Shown here piece after piece: positions 1-64,000 of a stretch of 64,000 nucleotides of DNA (the stretch's first letter is position 1; each line of letters starts with the position of its first letter). The DNA comes from Salipiger thiooxidans (GTDB lineage: Bacteria; Pseudomonadota; Alphaproteobacteria; Rhodobacterales; Rhodobacteraceae): contig NZ_FNAV01000003.1 in assembly GCF_900102075.1 (NCBI RefSeq), positions 186,001-250,000 on the forward strand, in the 5' to 3' direction. A program made the translations under genes and the position numbers. The notes beneath the pieces are model-generated. The model was not told the DNA's origin. It worked only from the letters and a program-made list of their open reading frames with translations, and ran no database searches.

Positions 1-171
1 CTCGGCGGCGCGCATCATCGCGAACTTCTCCTCGCGCTCGCGTTCGACCCATCCGGGCGTCCAGTGGATGTGGTCGATGTGCACGACCGGCAGGCCGGTG
101 CGTGCGCCAAGCTGCCGGGCGAGGGTCGATTTCCCAGCGCCCGGCTGCCCGACAATCATAACGCGTTTCAC
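1..171 (-). CDS. P-loop NTPase, adenylate-kinase / topology-modulation-protein-like (partial)
   Basis: Only the first 57 codons are in the window; the rest lies before base 1. The N-terminus carries a textbook Walker A motif, GQPGAGKS at residues 8-15, followed by an HIDHIHW segment typical of small adenylate-kinase-like proteins annotated as FlaR or topology modulation protein. These bind ATP and phosphorylate small, often unknown, substrates. I chose the GTG start at 171 because it overlaps the stop of the upstream ABC transporter gene as GTGA, suggesting translational coupling; an ATG at 159 is the alternative. The exact substrate cannot be told from this fragment. Confidence 0.7.
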   Translation of the reverse strand, partial: MKRVMIVGQPGAGKSTLARQLGARTGLPVVHIDHIHWTPGWVEREREEKFAMMRAAE

Positions 172-2015
172 TCGGCGGCGTCCTCCACCGCCTCTGCCTC
201 GGGCACGATGAACCCACCCGACTGCCGGTGCCAGTACCGCGCGTAGAGCCCGTCCTGCGCCAGCAGTTCGTCATGGGTGCCCTGCTCGACGATGTGGCCG
301 CGGTCCAGCACGATGATCCGGTCCATCTCGGAGAGGGTCGAGAGCCGGTGCGCGATGGCCATGACCGTCTTGCCCTCCATCACCCGCTCGAGCGCCGACT
401 GGATCGCCGCCTCGACCTCGGAATCGAGCGCCGAGGTGGCCTCGTCCAGCACCAGGATCGGCGCGTCCTTGAGGATGGCGCGGGCCAGCGCAATGCGCTG
501 CCGCTGCCCGCCCGAGAGCTTCACGCCGCGTTCGCCCAGATGCGCGTCATAGCCCTCGCGACCCATGTGGTCGCGCAGGCCAAGGATGAACTCATGCGCC
601 TCGGCCTTCTCGGCGGCGGCGATGACATCCTCCATTGTGGCACCGGGCCGGCCGTAGCGGATGTTGTCGAGCGCCGAGCGGTTGAACATCGCGGTCTCCT
701 GCGTGACCATGCCGATCTGGCGGCGCAGGCTCTCCTGCGTGACCTCGGCGATGTTCTGGCCATCGATGAAGATACCGCCCTTTTCGGCGTCATAGAGCCG
801 CAAGAGCAGCGCAACCATGGTCGACTTGCCGGCGCCCGAGGCGCCGACGACGCCGACCTTCTCACCCGGAGCGAGGGTCACGGCGATGTGCTCGACCCCG
901 CCCTCCTTGCGCCCGTAGGAGAACGCCACGTCGCGGAAATCGATCTCGCCGCTGGTAACCTCGAGCGGCGTCGCGCCGGGGGCGTCGAGCAGCGTGTGCG
1001 CCGGGGTGATGGTGCGGATGCCGTCCTCGATCTCGCCGATGTTGGCGTAGATGCCCATGAGCGTGAAACTGACCCAGCCGGTCATCTGGCTGAGCCGGAT
1101 CGCGACCGCGCCGGTGGCGGCGATGTCGCCCGCGGTGACGAAGCCCTGCGACCAGAAGAACAGCGCGCCGCCGATCAGCACCACCGGCAGGGTCCCCGCC
1201 AGCGCCATGAGACAAAGCCGGAACGCCGACGCGACCCGCCCGAACGAGATGAAGCGGTCGCGGTAGGTCGACATGGCGCCGAGCGCGGCCTCGTCCTCGA
1301 AGTCGTCATGGGCGAAGAGCTTCACGGTCTTGATGTTGGTCACCGTATCTACGAGCTGACCGGTCACCATGGCCCGTGCGGCGGCGCGCGCCTTGGAGCG
1401 GGCCCGGATGCGCGGCATGAAGAACCGCAGCAAAAAGGCATAGGCCACGACCCAGGCCAGCAGCCCCATGGCGATGCGCCAGTCGATGGACCCCACCAGC
1501 AGCACCGAGCCCACCACCGAGGCCAGCGCGAAGAGGATCGCCTGCACCACCTCGGAGATCACGTCGTTCAGCGCCCGAGCGGTCTGCATCTCCTTCTGCG
1601 AGATCCGCCCCGCGAAGTCATTGTCGAAGAAGGTGACGGAATGGCCCAGCGTGTAGCGGTGCACCCGGCTCAGGATCAGGTTGAACACATTGGGCTGCAT
1701 CACGACCGACTGGATGTAGGCGGAGAGCCCGGCGATCCCCGGCCGCACCGCGATGAAGAACACCGCGCAGAACAGCAGGAACGGCCAGTGCGCCGAGAAC
1801 ACGGTCGTGGCGTCGCTCTCGAGCGTGCGGTCGATCACGTCGCCCAGCAGTTTCGCCGTCAGGACCTCGAAGGCACCGCCCAGTGCCGACAGGATCCCGG
1901 CGGGGATCAGCACCGGCCAGGCGCCCTTCAGCGCCCAGAGGACGAAGCGTCCGAGGGTCTGGGGAGGCGGGGTCTCCGCGCGCGAAAACGGGTCTATTAT
2001 GTCGGAAAAGCTCAT
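168..2015 (-). CDS. ABC exporter, fused permease/ATP-binding subunit (second of pair)
   Basis: A 615-residue half-transporter of the MsbA/LmrA type, with about six membrane segments in the first 330 residues followed by a nucleotide-binding domain. Visible motifs are Walker A GASGAGKST (about residue 392), the signature LSGGQRQRIALAR (about 500), Walker B ILVLDEATSALD with the catalytic Glu (about 523) and the switch His in IAHRLST. Its ATG start overlaps the stop of the preceding ABC gene by four bases, so the two are co-translated and probably form a heterodimer in the inner membrane. Both members keep intact catalytic residues, unlike the asymmetric pairs in which one site is degenerate. 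The substrate (lipid, drug or peptide) cannot be predicted. Confidence 0.9.
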   Translation of the reverse strand: MSFSDIIDPFSRAETPPPQTLGRFVLWALKGAWPVLIPAGILSALGGAFEVLTAKLLGDVIDRTLESDATTVFSAHWPFLLFCAVFFIAVRPGIAGLSAYIQSVVMQPNVFNLILSRVHRYTLGHSVTFFDNDFAGRISQKEMQTARALNDVISEVVQAILFALASVVGSVLLVGSIDWRIAMGLLAWVVAYAFLLRFFMPRIRARSKARAAARAMVTGQLVDTVTNIKTVKLFAHDDFEDEAALGAMSTYRDRFISFGRVASAFRLCLMALAGTLPVVLIGGALFFWSQGFVTAGDIAATGAVAIRLSQMTGWVSFTLMGIYANIGEIEDGIRTITPAHTLLDAPGATPLEVTSGEIDFRDVAFSYGRKEGGVEHIAVTLAPGEKVGVVGASGAGKSTMVALLLRLYDAEKGGIFIDGQNIAEVTQESLRRQIGMVTQETAMFNRSALDNIRYGRPGATMEDVIAAAEKAEAHEFILGLRDHMGREGYDAHLGERGVKLSGGQRQRIALARAILKDAPILVLDEATSALDSEVEAAIQSALERVMEGKTVMAIAHRLSTLSEMDRIIVLDRGHIVEQGTHDELLAQDGLYARYWHRQSGGFIVPEAEAVEDAAE

Positions 2016-3865
2016 TCCGATGCCTTGTCACCTTGCATGTCGGGGTCGAGAAACCCGCCGGACTGGCGGGCCCAGAAGCTCGCATATAGGCCGGCTTGGT
2101 GCAGAAGCACGTCATGGCTGCCTTGTTCGACGATGCGTCCACCGTCGAGCACGAGGATACGGTCCATTTGCGCGATGGTCGAGAGCCGGTGCGCGATCGC
2201 GATCACGGTCTTGCCCTCCATCATGCCGTAGAGCGTGTCCTGGATCGCGGCCTCGACCTCGGAATCGAGCGCCGAGGTCGCCTCGTCTAGGAGCAGGATC
2301 GGCGCGTCCTTGAGGATGACCCGCGCCAGCGCGATACGCTGCCGCTGCCCGCCCGAGAGCTTTACGCCGCGCTCGCCCACATGGGCATCGTAGCCACTGC
2401 GCCCCTGTGGATCCTGCAGGGTGAGGATGAACTCGTGCGCCTGCGCCTGCTTCGCGGCCGCGACGATCTGCTCTTCGCTGGCGCCCGGGCGACCGTAGAG
2501 CAGGTTTTCACGCACCGACCGGTGCAGGAGCGCGCTGTCCTGCTGCACCATGCCGATGGTGCGGCGCAGGCTGTCCTGCTGGACCTTCGTCACGTCCTGC
2601 CCGTCGATCAGGATGCGGCCGCCCTCGGCGTCGTAGAACCGCAAAAGCAGCTTCACGAGGGTCGATTTCCCCGCCCCCGAGCGCCCCACCAGCCCGATCT
2701 TCTCGCCCGGCTCGATGGTCAGCGAGATGCGGTCGAGCCCGCCCTGCCCGCGACCGTAATGGTGGCTGACGTTCTCGAGCGTGATCTCGCCCCGGTCGAG
2801 CACCAGCGGCGCGGCGCCCGGCGCGTCGGTCAGGGTGATCGGCTGGGCGATGGTCTCCATCCCCTCGGCCACGACACCGAGCTGGCGGAAGAATGTGGTG
2901 AGCGCCCACATGATCCAGCCGGTCATGGCATTGAGCCGGAGCGTCAGCGCGGTTGCGGCGGCCACCACGCCGACCGAGGCCCCGCCCTGCATCCACAGCA
3001 GAAGCCCCCAGCCCACCACACCGACGATCAGCAGCCCGTTGAGGACCACCAGGGCCACATCCATGATGGTATAGAGCCGCATTTCGCGCTGCAGCGTGAC
3101 GCGCGAACGCTCGATGGCCTCCTTGGCGTAGTCGAGCTCCTGCGCGTCCTGCGCGAACATCTTCACCGAGTGGATGTTGGTGTAGGCGTCCACGACCCGG
3201 CCGTTCACGAAGCTCCGCGCATCCGAAGCGGCCTTGGACGCGTGACCGACGCGCCGGATGGTCCAGCGCATCAGCAGCGCGTAGGCACCGAACCACAGCA
3301 GCAGCGGCAGCAGCAGGCGCGGGTCGGCATCGGCAAGCAGCACCGCCGCGCCAACCACGTAGGCCAGCGCGAAAGTGATGGCGTCGAAGACCTGGAACAC
3401 CGCCTCGCCCGCGGCGGGCGGGGTCTGCATGATGCGGTTGGCGATGCGCCCGGCGAAATCGTTCTCGAACCAGCCGATGGACTGGCGCAGCACCTGCGCG
3501 TGTGCCCTCCAGCGGATCAGCGTGCCGAAGTTCGGCGTGATCGCGTTGTTCAGCACCAGCACGTCGAGGGCCTGCAGCAGCGGACGCAGCAGCAGGATGA
3601 AGAGCCCGAGCAGGATCAGCGCGGTGCCGTGTTCCTCCCAGACCTGCGACGGGTCGCCGGCGAGAATGTCCACGACCCAGCCCATGGCCCAGATCAGCCC
3701 GATCTCGACCGAGGCCACGGCGACAGAGAGCAGCGCCGCCCAGATGAAGACACGGCGGAACGGGCGCGCGTAATCGGTGAGGAACGGGAGCAGCCGGGTC
3801 GGAGGACGGTCGGTCGGCGGGTAGTCGGTGTACGGATCTACGAGATCTTCAAAGTAACGGAACAC
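2012..3865 (-). CDS. ABC exporter, fused permease/ATP-binding subunit (first of pair)
   Basis: A 617-residue half-transporter paralogous to its downstream partner. It has a membrane domain of about six helices and a C-terminal ATPase with Walker A GRSGAGKST (about residue 396), LSGGQRQRIALAR (about 507), Walker B ILLLDEATSALD and IAHRLST. Its nucleotide-binding half is close in sequence to that of the neighbour, consistent with an old tandem duplication. The start is GTG with no clear ribosome binding site. It is separated from the lysE-type gene by about 45 bases and may belong to the same leftward transcript. Export of a hydrophobic compound is the family role; the substrate is unknown. Confidence 0.9.
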   Translation of the reverse strand: MFRYFEDLVDPYTDYPPTDRPPTRLLPFLTDYARPFRRVFIWAALLSVAVASVEIGLIWAMGWVVDILAGDPSQVWEEHGTALILLGLFILLLRPLLQALDVLVLNNAITPNFGTLIRWRAHAQVLRQSIGWFENDFAGRIANRIMQTPPAAGEAVFQVFDAITFALAYVVGAAVLLADADPRLLLPLLLWFGAYALLMRWTIRRVGHASKAASDARSFVNGRVVDAYTNIHSVKMFAQDAQELDYAKEAIERSRVTLQREMRLYTIMDVALVVLNGLLIVGVVGWGLLLWMQGGASVGVVAAATALTLRLNAMTGWIMWALTTFFRQLGVVAEGMETIAQPITLTDAPGAAPLVLDRGEITLENVSHHYGRGQGGLDRISLTIEPGEKIGLVGRSGAGKSTLVKLLLRFYDAEGGRILIDGQDVTKVQQDSLRRTIGMVQQDSALLHRSVRENLLYGRPGASEEQIVAAAKQAQAHEFILTLQDPQGRSGYDAHVGERGVKLSGGQRQRIALARVILKDAPILLLDEATSALDSEVEAAIQDTLYGMMEGKTVIAIAHRLSTIAQMDRILVLDGGRIVEQGSHDVLLHQAGLYASFWARQSGGFLDPDMQGDKASE

Positions 3866-3910
3866 GGGAATTGGGCCTTCGTCATTGAGGCGCGAAGTCT
3901 CCCCGATTCC

Positions 3911-4495
3911 CTACAGGAAAACCATGACCGAAAAGCTCCCCAGCGCGAGCGCCATGATCCGGGCAAAAATCCGCCACGCCCGCGGGGTCGTCAGCAGGTA
4001 GGTCAGCAGAGCCCCCGCGCTGGTCCAGAAGGTGCAGCAGAAGAGGTTGATTCCGGAAAAGGCGCTACCAAGCCGCAGTGCCTCGGCCAGCGGGCCGCCA
4101 CCGCCGGGATAGGCCGAGGCCGCGGCAAGTGCCACCGCCCAGACCTTGGGGTTCACCCACTGGAAGAGCGCGCCTTCGATCAGCGTCATGGGCCGGTCGC
4201 GATCGGCCTTGCCGCGACGCCGGTCCGCCGTCCAGAGGCCCCAGGCCATCCACATCATCCAGCCGCTGGCGGCGATCTTGAGGATGAGTTCCAGCGCCGG
4301 CGCCTCGCGCAGCAGCGCCGCGATGCCAAGCCCGGTGAGCCCGGCGGTGACGCCCACGCCCAGCACCACGCCGAAGAGATGCGGTAAGGTCCGGCGCAGG
4401 CCGAAGCGGGCACCGGAGGCGGTGAGCAGCACGACGTTCGGACCGGGCGAGAACAGGCCGAAGAACACGAACCCGTAGAGCGGATCGAGGATCAT
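3911..4495 (-). CDS. LysE/RhtB family amino-acid exporter
   Basis: A 194-residue, strongly hydrophobic protein. The N-terminus carries the family hallmark GLFSPGPNVVLLTASGARFG (about residues 13-32), and five to six membrane helices follow, as expected for LysE/RhtB carriers, which expel amino acids such as lysine, threonine or homoserine lactones from the cytoplasm. The length is close to the usual 200-210 residues. The ATG overlaps the stop of the cca gene (ATGA), making it the last cistron of the hslO-nudix-cca-lysE overlapping run. Nothing in the context links it to one particular amino acid. Confidence 0.85.
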   Translation of the reverse strand: MILDPLYGFVFFGLFSPGPNVVLLTASGARFGLRRTLPHLFGVVLGVGVTAGLTGLGIAALLREAPALELILKIAASGWMMWMAWGLWTADRRRGKADRDRPMTLIEGALFQWVNPKVWAVALAAASAYPGGGGPLAEALRLGSAFSGINLFCCTFWTSAGALLTYLLTTPRAWRIFARIMALALGSFSVMVFL

Positions 4496-5640
4496 TCCAG
4501 AAGGTCGTCCCGGGACAGCATGAACCCCGAGGCGATCCAGCGCCGTTCGAGCCTGCGCAGCGCCTCGCCCAGTTCCGGGCCCTGCACCCCGGGCATCAGG
4601 TCGCGCGGTTTCACGGGAAACGTCGCCCCGGCGCCCTTGGCGATCTCGTCCTGGACGAAGGGCGCGACCGGCTGCCCAAGGCTCGCCGCCCGCAGGATCG
4701 CCACGTCGAGCGCGATCTCCGCGCCGTGCCGCCAGGCGGTCTCGGCGATGGGCTCGTCCGAAGACAACAGGCTCTGATACTGCCCAAGTCGCTTCTGTTG
4801 CCCCCGCGAGAGCCGCAGCGACGCGCTGTCATAATACCCGAGCCCCGCCAGCCGGCGCATCGGGTCGGGTGTGAGCCCGTGCCCCTGTTCCAGCGCGACA
4901 AGCGGCTGGATCGCCAGGATGCTGGCGCCGGGCAAAACCTTGTCGAGCACCCCGCTCTGGGCCATGACGCAGATCGCGATCCCGGGCTCGGGCGCCCGCA
5001 GGAGCCGCACCATCTCGTGCCCGACACGCTCGGCCGAGAGCTTTTGCAGACCGTCGAGATTGGCCGCGATCCCGGCAAGCGCCTCGGCGTCGACACCCTC
5101 GGCGGGGTCGCCGTACCATGCGATGAAACGGAAGAAGCGCAGGATGCGCAGATAATCCTCGCGGATGCGCTCGCCCGCATCGCCGATGAAGCGCACGCGC
5201 CGTGCCTCGAGATCCGGCAGCCCGCCGAGCGGGTCGAGCATCCTGCCCCGCGCGTCGGCATAGAGCGCGTTCATGGTGAAGTCGCGCCGCGCGGCATCCT
5301 CGGCCACGTCATCGGCATAGCGCACCACGGCGCGACGGCCATCGGTTTCGACATCGGCGCGATAGGTGGTGACCTCGTGCCCGACGCCATCGGCCACGAC
5401 GGTGACCGTGCCATGCTCGATGCCGGTGGGAACCGCCTTAAGACCGGCGCTCTCGGCCAGCAAGACCACGCGTTCGGGCCGCGCGTTGGTGGCGATGTCG
5501 ACGTCACCGACCGCGACATTCATCAGTGCATTGCGCACGCAGCCGCCGACCACGTAGGCCTCGTGCCCACCGGCCTCGAGCATGGCGAGCACGTGCTGTG
5601 TGGAATCACAGCTCAGCCAGTCGCCGGAAACCTGTGTCAC
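4492..5640 (-). CDS. cca: CCA tRNA nucleotidyltransferase
   Basis: This 382-residue enzyme adds or repairs the 3'-terminal CCA of tRNAs without a template. The nucleotidyltransferase head has the GGCVRNAL motif at about residues 32-39 and the metal-binding DVD at 46-48. Later features of the polyA-polymerase/CCA family are RRDFTMNAL and the GDAGERIREDYLRILRFFRF block. The GTG start overlaps the stop of the preceding NUDIX gene as GTGA, and its own stop overlaps the lysE-like start. The pairing with a CoA-pyrophosphatase-type NUDIX gene is, from memory, common in Rhodobacteraceae. Assignment is firm; whether it adds only A or all of CCA cannot be seen. Confidence 0.93.
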   Translation of the reverse strand: MTQVSGDWLSCDSTQHVLAMLEAGGHEAYVVGGCVRNALMNVAVGDVDIATNARPERVVLLAESAGLKAVPTGIEHGTVTVVADGVGHEVTTYRADVETDGRRAVVRYADDVAEDAARRDFTMNALYADARGRMLDPLGGLPDLEARRVRFIGDAGERIREDYLRILRFFRFIAWYGDPAEGVDAEALAGIAANLDGLQKLSAERVGHEMVRLLRAPEPGIAICVMAQSGVLDKVLPGASILAIQPLVALEQGHGLTPDPMRRLAGLGYYDSASLRLSRGQQKRLGQYQSLLSSDEPIAETAWRHGAEIALDVAILRAASLGQPVAPFVQDEIAKGAGATFPVKPRDLMPGVQGPELGEALRRLERRWIASGFMLSRDDLLE

Positions 5641-6242
5641 CCGTCCATCCGCCCGGCCAGCGCCCTCAGCATCCGCGCGGTGGCGCCCCAGATGTAATAG
5701 GGCCCGTAGGGAACGGTGTAATAGAGCCTGCGCTGGCCGCGCCAGCGCCGTCCCTGCACCGAGAACCGCGACCGATCGGTGACGTGCTCGAAGGGCACCC
5801 GGAAGATCTCGGCGACCTCGCCGGGCTCGGGCATCGGGTCGAACCTGTCACTGACAAGGCCCACGACCGGGGTGACGAGAAAGCCGGTGACGGTCTCGTG
5901 CGGGGGCATCGTGCCGAGGATCTCGACCGTTTCGGACTGGAGACCGACCTCTTCGCGCGCCTCGCGCAGAGCGGCGGCGACGGGGCCGTCGTCTTCCGGA
6001 TCCACCTTGCCGCCGGGAAAGGCGATCTGGCCCGGGTGGTGCTTGAGGCGGGAAGAGCGCTTGGTGAGCACCAGCTCGAGCCCCTCGGGTCCGGGCAGGA
6101 AGGCGGCCAGCACACCGGCCGGCCGCAGTTTGCGATTTTCGGGAAGAACCGTGCCGGGGTTCAGATCGAAATCGGACGAAGGCGCGCCGGTTTCCGCCAT
6201 CGCCCGGCGCAGGGCCGCGATCTGCTCCCCGGTTCGGCTCAC
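5637..6242 (-). CDS. NUDIX hydrolase, CoA pyrophosphatase type
   Basis: A 201-residue NUDIX enzyme. The Nudix box starts at GGKVDPEDDGPVAAALREAREEVGL in the middle of the protein, with the REAREE metal-binding helix. Upstream lies the LTKRSSRLKHHPGQIAFPGG stretch, which resembles the UPF0035 signature that marks CoA-diphosphatases (NudL/PCD1-like); these cleave CoA or oxidised CoA to 4'-phosphopantetheine and 3',5'-ADP. The GTG start overlaps the hslO stop (GTGA). Its tight coupling to hslO and cca implies co-expression rather than a shared pathway. Substrate choice is from family resemblance. Confidence 0.88.
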   Translation of the reverse strand: MSRTGEQIAALRRAMAETGAPSSDFDLNPGTVLPENRKLRPAGVLAAFLPGPEGLELVLTKRSSRLKHHPGQIAFPGGKVDPEDDGPVAAALREAREEVGLQSETVEILGTMPPHETVTGFLVTPVVGLVSDRFDPMPEPGEVAEIFRVPFEHVTDRSRFSVQGRRWRGQRRLYYTVPYGPYYIWGATARMLRALAGRMDG

Positions 6243-7219
6243 TTCCGGGCCTCGAACCCCACGCTCTCGGGGTCGAGCTCATAATGGCGACCGCAGAACT
6301 GGCAGTCCGCGGTGACCAGCCCGTCCTCGGTGGTCATCTTCTGGATGTCCTTGGCCGAGTAGATCGACAGCGACTGGCGCACCCGATCTTCCGAACAGGT
6401 GCAGCCGAAGCGCACCGACTGGGCGTCGAAGACGCGGGGCTGTTCCTCGTGGAAGAGCCGCACGAGCAGGTCGGTCGGCGGCAGGTCCGGACCGATCAGT
6501 TCGAGCTCGTCGACGGTGTCCACGTGGAAGTTCACGCGGCGCCAGTTCTCTTCCTCGTCGCCGGTGACCAGATCCTCGGGGCGGAGCAGTCCGTTTTCGC
6601 CGGTGCCGCCCTCGCCCGAGGCAAAGGGCGAGGCCTTGGGCATGGTCTGGATCATCAGGCCGCCGGCGCGCCATTCGCCGGTGCCGTCCGCCAGCATTGC
6701 CTTGCCGAAGTTCAGCGCGAAACGGGTCGGCAGCTGCTCGGACTGCGCGAAATAGGACTCGGCACACGCCGCGAGCGAACCGCCCGCAAGCGGGGTGATG
6801 CCCTGGTAGGGCGTGGTGCCCTTGCCCTGGTCGACGAGGATCGCGAAATAGCCGTCCTCGAGCTGGTCGAAGGCGGCGGCATCGCTGATCTTGCTGGCGT
6901 CATAGCTCGCATAGGCCCGGATGCGCGCCGGCTGCCCCTCTTTCTCGGGTGCGAAGTAGTCGGTCGCGATCATCCGCAGGGCGCCGCGGGTCTGCACCTG
7001 CAGCGAAAGCTTCCACCGCAGTTTCACCGTCTGCCCGATCAGCGCCGTCAGCAGCGCCATCTCGGCGACCAGTGCCTCGACCGGTTCCGGGTAGTCATGC
7101 TGGCTCAGGATGCCGTTCAGCGCACCGTCAAGCCGCGCCACCCGGCCACGGATGTCGGAGAGATCAAGCTGAAACGGAAGGACGGTATCGTCCCAGGCAA
7201 GTTTGCTGCCGATGGTCAT
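6239..7219 (-). CDS. hslO: Redox-regulated chaperone Hsp33
   Basis: Hsp33 is a cytosolic holdase activated by oxidation and unfolding. This 326-residue protein ends with the zinc-binding cysteine switch: CTC at residues 273/275 and CQFC at 306/309, matching the CXC-X(27-32)-CXXC pattern. The N-terminal substrate-binding fold, with LPFQLDLSDIRGRVARL and the GALRMIATDYF block, agrees with the family. The ATG start gives MTIGSKLAWDD, and the short gap to the divergent NUDIX gene (7220-7295) must hold both promoters. It is first in the operon with the CoA pyrophosphatase, cca and lysE-like genes. Confidence 0.95.
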   Translation of the reverse strand: MTIGSKLAWDDTVLPFQLDLSDIRGRVARLDGALNGILSQHDYPEPVEALVAEMALLTALIGQTVKLRWKLSLQVQTRGALRMIATDYFAPEKEGQPARIRAYASYDASKISDAAAFDQLEDGYFAILVDQGKGTTPYQGITPLAGGSLAACAESYFAQSEQLPTRFALNFGKAMLADGTGEWRAGGLMIQTMPKASPFASGEGGTGENGLLRPEDLVTGDEEENWRRVNFHVDTVDELELIGPDLPPTDLLVRLFHEEQPRVFDAQSVRFGCTCSEDRVRQSLSIYSAKDIQKMTTEDGLVTADCQFCGRHYELDPESVGFEARK

Positions 7220-7295
7220 GGGGTTTCCTTATCTGCCGCGCGTTGGCATACCGGCACCATATAGGCAGGACAAGCCAGATACCAAGGGGGCCGAC

Positions 7296-7733
7296 ATGAT
7301 CGCACGTTACGGAGCTTCGCCGGAACCCGGCCGCCGCTACACGCTTCGCCCCGGGGTCTACGCGATCCTGCCGCGCGACGGGGCGCTGCTGGTGACCCAT
7401 CAGCAAGAGCCCTGGCCCGAGTTCCAGTTGCCCGGCGGCGGCATCGACGCGGGCGAGCAGCCCCTGACCGCCCTGCACCGCGAGGTCTACGAAGAGACCG
7501 GCTGGCACATCGCCCGGCCGCGCCGGCTGGGAGCGTTCCGCCGCTTCGCCTACATGCCGGAATACGATCTCTGGGCCGAGAAGCTCTGCATCATCTACAC
7601 CGCCCTTCCCGTCCGGCCCCGCGGCGAGCCGACCGAGCCCGGCCACAGCGCGCACTGGATGGCGCCCGAGCTTGCGATGGAGCTGCTGGGCAACCCCGGC
7701 GACCGCGATTTCGTCGCGCGCTGCATGCGCTGA
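7296..7733 (+). CDS. NUDIX hydrolase
   Basis: A 145-residue NUDIX protein, about the minimum size of the fold. The Nudix box GGGIDAGEQ...HREVYEETGW lies at about residues 47-70 and contains every metal-ligand Glu. I start it at the ATG at 7296, which has an AAGGGGG ribosome binding site eight bases upstream; a longer in-frame extension to 7203 would overlap the divergent hslO promoter and start and looks spurious. The substrate is unknown; such short NUDIX enzymes hydrolyse nucleoside diphosphates linked to another group. It converges on the phosphatase gene, leaving seven bases between the stops. Confidence 0.85.
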   Translation: MIARYGASPEPGRRYTLRPGVYAILPRDGALLVTHQQEPWPEFQLPGGGIDAGEQPLTALHREVYEETGWHIARPRRLGAFRRFAYMPEYDLWAEKLCIIYTALPVRPRGEPTEPGHSAHWMAPELAMELLGNPGDRDFVARCMR

Positions 7734-7740
7734 GCGCGCC

Positions 7741-8988
7741 CTAGCAACCGACATATTCCACCAGCGCCGCCGAGACGTCGTCCTGCAGCGCGGTGCCCTT
7801 GCGGGTGATCTGGCTGAGGTTCCAGTAGAGATCGTCGAGAAACTCGGTCCCGCTGGCAGCGAGGCAACGACCGACCAGCGCCCGCAGCCCGTCCTCTTCG
7901 AGCATGGTGTTGTCCTTGAGCTCGGCCTCGGTGATACCGTCGGAATAGAGCAGAAGCCGGTCGCCCGGCGCCATGGCGAACTGGATCGGCGTATAGCTCA
8001 CCCCCGTCACCAGCCCCACCGGCAGACCGCCCTCGCCGATGAAGGACATGCTGCCATCGGCCCGTATCAGCAGCGGCGGCGGGTGCCCGGCCTGCACCAG
8101 CGTCACGTCGCCGGTGGCGAAGTTCAGCGTCATGTAGACCATGGTGAGATATTCCAGCACCCCGGGATCGGCGGAGAGCCGGTCGTTGAGCCGCACCGCC
8201 ACCTCTTCCGGCGGGCGGAAGGCGAGGAATTTGTTGTACCTCCGTTCAAGCGCGATGTTCTGGTCGGGGAAGTCGTTGCCAAGATATCCCGCCACCCGCG
8301 CGGTCATCAGCGCCGAGGTGATGCCGTGGCCCGAGACGTCGAGGCTGTAGACCCCGACGCCGGTCGCATTGGGGCTGAACATTCCGACGAGATCGCCGCC
8401 GACGTGCCCGCAGGGTTTCAGCAGCAGGCTGACGCGGGCGGTGCCGAAATCGCGGCTGCGCTCGGGGACCAGCGCCTCCTGGATCGTGCGGGCCTGCCGG
8501 AGATCGCGGTCGATGGCGTCATAGGCACTGCGCAGCCGGCCGAGCGTGTCCGACAGTTGCCGCTGCATCGACAGGATCCGTGCGCCGGCATTGATCCGGG
8601 CACGCAGCTCGTAGGAATTCACCGGCTTTGTCAGGAAGTCGTCGGCCCCCGCGTCGAGCCCGCGCGCGATCTCTTCCTTTTCGCCCTTCGAGGTGAGCAG
8701 GATGAAATAGCCGTAGCGGTCGCGCTTCAGCTCGCGGAACTGTCGGCAGAACTCGAGCCCGTCCATCCCCGGCATCATCCAGTCCGACAGCACCGCGTCG
8801 GGCACCATGGTGCGACAGATCTCGAGCGCCTGCTCGCCGCTGCTGGCCTCGAGCACCTCGAACCCCCAGCGCCGCATCACGGCGCAGAGAATCTTGAGCT
8901 GCACGGGGCTGTCATCCACCACGAGCACGCGCTGGAGCGAGGCCTCCGAGGTCGAGGCGGCAATCGTATCGGCGGGCTTCGGCTGCAA
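7741..8988 (-). CDS. Response regulator with SpoIIE/RsbU-type PP2C phosphatase domain
   Basis: A 415-residue two-domain signalling protein. Residues 20-135 form a CheY-like receiver with acidic pair D25/D26, phospho-acceptor D69 (LSDWMMPG), T99 and K121. A helical linker with coiled-coil character (about 135-180) leads to a SpoIIE/PPM phosphatase with metal-binding GGDL (197-200) and DVSGHG (217-222). Such proteins dephosphorylate a STAS-domain anti-anti-sigma factor or a similar partner when the receiver is phosphorylated. An HPt gene starts 155 bases away on the other strand, suggesting a phosphorelay like HptB-HsbR of Pseudomonas. No kinase, STAS or sigma gene is nearby, so the target is open. 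Confidence 0.9.
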   Translation of the reverse strand: MQPKPADTIAASTSEASLQRVLVVDDSPVQLKILCAVMRRWGFEVLEASSGEQALEICRTMVPDAVLSDWMMPGMDGLEFCRQFRELKRDRYGYFILLTSKGEKEEIARGLDAGADDFLTKPVNSYELRARINAGARILSMQRQLSDTLGRLRSAYDAIDRDLRQARTIQEALVPERSRDFGTARVSLLLKPCGHVGGDLVGMFSPNATGVGVYSLDVSGHGITSALMTARVAGYLGNDFPDQNIALERRYNKFLAFRPPEEVAVRLNDRLSADPGVLEYLTMVYMTLNFATGDVTLVQAGHPPPLLIRADGSMSFIGEGGLPVGLVTGVSYTPIQFAMAPGDRLLLYSDGITEAELKDNTMLEEDGLRALVGRCLAASGTEFLDDLYWNLSQITRKGTALQDDVSAALVEYVGC

Positions 8989-9143
8989 GCAGGCTCCTCA
9001 CGAACGGGGTGTGCAAGAGGTTTACCGGAGCCGGTCTTAATGTCCCCTTTACGCGGTTTCGTCGCCGGTCCGCCGCCGGCAAAGCGAGGCAAGGGAATCT
9101 TCACCTTTTGCTCCTAGTCCTGAACACGACCGGGAGGTGCGCT

Positions 9144-9479
9144 ATGATCGACTGGAGCCGCGTCGCCGAGTTGCGCGACGAAATTGGGGCCGAGGATTTT
9201 CAGGAGGTGGTCGACCTGTTCCTGGACGAGGTTGCAGGCGCCCTTGCCGAACTTCAGGAGGCGGCGGAAGACCCTGGCGAACTCGAGGCGCGGCTGCATT
9301 TCCTGAAGGGAAGCGCGCTGAACCTTGGTTTCGCGGCGCTGTCCGAGCTCTGCCATCATGGCGAGACGGCCGCGCGCAGGGGCGCGACCGGCGGTATCTC
9401 TCTCGACCGGGTGGCCGATGTCTATGAACGCTCGCGCGCGGAATTCCTGCGCGAGCTGCCGCAGCGGCTTACCGCCTGA
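9144..9479 (+). CDS. HPt (histidine phosphotransfer) domain protein
   Basis: A 111-residue, all-helical, single-domain protein. The HPt signature is clear: LHFLKGSALNLGF with the phospho-accepting H52 followed by LKG-SA, then a second helix ELCHHGE. It would carry a phosphoryl group from a hybrid histidine kinase to a receiver domain, plausibly that of the divergent phosphatase gene at 7741-8988. The ATG at 9144 is chosen because a GGGAGGT ribosome binding site ends six bases before it. The frame is open further upstream to 9009 but that stretch lacks the family pattern. Confidence 0.88.
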   Translation: MIDWSRVAELRDEIGAEDFQEVVDLFLDEVAGALAELQEAAEDPGELEARLHFLKGSALNLGFAALSELCHHGETAARRGATGGISLDRVADVYERSRAEFLRELPQRLTA

Positions 9480-9491
9480 CCCGTGAAAGGG

Positions 9492-10718
9492 TCAGATCAG
9501 GAACTGCGACAGGACCTCGTCCTCGGTGATGTCGCGATAGGTGTAGCCGCGGCTGCCGAGCTCGGCGAAGAGCCGCCCGAAGTTCGCGGGGTCCGAGGTC
9601 TCGATCCCGATCAGCACCGAACCGAAGTTGCGCGCGGACTTCTTCAGATACTCGAACCGGGCAATGTCGTCTTCGGGACCCAGCAGGTTGAGGAAATCCT
9701 TGAGCGCGCCGGGACGCTGCGGCAGCCGCAGGATGAAGTACTTCTTCACCCCCGAGTAGCGCTGCGCGCGTTCCTTGACCTCGGGCAGACGCTCAAAATC
9801 GAAATTCCCGCCCGAAGTGACGCAGACCACGGTCCGGCCGCGGATCGACTGGCCGAGATCCTTGAGCGCATCGACCGCCAGCGCGCCGGCGGGTTCGAGC
9901 ACGATGCCCTCGACGTTCAGCATCTCGAGCATGGTCGTGCAGAGCCTGTCCTCGCTGATCGTCAGCGTGTTGGCGAGCCCCACGCCCTTGAGCCGCTCGA
10001 AGGTCCGCGCACCGATGCGCGCCACGGCGGCACCGTCGGCAAAGGTGTTGACCCCGGGCAGCGTCACCGGCTTGCCCGCCTCGAGCGCCGCCCGCAGGCA
10101 GGCCCCGCCCGACGGCTCGACGAAGGTGTATTGCGTGTCGTTGCCGAAGTAGCTCAGCATCCCGGCGCCAAGCCCGCCGCCGCCCACCGGGATCACCACG
10201 TGGTCGGGCGCACGGCCCAGCTGCGACTCGATCTCGACCGCGACGCTGGCCTGCCCCTCGATCACATCCTCGTCGTCGAAGGGCGACAGGAAATGCCCGC
10301 CCTTCTCGGCACAGAAGGCCTGCGCCGCGGCGAGCGTGTCGTCGAAATAATCGCCGGTCATCACGATCTCGACCGCGTCGCCGCCGAACATCCGGGTCTT
10401 CTGGATCTTCTGGTCGGGCGTCGTGACCGGCATGAAGATCACGCCCTTCTTGCCGAAGTGGCGGCACATGTAGGCCACGCCCTGCGCGTGGTTGCCGGCG
10501 CTGGCCGCGACGAAGAGATCGGCCTCGGGGCGCTTGCTCATGGCATTGAACGCGCCGCGCAGCTTGTAGCTGCGGACCGGGCTCAGATCCTCGCGCTTGA
10601 GCCAGATCTCGGCGCCGAAGCGCTCCGAGAGGTGCGCGTTGCGCAGCAGGGGAGTTTCGGGAAAAACCTCGCGCATGTGCTGGGCGGCTTGGCGGGCGTC
10701 ATCGAGAAAGCGTGTCAT
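9492..10718 (-). CDS. ilvA: Threonine ammonia-lyase (threonine dehydratase)
   Basis: This PLP enzyme converts threonine to 2-oxobutanoate and ammonia, the first step of isoleucine synthesis. With the ATG at 10718 it has 408 residues. The PLP-binding lysine is K52 in SYKLRGAF, the phosphate-binding loop is the glycine-rich VGGGGLGAGML, and the catalytic core is followed from about residue 325 by an ACT-like regulatory segment (KKYFILRLPQRPGALKDFLNLLGP), which in this family mediates allosteric inhibition. An upstream TTG at 10736 would add six residues and is less likely. It sits alone between an HPt gene and a membrane protein gene. Confidence 0.92.
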   Translation of the reverse strand: MTRFLDDARQAAQHMREVFPETPLLRNAHLSERFGAEIWLKREDLSPVRSYKLRGAFNAMSKRPEADLFVAASAGNHAQGVAYMCRHFGKKGVIFMPVTTPDQKIQKTRMFGGDAVEIVMTGDYFDDTLAAAQAFCAEKGGHFLSPFDDEDVIEGQASVAVEIESQLGRAPDHVVIPVGGGGLGAGMLSYFGNDTQYTFVEPSGGACLRAALEAGKPVTLPGVNTFADGAAVARIGARTFERLKGVGLANTLTISEDRLCTTMLEMLNVEGIVLEPAGALAVDALKDLGQSIRGRTVVCVTSGGNFDFERLPEVKERAQRYSGVKKYFILRLPQRPGALKDFLNLLGPEDDIARFEYLKKSARNFGSVLIGIETSDPANFGRLFAELGSRGYTYRDITEDEVLSQFLI

Positions 10719-10758
10719 CCGCCTGACCTTGCGCAATCCGCGCGCTTTGGCAAGCGCC

Positions 10759-11520
10759 TCAGTCGATCGAGCGGCCCTCGACGAAGTGGCCGTAGAGCGT
10801 CGTCAGCACCGAGATGCCGATCATCGTCACGAACCAGTTCACCACGATGCCGTAAATCAGGCTCACCACGGTGCCGGTGCTGCCGTCGATCATCGCCGGA
10901 AGTTCGATCAGCAGCCGCGCGCCCATGACGATCAGCGCCAGCACGAGGATTGCCTTGTCGTCCTGGCCCGACGCCTGCCACGACTCGCGCAGGGTCAGCC
11001 GCTCGCCAAGCGCCGCCGCGGGAAGAATGAGCCCGATGCGGAAAAAGAGATAGCTCGCCAGCCCCACGAGACCGAAGACCACCACACCGACGAGACCCGG
11101 CACCGCGGTCGCGAGCCCCAGCGCGAGGCCTGCGACCACCGCGATGCCGAGACCCAGAAGCAGGCCGATCATGATCGAGCGGCCGAGATAGCTCATGATG
11201 GCGGTGCCGTGCCAGTGCGGCAGGACTCCGCGCGGCTGTTCGCCGGTCAGCACGAAGCGGTGCCAGCCGACGGCGATCCACAGGCTCGCGATCAGCGCGA
11301 GGATCATCATGATGAGAAGCTCGAAGGACGCCGCGGGGCTCTGCATCGGCTCACCCGAGGCGGCCCCGATCTGCGGGCTGGCGTAGACGATGACCTGGTT
11401 CACCACCTGCACGAGGTAGAGCAGAAGCGACACCCGCAGCGCCGCTCCGAGGTTGTCCAGCACCATGCGCACCGAGTGAACGAAGATCTTCCAGCCCATC
11501 AAACCCAACCGCCCTTGCAT
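10759..11520 (-). CDS. Integral membrane protein of unknown function
   Basis: I do not recognise a family with confidence. The 253-residue protein has about five to six hydrophobic stretches (for example LIMMILALIASLWIAVGW and an Ile/Leu/Gly-rich double segment around residues 110-150), so it is surely in the inner membrane. Its general look resembles Yip1-like or glycerophosphoryl-type membrane domains. The start is uncertain: the ATG at 11520 has no clear ribosome binding site, and an internal ATG seven codons later (LMGWKIFV) is possible. It is divergent from argG and lies 40 bases upstream of ilvA on the same strand, with which it may share a transcript. Confidence 0.7.
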   Translation of the reverse strand: MQGRLGLMGWKIFVHSVRMVLDNLGAALRVSLLLYLVQVVNQVIVYASPQIGAASGEPMQSPAASFELLIMMILALIASLWIAVGWHRFVLTGEQPRGVLPHWHGTAIMSYLGRSIMIGLLLGLGIAVVAGLALGLATAVPGLVGVVVFGLVGLASYLFFRIGLILPAAALGERLTLRESWQASGQDDKAILVLALIVMGARLLIELPAMIDGSTGTVVSLIYGIVVNWFVTMIGISVLTTLYGHFVEGRSID

Positions 11521-11631
11521 CGACCAATCACGGCAGGGCTAGCACAGCAGGGCCCGCGGTCAACGGGCGATCCTTGAACCGGCGCCGAAAAGGCGGTATC
11601 CGCGCCCGAAGAATTCACGAGAGGGATACCG

Positions 11632-12852
<1,221 letters not shown>

Positions 12853-12900
12853 TTTCCCGTCGTCACGTCGGGTGCGCCCCTTCGCACGAACTCGCACCAC

Positions 12901-12935
12901 CCCGCCGAAGACGCCTTCGGCGGGGTTTCCTTTTT
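12901..12935 (+). terminator. Intrinsic terminator of argG
   Basis: A perfect 10-base-pair GC-rich stem (CCCGCCGAAG / CTTCGGCGGG) with a four-base loop is followed by GTTTCCTTTTT. It starts 48 bases after the argG stop and precedes the DUF1810 gene. Confidence 0.88.
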
Positions 12936-13007
12936 CCGGAAGGCATCACGGGCGCTTTGACCGCGGCATGGATCTGCGGGACACTCCCTGCGTGGGAGGA
13001 GAGTGTC

Positions 13008-13421
13008 ATGGCCGGGCTTCAGGAATTCGTCGACGCGCAGGACAAGCATTGGCCGCAGATCCTTGGCGAGATGCGGGACGGGCGAAAGGCGACACACTGG
13101 ATCTGGTACGTGTTCCCGCAGCTCGCCACGCTCGGCCGTTCCGCCATGGCGCGGCATTTCGGGCTGTCCGGGATCGAAGAGGCCGGGACGTATCTGGCGC
13201 ACCCGGTGCTCGGGCCGCGGCTGGTCACCTGTGCAGAGCTGTTGTTGCAGCATCCGGAGCGCACGCCGGAAGAGATCCTCGGTACGGTCGATGCCCTGAA
13301 GGTGCGGTCTTGCATGACGCTGTTCGAGGCCGCGACGGATGCGCCGGGAGTGTTCGGCGAGGTGCTGGAAAGGCTCTATTCCGGCTCAAGATGCCCGGAA
13401 ACGCTACGGCAGATCGGCTGA
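13008..13421 (+). CDS. DUF1810 domain protein
   Basis: A 137-residue soluble protein that matches the DUF1810 family across its length: LQEFVDAQDKHWPQILGEMRDG, then HWIWYVFPQ, HPVLGPRL and the closing KVRSCMTLFEAA block with many conserved aromatic residues. The biochemical function of the family is not established as far as I know. The ATG at 13008 follows a GGGAGGAGAG ribosome binding site; an in-frame opening upstream runs back into argG and is discarded. It has its own spacer after the argG terminator and is followed by a hairpin. Confidence 0.85.
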   Translation: MAGLQEFVDAQDKHWPQILGEMRDGRKATHWIWYVFPQLATLGRSAMARHFGLSGIEEAGTYLAHPVLGPRLVTCAELLLQHPERTPEEILGTVDALKVRSCMTLFEAATDAPGVFGEVLERLYSGSRCPETLRQIG

Positions 13422-13422
13422 A

Positions 13423-13454
13423 GCGCCGCCCCTGCTGACAGGCAGGAGCGGCGC
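13423..13454 (+). terminator. GC-rich hairpin after the DUF1810 gene
   Basis: Thirteen-base arms (GCGCCGCCCCTGC and GCAGGAGCGGCGC) pair with one mismatch around a six-base loop, directly after the stop codon. There is no T-run, so termination is only probable. Confidence 0.45.
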
Positions 13455-13634
13455 GGGATCCGTCCGGGGCTGGAGGCCGGACCCCGATACTCGTTACGTG
13501 ACCACGTCACTCGTGACCAAACAGTCTTCGGCCCCGTGGTCACGACCCGCACCGGGCGCACGTCGCCCGGACACCTGGCCGCGACAACAGTCACGCAGGC
13601 GCGGCACGCAAAGTTTCAGAAAAATCTCGGAAAA

Positions 13635-14351
13635 TCAGATCAGGCCGTGCGCCCGCATCTTCTCGTAATGCGGCATGGCCTCACGGGCGAGATCTGCCGC
13701 GGCGCCGTCGAGGTCTGGCAAGGGGCCCTCGGGTCCGGCGAAGCCCGTCGAGCGATGCACCGAGGCGTACCAGTGCGGCGCCCAGACCCCGTCCTGGGCA
13801 TGGCCACCGGCGGGCCAGGCCAGCATCGCCGGGTCGAACGACAGGCCGATGGCGTCACAGAGCGCGCGAAGCTTGCCCTCGGGGTCGGTGCGGATGTCGG
13901 CGCTGTCGATGACGTAGGGCGTGAGGCCGAGCGACACCACGTGATCGTAAAGCTCGGACTGCGCCGCGAAGCCGATGTCGGCGGCAGTGGGGTTCTCGTA
14001 GCCCTTGGAGAAGCTCGCGACCACGCGCGCGGGGTGGCGGAGCAGGAAGACGTTCACGCAGTCGGCCATGAAATCGCGCGGCACACCGGGGATCATGTGC
14101 TGGCACATGTGCTTGTGATAGGCATGCGGCCTCCCGTCCGGGATCGGGCCGATGAGGCTCTGTTGAACCTCGTCTGCGCTTTCCGGGCGGCTCGCCATGA
14201 TCTCGTCCGCCATCGGATGGGCAAGGCCCGTGAGGCGCAGGTAGGGTCCGTAGAAGGGCTCGTCGACGACGTGGACATCGGCGCGGTTGCCGAAGGAATA
14301 CATCATCGCGGTCGACAGGTTCCGCGGCCCCGACCACATGGCAATTCTCAT
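13635..14351 (-). CDS. Sulfotransferase-like P-loop protein
   Basis: A 238-residue protein beginning MRIAMWSGPRNLSTAMMYSF. The SGPRNLST motif at residues 7-14 resembles the 5'-phosphosulfate-binding loop of PAPS-dependent sulfotransferases, and VFLLRHPARVVASFSKGYE (about residues 101-119) resembles the 3'-phosphate loop with its RxP...S pattern. Related alphaproteobacterial proteins are annotated as sulfotransferase family or, by neighbourhood, as associated with branched-chain aminotransferase. The acceptor is unknown. It stands alone, with a degenerate parS-like site just upstream of its start. Confidence 0.72.
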   Translation of the reverse strand: MRIAMWSGPRNLSTAMMYSFGNRADVHVVDEPFYGPYLRLTGLAHPMADEIMASRPESADEVQQSLIGPIPDGRPHAYHKHMCQHMIPGVPRDFMADCVNVFLLRHPARVVASFSKGYENPTAADIGFAAQSELYDHVVSLGLTPYVIDSADIRTDPEGKLRALCDAIGLSFDPAMLAWPAGGHAQDGVWAPHWYASVHRSTGFAGPEGPLPDLDGAAADLAREAMPHYEKMRAHGLI

Positions 14352-14395
14352 GACCTCAGCGCTCCTGTTCCTGCGTCGCCCGCGCAGGCTAGGAC

Positions 14396-14411
14396 TGTTT
14401 CACGTGAGACG
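14396..14411. promoter_or_regulatory. Degenerate parS-like site
   Basis: TGTTTCACGTGAGACG differs from the palindrome TGTTTCACGTGAAACA at two positions in one arm. It lies in the intergenic space between the sulfotransferase-like gene and msrA, about 13 kb from the perfect parS at 27803. It may be a weak ParB site. Confidence 0.45.
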
Positions 14412-14509
14412 AAAGACCCGTCACGGCCGCTCACCATGCGGTGAGATCCGGTTGCAGCAGTTGATCGGAACCCGTCGCTCCCGCAGCCTTGTGGAAAAGG
14501 GAGGTCACC

Positions 14510-15157
14510 ATGGTCCGCAACATCGTCCTTGCCGTCGCCATCCTGCTTGGCATCGCGGCGCAATCCCACCGCGCCAGCGCCGGAGAAAGGCAGCAGATCG
14601 TCGTCGCCGGCGGCTGCTTCTGGTGCGTCGAGGCGGATTTCGAGAAGGTTCCCGGCGTGATCGAGGCCGTCTCGGGCTATACCGGCGGCAAGAGCTCCAA
14701 CCCCACATACAAGGAGGTGAGCCGCGGCGGCACTGGCCATTACGAGGCCGTCCGGATCAGCTACGACAGCGCCCGGGTGTCCCGGGACCAGCTCTTGGCG
14801 ATGTTCTTCCGCTCGGTCGATCCGACGGACGCGGGCGGGCAGTTCTGTGACCGGGGAAACAGCTATCGCACGGCAATTTTCGTCTCTAACGCCGCCGAAA
14901 AGGCCGCTGCCGAAAAGGCCAAGGCAGAGGCGCAATCGGCGCTCGGGCAGAACATCGTGACGCCGATCCTGCCGGCCGGTCGGTTCTGGGACGCCGAGGC
15001 CTATCACCAGGACTACTACAAGGGGAGCAACATCGTGCTCACCCGCTTCGGGCCGATCCAGCAGGCCAAGGCCTACAAGAAATACCGCGATGGCTGCGGG
15101 CGCGACCAGCGTGTGCGCCAGCTCTGGGGCAGCGCCGCGCCCTTTGCCGGCGGCTGA
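14510..15157 (+). CDS. msrA: Peptide-methionine (S)-S-oxide reductase, exported form
   Basis: MsrA reduces methionine-S-sulfoxide in proteins. The catalytic motif GCFWC is at residues 35-39, with C36 as the nucleophile, followed by the family blocks VSGYTGG, GHYEAV and [11 protein letters not shown]. Residues 1-24 form a signal peptide ([19 protein letters not shown], cleavage after ASA), so this copy works in the periplasm or is membrane-anchored. The ATG at 14510 is preceded by GGGAGGT; a TTG seven codons earlier is less suitable. The [14 protein letters not shown] segment fits the family. Confidence 0.93.
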
Positions 15158-15172
15158 CCTGCGCGAAGGCGA

Positions 15173-16051
15173 TCAGCCGAAGCGGGTCGCCTGCACGTCC
15201 TTGAGATCGGGAATCACGTCGGCGGTGCCGTGCCGCGTGACCATAAGCGCCGCGGCCCGTGCCGCGAGTTCGACCGACTGGCGCAAGGGAAGGCCCCGAT
15301 CCAGCCCGGCGACGAGGTAGCCGGTGAAGGTGTCCCCTGCCCCGGTGGTGTCCACCGCCTCGACCCTGGGGGCGGCGAAATGCTCGGGCTCCCAGCCGTT
15401 TTCGGCACGATGGATGCGACCGCCGCTGCCGCCCTCGGTGACGATCACCGTCTCGACGCCGATCGCCGCGAGGTCCTGCCCGCTGGCGGCGCGCAGCTGC
15501 TCCATCTCGACCGCGTTCAGCACCATGAGATCGGCATGGCTCATCACGCCGCGCGCGGCCTCGGCGTCGAAGGGCGCGGCGGCGTAGGCCACCTTGAGCC
15601 CGAGATCGCGCGCCATCGTGACCGCCTCGCGCTGCAACAGGGTCTCGTTCTGCAGAAGCAGGTAGTCGCCGGTGTCCGCCTCGGACAGCGCCTGACCCAT
15701 CAGGTCCTCGGAGATCAGGTGATTTGCGCCGGGATGCAAGACGATGGAATTCTCGCCCGCCCGATCGACGAGGATGATGGCGTGGCCCGTGGGCCCATCG
15801 ACCGTGGTGATCAGCCGGGTGTCGATACCGTATTCCATCATCCGCTCGACCGCCCAGGCCCCGTCTTCGCCGACGGCGCCCAGATGCACCACCCGCGCCG
15901 CGGCCCGGGCAGCGGCGACGGACATGTTGGCGCCCTTGCCGCCCAGGCCCCGCGTCAGCGAGAGGGCGGCAAGCGTTTCTCCGGGTAGGGGAAGGTGCGG
16001 CACCGCATAGACGATGTCGATGTTGATGGATCCGAGATTCCAGATCGTCAT
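15173..16051 (-). CDS. PfkB-family carbohydrate kinase, ribokinase-like
   Basis: A 292-residue sugar kinase. The N-terminal PfkB signature includes GGKGAN at residues 37-42, and the C-terminal one is DTTGAGDTF, with the catalytic base at about D240 forming the anion hole. Overall architecture resembles ribokinase, which phosphorylates ribose or deoxyribose at the 5 position with ATP. No sugar transporter or repressor gene is adjacent, so substrate assignment stays open. A ribosome binding site AGGGGACAG precedes the ATG. It lies 34 bases downstream of maeB on the same strand and may be co-transcribed. Confidence 0.85.
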   Translation of the reverse strand: MTIWNLGSINIDIVYAVPHLPLPGETLAALSLTRGLGGKGANMSVAAARAAARVVHLGAVGEDGAWAVERMMEYGIDTRLITTVDGPTGHAIILVDRAGENSIVLHPGANHLISEDLMGQALSEADTGDYLLLQNETLLQREAVTMARDLGLKVAYAAAPFDAEAARGVMSHADLMVLNAVEMEQLRAASGQDLAAIGVETVIVTEGGSGGRIHRAENGWEPEHFAAPRVEAVDTTGAGDTFTGYLVAGLDRGLPLRQSVELAARAAALMVTRHGTADVIPDLKDVQATRFG

Positions 16052-16085
16052 GTTTTCTGTCCCCTTAACTCGCGACGTGACGCGT

Positions 16086-18341
<2,256 letters not shown>

Positions 18342-18441
18342 GACTTCCTCTCCAACGCTTGGGCGTCGTAGCTCTTAGCGCAGGGTAAACCTTCGCTCAA
18401 CAGCGCCGTTTTCGCCTTTCGCGCAGGGAGGGGGCTTTGTT

Positions 18442-21117
18442 ATGTCTGGCCCGAACCGACAGGCGGGGGACGGAATGACGGCAGTCACGCCGATGATGGC
18501 GCAATATCTGGAGATCAAGGCAGAGTATCCCGACGCCCTGCTGTTCTACCGGATGGGCGATTTCTACGAACTTTTCTTCGACGACGCGGCGGCGGCGGCA
18601 GAAGCACTGGACATCGCGCTCACCAAGCGCGGCAAGCACGCGGGCGACGACATCCCCATGTGCGGCGTGCCGGTACATGCGGCCGAGGGCTATCTCCTGA
18701 CGCTGATCCGCAAGGGGTTCCGCGTCGCCGTCTGCGAGCAGATGGAAAGTCCGGCCGAGGCCAAGAAGCGCGGCGCCAAGTCCGTCGTGCGGCGCGAAGT
18801 GGTGCGGCTGATGACCCCAGGGACGCTGACCGAGGAGTCGCTGCTCGAGGCGCGCCGGCACAATTTCCTGGTCGCTTTGGGCAGGGTCAGAGACGAATGG
18901 GCCCTGGCATGGGCCGACATCTCGACCGGCGCGTTCCACGTGATGCCGCTGGCACAGGCCCGCATCGGTGCCGAGCTGGCGCGGCTTGCGCCCTCCGAGC
19001 TGCTGGTCTCGGACACGGTCGACGGGGAACTGCGGCCGGTGCTGGGTGATCTCGGGATCTACCCCACGGTGCTGGGCCGCGCCTCCTTCGATTCCAGCGG
19101 CGCCGAGACACGGCTCTGCACGCTCTACGGGGTGCAGACGCTGGCAGGCTTCGGAAGCTTCAGCCGCGCCGAGCTCGCGGCGATGGGCGCGCTGGTCGAC
19201 TACCTCGACATCACCCAGAAGGGTCGGCTACCACTCTTGCGCGCCCCGCAGCGCGACGCGATCTCGCGGCTGCTGCAGATCGACGCGGCGACCCGGCGCA
19301 ATCTGGAACTGACCCATTCCATGAACGGCGGCCGTCAGGGCTCGCTGCTCTCGGTGATCGACCGCACGGTGACGCCGGGCGGCGCGCGGCTGCTCGAACG
19401 GCGCGTCTCATCCCCTGCCCGCGACCTCGCGGTGATCGGCCGCAGGCTCGAGGCCATCGACTGGGCCATGGACAGCGCACTCGGCGCCGCCCTGCGCGAC
19501 AAGCTGCGCAAGGTCCCCGACCTCGACCGTGCGCTGTCCCGGCTCGGACTCGACCGCGGCGGCCCGCGCGACCTCGCCTCTGTCCGCAATGCGCTGGAAC
19601 AGGCTGAGGAGATCGCGCTGGCCCTTGGCGAGGCCGACCTGCCCGACCTGCTGGCCGAGGCCCGCACCGCGCTGCACGGCCATGACGAACTGCTGGCCCT
19701 GCTCGACGCCGCGCTGATCGCCGAGCCGCCGCTACTGGCGCGGGACGGCGGTTTCATCGCACCCGGCTACGACGAGGGCCTCGACGAAGCCCGAAAGCTG
19801 CGCGACGAGGGCCGCAGCGTGGTCGCGGCGATGCAGGCGCAATACGCGGAACAGGCCGGGGTGAACTCGCTGAAGATCAAGCACAACAACGTGCTGGGCT
19901 ACTTCATCGAGACCACCGCGACCCACGCCGAGAAGATGATGTCGGCGCCACTCAACGAGATCTTCATCCACCGCCAGACCACCGCCAACCAGGTGCGCTT
20001 CACCACCGTCGAGCTGACCGAGCTCGAGACCCGCATCCTGAATGCCGGGAACGAGGCGCTAGAGATCGAAAAGCGGCTCTATTCCAGCCTGAGAGAGGCC
20101 ATTCTCGCGCAGGCGGCGCAGCTCTCCGAGACCGGCCTGGCACTCTCGGAGTTCGACCTGGCGCTTGGTCTGGCCGATCTCGCCCGCGCGCAGGACTGGT
20201 GCCGCCCGCAGGTGGACGAGAGCCGCGCCTTCGACATCCGGGGCGGCCGCCACCCGGTGGTCGAGCGCGCGTTGCAGACCCAGGGCGCCGGGCCCTTCAT
20301 CGCCAACGACTGCGGCCTCACCGCCGAGGGCGAGGCCGCGTCGGTCACCCTGCTCACAGGTCCCAACATGGCCGGTAAGTCGACCTTCCTGCGCCAGAAC
20401 GCGCTGATCGCGCTGCTGGCCCAGATGGGCTCCTACGTCCCGGCGAAACGCGCCCATGTGGGCCTGATCAGCCAGATCTTCAGCCGCGTCGGCGCTTCGG
20501 ACGACCTCGCCCGCGGGCGTTCGACCTTCATGGTCGAGATGGTCGAGACCGCCGCCATCCTCAACCAGGCCGACGACCGGGCGCTGGTTATCCTCGACGA
20601 GATCGGTCGCGGCACCGCGACCTACGACGGGCTCTCCATCGCCTGGGCGACGCTCGAACACCTGCACGGGGTCAACCGGGTGCGCGGCCTCTTCGCCACG
20701 CACTACCACGAGCTCACGGTGCTCGCCGGCAAACTCGAGGGCGTGAAGAACGCCACCGTCGCGGTCAAGGAATGGGACGGCGAGGTCATCTTCCTGCACG
20801 AGGTGCGCGACGGCGCCGCCGACCGCTCCTACGGGGTGCAGGTGGCGCAGCTCGCGGGCCTGCCCAAGGCCGTGACCGACCGCGCCCGCACCATCCTCGA
20901 CGCGCTGGAACAGGGCGAACGAGAGCGCGCCGCCCCCAAGGCGCTCATCGACGACCTGCCGCTCTTCTCGGCCGCCGCCGTCGCAGCGCCGGCCCCGAAA
21001 CCCGCCGCCGGCCCCTCGCCCGTCGAGGAACGGCTGGCGAGCATCCTGCCCGACGACATGTCCCCTCGCGAGGCGCTTCAGGCTCTCTACGAGCTCAAGA
21101 CGCTGCTGACGGAATAG
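18442..21117 (+). CDS. mutS: DNA mismatch repair protein MutS
   Basis: MutS detects mismatches and small loops and recruits MutL. The mismatch-wedge motif FYELF (F41, E43) lies in GDFYELFFDDA, and the ATPase has Walker A GPNMAGKST at about residue 639, Walker B LVILDEIGRGT and the ATHYHEL block. At 891 residues it is close to the usual 850-900. The ATG at 18442 has a GGGAGGGGG ribosome binding site; a second ATG at 18475 also matches the N-terminal alignment start (TAVTPMMAQY). It is followed by a clear terminator and converges on grpE. Confidence 0.96.
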   Translation: MSGPNRQAGDGMTAVTPMMAQYLEIKAEYPDALLFYRMGDFYELFFDDAAAAAEALDIALTKRGKHAGDDIPMCGVPVHAAEGYLLTLIRKGFRVAVCEQMESPAEAKKRGAKSVVRREVVRLMTPGTLTEESLLEARRHNFLVALGRVRDEWALAWADISTGAFHVMPLAQARIGAELARLAPSELLVSDTVDGELRPVLGDLGIYPTVLGRASFDSSGAETRLCTLYGVQTLAGFGSFSRAELAAMGALVDYLDITQKGRLPLLRAPQRDAISRLLQIDAATRRNLELTHSMNGGRQGSLLSVIDRTVTPGGARLLERRVSSPARDLAVIGRRLEAIDWAMDSALGAALRDKLRKVPDLDRALSRLGLDRGGPRDLASVRNALEQAEEIALALGEADLPDLLAEARTALHGHDELLALLDAALIAEPPLLARDGGFIAPGYDEGLDEARKLRDEGRSVVAAMQAQYAEQAGVNSLKIKHNNVLGYFIETTATHAEKMMSAPLNEIFIHRQTTANQVRFTTVELTELETRILNAGNEALEIEKRLYSSLREAILAQAAQLSETGLALSEFDLALGLADLARAQDWCRPQVDESRAFDIRGGRHPVVERALQTQGAGPFIANDCGLTAEGEAASVTLLTGPNMAGKSTFLRQNALIALLAQMGSYVPAKRAHVGLISQIFSRVGASDDLARGRSTFMVEMVETAAILNQADDRALVILDEIGRGTATYDGLSIAWATLEHLHGVNRVRGLFATHYHELTVLAGKLEGVKNATVAVKEWDGEVIFLHEVRDGAADRSYGVQVAQLAGLPKAVTDRARTILDALEQGERERAAPKALIDDLPLFSAAAVAAPAPKPAAGPSPVEERLASILPDDMSPREALQALYELKTLLTE

Positions 21118-21118
21118 C

Positions 21119-21151
21119 AAGAGGGCGGCCCCACCTCGGGACCGCCCTCTT
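21119..21151. terminator. Terminator hairpin between convergent mutS and grpE
   Basis: A perfect ten-base-pair stem AAGAGGGCGG / CCGCCCTCTT with an inner CCC/GGG pairing lies three bases after the mutS stop. The A- and T-rich ends let it act on both strands, though the T-run is short. Confidence 0.7.
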
Positions 21152-21236
21152 CCGATCTTCATCTTGCCAGGTAAACTCCGGGGGTGAGGCGCGGAACGCG
21201 CCGAGGGGGCAGCGCCCCCCTCTCTTCCCCGAACCT

Positions 21237-21794
21237 TCAGCTTGCGGGCATCGAGCTCACACCGACCTGCGCCGGACGCAGCAGGCGGTCGTAAAGCATG
21301 AAGCCCTCGGCCGAGACCTGGATGATCTCGCCGGCACGGGTGCCAGGCACCGGCGCCTCGAACATCGCCTCGTGCTGCTGCGGGTCGAACTTGTCGCCGA
21401 CCTCGGGCTTGATGGCTGTCATCCCGTGCTTCGAGAACACGTTGAGAAGCTCGCGCAGCGTCAGCTCGACGCCTTCGATCAGCGCATCGCCAGCCTTCTC
21501 CTCGCGCGCCACGCTCAGCGCCCGCTGCATGTTGTCGTAGACCGGCAGCAGGTCACGCGCGAGCCGCGTGCCGCCATACTGCTGCGCTTCGCGGCGATCC
21601 TTGTCGGCCCGCTTGCGGGCGTTCTCGGCATCCGCCAGCGCCCGCATGAAGCGGTCCTTGAACTGGTCGCGCTCGGCGCGCAGGGCGTCGAGCTCTGCCT
21701 CTGCGCTGTCGATCTCTTCGGCGTCATCCGCCATGGCCTCCGCCTCGGCGGCTTCGATATCGTCGAGAAACTCGTCGTCTTTCGGGTCTGCCAT
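21237..21794 (-). CDS. grpE: Nucleotide exchange factor GrpE
   Basis: GrpE dimers release ADP from DnaK in the heat-shock chaperone cycle. The 185-residue protein has an acidic N-terminus (DDEFLDDIEAAEAEAMADDAEE), a long coiled coil (about residues 25-85) and the beta-domain signature with VGDKFDPQQHEAM followed by VPGTRAGEIIQVSAEGFMLYDRLLRPAQVGVS. It follows hrcA with a gap of only nine bases, so both are one heat-shock operon. I saw no CIRCE element upstream of hrcA. Confidence 0.95.
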   Translation of the reverse strand: MADPKDDEFLDDIEAAEAEAMADDAEEIDSAEAELDALRAERDQFKDRFMRALADAENARKRADKDRREAQQYGGTRLARDLLPVYDNMQRALSVAREEKAGDALIEGVELTLRELLNVFSKHGMTAIKPEVGDKFDPQQHEAMFEAPVPGTRAGEIIQVSAEGFMLYDRLLRPAQVGVSSMPAS

Positions 21795-21803
21795 TCTTCA
21801 CCT

Positions 21804-22868
21804 CTAGCTCCGTTCGGCAATCAGCTTGCCGACCAGCTGCGCCGTGTAGTCCACGATTGGGACGATCCGGCCGTAGTTTAGACGCGTGGGCCCAATCACA
21901 CCCACCGCGCCGATGATCTTTCGATCCGCGTTCATATATGGAGAGACCACCAGAGAGGAACCCGAAAGTGAGAAAAGTTTGTTCTCCGAACCAATAAAAA
22001 TGCGCACACCGTCGCCCGCTTCGGCCAGCTCCAGAAATTCGGCAATGTCCCGCTTGCGCTCGAGGTCGTCGAAGAGCGTGCGAATGCGACCGAGCTCATC
22101 TGTCTCGGCCTCGGTGCCCAGAAGATTCGCCCTGCCGCGCACGATGAGACGCGCCGAAGTGTCGCCCTGCCCCTCCCAGCTCGCCAGCCCGGCCTCGATC
22201 AGATCCGCCGCAAGCGTGTCGATTTCCTGCCGGCGCCGGGCGATCTCGTCGGCCATGATGCGGCGCAGTTCGGCCAGCGTACGCCCCCCGATCAATGCAT
22301 TCAGGAAATTCGCCGCCTCGCGCATCGAGCTCGGGGTCTGACCCGGCGGCGGCGTGAAGAGACGGTTCTCGACGTGGCCGTCCCCGAAGACCAGCACCAC
22401 CAGCGCGCGGTCGTGGCCGAGGCTCACGAACTCGATGTGCTTGATCGGCGCCTCGTGCTTCGGCGTCAGCACCAGAGACGCGCCATGGGTCACGCCCGAG
22501 AGCGCCGCCCCCACACGGTCAAGCACGCCGCCCACATCATCGGCCCCGCTGCCGAGCGTCGCATCCAGCTTCTCGCGGTCGGTATGGTCGAGATCGCGCA
22601 CCTCGAGCAGCCCGTCGACGAACATCCGCAGCCCAAGCTGGGTGGGAATCCGTCCCGCGCTCACATGCGGGCTGTCGAGAAGCCCGAGGAACTCGAGATC
22701 CTGCATCACGTTGCGGATGGTCGCGGCGGAGACCTTTTCGCTGAGCGACCGGGTAAGCGTGCGCGACCCGACCGGGTCGCCGAATTCGAGGTAACTTTCG
22801 ACAACCTTGCGAAAGACCTCGCGCGAGCGGTCGTTCATCTCGTCGAGCAGTCTGCTGCCTTCTTTCAT
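21804..22868 (-). CDS. hrcA: Heat-inducible transcription repressor HrcA
   Basis: HrcA binds CIRCE operators and represses groESL or dnaK operons. The 354-residue protein has an N-terminal winged-helix domain ([27 protein letters not shown], about residues 15-41) followed by [30 protein letters not shown], a near-diagnostic family block, and a C-terminal GAF-like and dimerisation part ([29 protein letters not shown]). It is upstream of grpE. The 115-base gap to the divergent rph gene contains no recognisable CIRCE palindrome, so autoregulation is not supported here. Confidence 0.95.
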
Positions 22869-22983
22869 TCGTCGCCTCTCCGCGTCCTGCGGTCATAAAA
22901 CGGTGGCTCCATGGCGCCGTCAATCGGGGTTGCGGGGATTGCGAGGCACCATTATCCCGGACGCAACCGAGAAAGGGGCGCCG

Positions 22984-23697
22984 ATGAGACCGTCAGGACG
23001 ACATTTAAGCGAAATGCGCACCGTTTCAATCGAGACGGGGACCACGAAACATGCAGAGGGCTCGTGCCTGATCAAGGTGGGCGACACCCAGGTCATCTGC
23101 ACCGCCTCGCTTGAAGAGCGTGTGCCGCCCTTCATCAAGGGCTCGGGTCTGGGCTGGGTCACCGCGGAATACGGCATGTTGCCGCGCTCCACCGGCTCGC
23201 GCATGCGCCGCGAGGCAACCTCGGGCAAGCAGGGTGGACGCACCGTCGAGATCCAGCGCCTGATCGGCCGCTCGCTGCGTGCAGGTGTCGACCGCGTGGC
23301 ACTCGGCGAACGCCAGATCACCATCGACTGCGACGTGATCCAGGCCGATGGCGGCACCCGCTGTGCCTCGATCACCGGCGGCTGGGTCGCGCTGCGGCTC
23401 GCGGTCAACAAGCTGATGAAAGCCGGCGACGTGAAGACCGATCCGCTGGTCTCGCCGGTCGCGGCGGTGAGCTGTGGCATCTATGCGGGCCAGCCGATCC
23501 TCGACCTCGACTACCCCGAGGACAGCGAAGCCGGCGTCGACGGCAACTTCATCCTGCGCGGCGACGGCCAGCTCATCGAAGTGCAGATGTCGGCCGAGGG
23601 CGCGACCTTCTCGCGGGCGCAGATGAGCGAGCTCATGGACCTCGCTGAAAAGGGCGTGGCGCAGCTTGTCGAGGCGCAGAAGGCCGCAGTGGCATGA
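22984..23697 (+). CDS. rph: Ribonuclease PH
   Basis: RNase PH is a phosphate-dependent exonuclease that trims tRNA 3' ends. The 237 residues match the family from the first lines: [19 protein letters not shown], then [20 protein letters not shown], the phosphate-binding GRSLRAGVD region and [14 protein letters not shown]. The frame stays open to 22807, but the ATG at 22984 is the family N-terminus and follows a GAAAGGGG element. Its stop overlaps the rdgB start (ATGA). The rph-rdgB-hemW order is common in alphaproteobacteria. Confidence 0.95.
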
Positions 23698-24305
23698 CCC
23701 GCAAGTTCGAGGGCGACCGGCTTCTGGTCGCCACCCACAACCAGGGCAAGCTCGACGAGATCACCGACCTGCTCAAGCCCTTCGGCGTGAGCGTGGTCGG
23801 CAATGCCGAGCTGGGTCTGCCGGAGCCGGATGAAACCGGAACCACCTTCGTCGAGAACGCCCGCATCAAGGCGCATGCGGCGGCACAGGCGACCGGTCTC
23901 CCTGCCCTGTCCGACGACAGCGGCATCGAGATCGACGCGCTTGGCGGCGCGCCCGGTGTCTACACCGCCGATTGGGCCGAAACCGGCAATGGCCGCGACT
24001 TCGTCATGGCGATGACCCGTGCGCATGACGAGCTTCTGGCCTCGGGCGCGGCGCAGCCCTGGACTGCGCGTTTCTGCTGCACGCTGGTGCTCGCCTGGCC
24101 CGACGGCCATGACGAGGTTTTCCCGGGCGTGATGGAGGGCCAGGTGGTCTGGCCGATGCGCGGCGATCAGGGGCACGGCTACGACCCGGTGTTCCAGCCG
24201 CAGGGCTACGACATCACCTTCGGCGAGATGGACCGCTGGGAGAAGAACCGGATCAGCCACCGCGCGGACGCGTTCGCCAAGTTCGTGAAGGGCTGTTTTG
24301 CCTGA
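23694..24305 (+). CDS. rdgB: XTP/dITP diphosphatase (non-canonical purine NTP pyrophosphatase)
   Basis: RdgB/HAM1 enzymes sanitise the nucleotide pool by cleaving dITP and XTP to monophosphates. In this 203-residue protein the family motifs are [11 protein letters not shown] near the N-terminus, [14 protein letters not shown], the metal-binding [13 protein letters not shown] and FGYDPVF-like [10 protein letters not shown], followed by [10 protein letters not shown]. The ATG overlaps the rph stop by four bases. Its own end overlaps the presumed hemW start by eight bases, indicating a coupled operon. Confidence 0.95.
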
Positions 24306-25449
24306 GACCTGGCGCGACGGAGGCTTCGGCCTCTATGTACACTGGCCCTTCTGCGAGGCCAAGTGCCCCTATTGCGATTTCAACAGCCACGTCACGGCCC
24401 ATGTGGATCAAACCCGCTGGGCCGAGGCTCTGGTGCGCGAGCTCGCACGCTACGGCGCGCTCACCGAAGGACGGATGCTGCGCTCGATCTATTTCGGGGG
24501 CGGCACACCGTCTCTGATGCAGCCCGAAACCGTCGGTGCGGTGCTGCGCGCCTCACGCGATCACTGGGCCTGGGCCAACGACATCGAAATCACGCTCGAG
24601 GCCAATCCGCGCTCCGTCGAGATCCGCAAGTTCGAGGGGTTTGCCGGCGTCGGCGTGAATCGCGTGTCGCTTGGCGTTCAGGCCCTGCGGCCCGACGATC
24701 TTCGCCGGCTCGGCCGGTTGCACGGGGTCGATGAGGCTCTGTCTGCGCTCGATATCGCGCGTTCGACGTTCTCGCGGGTCAGTTTCGACCTGATCTACGG
24801 CCGGCAGGGTCAGTCGCTGGCCGCCTGGGAGACCGAACTGCGCGAGGCGCTGGACCTCGCCGGGGATCACCTGTCGCTTTACCAGCTGACCATCGAGGAA
24901 GGCACCGCCTTCTGGGAGCGTGCGCAGGCGGGCGGGTTGAAGGGTTTGCCGGATGAGGATCTGGGCGCGGACATGTATCTTGCGACGCAGGAAATCTGCG
25001 GTGCCGCCCGGTTCGAGGCCTATGAAGTCTCTAACCATGCCCAACCGGGCGCGATGTCGCGCCACAACCTCGTCTACTGGCGCGGTGGCGACTACGTCGG
25101 GATCGGTCCGGGGGCGCATGGCCGGGTGACGCTGAACGGTGTTCGTCACGCGAGTGTCGCCCGGAGACTTCCGGGTCTGTGGATCGCGGCTGCCGAAGCT
25201 GGGAGCGGCGATGAGAGCCTCTTGCCGCTGACTGGTGAAGATGTATGGGCAGAATACATCATGATGGGGATGAGGCTGTCTGAGGGCCTAGATCTGGAAC
25301 GCGCCCGCGAGATCGGCGGAACCCGTTTCGAGGAGATGCCGCTCGCGAAGTTTCAGGATCTGGGGCTCATCTGGCGCGATGCCACGCGATTTGGTGCTAC
25401 GCTGCAAGGACGCATGGTGCTGAACACCCTGACATCCGAACTGCTCTGA
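24298..25449 (+). CDS. hemW: Radical SAM heme chaperone HemW
   Basis: HemW-type proteins bind heme and an iron-sulfur cluster and deliver heme to target proteins; older annotation calls them HemN-like coproporphyrinogen oxidases. The cluster motif CEAKCPYC (C19, C23, C26) matches CX3CX2C, with YVHWPFC before it and YFGGGTPSL at about residue 66. It lacks the N-terminal extension of true HemN. The 383-residue frame starts with TTG at 24298, inside the end of rdgB; no better start is apparent, so the N-terminus is tentative. It converges on parB. Confidence 0.9.
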   Translation: MPETWRDGGFGLYVHWPFCEAKCPYCDFNSHVTAHVDQTRWAEALVRELARYGALTEGRMLRSIYFGGGTPSLMQPETVGAVLRASRDHWAWANDIEITLEANPRSVEIRKFEGFAGVGVNRVSLGVQALRPDDLRRLGRLHGVDEALSALDIARSTFSRVSFDLIYGRQGQSLAAWETELREALDLAGDHLSLYQLTIEEGTAFWERAQAGGLKGLPDEDLGADMYLATQEICGAARFEAYEVSNHAQPGAMSRHNLVYWRGGDYVGIGPGAHGRVTLNGVRHASVARRLPGLWIAAAEAGSGDESLLPLTGEDVWAEYIMMGMRLSEGLDLERAREIGGTRFEEMPLAKFQDLGLIWRDATRFGATLQGRMVLNTLTSELL

Positions 25450-25465
25450 TTTTCCAAGATTGGTG

Positions 25466-25487
25466 GGCGCGGGGTCATCCCCGCGCC
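25466..25487. terminator. Hairpin between convergent hemW and parB
   Basis: A perfect nine-base-pair stem GGCGCGGGG / CCCCGCGCC with a TCAT loop sits between the two stop codons. T-runs are weak on both sides, so efficiency is uncertain. Confidence 0.5.
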
Positions 25488-25497
25488 AAAGATCCGA

Positions 25498-26403
25498 TCA
25501 GCGCGCGACGCTGAGGATCATGCAAAGCGCGTCGAGCTGCTCGAAATTGTTGTAGGAAATCGTCAGCGTGCCGGATTCTGCCCCGGGCTTGTTCGAGATG
25601 CTGACCTTCATGCCGACCGCGGCCGAGAGATCGCCCTCGAGAGCGCGCGTATCCGCATCCTTCTCCATCGGGTAGGATGCAGGATCCGGACGTTGCCGCG
25701 GCGGCTGGCTTTCGGCACGCAACAGAGCCTCAGCCTGCCGAACCGAGAGCTTCTTATCCATGATTTGCTGCGCCATGGTCTCTGGATCGCGGGCCGTGAC
25801 CAGCGTACGGGCATGGCCGGCGCTGAGTTCGCCGTTCCGCACATGCTCCTGCACGCCTTCGGGAAGGTTCAGAAGCCGGAGAAGGTTGGCGATGTGGCTC
25901 CGGCTCTTTCCAAGCGCCTCGGCGATCTTCTCCTGCGTGTGGCCGAAACGGAACATCAGCTGCTTGTACCCGGCCGCCTCTTCGATGGCGTTCAGGTCAG
26001 CGCGCTGGATGTTCTCGATGATCGCGATTTCCAGCGTTTCCTGATCGTCCAGATCGCGGACAAGCACCGGAACTTCATGGAGCTGAGCGAGCTGCGCGGC
26101 GCGCCAGCGGCGTTCGCCGGCGACGATCTCGAACTGGCCTTCGGAACCGGGCGCGGGACGGACGATAATCGGCTGCAGAATACCCTTGGCGCGGATCGAC
26201 TCGGAAAGCTCGCGCAGGTGGTCTTCGGTGAAGGTGCGACGCGGCTGGTCCTTGTTCGGAACGACCGACTCGATCGGAACGAGACGATCCGGCGACCTCG
26301 GCGTCGTCTGGTCAGCTTCCTGCGCCGGGACGAGATCGACGTCCGACATCAGCGCGGAGAGTCCGCGTCCGAGGCCCCGGCGTTGTTCCTTCTTGTCTGC
26401 CAT
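25498..26403 (-). CDS. parB: Chromosome partitioning protein ParB
   Basis: ParB binds parS and spreads along the origin region, acting as a CTPase clamp in chromosome segregation. The 301-residue protein contains the ParB/Srx motifs RPAPGSEGQFEIVAGERRWRAAQLA, the IENIQRADLNAIEEA segment and the helix-turn-helix with HTQEKIAEALGKSRSHIANLLRLL. The N-terminal KKEQRRGLGRGLSALM is typical of chromosomal ParB. It is 24 bases downstream of parA. Two perfect parS sites are located 1.4 and 3.3 kb upstream, in rsmG and at the mnmG start. Confidence 0.96.
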   Translation of the reverse strand: MADKKEQRRGLGRGLSALMSDVDLVPAQEADQTTPRSPDRLVPIESVVPNKDQPRRTFTEDHLRELSESIRAKGILQPIIVRPAPGSEGQFEIVAGERRWRAAQLAQLHEVPVLVRDLDDQETLEIAIIENIQRADLNAIEEAAGYKQLMFRFGHTQEKIAEALGKSRSHIANLLRLLNLPEGVQEHVRNGELSAGHARTLVTARDPETMAQQIMDKKLSVRQAEALLRAESQPPRQRPDPASYPMEKDADTRALEGDLSAAVGMKVSISNKPGAESGTLTISYNNFEQLDALCMILSVAR

Positions 26404-26427
26404 ATCTGCTCTTTCTTCTTGTGTTTG

Positions 26428-27237
26428 TCAGGCCGCCATCTTGGCGTTCTTGCGCAGGAGCTCCTCTGCCAGCGCGCGGTAGGCCAGCGCCCCCTTCGAC
26501 TGCCCGTCGTAGGTCAGCACAGGCATGGCGAAGGACGGCGCCTCGCTCACGCGCACGTTGCGCGGGATCACCGTCGAGAACACGAGATCGCCGAGGTTAG
26601 CGCGCGCGTCATCTTCAACCTGGCGGGAGAGATTGTTGCGGGAATCGTACATGGTGAGCACCACGCCTTCGATCCTCAGGCCGGTATTGGCGCTTTGGCG
26701 AACTTCGCGAATGGTGAGCATGAGCTGCGAAAGGCCCTCGAGCGCGAAAAATTCGCTCTGAAGCGGCACGAGCACCGAATGCGCCGCGACCATCGCGTTG
26801 ACGGTCAGCAAGTTCAGCGACGGAGGGCAGTCGATCAGGATGTAATCGTATCCATATTGAGCCATCCCGGATTGCCGCAGCGCGTCACGAAGCAGGAAAC
26901 TACGCTTCTCGTTGGCGACAAGCTCGACGTCTGCAGAGCTCAGGTCGACCGTGGCGGGGATCAGAAAGAGATTTTCCTGGTCGGTTTTCTGGATGATCTC
27001 GTCGAGCGTCGCGTCCTCGAGCAGCAACTCGTAAGTGGTGAACTGCCGGTCATCAGGCTCGATCCCGAGCCCGGTCGACGAGTTTCCCTGTGGATCGAGG
27101 TCCACAACGAGCACTTTCAGACCTTTTTCCGAGAGCGCCGCCCCGAGATTGATGGTTGTTGTGGTTTTTCCCACCCCGCCCTTCTGGTTCGCAATGGCAA
27201 TGATCTTGGGGCCGCTGGGGCGCGACGGGTCAGACAT
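26428..27237 (-). CDS. parA: Chromosome partitioning ATPase ParA
   Basis: ParA is a Walker-type ATPase that binds DNA non-specifically and drives ParB-parS movement. The deviant Walker [14 protein letters not shown] (residues 19-31) includes the signature lysine, followed by [15 protein letters not shown] (about 44-58) and [11 protein letters not shown]. At 269 residues it is the short chromosomal type (Soj) without an N-terminal DNA-binding domain. Its ATG overlaps the end of rsmG by eight bases, and parB follows, giving the conserved rsmG-parA-parB order. Confidence 0.97.
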
Positions 27238-27853
27238 GAGTCAGGGCTCCGATGCTCAGGACGACTGCGTTGGGATCTGTGATACTCTTACGCTCGGCGC
27301 AGTCGAACTTCCACGATTCCCGCGCGGCTTCGAGCTCTTTTTTCCAGTTTGCGCCTTTAAGGAAGACCGCACGCCCGGTTTTGGACATGTGCCGATCCGC
27401 AAACGCCAGCAGAGCCGTAAGATCCGCGAGCGCGCGAGCGCTTATTACGTCGGCCTGAAGTGGCGAGACCTTTTCGATGCGCTCGTTCAGGATCTGTGCG
27501 TCGACTTTGGTTTCGCGCAGCGCGGTACGAAGAAAAACGGACTTCCGCTGGTCGCTTTCGACAAGGGTAACCTTGAGGTCCGGCGCCAGCTCCTGCGCAA
27601 GGATTGCGACGACGAGGCCAGGAAAACCTCCGCCGGATCCAAAGTCGGCCCAGTGTCCGGAATGCACCTCGGGAACGCTGAAGACCTGCGCCGAATCCAG
27701 GATATGGCGCGTCCAGCTGTCCTCCAGCGTGGTTCGGGAGACGAGATTGATGCGCGGGGACCACTTGGCGAGGAGCGCAACGAGGTGGTCGAGTTTTTCC
27801 TGTGTTTCACGTGAAACATCAAGCCCGGGGAGCCGGGGGTCCAACACGGTCAT
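27230..27853 (-). CDS. rsmG: 16S rRNA (guanine-527-N7)-methyltransferase RsmG
   Basis: RsmG (GidB) methylates G527 of 16S rRNA and affects streptomycin sensitivity. The 207-residue protein has the SAM-binding motif [15 protein letters not shown] and the [13 protein letters not shown] motif downstream, plus RHILDSAQ. A perfect parS palindrome is embedded in codons 12-17, encoding DVSRETQ. The ATG overlaps the mnmG stop (ATGA), and the gene end overlaps parA by eight bases, so mnmG-rsmG-parA-parB is translationally coupled. Confidence 0.95.
27803..27818. promoter_or_regulatory. parS site (perfect palindrome) inside rsmG
   Basis: TGTTTCACGTGAAACA, an exact 16-base palindrome and the known chromosomal parS consensus. 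It lies within the 5' end of rsmG, 1.4 kb from parB, and is expected to load ParB near the origin. Confidence 0.9.
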
Positions 27854-29727
27854 GCCGACTTTACCTGGCCATGGCGCCGCAGCATCAGCAACAGAAGGGA
27901 GAGCGCCGCGGGGGTCACACCGTCAACCTTCCCCGCTTGAGCAAGATTTTCTGGCCGCGCGAGCGATAGCTTGTGCTTGAGTTCGTTCGAGAGGCCGTCG
28001 ATCGCCGCAAAATCGAAGTCGCGCGGGATGACCATGGCCTCGTCGCGTCGCAGCGCTTCTACGTCGCGCTTCTGGCGTTCGATGTAATTCGCGTAGAGCG
28101 CATCGCGTTCAAGCTGAAGCGCAATTTCCGGATGAATTTCCGAGAACGACGGTTCGCCACTCACAAGCGTCGACATGGTCACGTCAGGGAAGGCCAGAAG
28201 CTGAAACCCATTTCGCTTCTGCCCATCGGGCGCAACCTGCAGACCCATATCCACCAGAGCACGCGGAGCGAACTGGCGCGTCTCCAGCATCTGTCTGCCC
28301 TGCGCGAGCCGTTCCATCTTGCGTTCGAAGCTCGCACGTCGCTCATCGGACAGGCAGCCAAGCTCAATGGCCTTGGGAGTCAGCCGCTGATCGGCGTTAT
28401 CCGCGCGCAGTGAAAGCCGGAACTCGGCGCGCGAGGTGAACATGCGGTACGGCTCGGTCACGCCGCGGGTCGTGAGGTCGTCGACCATGACCCCGATATA
28501 GGAGTCCGAGCGCCCGAACTGCACCGGATCCCGACCAAGCGCCTCGGCCGCGGCATTCAGACCTGCGACCAGGCCCTGCGCCGAGGCTTCTTCATAGCCG
28601 GTCGTGCCATTGATCTGGCCTGCGAGGAAGAGACCAGAGACATTTCGCACCGCAAGACGAAGATCAAGTGAGCGTGGATCGACGAAATCATACTCGATGG
28701 CGTAGCCCGGCTGCAGGATCACTGCATTCTCGAGGCCAAAGATCGAGCGGACATAGTCAACCTGAACGTCTTCCGGGAGCGAGGTCGAAATCCCGTTCGG
28801 ATAGATCGTGTGGTCGTCAAGTCCTTCCGGTTCAAGGAAAATCTGGTGCGATAGCTTGTCGGAAAATCGCACGACCTTGTCCTCGATTGACGGGCAATAG
28901 CGCGGGCCGATGCCTTCGATATGTCCGCCATACATCGCAGACCGGTCGAGGTTTCCGCGAATGATCTCGTGCGTCCGCTCATTGGTGTGCGTGATGCCGC
29001 AACTGACCTGACGGGCATAAGGCGCATCTGACAGGAAAGAGAACAGCACCGGATCTTCATCTCCCGGTTGTTCTTCAAGCTGATCCCAGGCGATCGCCCG
29101 ACCGTCGAGCCTCGGTGGCGTCCCAGTCTTGAGACGGCCCAACTCGAGCCCAAGCTCGTCTATCCGCTCGGCAAGGCGAACGGAAGGCCTGTCCCCCATA
29201 CGTCCGCCGGGACGGGACTTGTCACCGATATGGATCACTCCGCGCAGGAATGTCCCGGTCGTCAACACCACAGCCGATGCCTTGAGCTCACTGCCATCGT
29301 CCAGAACGACACCGCCGACCGTTCGACCGTTTAGCAGAAGATCAACAACCTCACCCTCGACGACGGTCAGGTTGGGTGTCCCGCGCATCTCTCGCTGCAT
29401 GGTTTCCCGGTAGATCTTGCGATCAGCCTGGGCCCGTGGTCCCTGCACTGCTGGCCCTTTGCGGCGGTTGAGAAGACGGAACTGGATGCCAGCCCGGTCC
29501 GCAACCCGACCCATCACGCCATCCATCGCGTCGATCTCGCGGACGAGGTGTCCCTTCCCCAGTCCACCGATGGCCGGATTGCACGACATCACCCCGATTC
29601 CGGCCTCGGTGAGCGTGACAAGCGCCGTCTTGGCGCCCATGCGCGCAGAAGCGGCCGCGGCGTCTGCACCCGCATGACCGCCACCCACGACGACCACATC
29701 GAAATCGCGATGTTTCACGTGAAACAC
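27850..29727 (-). CDS. mnmG: tRNA uridine-5-carboxymethylaminomethyl modification enzyme MnmG
   Basis: MnmG (GidA) works with MnmE to modify the wobble uridine of several tRNAs, using FAD and NADH. The 625-residue length is standard. The dinucleotide-binding motif [17 protein letters not shown] starts at about residue 15, and the family signatures [32 protein letters not shown] and [17 protein letters not shown] are all present. The start is GTG; codons 2-6 (FHVKH) are written by a perfect parS site. It lies three bases downstream of mnmE and overlaps rsmG. Confidence 0.96.
29711..29726. promoter_or_regulatory. parS site (perfect palindrome) at the mnmG start
   Basis: TGTTTCACGTGAAACA directly follows the first base of the GTG start of mnmG, so the palindrome encodes the FHVKH N-terminus. 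It is the parS closest to the candidate origin, about 2.8 kb away. Confidence 0.9.
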
Positions 29728-29730
29728 TCC

Positions 29731-31014
29731 TCACTTACCAAGACAGAAACTCGAGAAGATTTCGTCCAGAAGGTTTTCGACATCCACACGCCCGATCAAC
29801 AGCTCCAGGCTTCGAATCGCAGAGCGGATTTCCTCCGCCGCAAGATCATAGCAATCCGAACCACGTGTGAGCAGGTCCTTCGCCGCACCAAGCGAAGTCT
29901 TGCCTTGTTCAAAGGCCACCCGGTGCCGTTCGCGCGTCGCAAGCCCGGCGGACTGCACCCGCTCTGAAAGGCGCTCGCCGATTTCCCGCACCAGCCGATC
30001 GACACCCTGCCCCGTCACCGCCGAAAGCCCGTTCGCATGGCCGGTCAAATCCGCTTTGGACCCGACCACGATGTCGCCCTCGACAGGTGTAATCTCAGGC
30101 AACCCGCGATCATCGACAAGGATCACGCGCAGATCCGACGTCCGCGCCCGATCAAGCGCCCGCGCGATGCCGATCTTTTCGACCGGATCCTGCGTCTCGC
30201 GCAACCCCGCCGTGTCCAGCAACGTCACCGGAAGCCCGGCGATCTCCATCCGAACCTCAATGACGTCCCGCGTGGTGCCCGCAATTTCCGAGGTAATGGC
30301 GGCATCTCGTCCTGCCAAAGCATTGAGAAGACTTGATTTACCTACATTCGGAGCACCGACGATGGCAACTTCGAACCCGCTGCGGATTCGCTCCGCCGCA
30401 TCCAGCCCGCGCAGCTCTGCCTCAAGTGCCAAGGTCACTCGATCCAGAAAACCCGAGACGTCATCGGAGACATCGACTGGCACCTCCTCGTCGGCGAAGT
30501 CGATGGTAACCTCGAGCAGCGACGCGGCCTGGATCAGATCACGGCGCCAACCATCGACCTTCTGACCGAGCGCTCCGGAAAACACCCGAAGCGCCTGAAC
30601 CCGCTGGCTCTCGGTTTCGGACTCGATCAGATCCGCCAGGGCCTCGACCTGGGTCAGATCAAGTCGGTCATTCTCGAGCGCACGCCGGGTGAACTCGCCC
30701 GGCTCAGCCATCCGGAGCCCGTCGACGGCATCGAGCTCCCGCAGAACCGCCCTCAGGATGGCCTGACTTCCGTGGATCTGGAACTCCACCACCCGCTCGC
30801 CGGTGAAACTCGCGCCGTCCGGAAACGCCAGGACGAGCGCTTCGTCGAGCACACCACCCTGCCGGTCCCGCAGAACACGCACCGCCGTCCGCCGTGGCTC
30901 TGGCAAGGATCCCGCAAGACGCACCCCGGCCTCCCACGCCAACGGCCCGGAAACGCGAATGACTGCCACGCCGGCCTTTCCCGGCGCGCTTGCGAGGGCG
31001 AAAATGGTGTCCAA
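29731..31014 (-). CDS. mnmE: tRNA modification GTPase MnmE
   Basis: MnmE is the potassium-dependent GTPase partner of MnmG. The 427-residue protein shows the N-terminal tetrahydrofolate-binding part ([21 protein letters not shown]), the G1 loop [12 protein letters not shown] (about residue 220), a G2 region with TTRD, G3 DTAGLRET and G4-like GSKADL. The C-terminal FCLGK supplies the catalytic cysteine. The start appears to be TTG at 31014, giving the family-typical MDTIFALA; no ATG fits. It is 19 bases downstream of rho and leads the mnmE-mnmG-rsmG-parAB run. Confidence 0.95.
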
Positions 31015-31033
31015 GCCTGCCTCCCGGCGGGTC

Positions 31034-32305
<1,272 letters not shown>

Positions 32306-32308
32306 CAT

Positions 32309-32835
32309 GACTCCTTTGGACCGATGCTCGGCCCCGTATCTGGCAGTCTTTGGGAAAACGACACACCCGGACGGGCGTCGGAGATGGAAGTAATCATCCC
32401 GACCCGTCGAGTCAATCATTCTCGAAGATGGGTGCGCGGAGGGAAGGATTCATAATTTTAAAAGAAAGATAGAATAGGAAGATGTTGATCTAGGCCCCCC
32501 GTCGCGCGGTGGATTATTTGCTTATGCGCGTCTTGTCCCGGGCTTCACAGCCTGTGGAAAACTTTGTGGAGGGCAAGATCGCAGTTTCTTCCGAAACGCG
32601 TATTTCCTCCGAAAAACAGGCAGTTCAGCTGCATATCTGCATGTGGGAAAACTCAAGGACAAGCTGTGCTCAAGGCAAGCCGTCCCCAGCGACGTGTTAT
32701 CCCTTCCCACAGGCGGAGGACTCACACCGACTCATCGTGCAAACTCGGCATTTGTCCCCCGGCTTGCATGTCGCGTGGATTTTCCTCAGAACCATCCCCT
32801 GACGAAACCACACAGCTTTCGACAGGTTTTTCCAC
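32309..32835. other. Candidate chromosomal replication origin (oriC) between rho and maf
   Basis: This 527-base stretch holds no convincing gene. A 48-base segment (about 32445-32492) is 75% A+T by my count, in a region that is otherwise GC-rich, and could be the unwinding element. Two exact TTTTCCACA DnaA-type boxes lie at 32553-32561 (minus strand) and 32828-32836 (plus), with near-matches TGTGGGAAA around 32642 and TTCCCACAG around 32705. GANTC methylation sites occur at 32409, 32719 and 32729. Genes read outward on both sides (rho, mnmE, mnmG, parAB left; maf, aroE, coaE, dnaQ right), and parS sites are close. It also must contain the rho and maf promoters. The alternative is an origin just upstream of dnaA. 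Confidence 0.55.
32553..32561 (-). promoter_or_regulatory. DnaA-box-like site
   Basis: TGTGGAAAA, the complement of TTTTCCACA, matches the DnaA-box pattern TTWTNCACA. It is about 60 bases from the AT-rich segment, inside the candidate origin. Confidence 0.55.
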
Positions 32836-32836
32836 A
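32828..32836 (+). promoter_or_regulatory. DnaA-box-like site next to maf
   Basis: TTTTCCACA is an exact match to TTWTNCACA. Its last base is the first base of the maf start codon, so DnaA binding there could also affect maf expression. Confidence 0.55.
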
Positions 32837-33435
32837 TGCAGACGGAGCTCATCCTCGCGTCCGGATCCGAAATTCGCGCCCAGATGCTCCGGAATGCGGC
32901 CGTTCCGCACCGAATCGAGCCCGCCCGAGTCGACGAATCCTCCATCAGGGCGGCCCTTGAGGACGAGGGGGCGAGCCCTCGGGACCTCGCCGACGCGCTC
33001 GCGGAGTACAAAGCGCGCCGTGTTTCGCAGAAAAATCCCCAGGATTTCGTCCTTGGATGCGATCAGATCCTCGCGCTCGGCGACGAAATCTTCGCGAAAC
33101 CGCAAAATCCGGCCGAAGCGCGCGCTCAGCTCGTCCGTTTGCGCGGTCAACGGCACCATCTTTACTCCGGTGCGGTGATCTACCAGGGCGGAGAACCGCT
33201 CTGGCGGCACGTCGGCGTGGCGAGAATGCACATGCGCGATGTCTCTGACGCCTATCTCGACGACTATATCGCCCGAAACTGGGAGAGCATTCGCCACTCG
33301 GTGGGCGGCTACAAGCTCGAGGAAGAGGGGGTGCGGCTGTTCGGACGCGTCGAGGGCGACCATTTCACCGTCCTCGGGCTGCCGCTGCTCGAACTTCTTG
33401 CCTTCCTGTCGGTCCGGAGGATCATTCCCGCATGA
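32836..33435 (+). CDS. maf: Maf-family nucleotide pyrophosphatase
   Basis: Maf/YceF proteins hydrolyse canonical or modified nucleoside triphosphates and were first linked to septum formation. The 199-residue protein begins [16 protein letters not shown], has the [12 protein letters not shown] block and ends the fold with [15 protein letters not shown] and [10 protein letters not shown]. It opens the rightward maf-aroE-coaE-dnaQ operon and overlaps aroE by four bases. Which of the Maf or YceF substrate types it uses is not clear; the E-x-E-EGVRLF pattern is closer to the YceF-like alphaproteobacterial form. Confidence 0.9.
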
Positions 33436-34265
33436 CAGACCACCGTATTCCCCTTGCCGGCGTGATCGGATCCCCCGTCGCGCATTCGCGGTCGCCCCGG
33501 CTCCACGGCCACTGGCTGCGCCAATACGGACTCGCGGGCTTTTATGTGCCGATGGACATCGCGCCCGAAAAGCTCGAGACGGCCATGCGTACGATGCCCG
33601 ATCTCGGGTTCGTCGGCGTGAACGTCACCATTCCCTACAAGGAAAAGGTGATGGAGATCGCCGATCTGGTCTCCGACCGGGCGACGCTGATCGGTGCCGC
33701 GAACACGATCATCTTTCGCAAGGACGGCCGGATTCACGCTGACAACACCGACGGCTACGGATTTCTCGAAAATCTTCGCCAAGGCGCGCCCGATTGGGAC
33801 CCGACAGCCGGTCCCGCCGTGCTTCTGGGCGCCGGCGGCGCTGCGCGCGCCGTCGTTGCCTCGCTGCTCGAGGCCGGTGTGCCGGAAATTCTCATCTCGA
33901 ACCGCACGCGGATGCGAGCGGAGAAGCTGCGCGAGGACTTCGGCTCGCGTTTGCGCGTCGTGGAGTGGGTCCACGCGGGAAATGTCATGGAAGATGCGGC
34001 GCTGGTGGTGAATTCGACCTCCCTCGGGATGGTTGGAAGGGCTGAGCTGCGCGTGCCGCTCGACGGATTGAAGCCGGGAACCGTGGTGACCGACCTCGTC
34101 TACACGCCGCTGCAGACAAGATTGCTGCGCGTCGCCGAGGAACAGGGCTGCACCTGCGTGGACGGGCTTGGCATGCTGATCCACCAGGCGGTGCCCGGCT
34201 TCGAGCGCTGGTTCGGCCAGCGACCCGAGGTCGACGAGTCCACCCGCGCGGCCATCCTCGGATGA
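33432..34265 (+). CDS. aroE: Shikimate dehydrogenase
   Basis: AroE reduces 3-dehydroshikimate to shikimate with NADPH in aromatic amino-acid synthesis. The 277 residues show the shikimate-binding [14 protein letters not shown] (residues 8-21), [13 protein letters not shown] with the catalytic Lys, the DNTDGYGF element and the nucleotide-binding [17 protein letters not shown]. It overlaps maf at the start and coaE at the end (ATGA both times). All catalytic residues are in place. Confidence 0.96.
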
Positions 34266-34852
34266 GCTTCCGGCTCGGGCTCACCGGCTCCATCGGCATG
34301 GGAAAGTCCACGACCGCTGGGTTCTTCGCCGACGCGGGCTGCGCGGTCTGGGACGCGGATGCGGCCGTTCACCGGCTCTACGCGCCCGGTGGTGCCGCTG
34401 TGGCGCCGATGCGTGCGCGATTTCCGGCCGCAATCGAGAATGCTGCCGTCTCGCGTGACCGTCTGCGCGAGATCATTGCCTCTGATCCCGACGCGCTACG
34501 CGCCATCGAGGCCATCGTTCACCCGCTCGTGCGCGCAGATCGAGCCGATTTTGCCGCTGCGAACCCCGATCGTGTCGTGGTTTTCGACATTCCTTTGCTC
34601 TTCGAGACTGGATGCGAGTCCGAGATGGACGCCGTGGCATGTGTCACCATTCCCGCGGAACTCCAGCGCGAGCGCGTTCTGGCGCGCGGAACGATGAGCG
34701 CGGAGGATCTCGACCGGATCCTCGCCCGGCAGATGCCCAACGAAGAGAAATGCGCCCGCGCGGATTTCGTGATCGTCACCGACACGCTTGAGCATGCGCA
34801 GGCACAGGTGCAGAAGGTGATGACGGAGATAGAAAGGCGGCGACATGCGTGA
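34262..34852 (+). CDS. coaE: Dephospho-CoA kinase
   Basis: CoaE phosphorylates dephospho-CoA in the last step of coenzyme A synthesis. The 196-residue protein has the P-loop GLTGSIGMGKSTTAGFF at residues 5-21, the substrate motif AVWDADAAVHRLY and the lid segment VLARGTMSAEDLDRILARQM. The ATG overlaps the aroE stop, and its end overlaps dnaQ by eight bases. The four-gene order is conserved in alphaproteobacteria near the origin. Confidence 0.96.
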   Translation: MSFRLGLTGSIGMGKSTTAGFFADAGCAVWDADAAVHRLYAPGGAAVAPMRARFPAAIENAAVSRDRLREIIASDPDALRAIEAIVHPLVRADRADFAAANPDRVVVFDIPLLFETGCESEMDAVACVTIPAELQRERVLARGTMSAEDLDRILARQMPNEEKCARADFVIVTDTLEHAQAQVQKVMTEIERRRHA

Positions 34853-35537
34853 GATCGTGCTCGATACGGAAACCACGGGCTTCGAGCCCGAGACCGGGGA
34901 CAGGATCGTGGAAATCGGCGCCGTCGAGCTCTACAACCACGTTCCCACCGGCAAGACCTATCACCAGTACATCAATCCCGAACGCTCGATGCCGAACGAA
35001 GCCTTCGAGGTACACGGGCTGGGCGACGATTTCCTGCGCGACAAGCCGCTGTTCGCGCAGATCGTCGACGATTTCCTCGAATTCATCGGCGATGCGAAGC
35101 TGGTGATCCACAATGCGGCCTTCGACGTGAAGTTCCTGAACGCCGAATTGCGCTGGTCGAAGCGCCCTCAGCTGCCCCGCGACTGCGCCATCGACACGCT
35201 CGAGATCGCGCGGCGAAAGTTTCCGGGCTCACCGGCCTCGCTCGACGCGCTTTGCCGCCGTTTCGGAATCGACAACTCGTCGCGGACCCTGCACGGCGCG
35301 CTTCTCGACAGCGAAATCCTCGCCGACGTTTACCTGGAACTGATCGGTGGCAAGCAGCCGGACCTCGTTCTGACCCCGGCGGGGCAGAAATCAGGGGCCG
35401 ACTCCTCCAGTGCCGGCGACTGGCGGCCGCAGCGACGCGCCGTTGCCCTGCCGTCGCGGCTCAGCGAAGAAGAAAAGGCGGCTCACGCCGCCTTTGTCGA
35501 AAAGCTCGGGGCCAACGCGCTCTGGACGCGCGGCTGA
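34845..35537 (+). CDS. dnaQ: DNA polymerase III epsilon (proofreading) subunit
   Basis: DnaQ gives the replicative polymerase its 3'-5' exonuclease. The 230 residues contain Exo I (VLDTETTGFEP, with catalytic D7 and E9), Exo II (VIHNAAFDVKFLNAEL, about residues 87-102) and Exo III (HGALLDSEILADVY, about 150-163). The C-terminal tail (about 180-230), rich in Ser, Arg and Glu, would bind the alpha subunit. It is the last gene of the maf-aroE-coaE-dnaQ run and converges on secB with only four bases between the stops. Confidence 0.95.
   Translation: MREIVLDTETTGFEPETGDRIVEIGAVELYNHVPTGKTYHQYINPERSMPNEAFEVHGLGDDFLRDKPLFAQIVDDFLEFIGDAKLVIHNAAFDVKFLNAELRWSKRPQLPRDCAIDTLEIARRKFPGSPASLDALCRRFGIDNSSRTLHGALLDSEILADVYLELIGGKQPDLVLTPAGQKSGADSSSAGDWRPQRRAVALPSRLSEEEKAAHAAFVEKLGANALWTRG
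35466..35495 (-). terminator. Terminator of secB, embedded in the dnaQ 3' end
   Basis: Read on the minus strand, a perfect nine-base-pair stem AAAGGCGGC / GCCGCCTTT with a GTGA loop is followed by TCTTCTT. It starts about 46 bases past the secB stop and lies entirely inside the coding end of dnaQ. Confidence 0.7.
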
Positions 35538-35541
35538 AGGA

Positions 35542-36051
35542 TCAGGCGTCGAGCCGCTGCGATCCGGCGGCCTGCGCCTGGGCGCGGCGGGCCAGCTCGT
35601 TGCGATAGAGCGCGACGAAATCGATCATCTCAAGGTTCAGCGGCGGGAAGCCACCGTCGCGGGTCACGTCCGAGACGATGCGGCGCGCGAAGGGGAACAG
35701 CATCCGCGGGCATTCGATCAGAAGGAACGGGTGCAGCTGGTCTTCGGGGACGTTCTCGATGTGGAAGACGCCGGCGTAGTCCATCTCGAGCAGGAACAGC
35801 GTGGTGTCCGAGCCCTTGGACTTCGACTCGACCTTCAGCTTCATCACCACTTCGTACTGGTGCTCGGCGGTGCGCTTCTTGGCGTCGAGGTTGACCTGAA
35901 CCTGAACGTCGGGCTGAACCTCGCCCGCGGTGCCCTTCTGCGACAGGATGTTCTCGAAGGACAGGTCGCGCACGAATTGTGCCAGCACGTTCATCTTGAC
36001 GGGGGCCGGTGCCGCGCTTGCCGCAGCGCCGTTTTCCTGGATCTCTTCCAT
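35542..36051 (-). CDS. secB: Protein-export chaperone SecB
   Basis: SecB is a tetrameric chaperone that keeps preproteins unfolded and hands them to SecA. The 169-residue protein has the family features: MNVLAQFVRDLSFENI, DVQVQVNLDAKKRTAEHQYEVVMKLKVES, the MDYAGVFHIENVP strand and CPRMLFPFARRIVSDVTRDGGFPPL. I start it at the ATG at 36051 (MEEIQENG); a GTG at 36063 has its Shine-Dalgarno sequence too close. It faces dnaQ and reads away from fxsA's region, 58 bases downstream of it. Confidence 0.95.
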   Translation of the reverse strand: MEEIQENGAAASAAPAPVKMNVLAQFVRDLSFENILSQKGTAGEVQPDVQVQVNLDAKKRTAEHQYEVVMKLKVESKSKGSDTTLFLLEMDYAGVFHIENVPEDQLHPFLLIECPRMLFPFARRIVSDVTRDGGFPPLNLEMIDFVALYRNELARRAQAQAAGSQRLDA

Positions 36052-36109
36052 GGTGTCTCTCACTCCTCGGACAGGGTCTGCATTGCCATAGCAGCCAGTC
36101 GCGGACGCC

Positions 36110-36625
36110 TCAATGCTTCGTCCAGCCAGATCCCGGATGATTGGGCTTCTTCCCCTGCGGAACCTCGGTGAATTCGCCCTCGATCACTTCACCTGGCGCT
36201 GCCGGGCGCGGATCGTGGCGCATGTCATGCCGCGGTGCCGGTCCCGGCGCGGTGCGCCCGCCCATCTCGAAGCGCGACACGGTGACCCGTTTCGAGACGT
36301 AGCGCATCACGGCCAGCCGCACCGGCGGCGCCAGCAGCGCAAAGCCCATGGCGTCGGTGAAAAAGCCCGGCGTCAGCAGCAGCGCACCGGCGAGAAGGAT
36401 CATCGCGCCATGCGCCAGCGGCGTGGTCGGATCCTCCAGCCGCGAAAACGAGCCCTGCACATCCCCAAGCGCCTTGATCCCCTGCGAGCGGACCAGCGCG
36501 GTTCCCAGTATTGCCGTCAGGATCACGATGGCGAGCGTCGGCCAGAGCCCGATCAGCCCTCCGACCTGGATGAACAGGCCGATCTCGATGAGCGGCACCA
36601 TGAGAAATGCCAGAAAAAGCCACAT
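36110..36625 (-). CDS. fxsA: FxsA family membrane protein
   Basis: FxsA is a small inner-membrane protein whose overproduction relieves F-plasmid exclusion of phage T7; its normal role is unclear. Starting at the ATG at 36625 the product has 171 residues. It begins MWLFLAFLMVPLIEIGLFIQVGG, the most typical part of the family, with two or three more hydrophobic segments (LWPTLAIVILTAILG, GAMILLAGALLLTPGFFTDAMG). The C-terminal 50 residues are polar and rich in Pro and His. It sits between secB (same strand) and a divergent Tim44-like gene, an arrangement I recall as widespread in Rhodobacteraceae. Confidence 0.88.
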   Translation of the reverse strand: MWLFLAFLMVPLIEIGLFIQVGGLIGLWPTLAIVILTAILGTALVRSQGIKALGDVQGSFSRLEDPTTPLAHGAMILLAGALLLTPGFFTDAMGFALLAPPVRLAVMRYVSKRVTVSRFEMGGRTAPGPAPRHDMRHDPRPAAPGEVIEGEFTEVPQGKKPNHPGSGWTKH

Positions 36626-36728
36626 GTCGGGTCTCCCTTGCGTCCGAGCCCCGGTAGACTTGCCGGAACCCAGCACCTACATAGGGATGGAACACAGAAA
36701 GTTCCACGTTTGCGCGCATGAGGTGCCG

Positions 36729-37388
36729 ATGAACACGCCGATCGTCCAGCTTCTGGTCCTTGCCGGGATCGCAATTTTCCTGATCCTGCGGTTGCGCAGC
36801 GTTCTGGGGACGCGAGACGGGTTCGAGAAACCTGAGGCTCCGGCCCCGGCGAAGCGGGATGACCGCAAGCGCGACTTCGAGGTGATCGAAGGCGGCCCAG
36901 ACCACGACATCACCGACCACGTCCCCGAGAACAGCCCCGCCGCCGAGGCGCTTGCGAAGATGAAACGCATCGAGCCATCGTTCAACGTGACCGAGTTCCT
37001 CTCGGGCGCGCGCGGTGCCTACGAGATGATCCTCATGGGCTTCGACAATGGCGAGATCGAGGATCTGAAACCGTTCCTGTCGGACGAGATCTACGAGACG
37101 TTCTCGGATGTCATCGAACAGCGTGGCCAGCAGGGGCTGACCGTCGAGGCCGAGTTCGTCGGCGTGCGCGAGCTGAGCCTCGTGGACGCAAGCTTCGACG
37201 AGACGCGGCAGCTGGCCGAGATCACGGTGAAATACGTGGGCGAGTTGACCTCGGTGGTGAAGAATGCCGCTGGCGAGATCGTCGAGGGCAACCCCCGGAC
37301 GGTGAAGCGTCAGAAGGATGTCTGGACCTATGCCCGCAACATGGGCACCGACGATCCGAACTGGCAGCTGGTCGCAACCGACGAATAA
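36729..37388 (+). CDS. Tim44/TimA-like inner-membrane protein
   Basis: A 219-residue protein with one N-terminal membrane segment (PIVQLLVLAGIAIFLILRL, residues 4-22), a polar linker and a Tim44-like domain from about residue 90, beginning FLSGARGAYEMILMGFDNGEIEDLKPFLSDEIYETF. Alphaproteobacterial members (TimA-type) are relatives of the mitochondrial import motor subunit, but their bacterial role is not settled. It is just upstream of mltA (three-base gap) and divergent from fxsA and secB, a context suggesting an envelope or export link. The ATG at 36729 is chosen over a long in-frame extension that is antisense to fxsA. Confidence 0.85.
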   Translation: MNTPIVQLLVLAGIAIFLILRLRSVLGTRDGFEKPEAPAPAKRDDRKRDFEVIEGGPDHDITDHVPENSPAAEALAKMKRIEPSFNVTEFLSGARGAYEMILMGFDNGEIEDLKPFLSDEIYETFSDVIEQRGQQGLTVEAEFVGVRELSLVDASFDETRQLAEITVKYVGELTSVVKNAAGEIVEGNPRTVKRQKDVWTYARNMGTDDPNWQLVATDE

Positions 37389-37391
37389 ACG

Positions 37392-38435
37392 ATGTGGCGG
37401 GCGATCCGTGCTGCGCTTGTGGCAGGCATGGCGATGGCAGGCACCATGAGCGCGGCGGAAACCGAGACCACATACGAGATCCTCGACTTTGCCGATCTCG
37501 ACGGCTGGGCCGGGGACGATCACGCCGCGGCGCTGAAGGTGTTCGCCGAGACCTGCGGCGACATGAACGCGCCGGACTGGACAAGCCTCTGCGCTGTTGC
37601 ACGTGAAACAGACGACGCCCGCGATTTCTTCGAACTTTTCTTCCGTCCCGTCCTGATCAGCGATGGTCAGGACGGGCTCTTCACCGGCTATTTCGAGCCT
37701 GAGCTCGACGGCTCGGAAGTGCCCTCGCAGCAGTTCCGCTACCCGATCTACCGGATGCCGGTGGAAGCCAACGAGACCCGACCGTGGCTCACCCGGCGCG
37801 AGATCCTGACCTCGGGCGTGATGGAGGGCCGAGATCTCGAGATCGCCTGGGTCGATGATCCGGTGGAGCTTTTCTTCCTGCAAATTCAAGGATCTGGCCG
37901 TATCCGTCTGCCGGATGGCCGGCATCTGCGTGTGGGATATGGTGGCGCTAATGGCCAGCCCTACAACTCCATCGGGCAGGAACTGGTGCGTCGTGGCACC
38001 TTCGAAGCGCACCAGGTTTCGGCCGAGCGCATCAAGGATTGGGTGCGCACCAACCCGCTCGAAGGCGAGGAGCTGCTATATCACAACGATTCCTACGTGT
38101 TCTTCCGCGAGGTGAACGAGGTTCCGGCCGACCGTGGGCCGCTTGGTGCGATGAACCGCTCGATCACGCCGATGCGTTCGATCGCGGTCGACCCGGCCTT
38201 CATCCCGCTCGGTGCGCCGGTCTGGATCGAGAAGGACGGCGCCGAGCCGATGCGTCGCCTGATGATTGCGCAGGATACGGGGTCGGCCATCAAGGGCGCA
38301 CAGCGCGCCGACATCTTCTTTGGGACCGGCGACACCGCCGGGCAGCGGGCGGGCGAGATCAAGGATACGGGGCGGCTGCTCGTGCTTCTGCCGATCCAGC
38401 GCGCCTATGCGCTGCTGCCGGAATCGGTCCTATGA
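37392..38435 (+). CDS. mltA: Membrane-bound lytic murein transglycosylase A
   Basis: MltA cleaves glycan strands of peptidoglycan in the periplasm. This 347-residue protein has a signal peptide (MWRAIRAALVAGMAMAGTMSA), the MltA barrel domain with GLFTGYFEPELDGS and FFLQIQGSGRIRLPDGRHLRVGYGGANGQPYNSIG, and the C-terminal 3D domain RLMIAQDTGSAIKGAQRADIFFGTG, which supplies the catalytic Asp. No lipobox cysteine is visible, so it is probably secreted rather than a lipoprotein. It is co-transcribed with the Tim44-like gene and overlaps the smr gene by four bases. A parS-like site occurs within codons 68-73. Confidence 0.93.
   Translation: MWRAIRAALVAGMAMAGTMSAAETETTYEILDFADLDGWAGDDHAAALKVFAETCGDMNAPDWTSLCAVARETDDARDFFELFFRPVLISDGQDGLFTGYFEPELDGSEVPSQQFRYPIYRMPVEANETRPWLTRREILTSGVMEGRDLEIAWVDDPVELFFLQIQGSGRIRLPDGRHLRVGYGGANGQPYNSIGQELVRRGTFEAHQVSAERIKDWVRTNPLEGEELLYHNDSYVFFREVNEVPADRGPLGAMNRSITPMRSIAVDPAFIPLGAPVWIEKDGAEPMRRLMIAQDTGSAIKGAQRADIFFGTGDTAGQRAGEIKDTGRLLVLLPIQRAYALLPESVL
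37595..37610. promoter_or_regulatory. parS-like site inside mltA, one mismatch
   Basis: TGTTGCACGTGAAACA differs from TGTTTCACGTGAAACA at a single base. It lies about 5 kb to the right of the candidate origin, on the side opposite the two perfect sites. Confidence 0.6.
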
Positions 38436-39025
38436 GCAAGCGCCGTCTCCGGCCGGAAGAGCTCGAACTCTGGCAACAAGTCGCGAAGACCGCGACGCGG
38501 CTCCCTGGCGCTCCGGCCAAGCCGAAGCCCGCGGTCGATCCCTCGGCCAAGCCGCGCAAGCCGCTGCCGCCGCCGCGCGATCCCCTTCCGCCCTTCTCGA
38601 TGGGCAGCTCCGCGCCCGCGTCGCCCGAGCATTACGACTACCTCGGTACCACCTCGGACCGGCTCTCGCGCGAGCCAGTGCGGATGGATTCCAAGGCATT
38701 TACCCGGATGAAGCGCGGCAAGCTGGTGCCCGAGGCGCGGCTCGACCTGCACGGCATGACCCTGAACGAGGCCCATCCCGAACTGGTGCGCTTCATCCTC
38801 ATGTCCGTGACGCTGGGGCTGAGGCTGGTGCTGGTGATCACCGGCAAGGGGCTGCGCGAGGATCCCCACGACCCGATGCCGCGCCGGCGCGGCGTGCTCA
38901 AGACGCAGGTGCCGCAGTGGCTGCGGATGCCCGGCGTCTCGCATGCGGTGCTTCAGATCACCGAGGCGCACGGCAAGCACGGCGGGTCGGGCGCGTATTA
39001 CGTCTATCTGAAGAAGCGGCGCTAG
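38432..39025 (+). CDS. Smr domain protein
   Basis: A 197-residue protein with a C-terminal Smr domain of the kind found in MutS2 and in stand-alone YdaL/SmrA-type proteins, which nick DNA or cleave RNA. The core motifs are LDLHGMTLNEAHPELVRFI and ITGKGLREDPHDPMPRRRGVLK, where the LDxH and GxG(K) elements form the active region. The first 90 residues are Pro- and Lys-rich and probably disordered. The ATG overlaps the mltA stop, so it is translated together with that gene. A role in DNA repair or RNA decay is inferred from the family only. Confidence 0.88.
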   Translation: MSKRRLRPEELELWQQVAKTATRLPGAPAKPKPAVDPSAKPRKPLPPPRDPLPPFSMGSSAPASPEHYDYLGTTSDRLSREPVRMDSKAFTRMKRGKLVPEARLDLHGMTLNEAHPELVRFILMSVTLGLRLVLVITGKGLREDPHDPMPRRRGVLKTQVPQWLRMPGVSHAVLQITEAHGKHGGSGAYYVYLKKRR

Positions 39026-39029
39026 GGCG

Positions 39030-39554
39030 TCAGCCGCGGCCGGGCAGGATCTGTTCAGTGTGGTCCGACAGGTAGATCCGCAGCCACGGCGTGAAACTTC
39101 CGGCCTCGGAGACGGTCCGCGCCCGCAGCGCATCGAGCGCCACCCAGTCGGTGTCCATCACCTCGTCCGGGTTCGGCGCGATGGTCATGCCCTCGGGCGC
39201 CTCGGCCACGAAGATGTCCACGAGCTCGTGCTCGATCATCCCGCCACCTACATCGGCACGGTATTCCACCTGCCCGCGCGGTTCGAGCGCGACCCCGGTG
39301 ATGCCGAGCTCTTCCTCGAGCCGGCGCGCGGCGCAGGTCTCGGGCGCCTCGTCCCAGTGCGGGTGGGTGCAGCAGGTGTTCGCCCAGAGCCCGGGCGTGT
39401 GATACTTGCCGAGCGCCCGTCGCTGGAGCAGGATCTCGTCCCCGCGCAGCACGAAGACGGACACGGCCTTGTGGCGGAGTCCGCGCAGGTGCGCTTCGAT
39501 CTTGTCGACCGGTGTCAGGACACCGTCGACCCATGCGGGGATGCTGGTATTCAT
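39030..39554 (-). CDS. idi: Isopentenyl-diphosphate delta-isomerase, type I
   Basis: Idi interconverts IPP and DMAPP for isoprenoids. This 174-residue protein has the NUDIX-derived IPP isomerase fold with HKAVSVFVLRGDEILLQRRA, the catalytic cysteine in TPGLWANTCCTHPHWDE and the metal-binding ETCAARRLEEELG helix. In phototrophic relatives idi belongs to the photosynthesis cluster; here it is isolated and convergent with the smr gene, with no carotenoid or bacteriochlorophyll genes near. It may supply ubiquinone or cell-wall isoprenoids. Confidence 0.93.
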   Translation of the reverse strand: MNTSIPAWVDGVLTPVDKIEAHLRGLRHKAVSVFVLRGDEILLQRRALGKYHTPGLWANTCCTHPHWDEAPETCAARRLEEELGITGVALEPRGQVEYRADVGGGMIEHELVDIFVAEAPEGMTIAPNPDEVMDTDWVALDALRARTVSEAGSFTPWLRIYLSDHTEQILPGRG

Positions 39555-39690
39555 GGCGTCTGTTTCCGTTGCCCGGCCCCGATCGTCAAGCGGGCACTGC
39601 CAATTGGTCGCATGTCCGGCTCAAACTGTTGTTCACGCAGCCTTTCCCGGAGTAGCCTCGGCCCCGGAGACGTGTCACGGGAGACATACC

Positions 39691-40119
39691 ATGAAACTCA
39701 AGATAGCCACGGCCCTCGCTGCAGTGACTCTTGCCGGAACCGCCGTCGCACAGGACGCGGGCGATGCCGCTGCCGGCGAGGACCTGTTCAAGAAGCGCTG
39801 CCGGTCCTGTCACTCCGTCGTTGACGACGCGGGCGAAGTGATCGTCAAGGGCGGCCGCACCGGCCCGAACCTCTACGGCGTGATCGGCCGCCCCGCCGGC
39901 GCGGTCGAGGATTTCCGCTACAAGGCCTCGATCCACGAAGCGAATGAAAAGGGGCTCGTCTGGGACGAGGAGACCTTCGAGACCTACGTGCAGGATCCGT
40001 CCGCCTTCCTGCAGGACTACCTCGGCGACAGCGGCGCTCGCTCGGGCATGACCTTCAAACTCAAGGACGGCGCGGCCGACGTCTACGCCTACCTGGTATC
40101 GGTGGCCCCCGCCAACTGA
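39691..40119 (+). CDS. Class I soluble cytochrome c
   Basis: A 142-residue periplasmic cytochrome. A signal peptide (MKLKIATALAAVTLAGTAVA, cleaved before Q21) leads to a heme-binding CRSCH (C37, C40, H41). The sixth ligand is probably the Met in SGMTFKL near residue 120, as in the c2/c550 group. It could pass electrons between the bc1 complex and an oxidase. A GGGAGA ribosome binding site lies before the ATG at 39691. It is a single gene closed by a strong hairpin. The frame continues upstream but lacks sense. Confidence 0.9.
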   Translation: MKLKIATALAAVTLAGTAVAQDAGDAAAGEDLFKKRCRSCHSVVDDAGEVIVKGGRTGPNLYGVIGRPAGAVEDFRYKASIHEANEKGLVWDEETFETYVQDPSAFLQDYLGDSGARSGMTFKLKDGAADVYAYLVSVAPAN

Positions 40120-40195
40120 GCCCCTGCCCGTCCCGGGCGCCCTGCGAGAGAGGCGGGCGGCGACGCGACAGGGCGACAGACCCGCGAGAACGATA

Positions 40196-40224
40196 AAGGG
40201 CGCATCCTTGGATGCGCCCTTTTC
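40196..40224. terminator. Bidirectional terminator between cytochrome c and Wza-like genes
   Basis: A perfect stem AAGGGCGCATCC / GGATGCGCCCTT with a TT loop is followed by TTC, and preceded by A residues, so it can stop transcription from both the cytochrome gene and the convergent export gene. Confidence 0.88.
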
Positions 40225-40253
40225 TCATGCGGTGTCCCTGAGCGGGACCGGGA

Positions 40254-41387
40254 TCAGTTGACCCCGATCTGCCGCGTCAGGCCGAAGACGCTGCCCATCA
40301 GCGCGAAGACCACCTGGGCCTGCGTGATGACCGACTCGGTGGCGAGCACGGTGTCGTTGGGATTGATCTCGAAGTTCCGCGCGGCAAAGAGGCCGTCGGC
40401 GGAGGTCAGGTCGAAGGTGAAGACCACCTGCTGCATCCGCGGGGCGCTGCCGTCCGAGCGCAGGTGACGCACACTGTATTCGCGCAGCACCAGCACGCCC
40501 TTGGGATCGGCGCGGTTCGGGTTGAGCCCGCCCATCAGCGAGATCGCCTCCATCGCGCTCAGGTCGTCCTTGGGGAAGTAGACGAGGTCCTCGCTGCCCG
40601 AGGCGCCCATGGCGGTGAAGCTCTTGTCGTCTTCCTCGATGATGACCGTGTCGCCCGGGTAGAGCAGCGCGTTGCGTGAGCCGTTCTCGAGCAGGTCCTT
40701 GGACGAGGTCTCGTAGGTGGTGCCGCCGCGCAGCAGGCGCACCTGCGGGTTGCGCATGCCTTGTCTGATGCCGCCGCCGTCGGCGATGAGGCCCAGCACC
40801 TTGTAATTGCGCGAGGGCATCGGGTAGGCGCCGGGGCTGGCGACGCCGCCGACCAGCTCGACCGAGTTGCTGCGGCCCTGCGTCAGGCTCAGCTGCACCT
40901 GCGCCGAGGGCGCGATCTGCATGAGCTTTTCCTGGATGCGGGCGCGGGCGGCGTCGGGGGTGAGGCCGCGGATGTAGACCTCGTCCACGTAGGGCACGAA
41001 GACCGAGCCGCTGGGGCTCACCTCGATCGCGGTCAGCCGGGTCGATTTCGCGGCGGCGTCGATCAGCAGCGAGTTCTCCTGGCTGTCCCAGATCACGATG
41101 TTCACCTGGTCGCCGGTCTGGATGAGGTTCGAATTCGACCCCTGCGAGGTTCCGGGCCAGCCGTAGACGGTGTCTTCGCCGGTCTTCGGCCAGGCCGCGA
41201 TGGCGGGCATGTTGGCGCGGGTGACCGGAACCACCTGGAACGTCGGCGCTTCGGAAGAGGACTCGCTCACCACCTGGGACTGGATCGCGGCACCGCGCGG
41301 CAGGCTGCAGGCAGGAACGAGCAGAACGGCTGCGAGGGCAACCACGAGGCTATGTAATCTTGGCAACGAGACCCCCGGGAAGTGCAT
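40254..41387 (-). CDS. Polysaccharide export lipoprotein, Wza family
   Basis: An outer-membrane polysaccharide export protein of 377 residues. The N-terminus is a lipoprotein signal (LVVALAAVLLVPAC, with lipidated C27), followed by a Poly_export domain (GDQVNIVIWDSQENSLL, about residues 75-91, and the VDEVYIRGLTPDAARARIQEKL region) and SLBB-like repeats (VELVGGVASPGAYPMPSRNYKVLGLIADGGG). I place the start at the ATG at 41387; the frame is open 86 codons further, overlapping the divergent sugar transferase promoter, and that part is implausible. No clear Shine-Dalgarno sequence is visible. Together with the divergent phosphotransferase and YjbFH genes it forms an exopolysaccharide locus. Confidence 0.87.
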   Translation of the reverse strand: MHFPGVSLPRLHSLVVALAAVLLVPACSLPRGAAIQSQVVSESSSEAPTFQVVPVTRANMPAIAAWPKTGEDTVYGWPGTSQGSNSNLIQTGDQVNIVIWDSQENSLLIDAAAKSTRLTAIEVSPSGSVFVPYVDEVYIRGLTPDAARARIQEKLMQIAPSAQVQLSLTQGRSNSVELVGGVASPGAYPMPSRNYKVLGLIADGGGIRQGMRNPQVRLLRGGTTYETSSKDLLENGSRNALLYPGDTVIIEEDDKSFTAMGASGSEDLVYFPKDDLSAMEAISLMGGLNPNRADPKGVLVLREYSVRHLRSDGSAPRMQQVVFTFDLTSADGLFAARNFEINPNDTVLATESVITQAQVVFALMGSVFGLTRQIGVN

Positions 41388-41510
41388 CCTGACTTTCAAA
41401 GGCTTTCTTAGCGGTTGTCGCTGGTGATAGACAGCCTCTTGTGGTTCGAAAATGGCAAATTGGACGGGACCGGGTGTCGGGAATGGCGCAAGTTGCGGAG
41501 GGTCAGCGGG

Positions 41511-41539
41511 ATTCAGCCGGCCTGAATCGCGCTTCAGGC
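41511..41539. promoter_or_regulatory. Phased TTCAG/CTGAA half-sites in the divergent eps promoter region
   Basis: ATTCAG at 41511, CTGAAT at 41522 and TTCAGG at 41533 occur in alternating orientation at exact 11-base spacing, i.e. on one face of the helix. They lie between the divergent Wza-like and sugar transferase genes, 36 bases before the latter's start. A dimeric regulator site is a plausible reading. Confidence 0.4.
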
Positions 41540-41574
41540 TCGTGTCGGACGCCGTCTCGCGCAGGAGGCGAACA

Positions 41575-42186
41575 ATGACCCCGGGAAAACGTGTCTTCGA
41601 TGTCGTCGCGGCGCTGGTCCTGCTGACGGGCCTCCTACCCTTCATCGTGCTGATCGCGCTGGCGATCCTCGTGCTCGACGGCCGGCCTGTGCTTTATCTC
41701 TCCGAGCGGATGAAAACCCAGGACGAGGGCTTCCGGCTGTGGAAGTTCCGCACCATGAAGCCCGATGCCTCGGATCGCGGCGTGTCCGGCGGCGACAAGT
41801 CCTCGCGCATCACCCGCACCGGGCGCGCGCTGCGCCGCTACCGGCTGGACGAGATCCCGCAGCTCTGGAACATCCTGCGCGGCGACATCAGCTTCGTCGG
41901 TCCCCGCCCGCCCCTGCGCCGCTACACCGAGATGTTCCCCGAGCTCTATGCCGAGGTGCTGGAATCGCGGCCGGGCGTCACCGGGCTTGCCACCCTCGCC
42001 TTTCACCGCACCGAGGAACGGCTGCTCGCCCCCTGCAGCAGCAAGGACGAGACCGAGGCGGTCTATTGCCGCCGCTGCGTGCCGCGCAAGGCCCGGCTCG
42101 ACCGGATCTACACGAACAAACGCAGCTTCTGTTACGATCTGAAGCTCATGCTCGCGACGGTGTTCCGCCGGATTTCGCTGCACTAG
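41575..42186 (+). CDS. Undecaprenyl-phosphate sugar-1-phosphate transferase
   Basis: A 203-residue monotopic phosphoglycosyl transferase that loads the first sugar phosphate onto undecaprenyl phosphate on the cytoplasmic face. It has one N-terminal membrane helix (residues 8-32) and the catalytic core KFRTMKPDA, SSRITRTGRALRRYRLDEIPQLWNILRGDISFVGPRP (the DE pair is catalytic) and RPGVTGLA. This is the short form without the N-terminal WcaJ-type membrane domain. A cysteine cluster, C...C-R-R-C, follows (about residues 160-175). The ATG at 41575 has a GCAGGAGG site. It is divergent from the Wza-like gene. Confidence 0.9.
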   Translation: MTPGKRVFDVVAALVLLTGLLPFIVLIALAILVLDGRPVLYLSERMKTQDEGFRLWKFRTMKPDASDRGVSGGDKSSRITRTGRALRRYRLDEIPQLWNILRGDISFVGPRPPLRRYTEMFPELYAEVLESRPGVTGLATLAFHRTEERLLAPCSSKDETEAVYCRRCVPRKARLDRIYTNKRSFCYDLKLMLATVFRRISLH

Positions 42187-42228
42187 GGAACACCCGGTGC
42201 AGCGCGGTTGTCGGTGAAGCGTGCGGGG

Positions 42229-42900
42229 TCAGCGCCGCAGCCGGTGCATCGACACGTAGCCGAGTTCTTCACCCAGCCACTGGCGCGAGGCGAGGATGTC
42301 GCCGTTCCCGTCCACCACGAAGTAGTTGACGAAGGGCGTGCCGTCGGCGCTCTCGCAGGCGGCGATGACCTCGCGGGCGGTGCCCTGCACAAGCCCCATC
42401 GAGACATCGACCGGCTTGTCGGGCTCGACGCCGCAACGGTAGGTGACGGTGCGGGTCACGTCCTCGGCGGTGAGGAAGCGCTGGATGTAGGTCGCCTGCC
42501 CGGTGCGCGAGCCGCGCACGAGGTCACGGACGCCGCCGGCATCGGTCGACATCAGGTCTCCGCCGAAGCCGCGTGTGCCGACGATCACGCCGTTGCGCAT
42601 GATCACCGCCTGGCGCCCGGCGTTGGCGTAGGTGTCGTAGCCGTTGTTCTGCTCGATCCGCACCAGCAGCGTCTGCGACTGGCGCTCGGGGATATTGAGG
42701 AACACCGTCGGCAGGTCGGTCGACGTCAGGGTCTGGACGATCTGCTCCTGCGTCACCGGCGTCGGTTCCCCGGCGCCGCCGAAGATGACGTCATAGCTGG
42801 CGGCGAAGGGGTTGTTGTAATACGGATCGTTGCTGCAGGCGGCGACCGCCGCCACCAGGCCAAGCGCCCCTGCGAGCTTCGGGATCATGCGGAATTTCAT
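42229..42900 (-). CDS. YjbF/GfcB-family lipoprotein
   Basis: A 223-residue lipoprotein with a signal ending AAVAACSN, so C22 is lipidated. The family (YjbF of E. coli, GfcB of the group 4 capsule locus) works with YjbH-type outer-membrane proteins in exopolysaccharide production. Matching segments are IPERQSQTLLVRIEQNNGYDTYANAGRQAVIMRNGVIVGTRGFGGDLMS and TVTYRCGVEP near the end, where C-terminal WLGEELGYV is typical. The ATG overlaps the stop of the upstream yjbH-like gene (ATGA). A longer in-frame reading that runs antisense through yjbH is rejected. Confidence 0.85.
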   Translation of the reverse strand: MKFRMIPKLAGALGLVAAVAACSNDPYYNNPFAASYDVIFGGAGEPTPVTQEQIVQTLTSTDLPTVFLNIPERQSQTLLVRIEQNNGYDTYANAGRQAVIMRNGVIVGTRGFGGDLMSTDAGGVRDLVRGSRTGQATYIQRFLTAEDVTRTVTYRCGVEPDKPVDVSMGLVQGTAREVIAACESADGTPFVNYFVVDGNGDILASRQWLGEELGYVSMHRLRR

Positions 42901-45053
42901 CGCCAGAACCTTCCCCAAGTGTTGGCCACGTCCGGTTCGTGCCATGTCCGGACCTGTTCGTAGAGACGGTTCGAGACATTCAGGCGCGCGCCGCCGTCCC
43001 GCTGGATGGTGCGGATCGTTTCGGTCTGGGTCTTCCGCGAGGGCGTGCCGAGGCCGATCGACAGCGGGATGGTCAGGGTGATGCCCTTGTCGAAGGAGCC
43101 TTCGCCGAAGTCGTCGCCCGACACGTCGGTGAGGGTCGCGAAGGCCCCGACGCGCCAGCCGTTGGTGAACTGGCGCTCGACCGTGACGGTGGCGCCGTAG
43201 TCGCCCGCGAGGTAGCGGCCCATGTCGACCTGACCGTGGAAGCCGTTGCCGAAGGCGTAATAGGCCGAGACATGGCCGTTCACGTCGGGGATGTCGCGCT
43301 CGACGCCGGACACCGGGTCGACGGTGGTGTTGCTCAGCAGCCCGAGCATGCCGTCGTAGTCGCGGCGGCGGACGTAGTTCAGCTCGGCCCCCAGCGCGAA
43401 GCGGCTGTCCACCGGCTTCCACAGAAGTTCGCCCGAGACACCGGCATACATCTGCTCGAGATAGCCCATGCTCAGGCGGCCGTAGAGATCAGGACCGGGG
43501 CGCGCGTAGAGATCGAGCGTCAGCCGGTCGATCTGCGGATCGCCCTCGCGCGCGTAGTAGCTGTAGTTGGTGCGCACCCGCGGCAGCTTGGATTCGTCGA
43601 TCCGGGTGATGGTGTCGAGGTTGCCCAGAACCTTCTTCTTGATCGAGCCGCTCAGCACCACGTTCGGCGTGACCTCAAGCTCGCCGCTGAGGCGGGCGCC
43701 GACGTCGATGCGCAGCGGGTCCTGCGGGTCGAAGGCCGAGTAGGCGTAGTAGGGCGTCAGCGACCAGGTGAACTTGGGATATTGCGACATGTCCACGGCC
43801 GGGGCGCGGCCGAAGGCGTCGGTGATCGTGGTCCGGGCCAGCATCTCGACCGCGGCGTCGTTCTCGAGCGCCTCGAGATCCGAGCGCCGCATGGTGACCG
43901 CCGACATCGGCATGCCGTTCTCGGACGGGATGATGGTGAACTGCTCGACCGAGGCGGGCAGCACGCGGGTCATCACCCGCGCCGCGCGGCCGATGGCCTG
44001 CGCCGGGGCACCGTAGATCGGGTTGCGCAGCTTGAGCGTGGCGTTGCGCCCCTGCAGGTCGAAGCCCTCGACCTCGAGCTTTTCCTTCTCGAGGCTGGTG
44101 ACGAGGCGCTGCGCGGTGTTGTCCTCGACCGCGGCGAGCCCGGCGGGCGTACTGGCCCAGCCGAGATCCTGGATGTCGGCGGGTTCACGCGGCTTCACCG
44201 GCACGCCGGCGCTTTCGTTGCCGCCCGGCACGCCGGTGGATTTCGGGTTCAGCGACACCGTGACCTGCGCGCCGATGGTGTTGCCATAGGCGTAGTAAAG
44301 CGACAGCTGGGTGTTGTTCTTGAGCCTGTAGTCGACGCCGAAGTTGAAGGGCGAGCCGTGGTCGAAGCCGCCGAACTCTGACTCGCGCTCGTAGTCGTCC
44401 GAGGAATATTCCAGCGTGAAATTCAGCCGGTCGTTCAGCGCGTAGCTCATGCCGGCGAAGATCGCCATGTCGCCGCGGAACCAGCGGTCCGGCGTCGGCA
44501 GGCCACCCTCGCCCAGCGTCTCGACCGGGCGGGTGCCCAGCGTGGCGACAGAGTTGTAGCTGCCGAGGCGGCCCCAGCCGAGACCGGCGGTGAGCTTGAG
44601 CTGCGGCGTCACGGTCTTGGTCGCGACGAGGTATTCGCCGCTGTAGATGCCGGTGCCGATGAAGTCCTGCAGGCCGATGGCGACGGCGGGGCGGATCTCG
44701 CCCTCGGTCAGGATCTGGTAGCGCAGGTCGAAGCTGCGGTCGTAGAACACGCCGTCGACGCTGTCGCGGTTGTCGAAGTTCTGGATGCCGCTGTAGCGGA
44801 ACGTGCCGATCAGCCGCGGGGTCATCTGGAAGATCAGCGACAGCCGGTTGCTGTCATGGATCCGCCCGTAGGTCAGCGCGATGGTCGCGTCGGGCGCCAC
44901 CTCGGCCGAGGGCATGTCGATCAGGCCCGGCGAGCCGTAGCTGTTGAACGACGGGAACTCCTGTGCCGAAGACGCGCCGGAGAACGCTGCAAGCATCGCG
45001 ATGGATGCTAAAATCCGCGCCTGTCTCCTTGGATTCACTGGCCCCGTCCCCAT
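42897..45053 (-). CDS. YjbH-family outer-membrane exopolysaccharide protein
   Basis: A 718-residue predicted outer-membrane protein of the YjbH/GfcD family. The N-terminus has a signal peptide (LASIAMLAAFSGASSA), and the mature start EFPSFNSYGSPGLIDMPSAEVAPDATIALTYG is the most recognisable family segment. Alternating beta-strand character across the length and the closing LYEQVRTWHEPDVANTWGRFW, which ends in aromatic residues, fit a large barrel. It probably moves or modifies the polysaccharide made with the nearby PGT. It is co-transcribed with the YjbF-like gene. yjbE and yjbG homologues are not visible here. Confidence 0.85.
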   Translation of the reverse strand: MGTGPVNPRRQARILASIAMLAAFSGASSAQEFPSFNSYGSPGLIDMPSAEVAPDATIALTYGRIHDSNRLSLIFQMTPRLIGTFRYSGIQNFDNRDSVDGVFYDRSFDLRYQILTEGEIRPAVAIGLQDFIGTGIYSGEYLVATKTVTPQLKLTAGLGWGRLGSYNSVATLGTRPVETLGEGGLPTPDRWFRGDMAIFAGMSYALNDRLNFTLEYSSDDYERESEFGGFDHGSPFNFGVDYRLKNNTQLSLYYAYGNTIGAQVTVSLNPKSTGVPGGNESAGVPVKPREPADIQDLGWASTPAGLAAVEDNTAQRLVTSLEKEKLEVEGFDLQGRNATLKLRNPIYGAPAQAIGRAARVMTRVLPASVEQFTIIPSENGMPMSAVTMRRSDLEALENDAAVEMLARTTITDAFGRAPAVDMSQYPKFTWSLTPYYAYSAFDPQDPLRIDVGARLSGELEVTPNVVLSGSIKKKVLGNLDTITRIDESKLPRVRTNYSYYAREGDPQIDRLTLDLYARPGPDLYGRLSMGYLEQMYAGVSGELLWKPVDSRFALGAELNYVRRRDYDGMLGLLSNTTVDPVSGVERDIPDVNGHVSAYYAFGNGFHGQVDMGRYLAGDYGATVTVERQFTNGWRVGAFATLTDVSGDDFGEGSFDKGITLTIPLSIGLGTPSRKTQTETIRTIQRDGGARLNVSNRLYEQVRTWHEPDVANTWGRFWR

Positions 45054-45262
45054 TCAATCGACCCCTGACGCAATCGGTTTCCGGCACCAGAGCTAGTCGG
45101 AATCCCCGTCCCTGTCTATCGACCCTCCCGTGGCAGGTGGCGCCCTGTGGGATAAACGGCACGTCCCCGCCCATGCCGAACGCGGACATTTTGAAACGTT
45201 AAGCCGGCGGAAACGGATGCCCGGCTATCACCATCGACGGGGTGAATAACGAGGTGGTGGAA

Positions 45263-46117
45263 ATGGCGGTCGACAGCAATGTCGCGCCGGTCATCATCAA
45301 GAGAAAGAAAGTATCGGGCGGCGACGGGCATCACGGCGGCGCCTGGAAGGTCGCCTATGCCGATTTCGTCACGGCGATGATGGCTTTCTTTCTTCTGATG
45401 TGGCTGCTCAACGCGACGACCGAGAAACAGCGCAAGGGGCTCGCGGACTACTTCAGTCCGACGATCGCGGTCAGCCGGATGTCCGGTGGCGGCGACGGCA
45501 CCCTCGGCGGCGAAAGCGTCTTCACCGAGGCGGTGCTGCCGCGGGTCGGCACCGGCGCCACCAGTCTCAATCCCATGGCCCAGAACCGCGCCCGCGGCTC
45601 CTCGGATCCCGGCCAGGCCCGGGAGACCGGCAAGGCCGAAGAGGCCGGCGCGAGCGATGAAGACCTCAAGGCGCTCGAGGACCTGCTCATGGGACGCGGC
45701 GGCGAGACCATGATCGACGACAACCTCATGCGCCACATCGCGACGCGGGTGACCGACGAAGGCCTCGTGGTCGAACTCTTCGAGACCGAGGACGCGCGCC
45801 TCTTCGACGAGACCGGGGCGCCGATGCCGCTCCTGCGGGATCTCGCGGGGGTCATTGCGCGGGTCTCGCGGCTGGTGACCAACCCGCTCGCGGTCGAGGG
45901 CCACACCACGGCCTTTCCCATCGTGCTCGCGCGCGATCCCTCGTGGGACGTGTCGACGCGGCGGGCGGACGATTTCCGGCAGCTCCTGCTCGCCGGCGGG
46001 CTCGACCGCAAGCGCATCGACCGGGTGACCGCCCATGCCGACCGCGAGCCGTCTCAGAGCAACCCCATGGATGCGCGCAACAACCGGCTCGAGGTCATCT
46101 TCCTGCGCAAGGGGTGA
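45263..46117 (+). CDS. motB: Flagellar motor stator protein MotB
   Basis: MotB anchors the MotA stator to peptidoglycan and carries the proton-binding aspartate. With the ATG at 45263 the protein has 284 residues. HGGAWKVAYADFVTAMMAFFLLMWLLNA (residues 24-51) matches MotB, and D34 is the proton-binding residue. The C-terminal half holds an OmpA-like peptidoglycan-binding domain (VEGHTT..., ending SNPMDARNNRLEVIFLRKG). A GTG seven codons upstream is possible; GAGGTGG before the ATG favours the latter. motA is not adjacent. It is followed by flgE on the same strand. Confidence 0.9.
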   Translation: MAVDSNVAPVIIKRKKVSGGDGHHGGAWKVAYADFVTAMMAFFLLMWLLNATTEKQRKGLADYFSPTIAVSRMSGGGDGTLGGESVFTEAVLPRVGTGATSLNPMAQNRARGSSDPGQARETGKAEEAGASDEDLKALEDLLMGRGGETMIDDNLMRHIATRVTDEGLVVELFETEDARLFDETGAPMPLLRDLAGVIARVSRLVTNPLAVEGHTTAFPIVLARDPSWDVSTRRADDFRQLLLAGGLDRKRIDRVTAHADREPSQSNPMDARNNRLEVIFLRKG

Positions 46118-46151
46118 AAACGCGGGCCGGTTATGGCTCGCATTTTACCTG

Positions 46152-46166
46152 TTAGCGCGGCGTTAA
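46152..46166 (+). promoter_or_regulatory. CtrA-box-like site upstream of flgE
   Basis: TTAG-N7-TTAA (spacer CGCGGCG) differs from the CtrA pattern TTAA-N7-TTAA at one base. It lies 61 bases before the flgE ATG. CtrA controls flagellar genes in this group, so control is plausible but unproven. Confidence 0.4.
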
Positions 46167-46226
46167 GGCCACGCCCGTAACTGTTGTCGCGAGTAATCAG
46201 ATCGAGACAGCAGAAAGGCGTGTCCC

Positions 46227-47780
46227 ATGACCATCTCTTCGTCGCTCAATGCCGGGGTTTCGGGGCTTTCCGGAAACGCAAGCCGGCTTGCCGCGATCTC
46301 CGACAACATCGCCAACTCCTCGACCTACGGCTATCGCCGGGTCGAGACGGATTTCACCGCACTGGTGATGTCGAGCGGAACCAGAACCTACACCGCCGGG
46401 GGCACCTCGGTCGACAACCTGCGTCTGGTCGACCAGGGCGGCGCGCTGGTCTCGACCAGCAACGCCACCGACCTCGCCATCGACGGCATCGGCATGCTGC
46501 CGGTGGTCGCGGTCTCGCAATACGAGGCGACCGGAGAGCCTGAGCTGCTGCTGACCTCGACGGGCTCCTTCCGCATCGACGAGAACGGTTACCTGGCAAG
46601 CGAGTCCGGCTACTACCTGATGGGCTGGCCTGCGAACCTCGACGGGACGATCCCCAACTATCCGCGCGACACGATCAACGGGCTTGAGCCCATCCAGTTC
46701 AGCTTGAGCCTCACCGGTGACCCGACCACCTCGGTCGACATGGCGCTCAACCTTCCGGCCACCGCGACACAGGCCGGCGCCTCGGGCGAGACCGAGTATC
46801 TCGAGATCGAGTATTTCGACAACGTCGGCATCTCGCAGAGCGTCTCGATCACCTTCACGCCCACGGTGCCCGCCACCGGCATGTCCAACGAATGGACCAT
46901 GGTGATGACGGACTCCGCACAGGCGGGCGCGGTGATCGGCGAGTACACCATCACCTTCGACAACACGAGCGGCAGCGGTGGCACCATCCTGTCGGTCGCC
47001 GACATCACCGGCGGCGTCTATGACGGCGCGACCGGTCTCTTCACCGTCAACGTGTCCGGCGGCCCCATCGAGTTCCACATCGGCGCGGTTGGCGAGACCG
47101 GCGGCCTCTCGCAGCTTGGCGACGGCTTCGCGCCCATCTCGATCAGCAAGGACGGCTCCTCGGTCGGCAACATGGTCTCGGTCGAGGTCGACGAGAACGG
47201 TTATGTCAGCGCGCTCTACGACAGCGGCCAGAGCCAGGTGCTCTACCAGATCCCGCTCGCCGACCTGCCGAACTACAACGGCATGATCGCGGTGGACGGC
47301 TCGACTTTCCGGCCCTCGCCCGAGAGCGGCTCGTTCTTCCTGTGGGACGCGGGCGACGGTCCGACCGGCAGCGTCAAATCTTACGCCCGGCAGGAGTCCG
47401 CCACGGACATCGCGCGTGAGCTGACTGACATGATCCGCACCCAGCGCGCCTATTCGTCCAACGCGAAGGTGATCCAGACCGTGGCATTGTCCTTTGCGGT
47501 CGCAACCGACTTGCCGGTCGAGATCTCGCCCTGGGTCATGGCGAGGTTGTTGTTGATGGATTTGAGGGTCTGCAGCGCCACCATGGCGCCGTTGTTCGTC
47601 AGGATGCTAGACATTGATATGTGTCCTTACAGTCGCGCCGCGCTTTACGCGGCTTTTGTGTTGTGCCGGAACCGGCTTCCTGAACGTCTTTCTGACGAGA
47701 GCAGACCGGGCGTCACGCCCGCCGCGCCATCCAATCGGATGCGAGGCCACCTTGCCTCGGGAATCCTAACGGTGCGCTAA
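46227..47780 (+). CDS. flgE: Flagellar hook protein FlgE, 3' end lost and fused to antisense fliC
   Basis: FlgE subunits build the flagellar hook. Residues 1-418 (to about base 47481) look like an intact FlgE: MTISSSLNAGVSGLSGNASRLAAISDNIANSSTYGYRRV, then a TYTAGGTSVDN...DQGGALV block, and near the end SATDIARELTDMIRTQRAYSSNAKVIQTV. The expected terminal 15-20 residues (of the DEML...LVNLKR type) are missing. Instead the frame reads through 99 further codons made from the reverse complement of flagellin and its 5' region, ending at 47780. The D0 terminal helix needed for hook assembly is therefore disrupted. Start ATG at 46227 follows AGAAAGG. It could also be an assembly chimera. Confidence 0.85.
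   Translation: MTISSSLNAGVSGLSGNASRLAAISDNIANSSTYGYRRVETDFTALVMSSGTRTYTAGGTSVDNLRLVDQGGALVSTSNATDLAIDGIGMLPVVAVSQYEATGEPELLLTSTGSFRIDENGYLASESGYYLMGWPANLDGTIPNYPRDTINGLEPIQFSLSLTGDPTTSVDMALNLPATATQAGASGETEYLEIEYFDNVGISQSVSITFTPTVPATGMSNEWTMVMTDSAQAGAVIGEYTITFDNTSGSGGTILSVADITGGVYDGATGLFTVNVSGGPIEFHIGAVGETGGLSQLGDGFAPISISKDGSSVGNMVSVEVDENGYVSALYDSGQSQVLYQIPLADLPNYNGMIAVDGSTFRPSPESGSFFLWDAGDGPTGSVKSYARQESATDIARELTDMIRTQRAYSSNAKVIQTVALSFAVATDLPVEISPWVMARLLLMDLRVCSATMAPLFVRMLDIDMCPYSRAALYAAFVLCRNRLPERLSDESRPGVTPAAPSNRMRGHLASGILTVR
47474..47614 (-). pseudogene. fliC: Flagellin gene 5' remnant (fliC), truncated by fusion with flgE
   Basis: On the minus strand an ATG at 47614 opens MSSILTNNGAMVALQTLKSI, then NNNLAMTQGEISTGKSVATAKDNAT, which is the N-terminus of Rhodobacteraceae flagellin. 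Similarity stops after about 47 codons at the flgE junction near 47474-47481; no further flagellin sequence exists in the window. An AAGGA ribosome binding site lies before the ATG, and about 200 bases of upstream sequence are preserved. The expected size is about 380-420 residues, so almost nine tenths of the gene is missing. Confidence 0.85.
47766..47780 (-). promoter_or_regulatory. CtrA-box-like site upstream of the fliC remnant
   Basis: Read on the minus strand the sequence is TTAG-N7-TTAG (spacer CGCACCG), about 150 bases upstream of the fliC start. Two of eight defined bases differ from TTAA-N7-TTAA. Confidence 0.35.
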
Positions 47781-47820
47781 GGCGCCTCGGTGAGTTGCAC
47801 GCGATTTGCCTCGAATCCGT

Positions 47821-48177
47821 TCAAGCGCGGCGCTCCAGCCGACTGTCTTGTTCGGCGCTGATGGTCTCCCTGCGCCCCTGTGCATCATAGACATCCATGG
47901 ATTTCCGGATCTGGCGCAGCACCCCCAACCTTTCCGCGACATTGCGAATCCCGGCGAGCGTCTGATCGAACAGTTCCTGGTTGCGGCGCAGCTTCAGGCG
48001 CAGAGGGCGAATCGCGTCACTGTTGTCGGGCGGGCTTTCGGCCAGCCGGTCGATCAGGGCGATCTTCTCCTCCATGATCGGGCCGATGTCGTCCAGCGCG
48101 CCGTCAAGCAAGGCGCGGCGTTCGCGGTCGAGCAGCGCCTCGAGCGCCTCGAGTGTGGCGGGGGCCATCTCAGTCAT
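47821..48177 (-). CDS. FlgN-like flagellar export chaperone (tentative)
   Basis: A 118-residue, all-helical, charged protein: LEALEALLDRERRALLDGALDDIGPIMEEKIALIDRLAE, then IRPLRLKLRRNQELFDQTLAGIRNVAERLG. The layout (a helical hairpin, then a long third helix) resembles FlgN, the export chaperone of FlgK and FlgL. It overlaps the flgJ-like gene upstream by eight bases and precedes the flagellin remnant. FlgN proteins are poorly conserved, so the call rests on size, predicted helices and context. Its presumed clients flgK and flgL are not in the window. Confidence 0.65.
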   Translation of the reverse strand: MTEMAPATLEALEALLDRERRALLDGALDDIGPIMEEKIALIDRLAESPPDNSDAIRPLRLKLRRNQELFDQTLAGIRNVAERLGVLRQIRKSMDVYDAQGRRETISAEQDSRLERRA

Positions 48178-48430
48178 GCAGTCGCTCCTTTATAGCGTGA
48201 TAGATCGATTCGGCGAGCCCGATGCCGCCTTGCTCCGCCAGGACCCGCGCGTGCTCAGTGCGCAGGAAAGAGCTGAATTGTTCCTCGCCGATGCCCCCAC
48301 CGAAGCCCGCCGGACTCTCGCCAAGCCGCGCTGCCTTCAGCATTTCGTTCAGGAATGTGGCTTCCAGCTCGACGGCCGCTTTGCGCAGCGCGTCCGGAGG
48401 CTTGGCCGGGCCAGTACCGGTGATTTCCAT
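48170..48430 (-). CDS. Rod-binding protein, FlgJ N-terminal-like
   Basis: An 86-residue protein equal to the rod-binding domain of FlgJ without the muramidase part, as is usual in alphaproteobacteria. Signature segments are LRKAAVELEATFLNEMLKAARL and EEQFSSFLRTEHARVLAEQGGIGLAESIYHAI, close to the family pattern ending SGGIGLAD. I start it at the ATG at 48430, which has GGAG seven bases before it; a longer start at 48463 has no ribosome binding site. It overlaps the flgN-like gene and is divergent from fliK. Confidence 0.8.
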   Translation of the reverse strand: MEITGTGPAKPPDALRKAAVELEATFLNEMLKAARLGESPAGFGGGIGEEQFSSFLRTEHARVLAEQGGIGLAESIYHAIKERLHD

Positions 48431-48477
48431 CAGGTGGCTCCAATTGGACTCAACTGAGCCCATTCAATCGCGTGACG

Positions 48478-48492
48478 GTAAAGAACCGGTAA
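48478..48492 (-). promoter_or_regulatory. TTAC-N7-TTAC motif between flgJ-like and fliK
   Basis: On the minus strand TTAC-N7-TTAC (spacer CGGTTCT) has the same geometry as the CtrA-like motifs upstream of flgE and fliC. It lies in the divergent promoter space; two of eight defined bases differ from the consensus. Confidence 0.3.
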
Positions 48493-48540
48493 GGATGTGC
48501 ACGATATGTTCCCGGGAACGGAAGAATTCCCGGAGTGACC

Positions 48541-51471
48541 ATGCTGAGCCAACTCACAGGCTTTCTGAGCCACGCGCTTGTCGCGAAGGACAAGGAGAAC
48601 GGTGCCGCCGAGCGCGGCTGCGAGATGCCCTTCGACGAGGTCTTTCGAAGCGTCCGCAATGAGTCGCGCTCCTCGGGCGATGACAGTTTGCCTGAGGCCG
48701 ATGCTGAGCCGCGGCTTGAAGAGGTATCTGCCTCAGATCCTTCTTCCGCGGAGGCTATAGAGGTCGGGCGGAATGAGGCGTTCGCTGAAGAGGAGGATGT
48801 CGAAGATCTGCCTGGTTTGCCCGACCACGATGACAGTCAGGAAGCGCAAAGTGGCGCGACATTTCCAGGGAAGCAGGATGGTCCGGCACATCGGGACGGC
48901 GAACTGGGTGCCGGACTTGTCGCCAAGCACGACAATGCATTGACCATGTTCACAACCAGACGTTCGATAGCCCCAACTAACGCAGTCGCAACGGAGGTTT
49001 CGGCCCGTGGCGCGGCGGCCTCGATGGGGGGTGTACAGCCCGCGCATGTGGCCGCCCCTATCTCCGCGGACGTGCCGCATATCCAAAGGATAGAACGCAG
49101 CACCAGGTCGGAGCAGGCGGACACGCCTCGAATGCCCTCGTACCTTCAAGGCCAGGAGCTGGCAGGCAAAGACAGAGACCCATTCGCCGTCGCGCGACCA
49201 GGCCCTGCGCCGCAAGCCGATTCAGCACCTCAGAAAACCAGAGCTGAATTTCGATCAGTCGCGTCCGGCACGCTTGTCCGCTCCAAAGCGGAAAAACCGT
49301 CAGAAAATGAAGCGTCTATGCCGACCGGTCGAACGCAAGACCAGGAGTCTCCTTCAGCGTCACGCTTGGCCGAAACCCACCCACAGAAAAGTGTCAGTGG
49401 CGGCGAACCTCGAAGAATGAGGCTTGCACATCAAAGGGTTGATAGACCAAGCACTTCGTTTCAGGTTCCTTCCACCTCACGGAACCAAGTCGACATCTTC
49501 GAACCCAAGAGCGCGGTGCGCACTGTGATCCTGGGTGACGTGGAAGGGACCGGAACGAATGTCGCCATGCCATACCCGCGCGGGGAGCTCACGACCGAAC
49601 CTCCGGCGAGTCGCTTGGAAACGAACTTGCGTTCGGGTTTAGACGTGTCCCTGGCAAGACCAGGACACACCGCAGTCCGGGCACGTGGCGAAGTGCGCTT
49701 TTCGGCCGAGACTAGCCAAGTGCGTGACGGCAGAATTTCTTATGGGAGCCGGCTTGATGTTCCCATGCCGGCGCATGGCACTATCGAAGGCATCCCTGAC
49801 ACAGAGGTCTCGGCAACTCCTTCTGTCGATGGTGACGCCCCGAAAGCAAGACGGAACACAGAAAACGGCGCTCAATCAAAAACACTCGCAATGCCCTCTG
49901 TTTCGGCGGAAGCAGCTGGTCTCGCTGCAGATCGAACATCCAAGGAAGTTGGTGAGCAAGTTGAGGTCGCGTTCGGACTGCGCTCATCGGCACGCCGTCC
50001 AGCATCCCTTAGTGACTTGGGACATATCCACCCATCATCGCGTACCCCACAGTTTGAGCCAACGCCCGAACCAGCAAGGGCGCAGATCCTGTTCACAGGC
50101 GCTGCCCGCGAAGCAATGGCCCATCTGCCAGACACAAATAGCGCCGAACCTATCGCCGCCGAAACCCTAAGGAGCGCAAACAATTCCGGGCAGCAGCATG
50201 AGCCTTCCGCTGAAGTCGGCCATGTGGTCTCCGGAGAGGTGTCCGCTACGCGAAGCACGGTCCAAGGCCGTTCAGAAGCCAACAAAGACAATATCTTCGG
50301 AAAGCCGCCTGAGGGGAAGATGGCGACGGCGGAGGCCGGCGAAGATGCACCGAGCCTGGATCCAATCGGGAAGCTTGTACCACCTGAGACGCGACGGCTG
50401 CCAGACCCTCAACTGGCGAAGAGCCTCCCCTTTTCGGAAAATTCTCGTGAAAAAACCGTCCAGGTTCCGGGCGCTGGACAGGTACGATCCATAGACACCA
50501 TCTCAGACTCGACCTCTGAAGCGGCCCCGGAAACTGGTGCGGAGACACTCGCACACGGCATCGTCGGTGGTCGCATCGACAAGCGCGAGACCACACAAGT
50601 GCCAGCGCTTGTGTGGCAACGCTCATCGCTGGGCACCGCAGCACCACAAGCGTTGGGCCATCCTCGCGCGTATTCCGATGAGACTGTCCGGTTTTTCCGC
50701 CACCGGCCGGAGCAGACCACCGCGCGTTTAAGCGGCGCAAAGTTGCAGAGCCCCACGCCAGAGCCCGTGACGCAAACGCAAAGGCTACGCCGCGTAGAAA
50801 GCGGGATGCTGCGCGAGAATATGGACGAGGGGACCTCACCCCAGCAGATTGGGGGCAAGATTGTCTCCGCACAAGGTTTTCCGATCCGCTCGGATCTGCT
50901 TTCGCAGCGAACCCAGCCTACAGGATCAGTGCTCTCGCCTGTTTTGGATGACGGCGACCCCGAGCCGCTCGAGGCCGGCCTCGGTATGTTGTCGGGCGAG
51001 GCGCGTGCGTCCGGTTCGGCCTCGCAGGCTCCTGCCGGCACTGCGTTTCACCGCACGGAAACCGCAACTTCGGTGCTGAGGCAGGTGATTGAGGGGGTCA
51101 CGACCGCCCCCGACGCTGCCAATGATGTCATCGAGCTGCAACTCCGGCCGGAGGAACTTGGCCATTTGCGCTTCCGGATGATTCACGGAGAGCATGGGCT
51201 TCTGCTCAACATTTCGGCCGATCGACCGGAGACGCTCGACCTTCTGCGCCGTCATGTGGACCAATTGGCCCGGAGTCTATCGGACCTTGGTTACGGGGAC
51301 GCCAGCTTCAGCTTCGGCGAGGGTGGACAGAGCAATGGTCGAGGCGGTGAGGCCGGTAGAGGTATGGCGACCGATCATGCGGCGCCAATCGACAGATACC
51401 AGGACATCGAAACTCCGAGAATGACCGCACGCGGGGTTACCCCGTCCGACGGCCTCGACATCCGCATCTGA
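48541..51471 (+). CDS. fliK: Flagellar hook-length control protein FliK
   Basis: FliK measures the hook and switches the export gate. At 976 residues it is unusually long, since many are 400-700. Nearly all of it is low-complexity, polar and probably disordered. Only the last about 130 residues hold the conserved C-terminal domain: NDVIELQLRPEELGHLRFRMIHGEHGLLLNISADRPETLDLLRRHVDQLARSLSDLGYGDASFSF. The ATG at 48541 is preceded by CGGAG at the right distance; a GTG two codons earlier is less likely. Base composition looks less GC-rich than the neighbours from about 48.7 to 50.8 kb. flgD follows after eleven bases. Confidence 0.85.
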   Translation: MLSQLTGFLSHALVAKDKENGAAERGCEMPFDEVFRSVRNESRSSGDDSLPEADAEPRLEEVSASDPSSAEAIEVGRNEAFAEEEDVEDLPGLPDHDDSQEAQSGATFPGKQDGPAHRDGELGAGLVAKHDNALTMFTTRRSIAPTNAVATEVSARGAAASMGGVQPAHVAAPISADVPHIQRIERSTRSEQADTPRMPSYLQGQELAGKDRDPFAVARPGPAPQADSAPQKTRAEFRSVASGTLVRSKAEKPSENEASMPTGRTQDQESPSASRLAETHPQKSVSGGEPRRMRLAHQRVDRPSTSFQVPSTSRNQVDIFEPKSAVRTVILGDVEGTGTNVAMPYPRGELTTEPPASRLETNLRSGLDVSLARPGHTAVRARGEVRFSAETSQVRDGRISYGSRLDVPMPAHGTIEGIPDTEVSATPSVDGDAPKARRNTENGAQSKTLAMPSVSAEAAGLAADRTSKEVGEQVEVAFGLRSSARRPASLSDLGHIHPSSRTPQFEPTPEPARAQILFTGAAREAMAHLPDTNSAEPIAAETLRSANNSGQQHEPSAEVGHVVSGEVSATRSTVQGRSEANKDNIFGKPPEGKMATAEAGEDAPSLDPIGKLVPPETRRLPDPQLAKSLPFSENSREKTVQVPGAGQVRSIDTISDSTSEAAPETGAETLAHGIVGGRIDKRETTQVPALVWQRSSLGTAAPQALGHPRAYSDETVRFFRHRPEQTTARLSGAKLQSPTPEPVTQTQRLRRVESGMLRENMDEGTSPQQIGGKIVSAQGFPIRSDLLSQRTQPTGSVLSPVLDDGDPEPLEAGLGMLSGEARASGSASQAPAGTAFHRTETATSVLRQVIEGVTTAPDAANDVIELQLRPEELGHLRFRMIHGEHGLLLNISADRPETLDLLRRHVDQLARSLSDLGYGDASFSFGEGGQSNGRGGEAGRGMATDHAAPIDRYQDIETPRMTARGVTPSDGLDIRI

Positions 51472-51482
51472 GGAGGTAACCC

Positions 51483-52151
51483 ATGCAAACCGGATCTGTC
51501 GGGGCGGCGAACGCCTCAATCTCTTCCTCGAACACGGCGAGCACGAACAAGACTGTGCTCAGCTCCGATTTCGAGACGTTTCTCAAGATGCTCACCACGC
51601 AGATGCAGAACCAGGATCCGCTGAATCCGCTCGACACCACGGAGTACGCGACGCAGCTCGCGACCTTCTCCTCGGTCGAGCAGCAGGTGCTGACCAACGA
51701 CCTGCTCAAGGAACTGACCGGCGTCATCGGCGGCAACCAGTTCCAGCATCTTGCCGGCTGGATCGGGAAACAGGCGCTTTCAGACGCGCCGGTCTTCTAC
51801 GGTGGGGCGCCGATCGTGTTGCGGCCGGAGTATGCAAGCGGCGCGGATGGAGCGCGGCTGGTCGTGCGGAACTCCGGCGGGTCGGAGGTGCAGACCCTGA
51901 CCCTCGATATGTCTGATCCGGTGATCGCCTGGGTCGGCGTGGACGACCTCGGCGATCCCCTTCCCTCTGGTGTCTACAGCTTCCAGATCGAAAGCCTCTC
52001 GGGCAGCGGGGTGATCGGGAGATCCGACGCGCAGGTGTATAACCCGATCATCGAGGTGCGGCAGCAGAACGGTGAGGTGATGCTGACCCTCTCCGATGGG
52101 AGCGAGATCCGTGCCTCGGATGTGACCGCGCTGCGATCGGGCATCGCATGA
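51483..52151 (+). CDS. flgD: Flagellar hook assembly scaffold FlgD
   Basis: FlgD caps the growing hook. The 222-residue protein has the conserved N-terminus with DFETFLKMLTTQMQNQDPLNPLDTTEYATQLATFSSVEQQ (about residues 29-68), the strongest family marker, followed by a FlgD Ig-like/tudor part with VGVDDLGDPLPSGVYSFQI. A GAGGAGG ribosome binding site covers the end of fliK, so the pair is coupled. With flgE truncated nearby, FlgD may have no normal client in this locus. Confidence 0.93.
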   Translation: MQTGSVGAANASISSSNTASTNKTVLSSDFETFLKMLTTQMQNQDPLNPLDTTEYATQLATFSSVEQQVLTNDLLKELTGVIGGNQFQHLAGWIGKQALSDAPVFYGGAPIVLRPEYASGADGARLVVRNSGGSEVQTLTLDMSDPVIAWVGVDDLGDPLPSGVYSFQIESLSGSGVIGRSDAQVYNPIIEVRQQNGEVMLTLSDGSEIRASDVTALRSGIA

Positions 52152-52231
52152 CGCAAGCGACGCAGCGGCAGACCGGACGCGACCCTGCGTACCTTTGCGC
52201 GACGCCGCAAGCTTGGCCGAATGACGAGGGG

Positions 52232-53764
52232 TCAGTTCCAGTAATGCCAGCCGAAGACCAGCACCGCGCCCAGGACGGCGCCGGCAGCGCTCCAGCCGAT
52301 GCGGCCTGGCCAGGGATTGCGGCGTGCAGGCGCGTCGCCTTCGGACTGGCGGATCAGCGCGGCCTCGACCAACCCTGGCAGACGCGGCCCGAAACGGCCC
52401 AGAACACGGGTCGTCAGCACCAGATCGCGCAGAACGGCGCGCGGGCCGAGCGAGGTCTTGATGTAGTCCTCGACCACGGGTCGCGCGGTATGCCAGATGT
52501 TCATGTGCGGGTTCAGGGACCGTGCCACCCCCTCGACCACCACCATGGTTCGTTGCAGCAGGATCAGCTCGGTCCGGGTCTGCATGCCGAAGCGCTCGGT
52601 GACCTCGAACAGGTAGGAGAGCAGCCGCGCCATCGAGATCCGCGTGGCGTCCATGCCGAAGATCGGCTCGCCGACGGCGCGCAGGGCACGGGCGAATTCA
52701 TCGACGTCGCGGTCGGCGGGCACGTAGCCGGCCTCGAAATGTACCTCGGCGACACGCTTGTAATCGCGACGGATGAACCCGTAGAGAATCTCGGCGTAGA
52801 CCCGGCGAGTATATTCGTCGATGTGTCCCATGATGCCGAAATCATACGCGATGATGTCACCGTTGGGCGCCACCTTGAGGTTGCCCTGGTGCATGTCGGC
52901 GTGGAAGAAGCCGTCGCGCAGTGCATGGTTCAGGAAAAGCTGCAGCACCCGCTCGCTCAGTTCCACGCGGTCGTGGCCGGCGGCATCCAGCGCGGCATTG
53001 TCGCCGAGCGGCTCGCCCTCGGCCCAGCTCATGGTCATCACCCGGCGGCCGGACAGGCCCCAGACCACGGCGGGCAGCTGGAAGCCTGCGTCGCCCTCGG
53101 TATTGGCAGCGTATTCGCTGGCCGCAGCGGATTCGAGCCGCAGGTCGAGTTCGCCCATCACGACGCTCTCGAAATGCTTGATCACGTCGCGTGGGCGCAG
53201 CCGCCGTGAGGCAGGCGCCAGCGTCTCGATCATGTCGGCGGCGAAGTAGAAGGCATCGATGTCGGTGCGGAAGGCACGCTCGATTCCCGGACGCAGCACC
53301 TTGACCGCGACAGTCTCACCGGTGTCGGCGCGGCGCGCCTTGTGCACCTGCGCGATGGATGCGGCGGCCACGGGCTCGCTGAATTCGGAGAAGATCTCGG
53401 GCAGCGCCACGCTGAGCTCGGACTCGATCTGTGCACGGGCCTTCTCGACACCGAAGGGCGGAAGCTTGTCCTGCAGCACCCGGAGCTGGTTCGCGAGGTC
53501 CTGCCCCACCACGTCGGGCCGGGTCGAGAGGATCTGGCCGAACTTGATGTAGGCCGGCCCCAGCGCAGACAGCGCGCGGGTGGCGGGCGGCATCGACGGA
53601 TCGCCCTCGATTCCGAGCCACTTGAACGGCCAGACCAGCGTGCGGAAGGCCACGCGCACGGACTTTGGCGCGTCGAGCGCGTCGAGAACGACCCCCATGG
53701 CGCCCGTGCGTTCGAAGGTGGCGCCGGTGCGGATCAGGCGCCAGATGTTGTGCGGTCCACGCAT
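52232..53764 (-). CDS. ubiB: Ubiquinone biosynthesis protein kinase-like UbiB
   Basis: UbiB is an atypical kinase-like ATPase required for ubiquinone synthesis. The 510-residue protein contains the KxGQ motif (GPAYIKFGQILSTRPDVV), an A-rich loop (EPVAAASIAQVHKA), the invariant VKVLRPGIE lysine, and catalytic segments FFHADMHQGNL and YDFGIMG (DFG). A C-terminal hydrophobic tail (IGWSAAGAVLGAVLVFGWHYW) anchors it in the inner membrane. It lies three bases after ubiE, giving a ubiE-ubiB operon. Confidence 0.94.
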   Translation of the reverse strand: MRGPHNIWRLIRTGATFERTGAMGVVLDALDAPKSVRVAFRTLVWPFKWLGIEGDPSMPPATRALSALGPAYIKFGQILSTRPDVVGQDLANQLRVLQDKLPPFGVEKARAQIESELSVALPEIFSEFSEPVAAASIAQVHKARRADTGETVAVKVLRPGIERAFRTDIDAFYFAADMIETLAPASRRLRPRDVIKHFESVVMGELDLRLESAAASEYAANTEGDAGFQLPAVVWGLSGRRVMTMSWAEGEPLGDNAALDAAGHDRVELSERVLQLFLNHALRDGFFHADMHQGNLKVAPNGDIIAYDFGIMGHIDEYTRRVYAEILYGFIRRDYKRVAEVHFEAGYVPADRDVDEFARALRAVGEPIFGMDATRISMARLLSYLFEVTERFGMQTRTELILLQRTMVVVEGVARSLNPHMNIWHTARPVVEDYIKTSLGPRAVLRDLVLTTRVLGRFGPRLPGLVEAALIRQSEGDAPARRNPWPGRIGWSAAGAVLGAVLVFGWHYWN

Positions 53765-53767
53765 GAA

Positions 53768-54520
53768 TTACAGCTTCCAGCCCGAATGCAGGCAGGCGAT
53801 GCCCATCGACAGGTTGCGGTACTTGGCGTTTCCGAAGCCCGCCGTCCTCACCATGCCGAGGAAGGTCTCCTGGTCGGGGAACTTGCGGATCGACTCGACG
53901 AGGTACTGGTAGCTGTCGCGGTCGCCGGCGATGGCCTGCCCCATGCGGGGGATGATGTGGAACGAGTAGAGATCGTAGATCTTCTGCATCATGTCGTTGG
54001 GAATCTGGCTGAATTCGAGCACCATCAACCGGCCGCCGGGGCGAAGCACGCGGTAGGCCTCGTTCAGCGCCTCCTGCGGGCGGGTGACGTTCCGGATGCC
54101 GAAGGAGATGGTGTAGACGTCGAAGCTGTTGTCCGGGAAGGGCAGCGCCATGGCGTCGCCCACCACCCAGTCGAGTTCGTCGGCCTTGGCGGCGGCCTCG
54201 GCGCGCTTGCGGCCCTCGACCAGCATCGGCTCGGTCAGGTCGAGCACGGTGGCGTGGCCATGGCCCGCGCGCTTGAGGAAGCGGAACGAGATGTCGCCGG
54301 TGCCGCCCGCCACGTCGAGCAGCCGCTGCCCGGGCCGCGGCGCCAGCCAGTCCATCATCGCATCCTTCCAGATGCGGTGGATGCCCATCGACATGGCGTC
54401 GTTCATCACGTCGTATTTCGACGCCACCGACCCGAAGACGCCGCGCACCCGGCCTGCCTTCTCGCTTTCGGGGATATCGGTGAAACCGAAATGCGTGGTT
54501 TTCTGGGTGTTGTCGCTCAT
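53768..54520 (-). CDS. ubiE: Demethylmenaquinol/2-methoxy-6-polyprenyl-benzoquinol methyltransferase UbiE
   Basis: UbiE adds the C-methyl group in ubiquinone synthesis. The 250 residues show [18 protein letters not shown] (about 41-58), the SAM motif [15 protein letters not shown] (about 72-86) and the [10 protein letters not shown] and [15 protein letters not shown] blocks. I start it at the ATG at 54520 ([13 protein letters not shown]); the frame extends 24 codons further but overlaps the mutM promoter. It is divergent from mutM and lies upstream of ubiB. Confidence 0.95.
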
Positions 54521-54601
54521 GGGTCTTGCCGTCCTGTTGCTGCATCTCCTTATAGAGCGCGCGGCCCGCGCTGCAATGCGGCCCCGTGACAAGGAGTGAG
54601 A

Positions 54602-55453
54602 ATGCCCGAACTGCCCGAAGTCGAAACCGTGCGCCGCGGCCTCGCCCCCGTGATGGAGGGCAACACCATCGCGAAGGCCCTGGTCAACCGTCCCGACCTG
54701 CGCTGGCCTTTCCCCGAGCGCATGGCCGAGCGCCTCACCGGGGCCCGGGTCGAGCGGCTGCGGCGGCGGTCAAAGTACATTCTGGGCGATCTCGACAGCG
54801 GCGAGACCCTGCTCATCCACCTCGGCATGACCGGGCGGATGCTGGTCTCGGGCGATGCGCTGGGGCGGTTCGTGCACGACCACCCTGCTCCGGAAAAGCA
54901 CGATCACGTGGTGCTCGACCTGGCCGACGGCGCCCGCATCACCTTCAACGACCCGCGACGTTTCGGCGCGATGGACCTGATGCCCACGGCGACAGCCGAG
55001 CAGCATCCGCTGCTGGCGGCGCTGGGGCCGGAACCGCTGGGCAACGCGTTCAGCGAATCCCACCTCGTGGCGGCGCTTTCGGGGCGGACGATGCCGATCA
55101 AGTCGGCGCTGCTCGACCAGAAGATCGTCGCGGGGCTTGGCAATATCTACGTCTGCGAGGCGCTTTATCGCTGCGGGATTCATCCCGGACGTCGCGTCAG
55201 CAGACTTTCCGCGAAACGCATCGCCTCGCTCGTTCCGGTGATCCGGCAGGTTCTGGAGGAGGCCATCGCGGCGGGCGGCTCGAGCCTGCGCGATTTCCGC
55301 CAAGCCGATGGCGAGCTTGGATATTTTCAGCACAGCTTCGACGTCTACGGTCGCGAGGGCGCGCCCTGTCGAACGCCCGGATGCACGGAAACCGTCCACC
55401 GGATCGTGCAATCGGGGCGCTCGTCCTTCTACTGTCCGAGCTGCCAAAGATAG
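54602..55453 (+). CDS. mutM: Formamidopyrimidine-DNA glycosylase
   Basis: MutM excises 8-oxoguanine and formamidopyrimidines. The mature protein needs Pro at position 2, and the ATG at 54602 gives [14 protein letters not shown] with the catalytic P2 and E3, while a GTG two codons earlier would not. An AAGGAG site sits five bases before this ATG. The 283 residues include [16 protein letters not shown] (helix-two-turn-helix) and the zinc finger CRTPGC...CPSC at the end. The gene is divergent from ubiE. Confidence 0.96.
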
Positions 55454-55517
55454 CTTGATCGGTCCGGTCAAGCTGTTAAGGCTGCGTTTTGACGCTAACG
55501 GACGGGAGCCCGAAGTC

Positions 55518-56294
55518 ATGGCCTATGAGACGATCATCGTCGAAGTAGAGGACCACGTCGCAACCATCACCCTCAATCGCCCGGACGCCCTGAACGCCCT
55601 TAACAGCCATCTACTGTCAGAGCTGGCGCAGGCCCTCACCGAGGCGGACGCCAACGACAAGGTGCGCTGCATCATCTTGACCGGCTCGGCCAAGGCCTTT
55701 GCCGCAGGGGCCGACATCAAGGAGATGTCCGAGAAGAGCTTCGTCGACATGTTCCTCGGCGATTTCTTCCAGCCGACGGTCGATGCTGCCGCGAAGGTGC
55801 GCAAGCCGATCATCGCAGCGGTCAGCGGCTACGCGCTGGGCGGCGGCTGCGAGCTGGCGATGATGTGCGATTTCATCATCTGCGCCGACAACGCCAAGTT
55901 CGGCCAGCCCGAGATCAACCTCGGCGTGATCGCCGGCATCGGCGGCACCCAGCGCCTGACCCGCTACGTGGGCAAGTCCAAGTCGATGGACATGCACCTG
56001 ACGGGCCGGTTCATGGATGCGGAAGAAGCCGAGCGCGCCGGTCTGGTGAGCCGCGTCGTCCCCGCCAAGCAGCTGATGGACGAGGTGCGCACCGCGGCGG
56101 ACAAGATCGCCGAGAAGTCGATGATCGCCACCATCGCGGCCAAGCAGGCGGTCAACCGCGCCTACGAGACCACGCTGACCGAAGGTCTGCTGTTCGAGCG
56201 CCGCGTGTTCCACTCGCTCTTCGGCACCGAGGATCAGAAGGAAGGCATGGCAGCCTTCCAGGAAAAGCGCAGCGCGCAGTTCCGCGACCGCTGA
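55518..56294 (+). CDS. Enoyl-CoA hydratase
   Basis: A 258-residue crotonase-fold enzyme that hydrates trans-2-enoyl-CoA in fatty-acid breakdown. The oxyanion-hole segments are [17 protein letters not shown] and [23 protein letters not shown], and the second glutamate lies in [20 protein letters not shown], so both catalytic Glu residues are present. The ATG at 55518 follows GACGGGAGC. An opening upstream lies within mutM and is discarded. It is closed by a good terminator and lies one small gene away from rpsT, a common arrangement in this family. Confidence 0.92.
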
Positions 56295-56318
56295 TCGCGC
56301 AGGCGACACTGTTTTGAG

Positions 56319-56345
56319 CGGCCCGCCGGATCGGCGGGCCGTTTT
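56319..56345 (+). terminator. Terminator of the enoyl-CoA hydratase gene
   Basis: A perfect ten-base-pair stem CGGCCCGCCG / CGGCGGGCCG with a GAT loop is followed by TTTT. It starts 25 bases after the stop. Confidence 0.9.
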
Positions 56346-56409
56346 GCGTTTCCCGACCGGGATGTCGCGGGCCGTGAGCGGGCCCCGATCCGGCCGGGCT
56401 CAGGTCATG

Positions 56410-56592
56410 TCAGGATTGCAGGGCGCCGCGATGGCTGCGGATGGCCGCCTGAATGGCGCGCCAGTCGCGCGCCTGGGTGGCGTTTCCGCGCTCTTCGCTT
56501 TCGCGCACCTTCTGCGCGGCCTCGATCTCGGCTCGGTCGCCATGGGTGCGGTAGAGCGCCTGCGCGTACTCGGTGATCTGCATTGCGTCCAT
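56410..56592 (-). CDS. Small conserved hypothetical protein, 60 residues
   Basis: A short, hydrophilic, helical protein: MDAMQITEYAQALYRTHGDR, then AEIEAAQKVRESEERGNATQARDWRAIQAAIRSHRGALQS. A good GGGAGGAGT ribosome binding site stands six bases upstream of the ATG at 56592, which supports a real gene despite its size. I recall similar short proteins between enoyl-CoA hydratase and rpsT in other Rhodobacteraceae, but cannot verify it. No motif, signal peptide or membrane helix is seen, and I do not propose a function. Confidence 0.7.
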   Translation of the reverse strand: MDAMQITEYAQALYRTHGDRAEIEAAQKVRESEERGNATQARDWRAIQAAIRSHRGALQS

Positions 56593-56846
56593 CTCTGACT
56601 CCTCCCTTCAGTGAGAACACGCCCGCCGTGACGGGAGCCCGACTATAGGGAACTAAAAGCGATTCTGCGACCCATGGCGCGTTTCGGGCATTTGGGCTTT
56701 GCTTTTCCGCGATTTTGCTATAGGTGCCGCCGCTACATGCGCGTGATGCCCGCTTTGGCAAGAATCGGTCCCGACACAGAGTCCGGGTCAAGGCGGTATT
56801 GCGCACTCCAGATACCATAGACCCGAGACAGACAGGACAGATCATC

Positions 56847-57110
56847 ATGGCAAATTCGCCCCAGGCCAAAAAACGCGCCCGCCAGAACGAAAATCGGTTC
56901 GCGGTCAACAAGGCCCGCCGTTCGCGCATCCGCACCTTCCTCCGCAAAGTCGAGGAGGCCATCGCCTCCGGTGACAAGGACGCCGCAGTCGCCGCCCTGC
57001 GCGCCGCACAGCCCGAGCTGATGCGCGGCGTGACGAAGGGTGTCTTCCACAAGAACACCGCGTCGCGGAAGATCTCGCGCCTCGCATCGCGCGTCAAATC
57101 GCTCGGCTGA
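56847..57110 (+). CDS. rpsT: 30S ribosomal protein S20
   Basis: S20 is a helical, 16S-rRNA-binding protein of the small subunit. The 87-residue, very basic protein begins [39 protein letters not shown], the strongly conserved S20 N-terminus, and ends [20 protein letters not shown]. The ATG at 56847 is the family start; the frame is open 41 codons further upstream without similarity. It stands alone with a strong terminator before the long dnaA leader. Confidence 0.96.
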
Positions 57111-57142
57111 AAAGCCACACACTGCGAATATCTCTAAGGCGA

Positions 57143-57172
57143 AAGGCACCACAACCAGTGGTGCCTTTTTTC
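57143..57172 (+). terminator. Terminator of rpsT
   Basis: A perfect ten-base-pair stem AAGGCACCAC / GTGGTGCCTT with an AACCA loop is followed by a run of six T. It starts 33 bases after the rpsT stop. Confidence 0.93.
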
Positions 57173-57632
57173 GTTCCTTCACCCATTAATTGATCAAAGA
57201 GATTCTTTTTCGGTAAACTCCGGAGTCAAGTTTGAAGATCGGTTGCCGCTGTTCACGCCGAGTTGCTAATTTCAACAGGCGAGTCACATTGCTTGGGGGG
57301 ACAGGCAAGCGGATCAGCGCCACGCATTCCAGTGGCGTTTGAAGCCGCGTCTTCGGCAGTCTGCTGTCACAGCTGTCGGAACAGGGCGCAAGCCCTGCCA
57401 GTCCGAACATATACAAAGCGCGGAAAGCGCCAGCCAGGCCACCTTTGCACAGGGGAGCAAGGGCGGTAGCGGCGTTGTTTCCGGTCAGGGGTGCGTGTCA
57501 CCCCAGCCCATGCTTCCACGGCATGGGGCAGCCGAGTATTGTCAAGCGACGTGCTTCGCGGGGCGCCACGCGCAGGGCGCCCCGGGACGACGAGTCGAGC
57601 ACATGGCAAGAAGCTTTCGGAGCGGGGACAGA
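57173..57632 (+). promoter_or_regulatory. Gene-free dnaA upstream region with strong hairpin
   Basis: These 460 bases hold no convincing gene. An open frame runs through the right part in phase with dnaA but is Cys- and Gly-rich and does not resemble DnaA. A stable hairpin, CGGGGCGCC (57559-57567) / GGCGCCCCG (57576-57584), lies about 50 bases before the start, and weaker ones are near 57320 (CGCCAC / GTGGCG). I see no perfect DnaA box here (TTTGCACAG at about 57443 is only a near-match). It must contain the dnaA promoter, and perhaps a long structured leader. Confidence 0.45.
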
Positions 57633-59009
57633 ATGACGAAGGAACAATGGGGCGCGTTGCAGGACCAGTTGAGCAGCACGATCGGGGAGAACAACTACAA
57701 GACCTGGATCCAGCCAATCGAATTCCACTGCATCGAGCCCGGTGGCATCGCGGTCTTCAATGTCCCGACGAACTTCATCGGCACCTACGTGTCGCAGAAT
57801 TTCGGCGAGCTGCTGCTGGCCAAGCTGGCATCGATGGATTCAGAGATCAGGCGCCTGAAGTTCCAGGTGGCGAACGTCGATACGCGACCGTCGCAGCAGC
57901 CGCGCCCGGCTCCGGCCGCGGGCTCCGCCGCGTCCACGCAGACGGCGACCGCGACCTCGGGGGACGTGCTTCCGGGGGCTCCGCTCGACGCCCGCTTCAC
58001 CTTTGACAGCTTCATCGTCGGCAAGCCGAACGAGCTGGCCCATGCTGCGGCCAAGCGCGTGGCCGAGGGCGGCCAGGTGACCTTCAACCCGCTCTTCCTC
58101 TACGGCGGCGTCGGCCTCGGCAAGACGCACCTGATGCATGCGATCGCATGGGACCTGCGCAACCACCGTCCCGACCTGAACGTGCTCTACCTCTCCGCCG
58201 AACAGTTCATGTACCGCTTCGTCCAGGCCCTGCGCGAACGTCGCATGATGGACTTCAAGGAGCTGTTCCGTTCGGTCGACGTGCTCATGGTGGACGATGT
58301 GCAGTTCATCGCCGGCAAGGATTCCACCCAGGAAGAGTTCTTTCACACGTTCAACGCGCTGGTGGACCAGAACAAGCAGATCATCATCTCGGCCGACCGT
58401 GCCCCCGACGAGATCAAGGACCTCGAGAACCGCATCCGCTCGCGGCTCCAGTCCGGTCTGGTCGTCGACCTGCACCCGACCGACTACGAACTGCGCCTTG
58501 GCATCCTCCAGTCCAAGGTTCAGAACTACCGCCTGCAATACCCGTCGCTGCAACTCGACGACGGCATTCTCGAATTCCTCGCGCATCGCATCTCGACCAA
58601 CGTCCGGGTGCTCGAGGGCGCGCTGACCCGCCTCTTCGCCTTCGCGTCTCTTGTCGGCCAGCCGATCACCATGGAGCTGACGCAGGATTGTCTCGCCGAC
58701 GTGCTGCGCGCCTCGGACCGCAAGATCTCGATCGAGGAGATCCAGCGCAAGGTGGCCGAGCATTACAACATCCGTCTCTCGGATCTCATCGGCCCGAAGC
58801 GGGTGCGCAACTTCGCGCGTCCGCGGCAGGTGGCCATGTACCTGTGCAAGCAGCTCACCGCCCGCTCGCTGCCCGAGATCGGCCGCCGCTTCGGCGGGCG
58901 CGACCACACCACCGTGATGCACGGCGTCAAGCGCATCGAGGAACTGCGCACGCAGGACAGCCAGATCGCCGACGACGTCGAGCTGCTGCGCCGCGCGCTC
59001 GAAGCCTGA
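57633..59009 (+). CDS. dnaA: Chromosomal replication initiator DnaA
   Basis: DnaA melts the origin and loads the helicase. The 458-residue protein has domain I ([30 protein letters not shown]), a Pro/Ala/Thr-rich domain II (about residues 85-115), the AAA+ domain with Walker [15 protein letters not shown] and Walker [14 protein letters not shown], and domain IV with the DnaA-box-binding [17 protein letters not shown]. The ATG at 57633 equals the family start. An ATG ten codons earlier (MARSFRSGDR) is less likely. It heads dnaA-dnaN-recF-gyrB. Confidence 0.97.
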
Positions 59010-59162
59010 GTCCCTGTCACAACACATCGAGCCGGGGCCGCGAAACCGTGGCCCCGCGGCCTTGACGGCACATTGAAACCATCGGATCAATCGCAGAAAC
59101 AACGCTTGGAGCGGCTAGCGCATGGCGCTAGGCTGCATCTCCGGCATCGCGGAGGGTGAGGG

Positions 59163-60281
59163 ATGAAAGTCAGTATCGAACGCGCGACACTGCTCAAGGC
59201 AGTGAGTCAGGCGCAATCCGTGGTGGAACGGCGCAATACCATTCCGATCCTCGCCAACGTCCTGATCGAGGCCGAGGGCAACACGGTGACCTTCCGTGCC
59301 ACCGATCTCGACATCGAGGTCCTGGACAAGGCGCCGGCGCAGGTCGAGCGGGCAGGGGCCACGACCGTGTCGGCGGTGACGCTGCACGAGATTGTCCGCA
59401 AACTGCCCGACGGGGCGCTGGTGCAACTGTCCGAGGACGGTGGCGCCGGGCGTCTCACGGTGACCGCGGGCCGGTCGAACTTCAACCTCGCCACCCTGCC
59501 TAAGGAGGACTTCCCGGTCATGGCCTCGTCGGAATACGCGACGAACTTCACCGCCAAGGCCGAGGTGCTGCGCAAGCTCTTCGACAAGTCGAAATTCGCC
59601 ATCTCCACCGAAGAAACCCGCTACTACCTGAACGGCGTCTACATGCACATCGCCGACAGCGAAGAGGGCCGGGTGCTGCGCTGCGTCGCCACCGACGGCC
59701 ACCGCCTCGCGCGCATCGACGCGCCGCTGCCGTCGGGCGCCGAGGCCATGCCGGGCGTGATCGTGCCGCGCAAGACCGTGGGCGAGCTGCGCAAGCTGCT
59801 CGACGAGGACGAGATGGACATCGCGGTGTCGGTTTCCGAGACCAAGGTGCGTTTCGCCACGCCCGACATTACCCTGACCTCCAAGGTCATCGACGGCACC
59901 TTCCCCGACTATTCCCGCGTGATCCCCACCGGCAACACCCGCCGGCTCGAGGTCGATGCGAGCGAGTTCGCCAAGGCGGTGGACCGGGTCGCGACCGTCT
60001 CGTCCGAGCGGTCGCGCGCGGTGAAGCTGCAGCTTGACGAGGACCGGCTGGTGCTCTCGGTGAACGCGCCCGACAGCGGCGCCGCCGAGGAAGAGCTGGC
60101 GGTGGCCTATGGCGACGACCCGCTCGAGATCGGCTTCAACGCGAAGTACCTGCTCGAGATCGCGAGCCAGGTGGATCGCGAGAACGCGGTGTTCATGTTC
60201 AACTCGTCCGGCGACCCGACCCTGATGCGCGAGGGCAGCGACACCAGCGCGGTCTATGTCGTGATGCCGATGCGGGTGTGA
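59163..60281 (+). CDS. dnaN: DNA polymerase III beta sliding clamp
   Basis: The 372-residue clamp encircles DNA and tethers the polymerase. The family start MKVSIERATLLKAVSQAQSVVERRNTIPILANVLIEA, the ATDLDIEV strand, the CVATDGHRLA block and the YVVMPMRV C-terminus are all conserved. Three similar domains of about 120 residues each are expected. It lies 153 bases after dnaA, in a gap that can hold a second promoter, and is followed by a weak hairpin before recF. Confidence 0.97.
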   Translation: MKVSIERATLLKAVSQAQSVVERRNTIPILANVLIEAEGNTVTFRATDLDIEVLDKAPAQVERAGATTVSAVTLHEIVRKLPDGALVQLSEDGGAGRLTVTAGRSNFNLATLPKEDFPVMASSEYATNFTAKAEVLRKLFDKSKFAISTEETRYYLNGVYMHIADSEEGRVLRCVATDGHRLARIDAPLPSGAEAMPGVIVPRKTVGELRKLLDEDEMDIAVSVSETKVRFATPDITLTSKVIDGTFPDYSRVIPTGNTRRLEVDASEFAKAVDRVATVSSERSRAVKLQLDEDRLVLSVNAPDSGAAEEELAVAYGDDPLEIGFNAKYLLEIASQVDRENAVFMFNSSGDPTLMREGSDTSAVYVVMPMRV

Positions 60282-60353
60282 GTCGGGGCACCGCGTCCCC
60301 GAAGCCTCGCACCGCTTGCGAGCCATCCGTCACGTATCCGGACAAGACCGAGG

Positions 60354-60375
60354 GACAGGCACCGCGCCTGTCTTT
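60354..60375 (+). terminator. Possible weak terminator between dnaN and recF
   Basis: A seven-base-pair stem GACAGGC / GCCTGTC with an ACCGC loop is followed by TTT only. Attenuation between dnaN and recF is possible. Confidence 0.4.
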
Positions 60376-60429
60376 CATCTGTCTGGAGATACTCGGAAAA
60401 ACACCTTCCAACATGCGCCAGGCACCTCC

Positions 60430-61536
60430 ATGAGCCTGCATCTTTCCTCGCTCGCGCTGTCGCATTTCCGCTCGCACCGGCGCGCAGAAATCGCGGTGGA
60501 TGCGCGTCCCGTGGCGATCTATGGGCCGAACGGGGCGGGCAAGACCAATCTCATCGAGGCGGTGTCGCTGCTGTCGCCCGGGCGCGGCATGCGGCGTGCC
60601 GCGGCGCAGGAGATCGCCCGCCGGCCCGAGGCCCTGGGCTGGCGCATCGGCGCGGAATTGCACGCCCCCGACGGGGTCCACGAGATCGACATCCGTGCCG
60701 AGGCCGGGGCCGCGCGGCAGGTCTCGATCGACGGCAAGCCCGCGCCGCAGACGGCGCTGGCGCGGATCGCCCGGGTGCTCTGGCTGGTGCCCTCGATGGA
60801 CCGGCTCTGGATCGAGGCGCCCGAGGGCCGCAGGCGGTTTCTCGACCGCATGACGCTGTCGTTCTTCCCTGACCACGCCGACGCCTCCCTGACCTACGAA
60901 AAGGCCATGCGCGAGCGCAACCGGCTGCTCAAGGACCAGGTCCGCAACGCGCATTGGTACGCGGCGCTCGAAGGGCAGATGGCGCAGGCCGGCGCGCAGC
61001 TCCAGTCGAACCGGCAGGCGGCGCTGGCACGGCTGGCGCAGGCGCAGGAGGGGGCCGAGACGCAGTTTCCCGCCGCCGAACTCGAGCTGGTGTCGACCGA
61101 GGCCGACATCCCCGAGACCGCCGAGGACCTGCGCGGCGCGCTGTCCGAGAGCCGCTTCCGCGACATGGCCGCCGGGCGCACGCTGATCGGGCCGCACCGC
61201 GCCGACCTGCACGGGGTCTTCGCCGCCAAGGGCGTGCCGGCCTCGGACTGCTCCACAGGCGAGCAGAAGGCGCTGCTGATCTCGCTGATCCTCGCCAACG
61301 CGCGGGCGCTGACCGCCGACCTCGGTGCGCCGCCGATCCTGCTGCTCGACGAAGTCGCGGCCCACCTCGACGCGGGCCGCCGCGCGGCGCTTTACGACGA
61401 GATCTGCGCGCTGGGGGCGCAGGCCTGGATGACCGGCACCGGACCCGAGCTCTTCGGGGAACTCGGCGCCCGCGCACAGCGGCTCGAGGTGCGCGAGGAG
61501 GGTGGGCAATCATTCGTTGAAAACCCGCTCAACTGA
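60430..61536 (+). CDS. recF: DNA replication and repair protein RecF
   Basis: RecF is an SMC-like ATPase that helps load RecA at gaps. The 368 residues include the Walker A IYGPNGAGKTNLIEAVSLLSPGRGMRRA (from about residue 30), a signature-like STGEQKALLISLILA and Walker B PPILLLDEVAAHLD. The ATG at 60430 gives MSLHLSSLALSHFRSHR, which matches the family; the upstream in-frame extension is not conserved. It lies between dnaN and gyrB. Confidence 0.94.
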   Translation: MSLHLSSLALSHFRSHRRAEIAVDARPVAIYGPNGAGKTNLIEAVSLLSPGRGMRRAAAQEIARRPEALGWRIGAELHAPDGVHEIDIRAEAGAARQVSIDGKPAPQTALARIARVLWLVPSMDRLWIEAPEGRRRFLDRMTLSFFPDHADASLTYEKAMRERNRLLKDQVRNAHWYAALEGQMAQAGAQLQSNRQAALARLAQAQEGAETQFPAAELELVSTEADIPETAEDLRGALSESRFRDMAAGRTLIGPHRADLHGVFAAKGVPASDCSTGEQKALLISLILANARALTADLGAPPILLLDEVAAHLDAGRRAALYDEICALGAQAWMTGTGPELFGELGARAQRLEVREEGGQSFVENPLN

Positions 61537-61615
61537 CACCAAATCTTGTGTCATCTGCGTGACATTGCAGGGCTTTCCCACTATAAAATCCACAAACAAG
61601 ACAGAGGATGGCTAG

Positions 61616-64000
<2,385 letters not shown>

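Follow-up and report, generated by a model that had tools for sequence, protein, structure and literature searches.

When flagella are lost, this is commonly interpreted as random decay that occurs independently. Illegitimate recombination between short direct repeats, be it slippage or microhomology-mediated deletion, leaves one composite copy behind, and site-specific excision of chromosomal elements is known, e.g., from developmental excision elements and from prophage excision. The closest described counterpart of the locus presented here are the losses of the fla1 cluster in Rhodobacterales: fla1 was reported to be strictly vertically inherited, with sporadic independent losses in this order (Tomasch et al., 2025, PMC12363192). 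Both cases concern the same chromosomal cluster, lost in scattered strains against a vertically inherited background, and share the order motB-flgEKLI ... flgD. In contrast to the present study, the losses are counted in the parts of that article available to us, without breakpoints, remnants or a recurrent join. We found no report of a flgE-fliC join in the literature searched, with supplements and most subscription papers lying outside its reach, and the portions seen of PMC8267831, PMC7179689, and PMC13386836 hold nothing on it. As far as these sources go, the novel aspect is the recurrence of a base-identical flgE-fliC join, while sporadic fla1 loss itself had already been reported (PMC12363192).

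The window, a stretch of 64,000 nucleotides from Salipiger thiooxidans (G000), contains a head-on fusion of a truncated flgE and a truncated flagellin gene. This had been proposed by a sequence-only reading and is borne out by the sequence, the Pfam ends and the position on the contig. Downstream of an intact motB (45242..46117, plus strand, 291 aa; Pfam MotB_plug 7.4e-20), the 5' part of flgE occupies 46227..47482 on the plus strand, i.e., codons 1-418 and the GT of codon 419. The gene then enters the reverse complement of a flagellin N-terminus with zero inserted bases. From 47469 onward, the junction reads GTGATCCAGACCGT up to the join and GGCATTGTCC beyond it. The flagellin start codon is located at 47614, and the 5' part of fliC (47485..47614, minus strand) comprises residues 1-43 and the first base of codon 44. 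The 3' end of flgE and the remainder of fliC are lost. If compared with intact flgE and fliC, the two bases between both parts (47483..47484) can be assigned to either gene; this exchange window comprises three bases instead of two where flagellin codon 44 encodes serine. One detail of the earlier reading requires correction: the flagellin side had been thought to reach T45, while this residue derives from flgE, a threonine being found there in 0/42 intact flagellins.

Pfam analysis detected Flg_bb_rod in the flgE part, whereas Flg_bbr_C stops at position 36 of 46; on the flagellin side, Flagellin_N covers positions 1-41 of 139 with 25.9 bits, slightly below the cut-off of 26.6. The FlgE part is 90-91% identical to FlgE of a genome taken as Salipiger aestuarii DSM 22011, and the flagellin part shows 83% identity over 47 aa to FliC of G006 (taken as S. 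bermudensis AmN7-7). Beyond the join follow a flgN-like chaperone gene (47821..48177, minus strand, 118 aa; Pfam FlgN 2.1e-5, which is below the curated cut-off, and in the same place in G006), a flgJ-like gene for a rod-binding protein (48170..48463, minus strand, 97 aa; Pfam Rod-binding 2e-8), fliK (48535..51471, plus strand, 978 aa; Pfam Flg_hook 2.1e-13), and flgD (51483..52151, plus strand, 222 aa; Pfam FlgD 9.8e-20). The junction lies far from the ends of its 434,706-base contig, and a 241-base junction query gave one full-length match in G000. A second, partial match (101 bases, 75%) belongs to another flagellin with a frame of 432 aa on contig C39. This orphan gene is complete and of the DNAAVWAI type (L002 1501-2799, contig C39 from about 236,358 down to 235,060), follows a gene read by eye as polyphosphate kinase, and persists although no FlhA was found in G000.

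Comparison with intact relatives shows which genes have gone. G006 and the window are collinear save for one gap of 20.6 kb between the flgE and fliC blocks, and the same single gap is obtained against G018 and G003 (20.6 and 21.3 kb). In eight intact relatives both sites are 20.6-21.7 kb apart and in the same orientation. The gap in G006 comprises flgK, flgL, flgI, motA, a gene of 750 aa without Pfam match, flhA, fliR, flhB, and fliL, and furthermore flgH, flgA, flgG, flgF, fliQ, fliE, flgC, flgB, fliI, a DUF1217 gene, flbT, flaF, and most of fliC; among these, the flgL sequence scanned gave no hit in Pfam, while fliR, fliQ, fliE, and flgB take their names from position and sequence only. A DNA search of G000 with 18.5 of the 20.6 kb, a query that begins inside flgL and does not include flgK, matched nothing but the fliC remnant and the flagellin on C39. 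FlgI and FlhA proteins were not found in the G000 assembly, while each search was positive in 19 of the 20 genomes of the genus, and FlhA of any type was likewise not found. FlgE gave a single match in G000; the same search also picks up FlgF/G-like genes in relatives. FliP is kept elsewhere in G000, next to frames read by eye as FliL, FliF, and FliH.

An inversion, one end of which the earlier reading had held possible, or a relocation is ruled out by the missing FlgI and FlhA and by the 18.5 kb of gap DNA that match only flagellin pieces in G000. The other option of that reading, a single large deletion between flgE and fliC, holds given the collinearity with one gap and the absence of the intervening genes, and the gap content agrees with its view that genes for hook, filament and motility were lost in one step. 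Thus the locus in G000 is the product of a 20.6-kb deletion of the fla1 cluster core. This deletion looks recent because all flagellar genes that the window still contains are open. Loss of the export-gate genes flhA, flhB, fliR, and fliQ, together with genes for rod, ring, hook-filament junction and filament, would result in an aflagellate cell, and since no FlhA of any type was found, G000 should be aflagellate. One member of the genus, G002 (taken as S. pallidus), is not collinear: its fliC piece is opposite to flgE and the flank past flgD is ~80 kb off. This rearranged cluster is still FlhA-positive (L116-L118, L125-L126).

The join is not restricted to S. thiooxidans. It occurs at the identical base in 17 genomes, hereafter carriers, namely 13 genomes from the census described below as well as G008, G014, G015 (L041, Alloyangia pacifica KcN7-14), and the metagenome-assembled genome L062. 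The first further cases, G014 and G008, attracted attention because their flgE frames are unusually long; a locus scan then yielded G015 and L062. A search with the exact pattern hit seven of 394 family genomes including G000, while the reversed-pattern control hit none. With one mismatch permitted and either T or C accepted at the diagnostic base discussed below, 13/394 genomes were matched against two for the control; this added G137, G170, and G299, and zero joins with the fliC base C. Three pattern matches were discarded as chance, since G217 has its match immediately next to, but not within, a complete fliC, and G219 and G273 show none of the flagellar genes sought at their loci. Independent of any pattern, G171, G420, and G399 were recognized by locus inspection. 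Gene by gene, 11 loci show the order motB, truncated flgE, truncated fliC, flgN and flgJ (if detected), fliK, flgD, and ubiB; the six other carrier loci follow it as far as visible, with that of G399 stopping before fliK.

The presence of the join coincides with the absence of fla1-type FlhA. Within the genus, fla1-type FlhA (at least 84% identity) was detected in 16 of 20 genomes, and the other four all carry the join. Among 11 carriers tested, none possesses fla1-type FlhA, four of them having only a homologue of 36-41% identity, and the census list of 273 FlhA-positive genomes does not contain the remaining six. G008, G015, and G014 (L171, L172, L173) hold another FlhA with 40-41% identity, presumably of the fla2 type. 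Judged by this gene, these three strains may still swim, unlike G000.

Since the genome of G000 is a draft of 68 contigs, an assembly artefact has to be considered. However, the 6-8 bases shared by both sites are too short to cause a false join, the lost genes did not turn up elsewhere in G000, and the same join is present in genomes of seven contigs (G014), three contigs (G134) and a single contig (G299 and G399). We consequently attach practically no weight to this explanation.

To find fla1 losses irrespective of the join, 394 family genomes from 393 genera were surveyed. FlgE (E<=1e-70) was found in 298 and FlhA (E<=1e-180) in 273 of them, and comparison of both lists by hand yielded 36 genomes with FlgE yet without fla1 FlhA. 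All 36 flgE loci were inspected. The gene is truncated in 13 genomes (G000, G134, G137, G147, G159, G170, G171, G184, G188, G299, G313, G399, and G420), and in 13/13 the join is at the same base. Since FlgE must match at E<=1e-70, this count refers to losses that spare most of flgE. In the other 23 genomes flgE is complete and followed by flgK, eleven of these loci being seen over about 3 to 4.3 kb only. Nine of the 23 possess a complete flgE-K-L-I, as judged from 14 such loci fetched, while nothing else of the cluster was seen in the DNA retrieved; the contigs of G058 and G276 stop directly behind flgI. Such FlhA-negative genomes with complete flgE-K-L-I do not qualify as cases of the flgE-fliC event. 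G070 carries a divergent cluster with a 40% FlhA.

Several other loci were observed along the way. Two, which belong to the 23 genomes with complete flgE, show different deletion joins: G247 (L215, about 6,950) connects flgI codon 69 to flgD codon 53, and in G145 (L222, about 4,820) flgK codon 168 is fused to a site close to ubiB. In G040, G101, and G379 (L209, L212, L219), which form one FlgE clade, a complete flgE-K-L-I is followed by an unrelated operon with 65-82% protein identity, and neither flhA nor fliC was seen in the 20-kb stretches of these genomes. A Rhodobacteraceae fla locus with a FlgE identical to that of G033 appeared in L058 (JAFKDC010000001.1), which is titled Enemella evansiae TN21-6. 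It was set aside as an actinobacterial carrier of the fla cluster, being probably mislabelled.

The distribution of the join was analyzed on a FastTree phylogeny of FlgE alone, which comprises 154 rows, 139 of them distinct, includes the carriers deliberately and has many weak forks. The 17 carriers fall into 15 clades, requiring 15 changes and thus 15 losses, provided that loss is irreversible; the well-supported branches force nine changes. Shuffling gave a mean of 16.3 changes, and 66/500 shuffles were as low as the observed 15, i.e., carriers are hardly clustered. For 13 of 17 carriers, the closest FlgE belongs to a genome whose flgE is complete, in the case of G170 by one bit only. For example, FlgE of G008 is nearest to G009, with 99% identity. 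At the DNA level, G008 and the intact G009 are 91.6% identical over the 8.6 kb up to the join, where G009 has 21.3 kb extra, and 84.7% identical over 1.3 kb right of the join, fliK being unaligned. Segment by segment, G009 is nearest to G008 in motB, the flgE parts, the fliC 5' UTR, flgN, flgJ, flgD, and ubiB.

These data bear on a rival scenario, in which one old deletion allele passed from lineage to lineage as its flanks recombined homologously, e.g., through gene transfer agents. Gene transfer agents carry a few kilobases and could pass on the deletion, while an intact segment of 20 kb is beyond their capacity. Such a spread would explain the identical base without any special mechanism. 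It fits with the finding that G014, G015, and L062 have a rare 17-base haplotype beside the join in common, which occurs in 1/112 distinct intact genes and is absent from the neighbours shown. Since these three share it, some events may not be independent. The 132-bp fliC fragment of G008 points in the same direction, as G010 (93.2%) and G013 (92.4%) are slightly closer to it than the sister genome G009 (90.9%). However, the other flanks look local: G008 and G009 share 95.0% identity in the 3' part of flgE and 92.9% in the fliC 5' UTR, the top values among pairs with G008. Furthermore, the last 15 bases before the join are no closer among carriers (identity 0.838) than between carriers and intact genomes (0.855), intact genomes among each other reaching 0.878.

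The apparent age of the deletions argues against old spread as well. The flgE part is open in 16/17 carriers, G299 being frameshifted, and each deletion thus looks young. Signs of decay are a frameshift in flgD of G008 and the lack of a detectable flgJ in G014. With the query used, flgN was not found in 9/17 carriers, and neither flgN nor flgJ was found in G014; a missing flgN was set aside as a sign of decay because this gene is poorly conserved. The state of the remnants suggests that the deletions of the carriers are young events starting to decay. In addition, the strictly vertical inheritance reported for fla1 speaks against a spread between lineages, and together with the sporadic losses it fits to independent deletions, as far as that article was available (PMC12363192). 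Weighing both sides, we regard the spread of one old allele as unlikely. From the FlgE tree and from the finding that carriers do not, on average, share a haplotype next to the join, we infer an independent origin of the deletions and therefore a deletion hot spot: flgE codon 419 is probably joined to fliC codon 44 in a recurrent and base-precise manner, by many deletions in the family.

What directs these events? The sequence-only reading had proposed a microhomology-mediated join. The shared bases are real, as both sites have 6-8 contiguous bases in common in 8/8 intact genomes measured, with CCAGAC at both sites in all eight and two more matching bases in three. If ordinary microhomology-mediated deletion were at work, these 6-8 bases alone would direct each event and recurrence would reflect conserved coding motifs. 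In one case, G005, the site indeed ranks near the top of the gapped scores (25 vs. a best score of 28). However, ungapped alignments that are equal or better number 77-600 within flgE and fliC and 2,200-9,745 in the wider flanks of the same eight genomes. If gaps are allowed, 26 to 4,875 blocks are equal to or better than the site in 20 genomes, although this scoring is lax and gives ranks only, and G002 and others may be without the collinear site arrangement. Homology alone was rejected as a sufficient cause on the basis of ungapped and gapped scoring. According to rough arithmetic, nine independent events and 77 equal pairs would agree by chance with a probability of the order of 77 to the power of -8.

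Moreover, the join itself lies outside of the shared block. In 17/17 carriers it reads GT to the left and NG to the right, beyond the one mismatch (T/C) that follows the shared block. At this diagnostic base flgE's T is found in all 17 carriers. The flagellin base is C, with rare exceptions; codon 45 reads GCN in 40/42 intact flagellins and TCG in two. Because every carrier has the flgE T, the exchange took place in the next two or three bases in 17/17. Pairing within the shared block predicts C instead. The 13/13 truncated flgE genes of the census with one and the same join are difficult to reconcile with microhomology alone too, as varied joins would be expected. The proposed microhomology is thus present, yet insufficient given the position of the join, the many equal or better pairs and the recurrence, and we consider it improbable as the only cause. 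In summary, the abundance of equal or better pairs and the join outside the shared block argue for a recurrent hot spot rather than for homology alone.

The join might also be kept for its product, either a short flagellin N-terminal peptide or a truncated FlgE, so that only this join survives. In favor of this idea, the flgE part is open in nearly all carriers as stated above, and the flagellin-side frame was recorded for 12/16 carriers examined. In the window this frame has 54 aa and ends in antisense flgE (47450..47614, minus strand), with a tail that is not conserved among carriers: it halts at DN[A/S]TV in four carriers other than G000, while others have longer tails. Given these varying ends, a functional chimeric peptide was rejected. 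The frameshifts in flgE of G299 and flgD of G008 and the flgJ not found in G014 count against selection for a product as well; furthermore, a useful product would not depend on a base-exact join, and the export gate of fla1 has been lost. The explanation is thus very improbable. The opposite strand of the window holds a fusion frame of 517 aa (46227..47780, plus strand), which comprises FlgE 1-418 and an antisense-flagellin tail. It is taken as a chance frame, and the stop-to-stop frames of the carriers vary from 451 to 554 aa where listed.

With respect to the mechanism behind the hot spot, the locus resembles illegitimate recombination in that two short, similar and directly oriented sequences flank the deletion and one composite copy remains. 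It differs in that the shared block has only 6-8 bp for a distance of >20 kb, that many equal or better pairs are ignored, and that the exchange is found just outside the block in 17/17. Site-specific excision, in turn, resembles the present case in the base-exact join in separate lineages and in the direct orientation of two sites. However, Pfam revealed no recombinase among the 20 G006 proteins and seven window proteins scanned, a set that excludes fliR, fliQ, fliE, and flgB, and the sites reside in conserved, wobble-variable coding sequence. The join DNA varies at wobble positions among carriers, which is uncommon for the site of a strict recombinase. There is no extra synonymous constraint at the flgE site, where codon usage resembles that of its neighbours (114 distinct genes, by eye), and the idea of a flgE site conserved at the DNA level was dropped, as the codon usage of these genes gives no sign of it. 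Five 60-mers were folded and compared with shuffled versions, and a single one, the fliC site of G009, stands out (z -2.4); no hairpin excess was obtained for the fliC site of G006, either flgE site or the window junction.

One might envision the following scenario. In flgE, ATCCAGACNGT is followed by NGAY, and in the reverse complement of fliC, GCCCAGACNGC is followed by NG[C/A]; both would be joined directly in front of the NG, and the stretch between them would be lost. Strand exchange or template switching would be guided by the imperfect CCAGACNG(T/C)NG repeat together with a putative feature nearby that sets the point of exchange. The observed product would arise if the flgE strand switched templates across a T-G wobble, which leaves the choice of the site unexplained. 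A recombinase would account for this choice, yet none was recognized among the proteins scanned. We favor such guided strand exchange or template switching, to which we assign roughly an even chance, over a true site-specific recombinase, which appears rather unlikely.

A more far-reaching idea would be that the fla1 core represents an excisable block, with a putative site-specific activity cutting ~20 kb at one base at the flgE and fliC coding sites. While we deem this doubtful, it would, if true, allow cells to give up swimming irreversibly, and the fixed losses across the family would be captured instances of this switch. Should a single base-exact deletion indeed recur in many lineages, a mutational hot spot would partly channel how a major marine group loses its flagella. 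If true, this bears on convergent gene loss, on swim-or-stick lifestyles, and on the prediction of traits from genomes.
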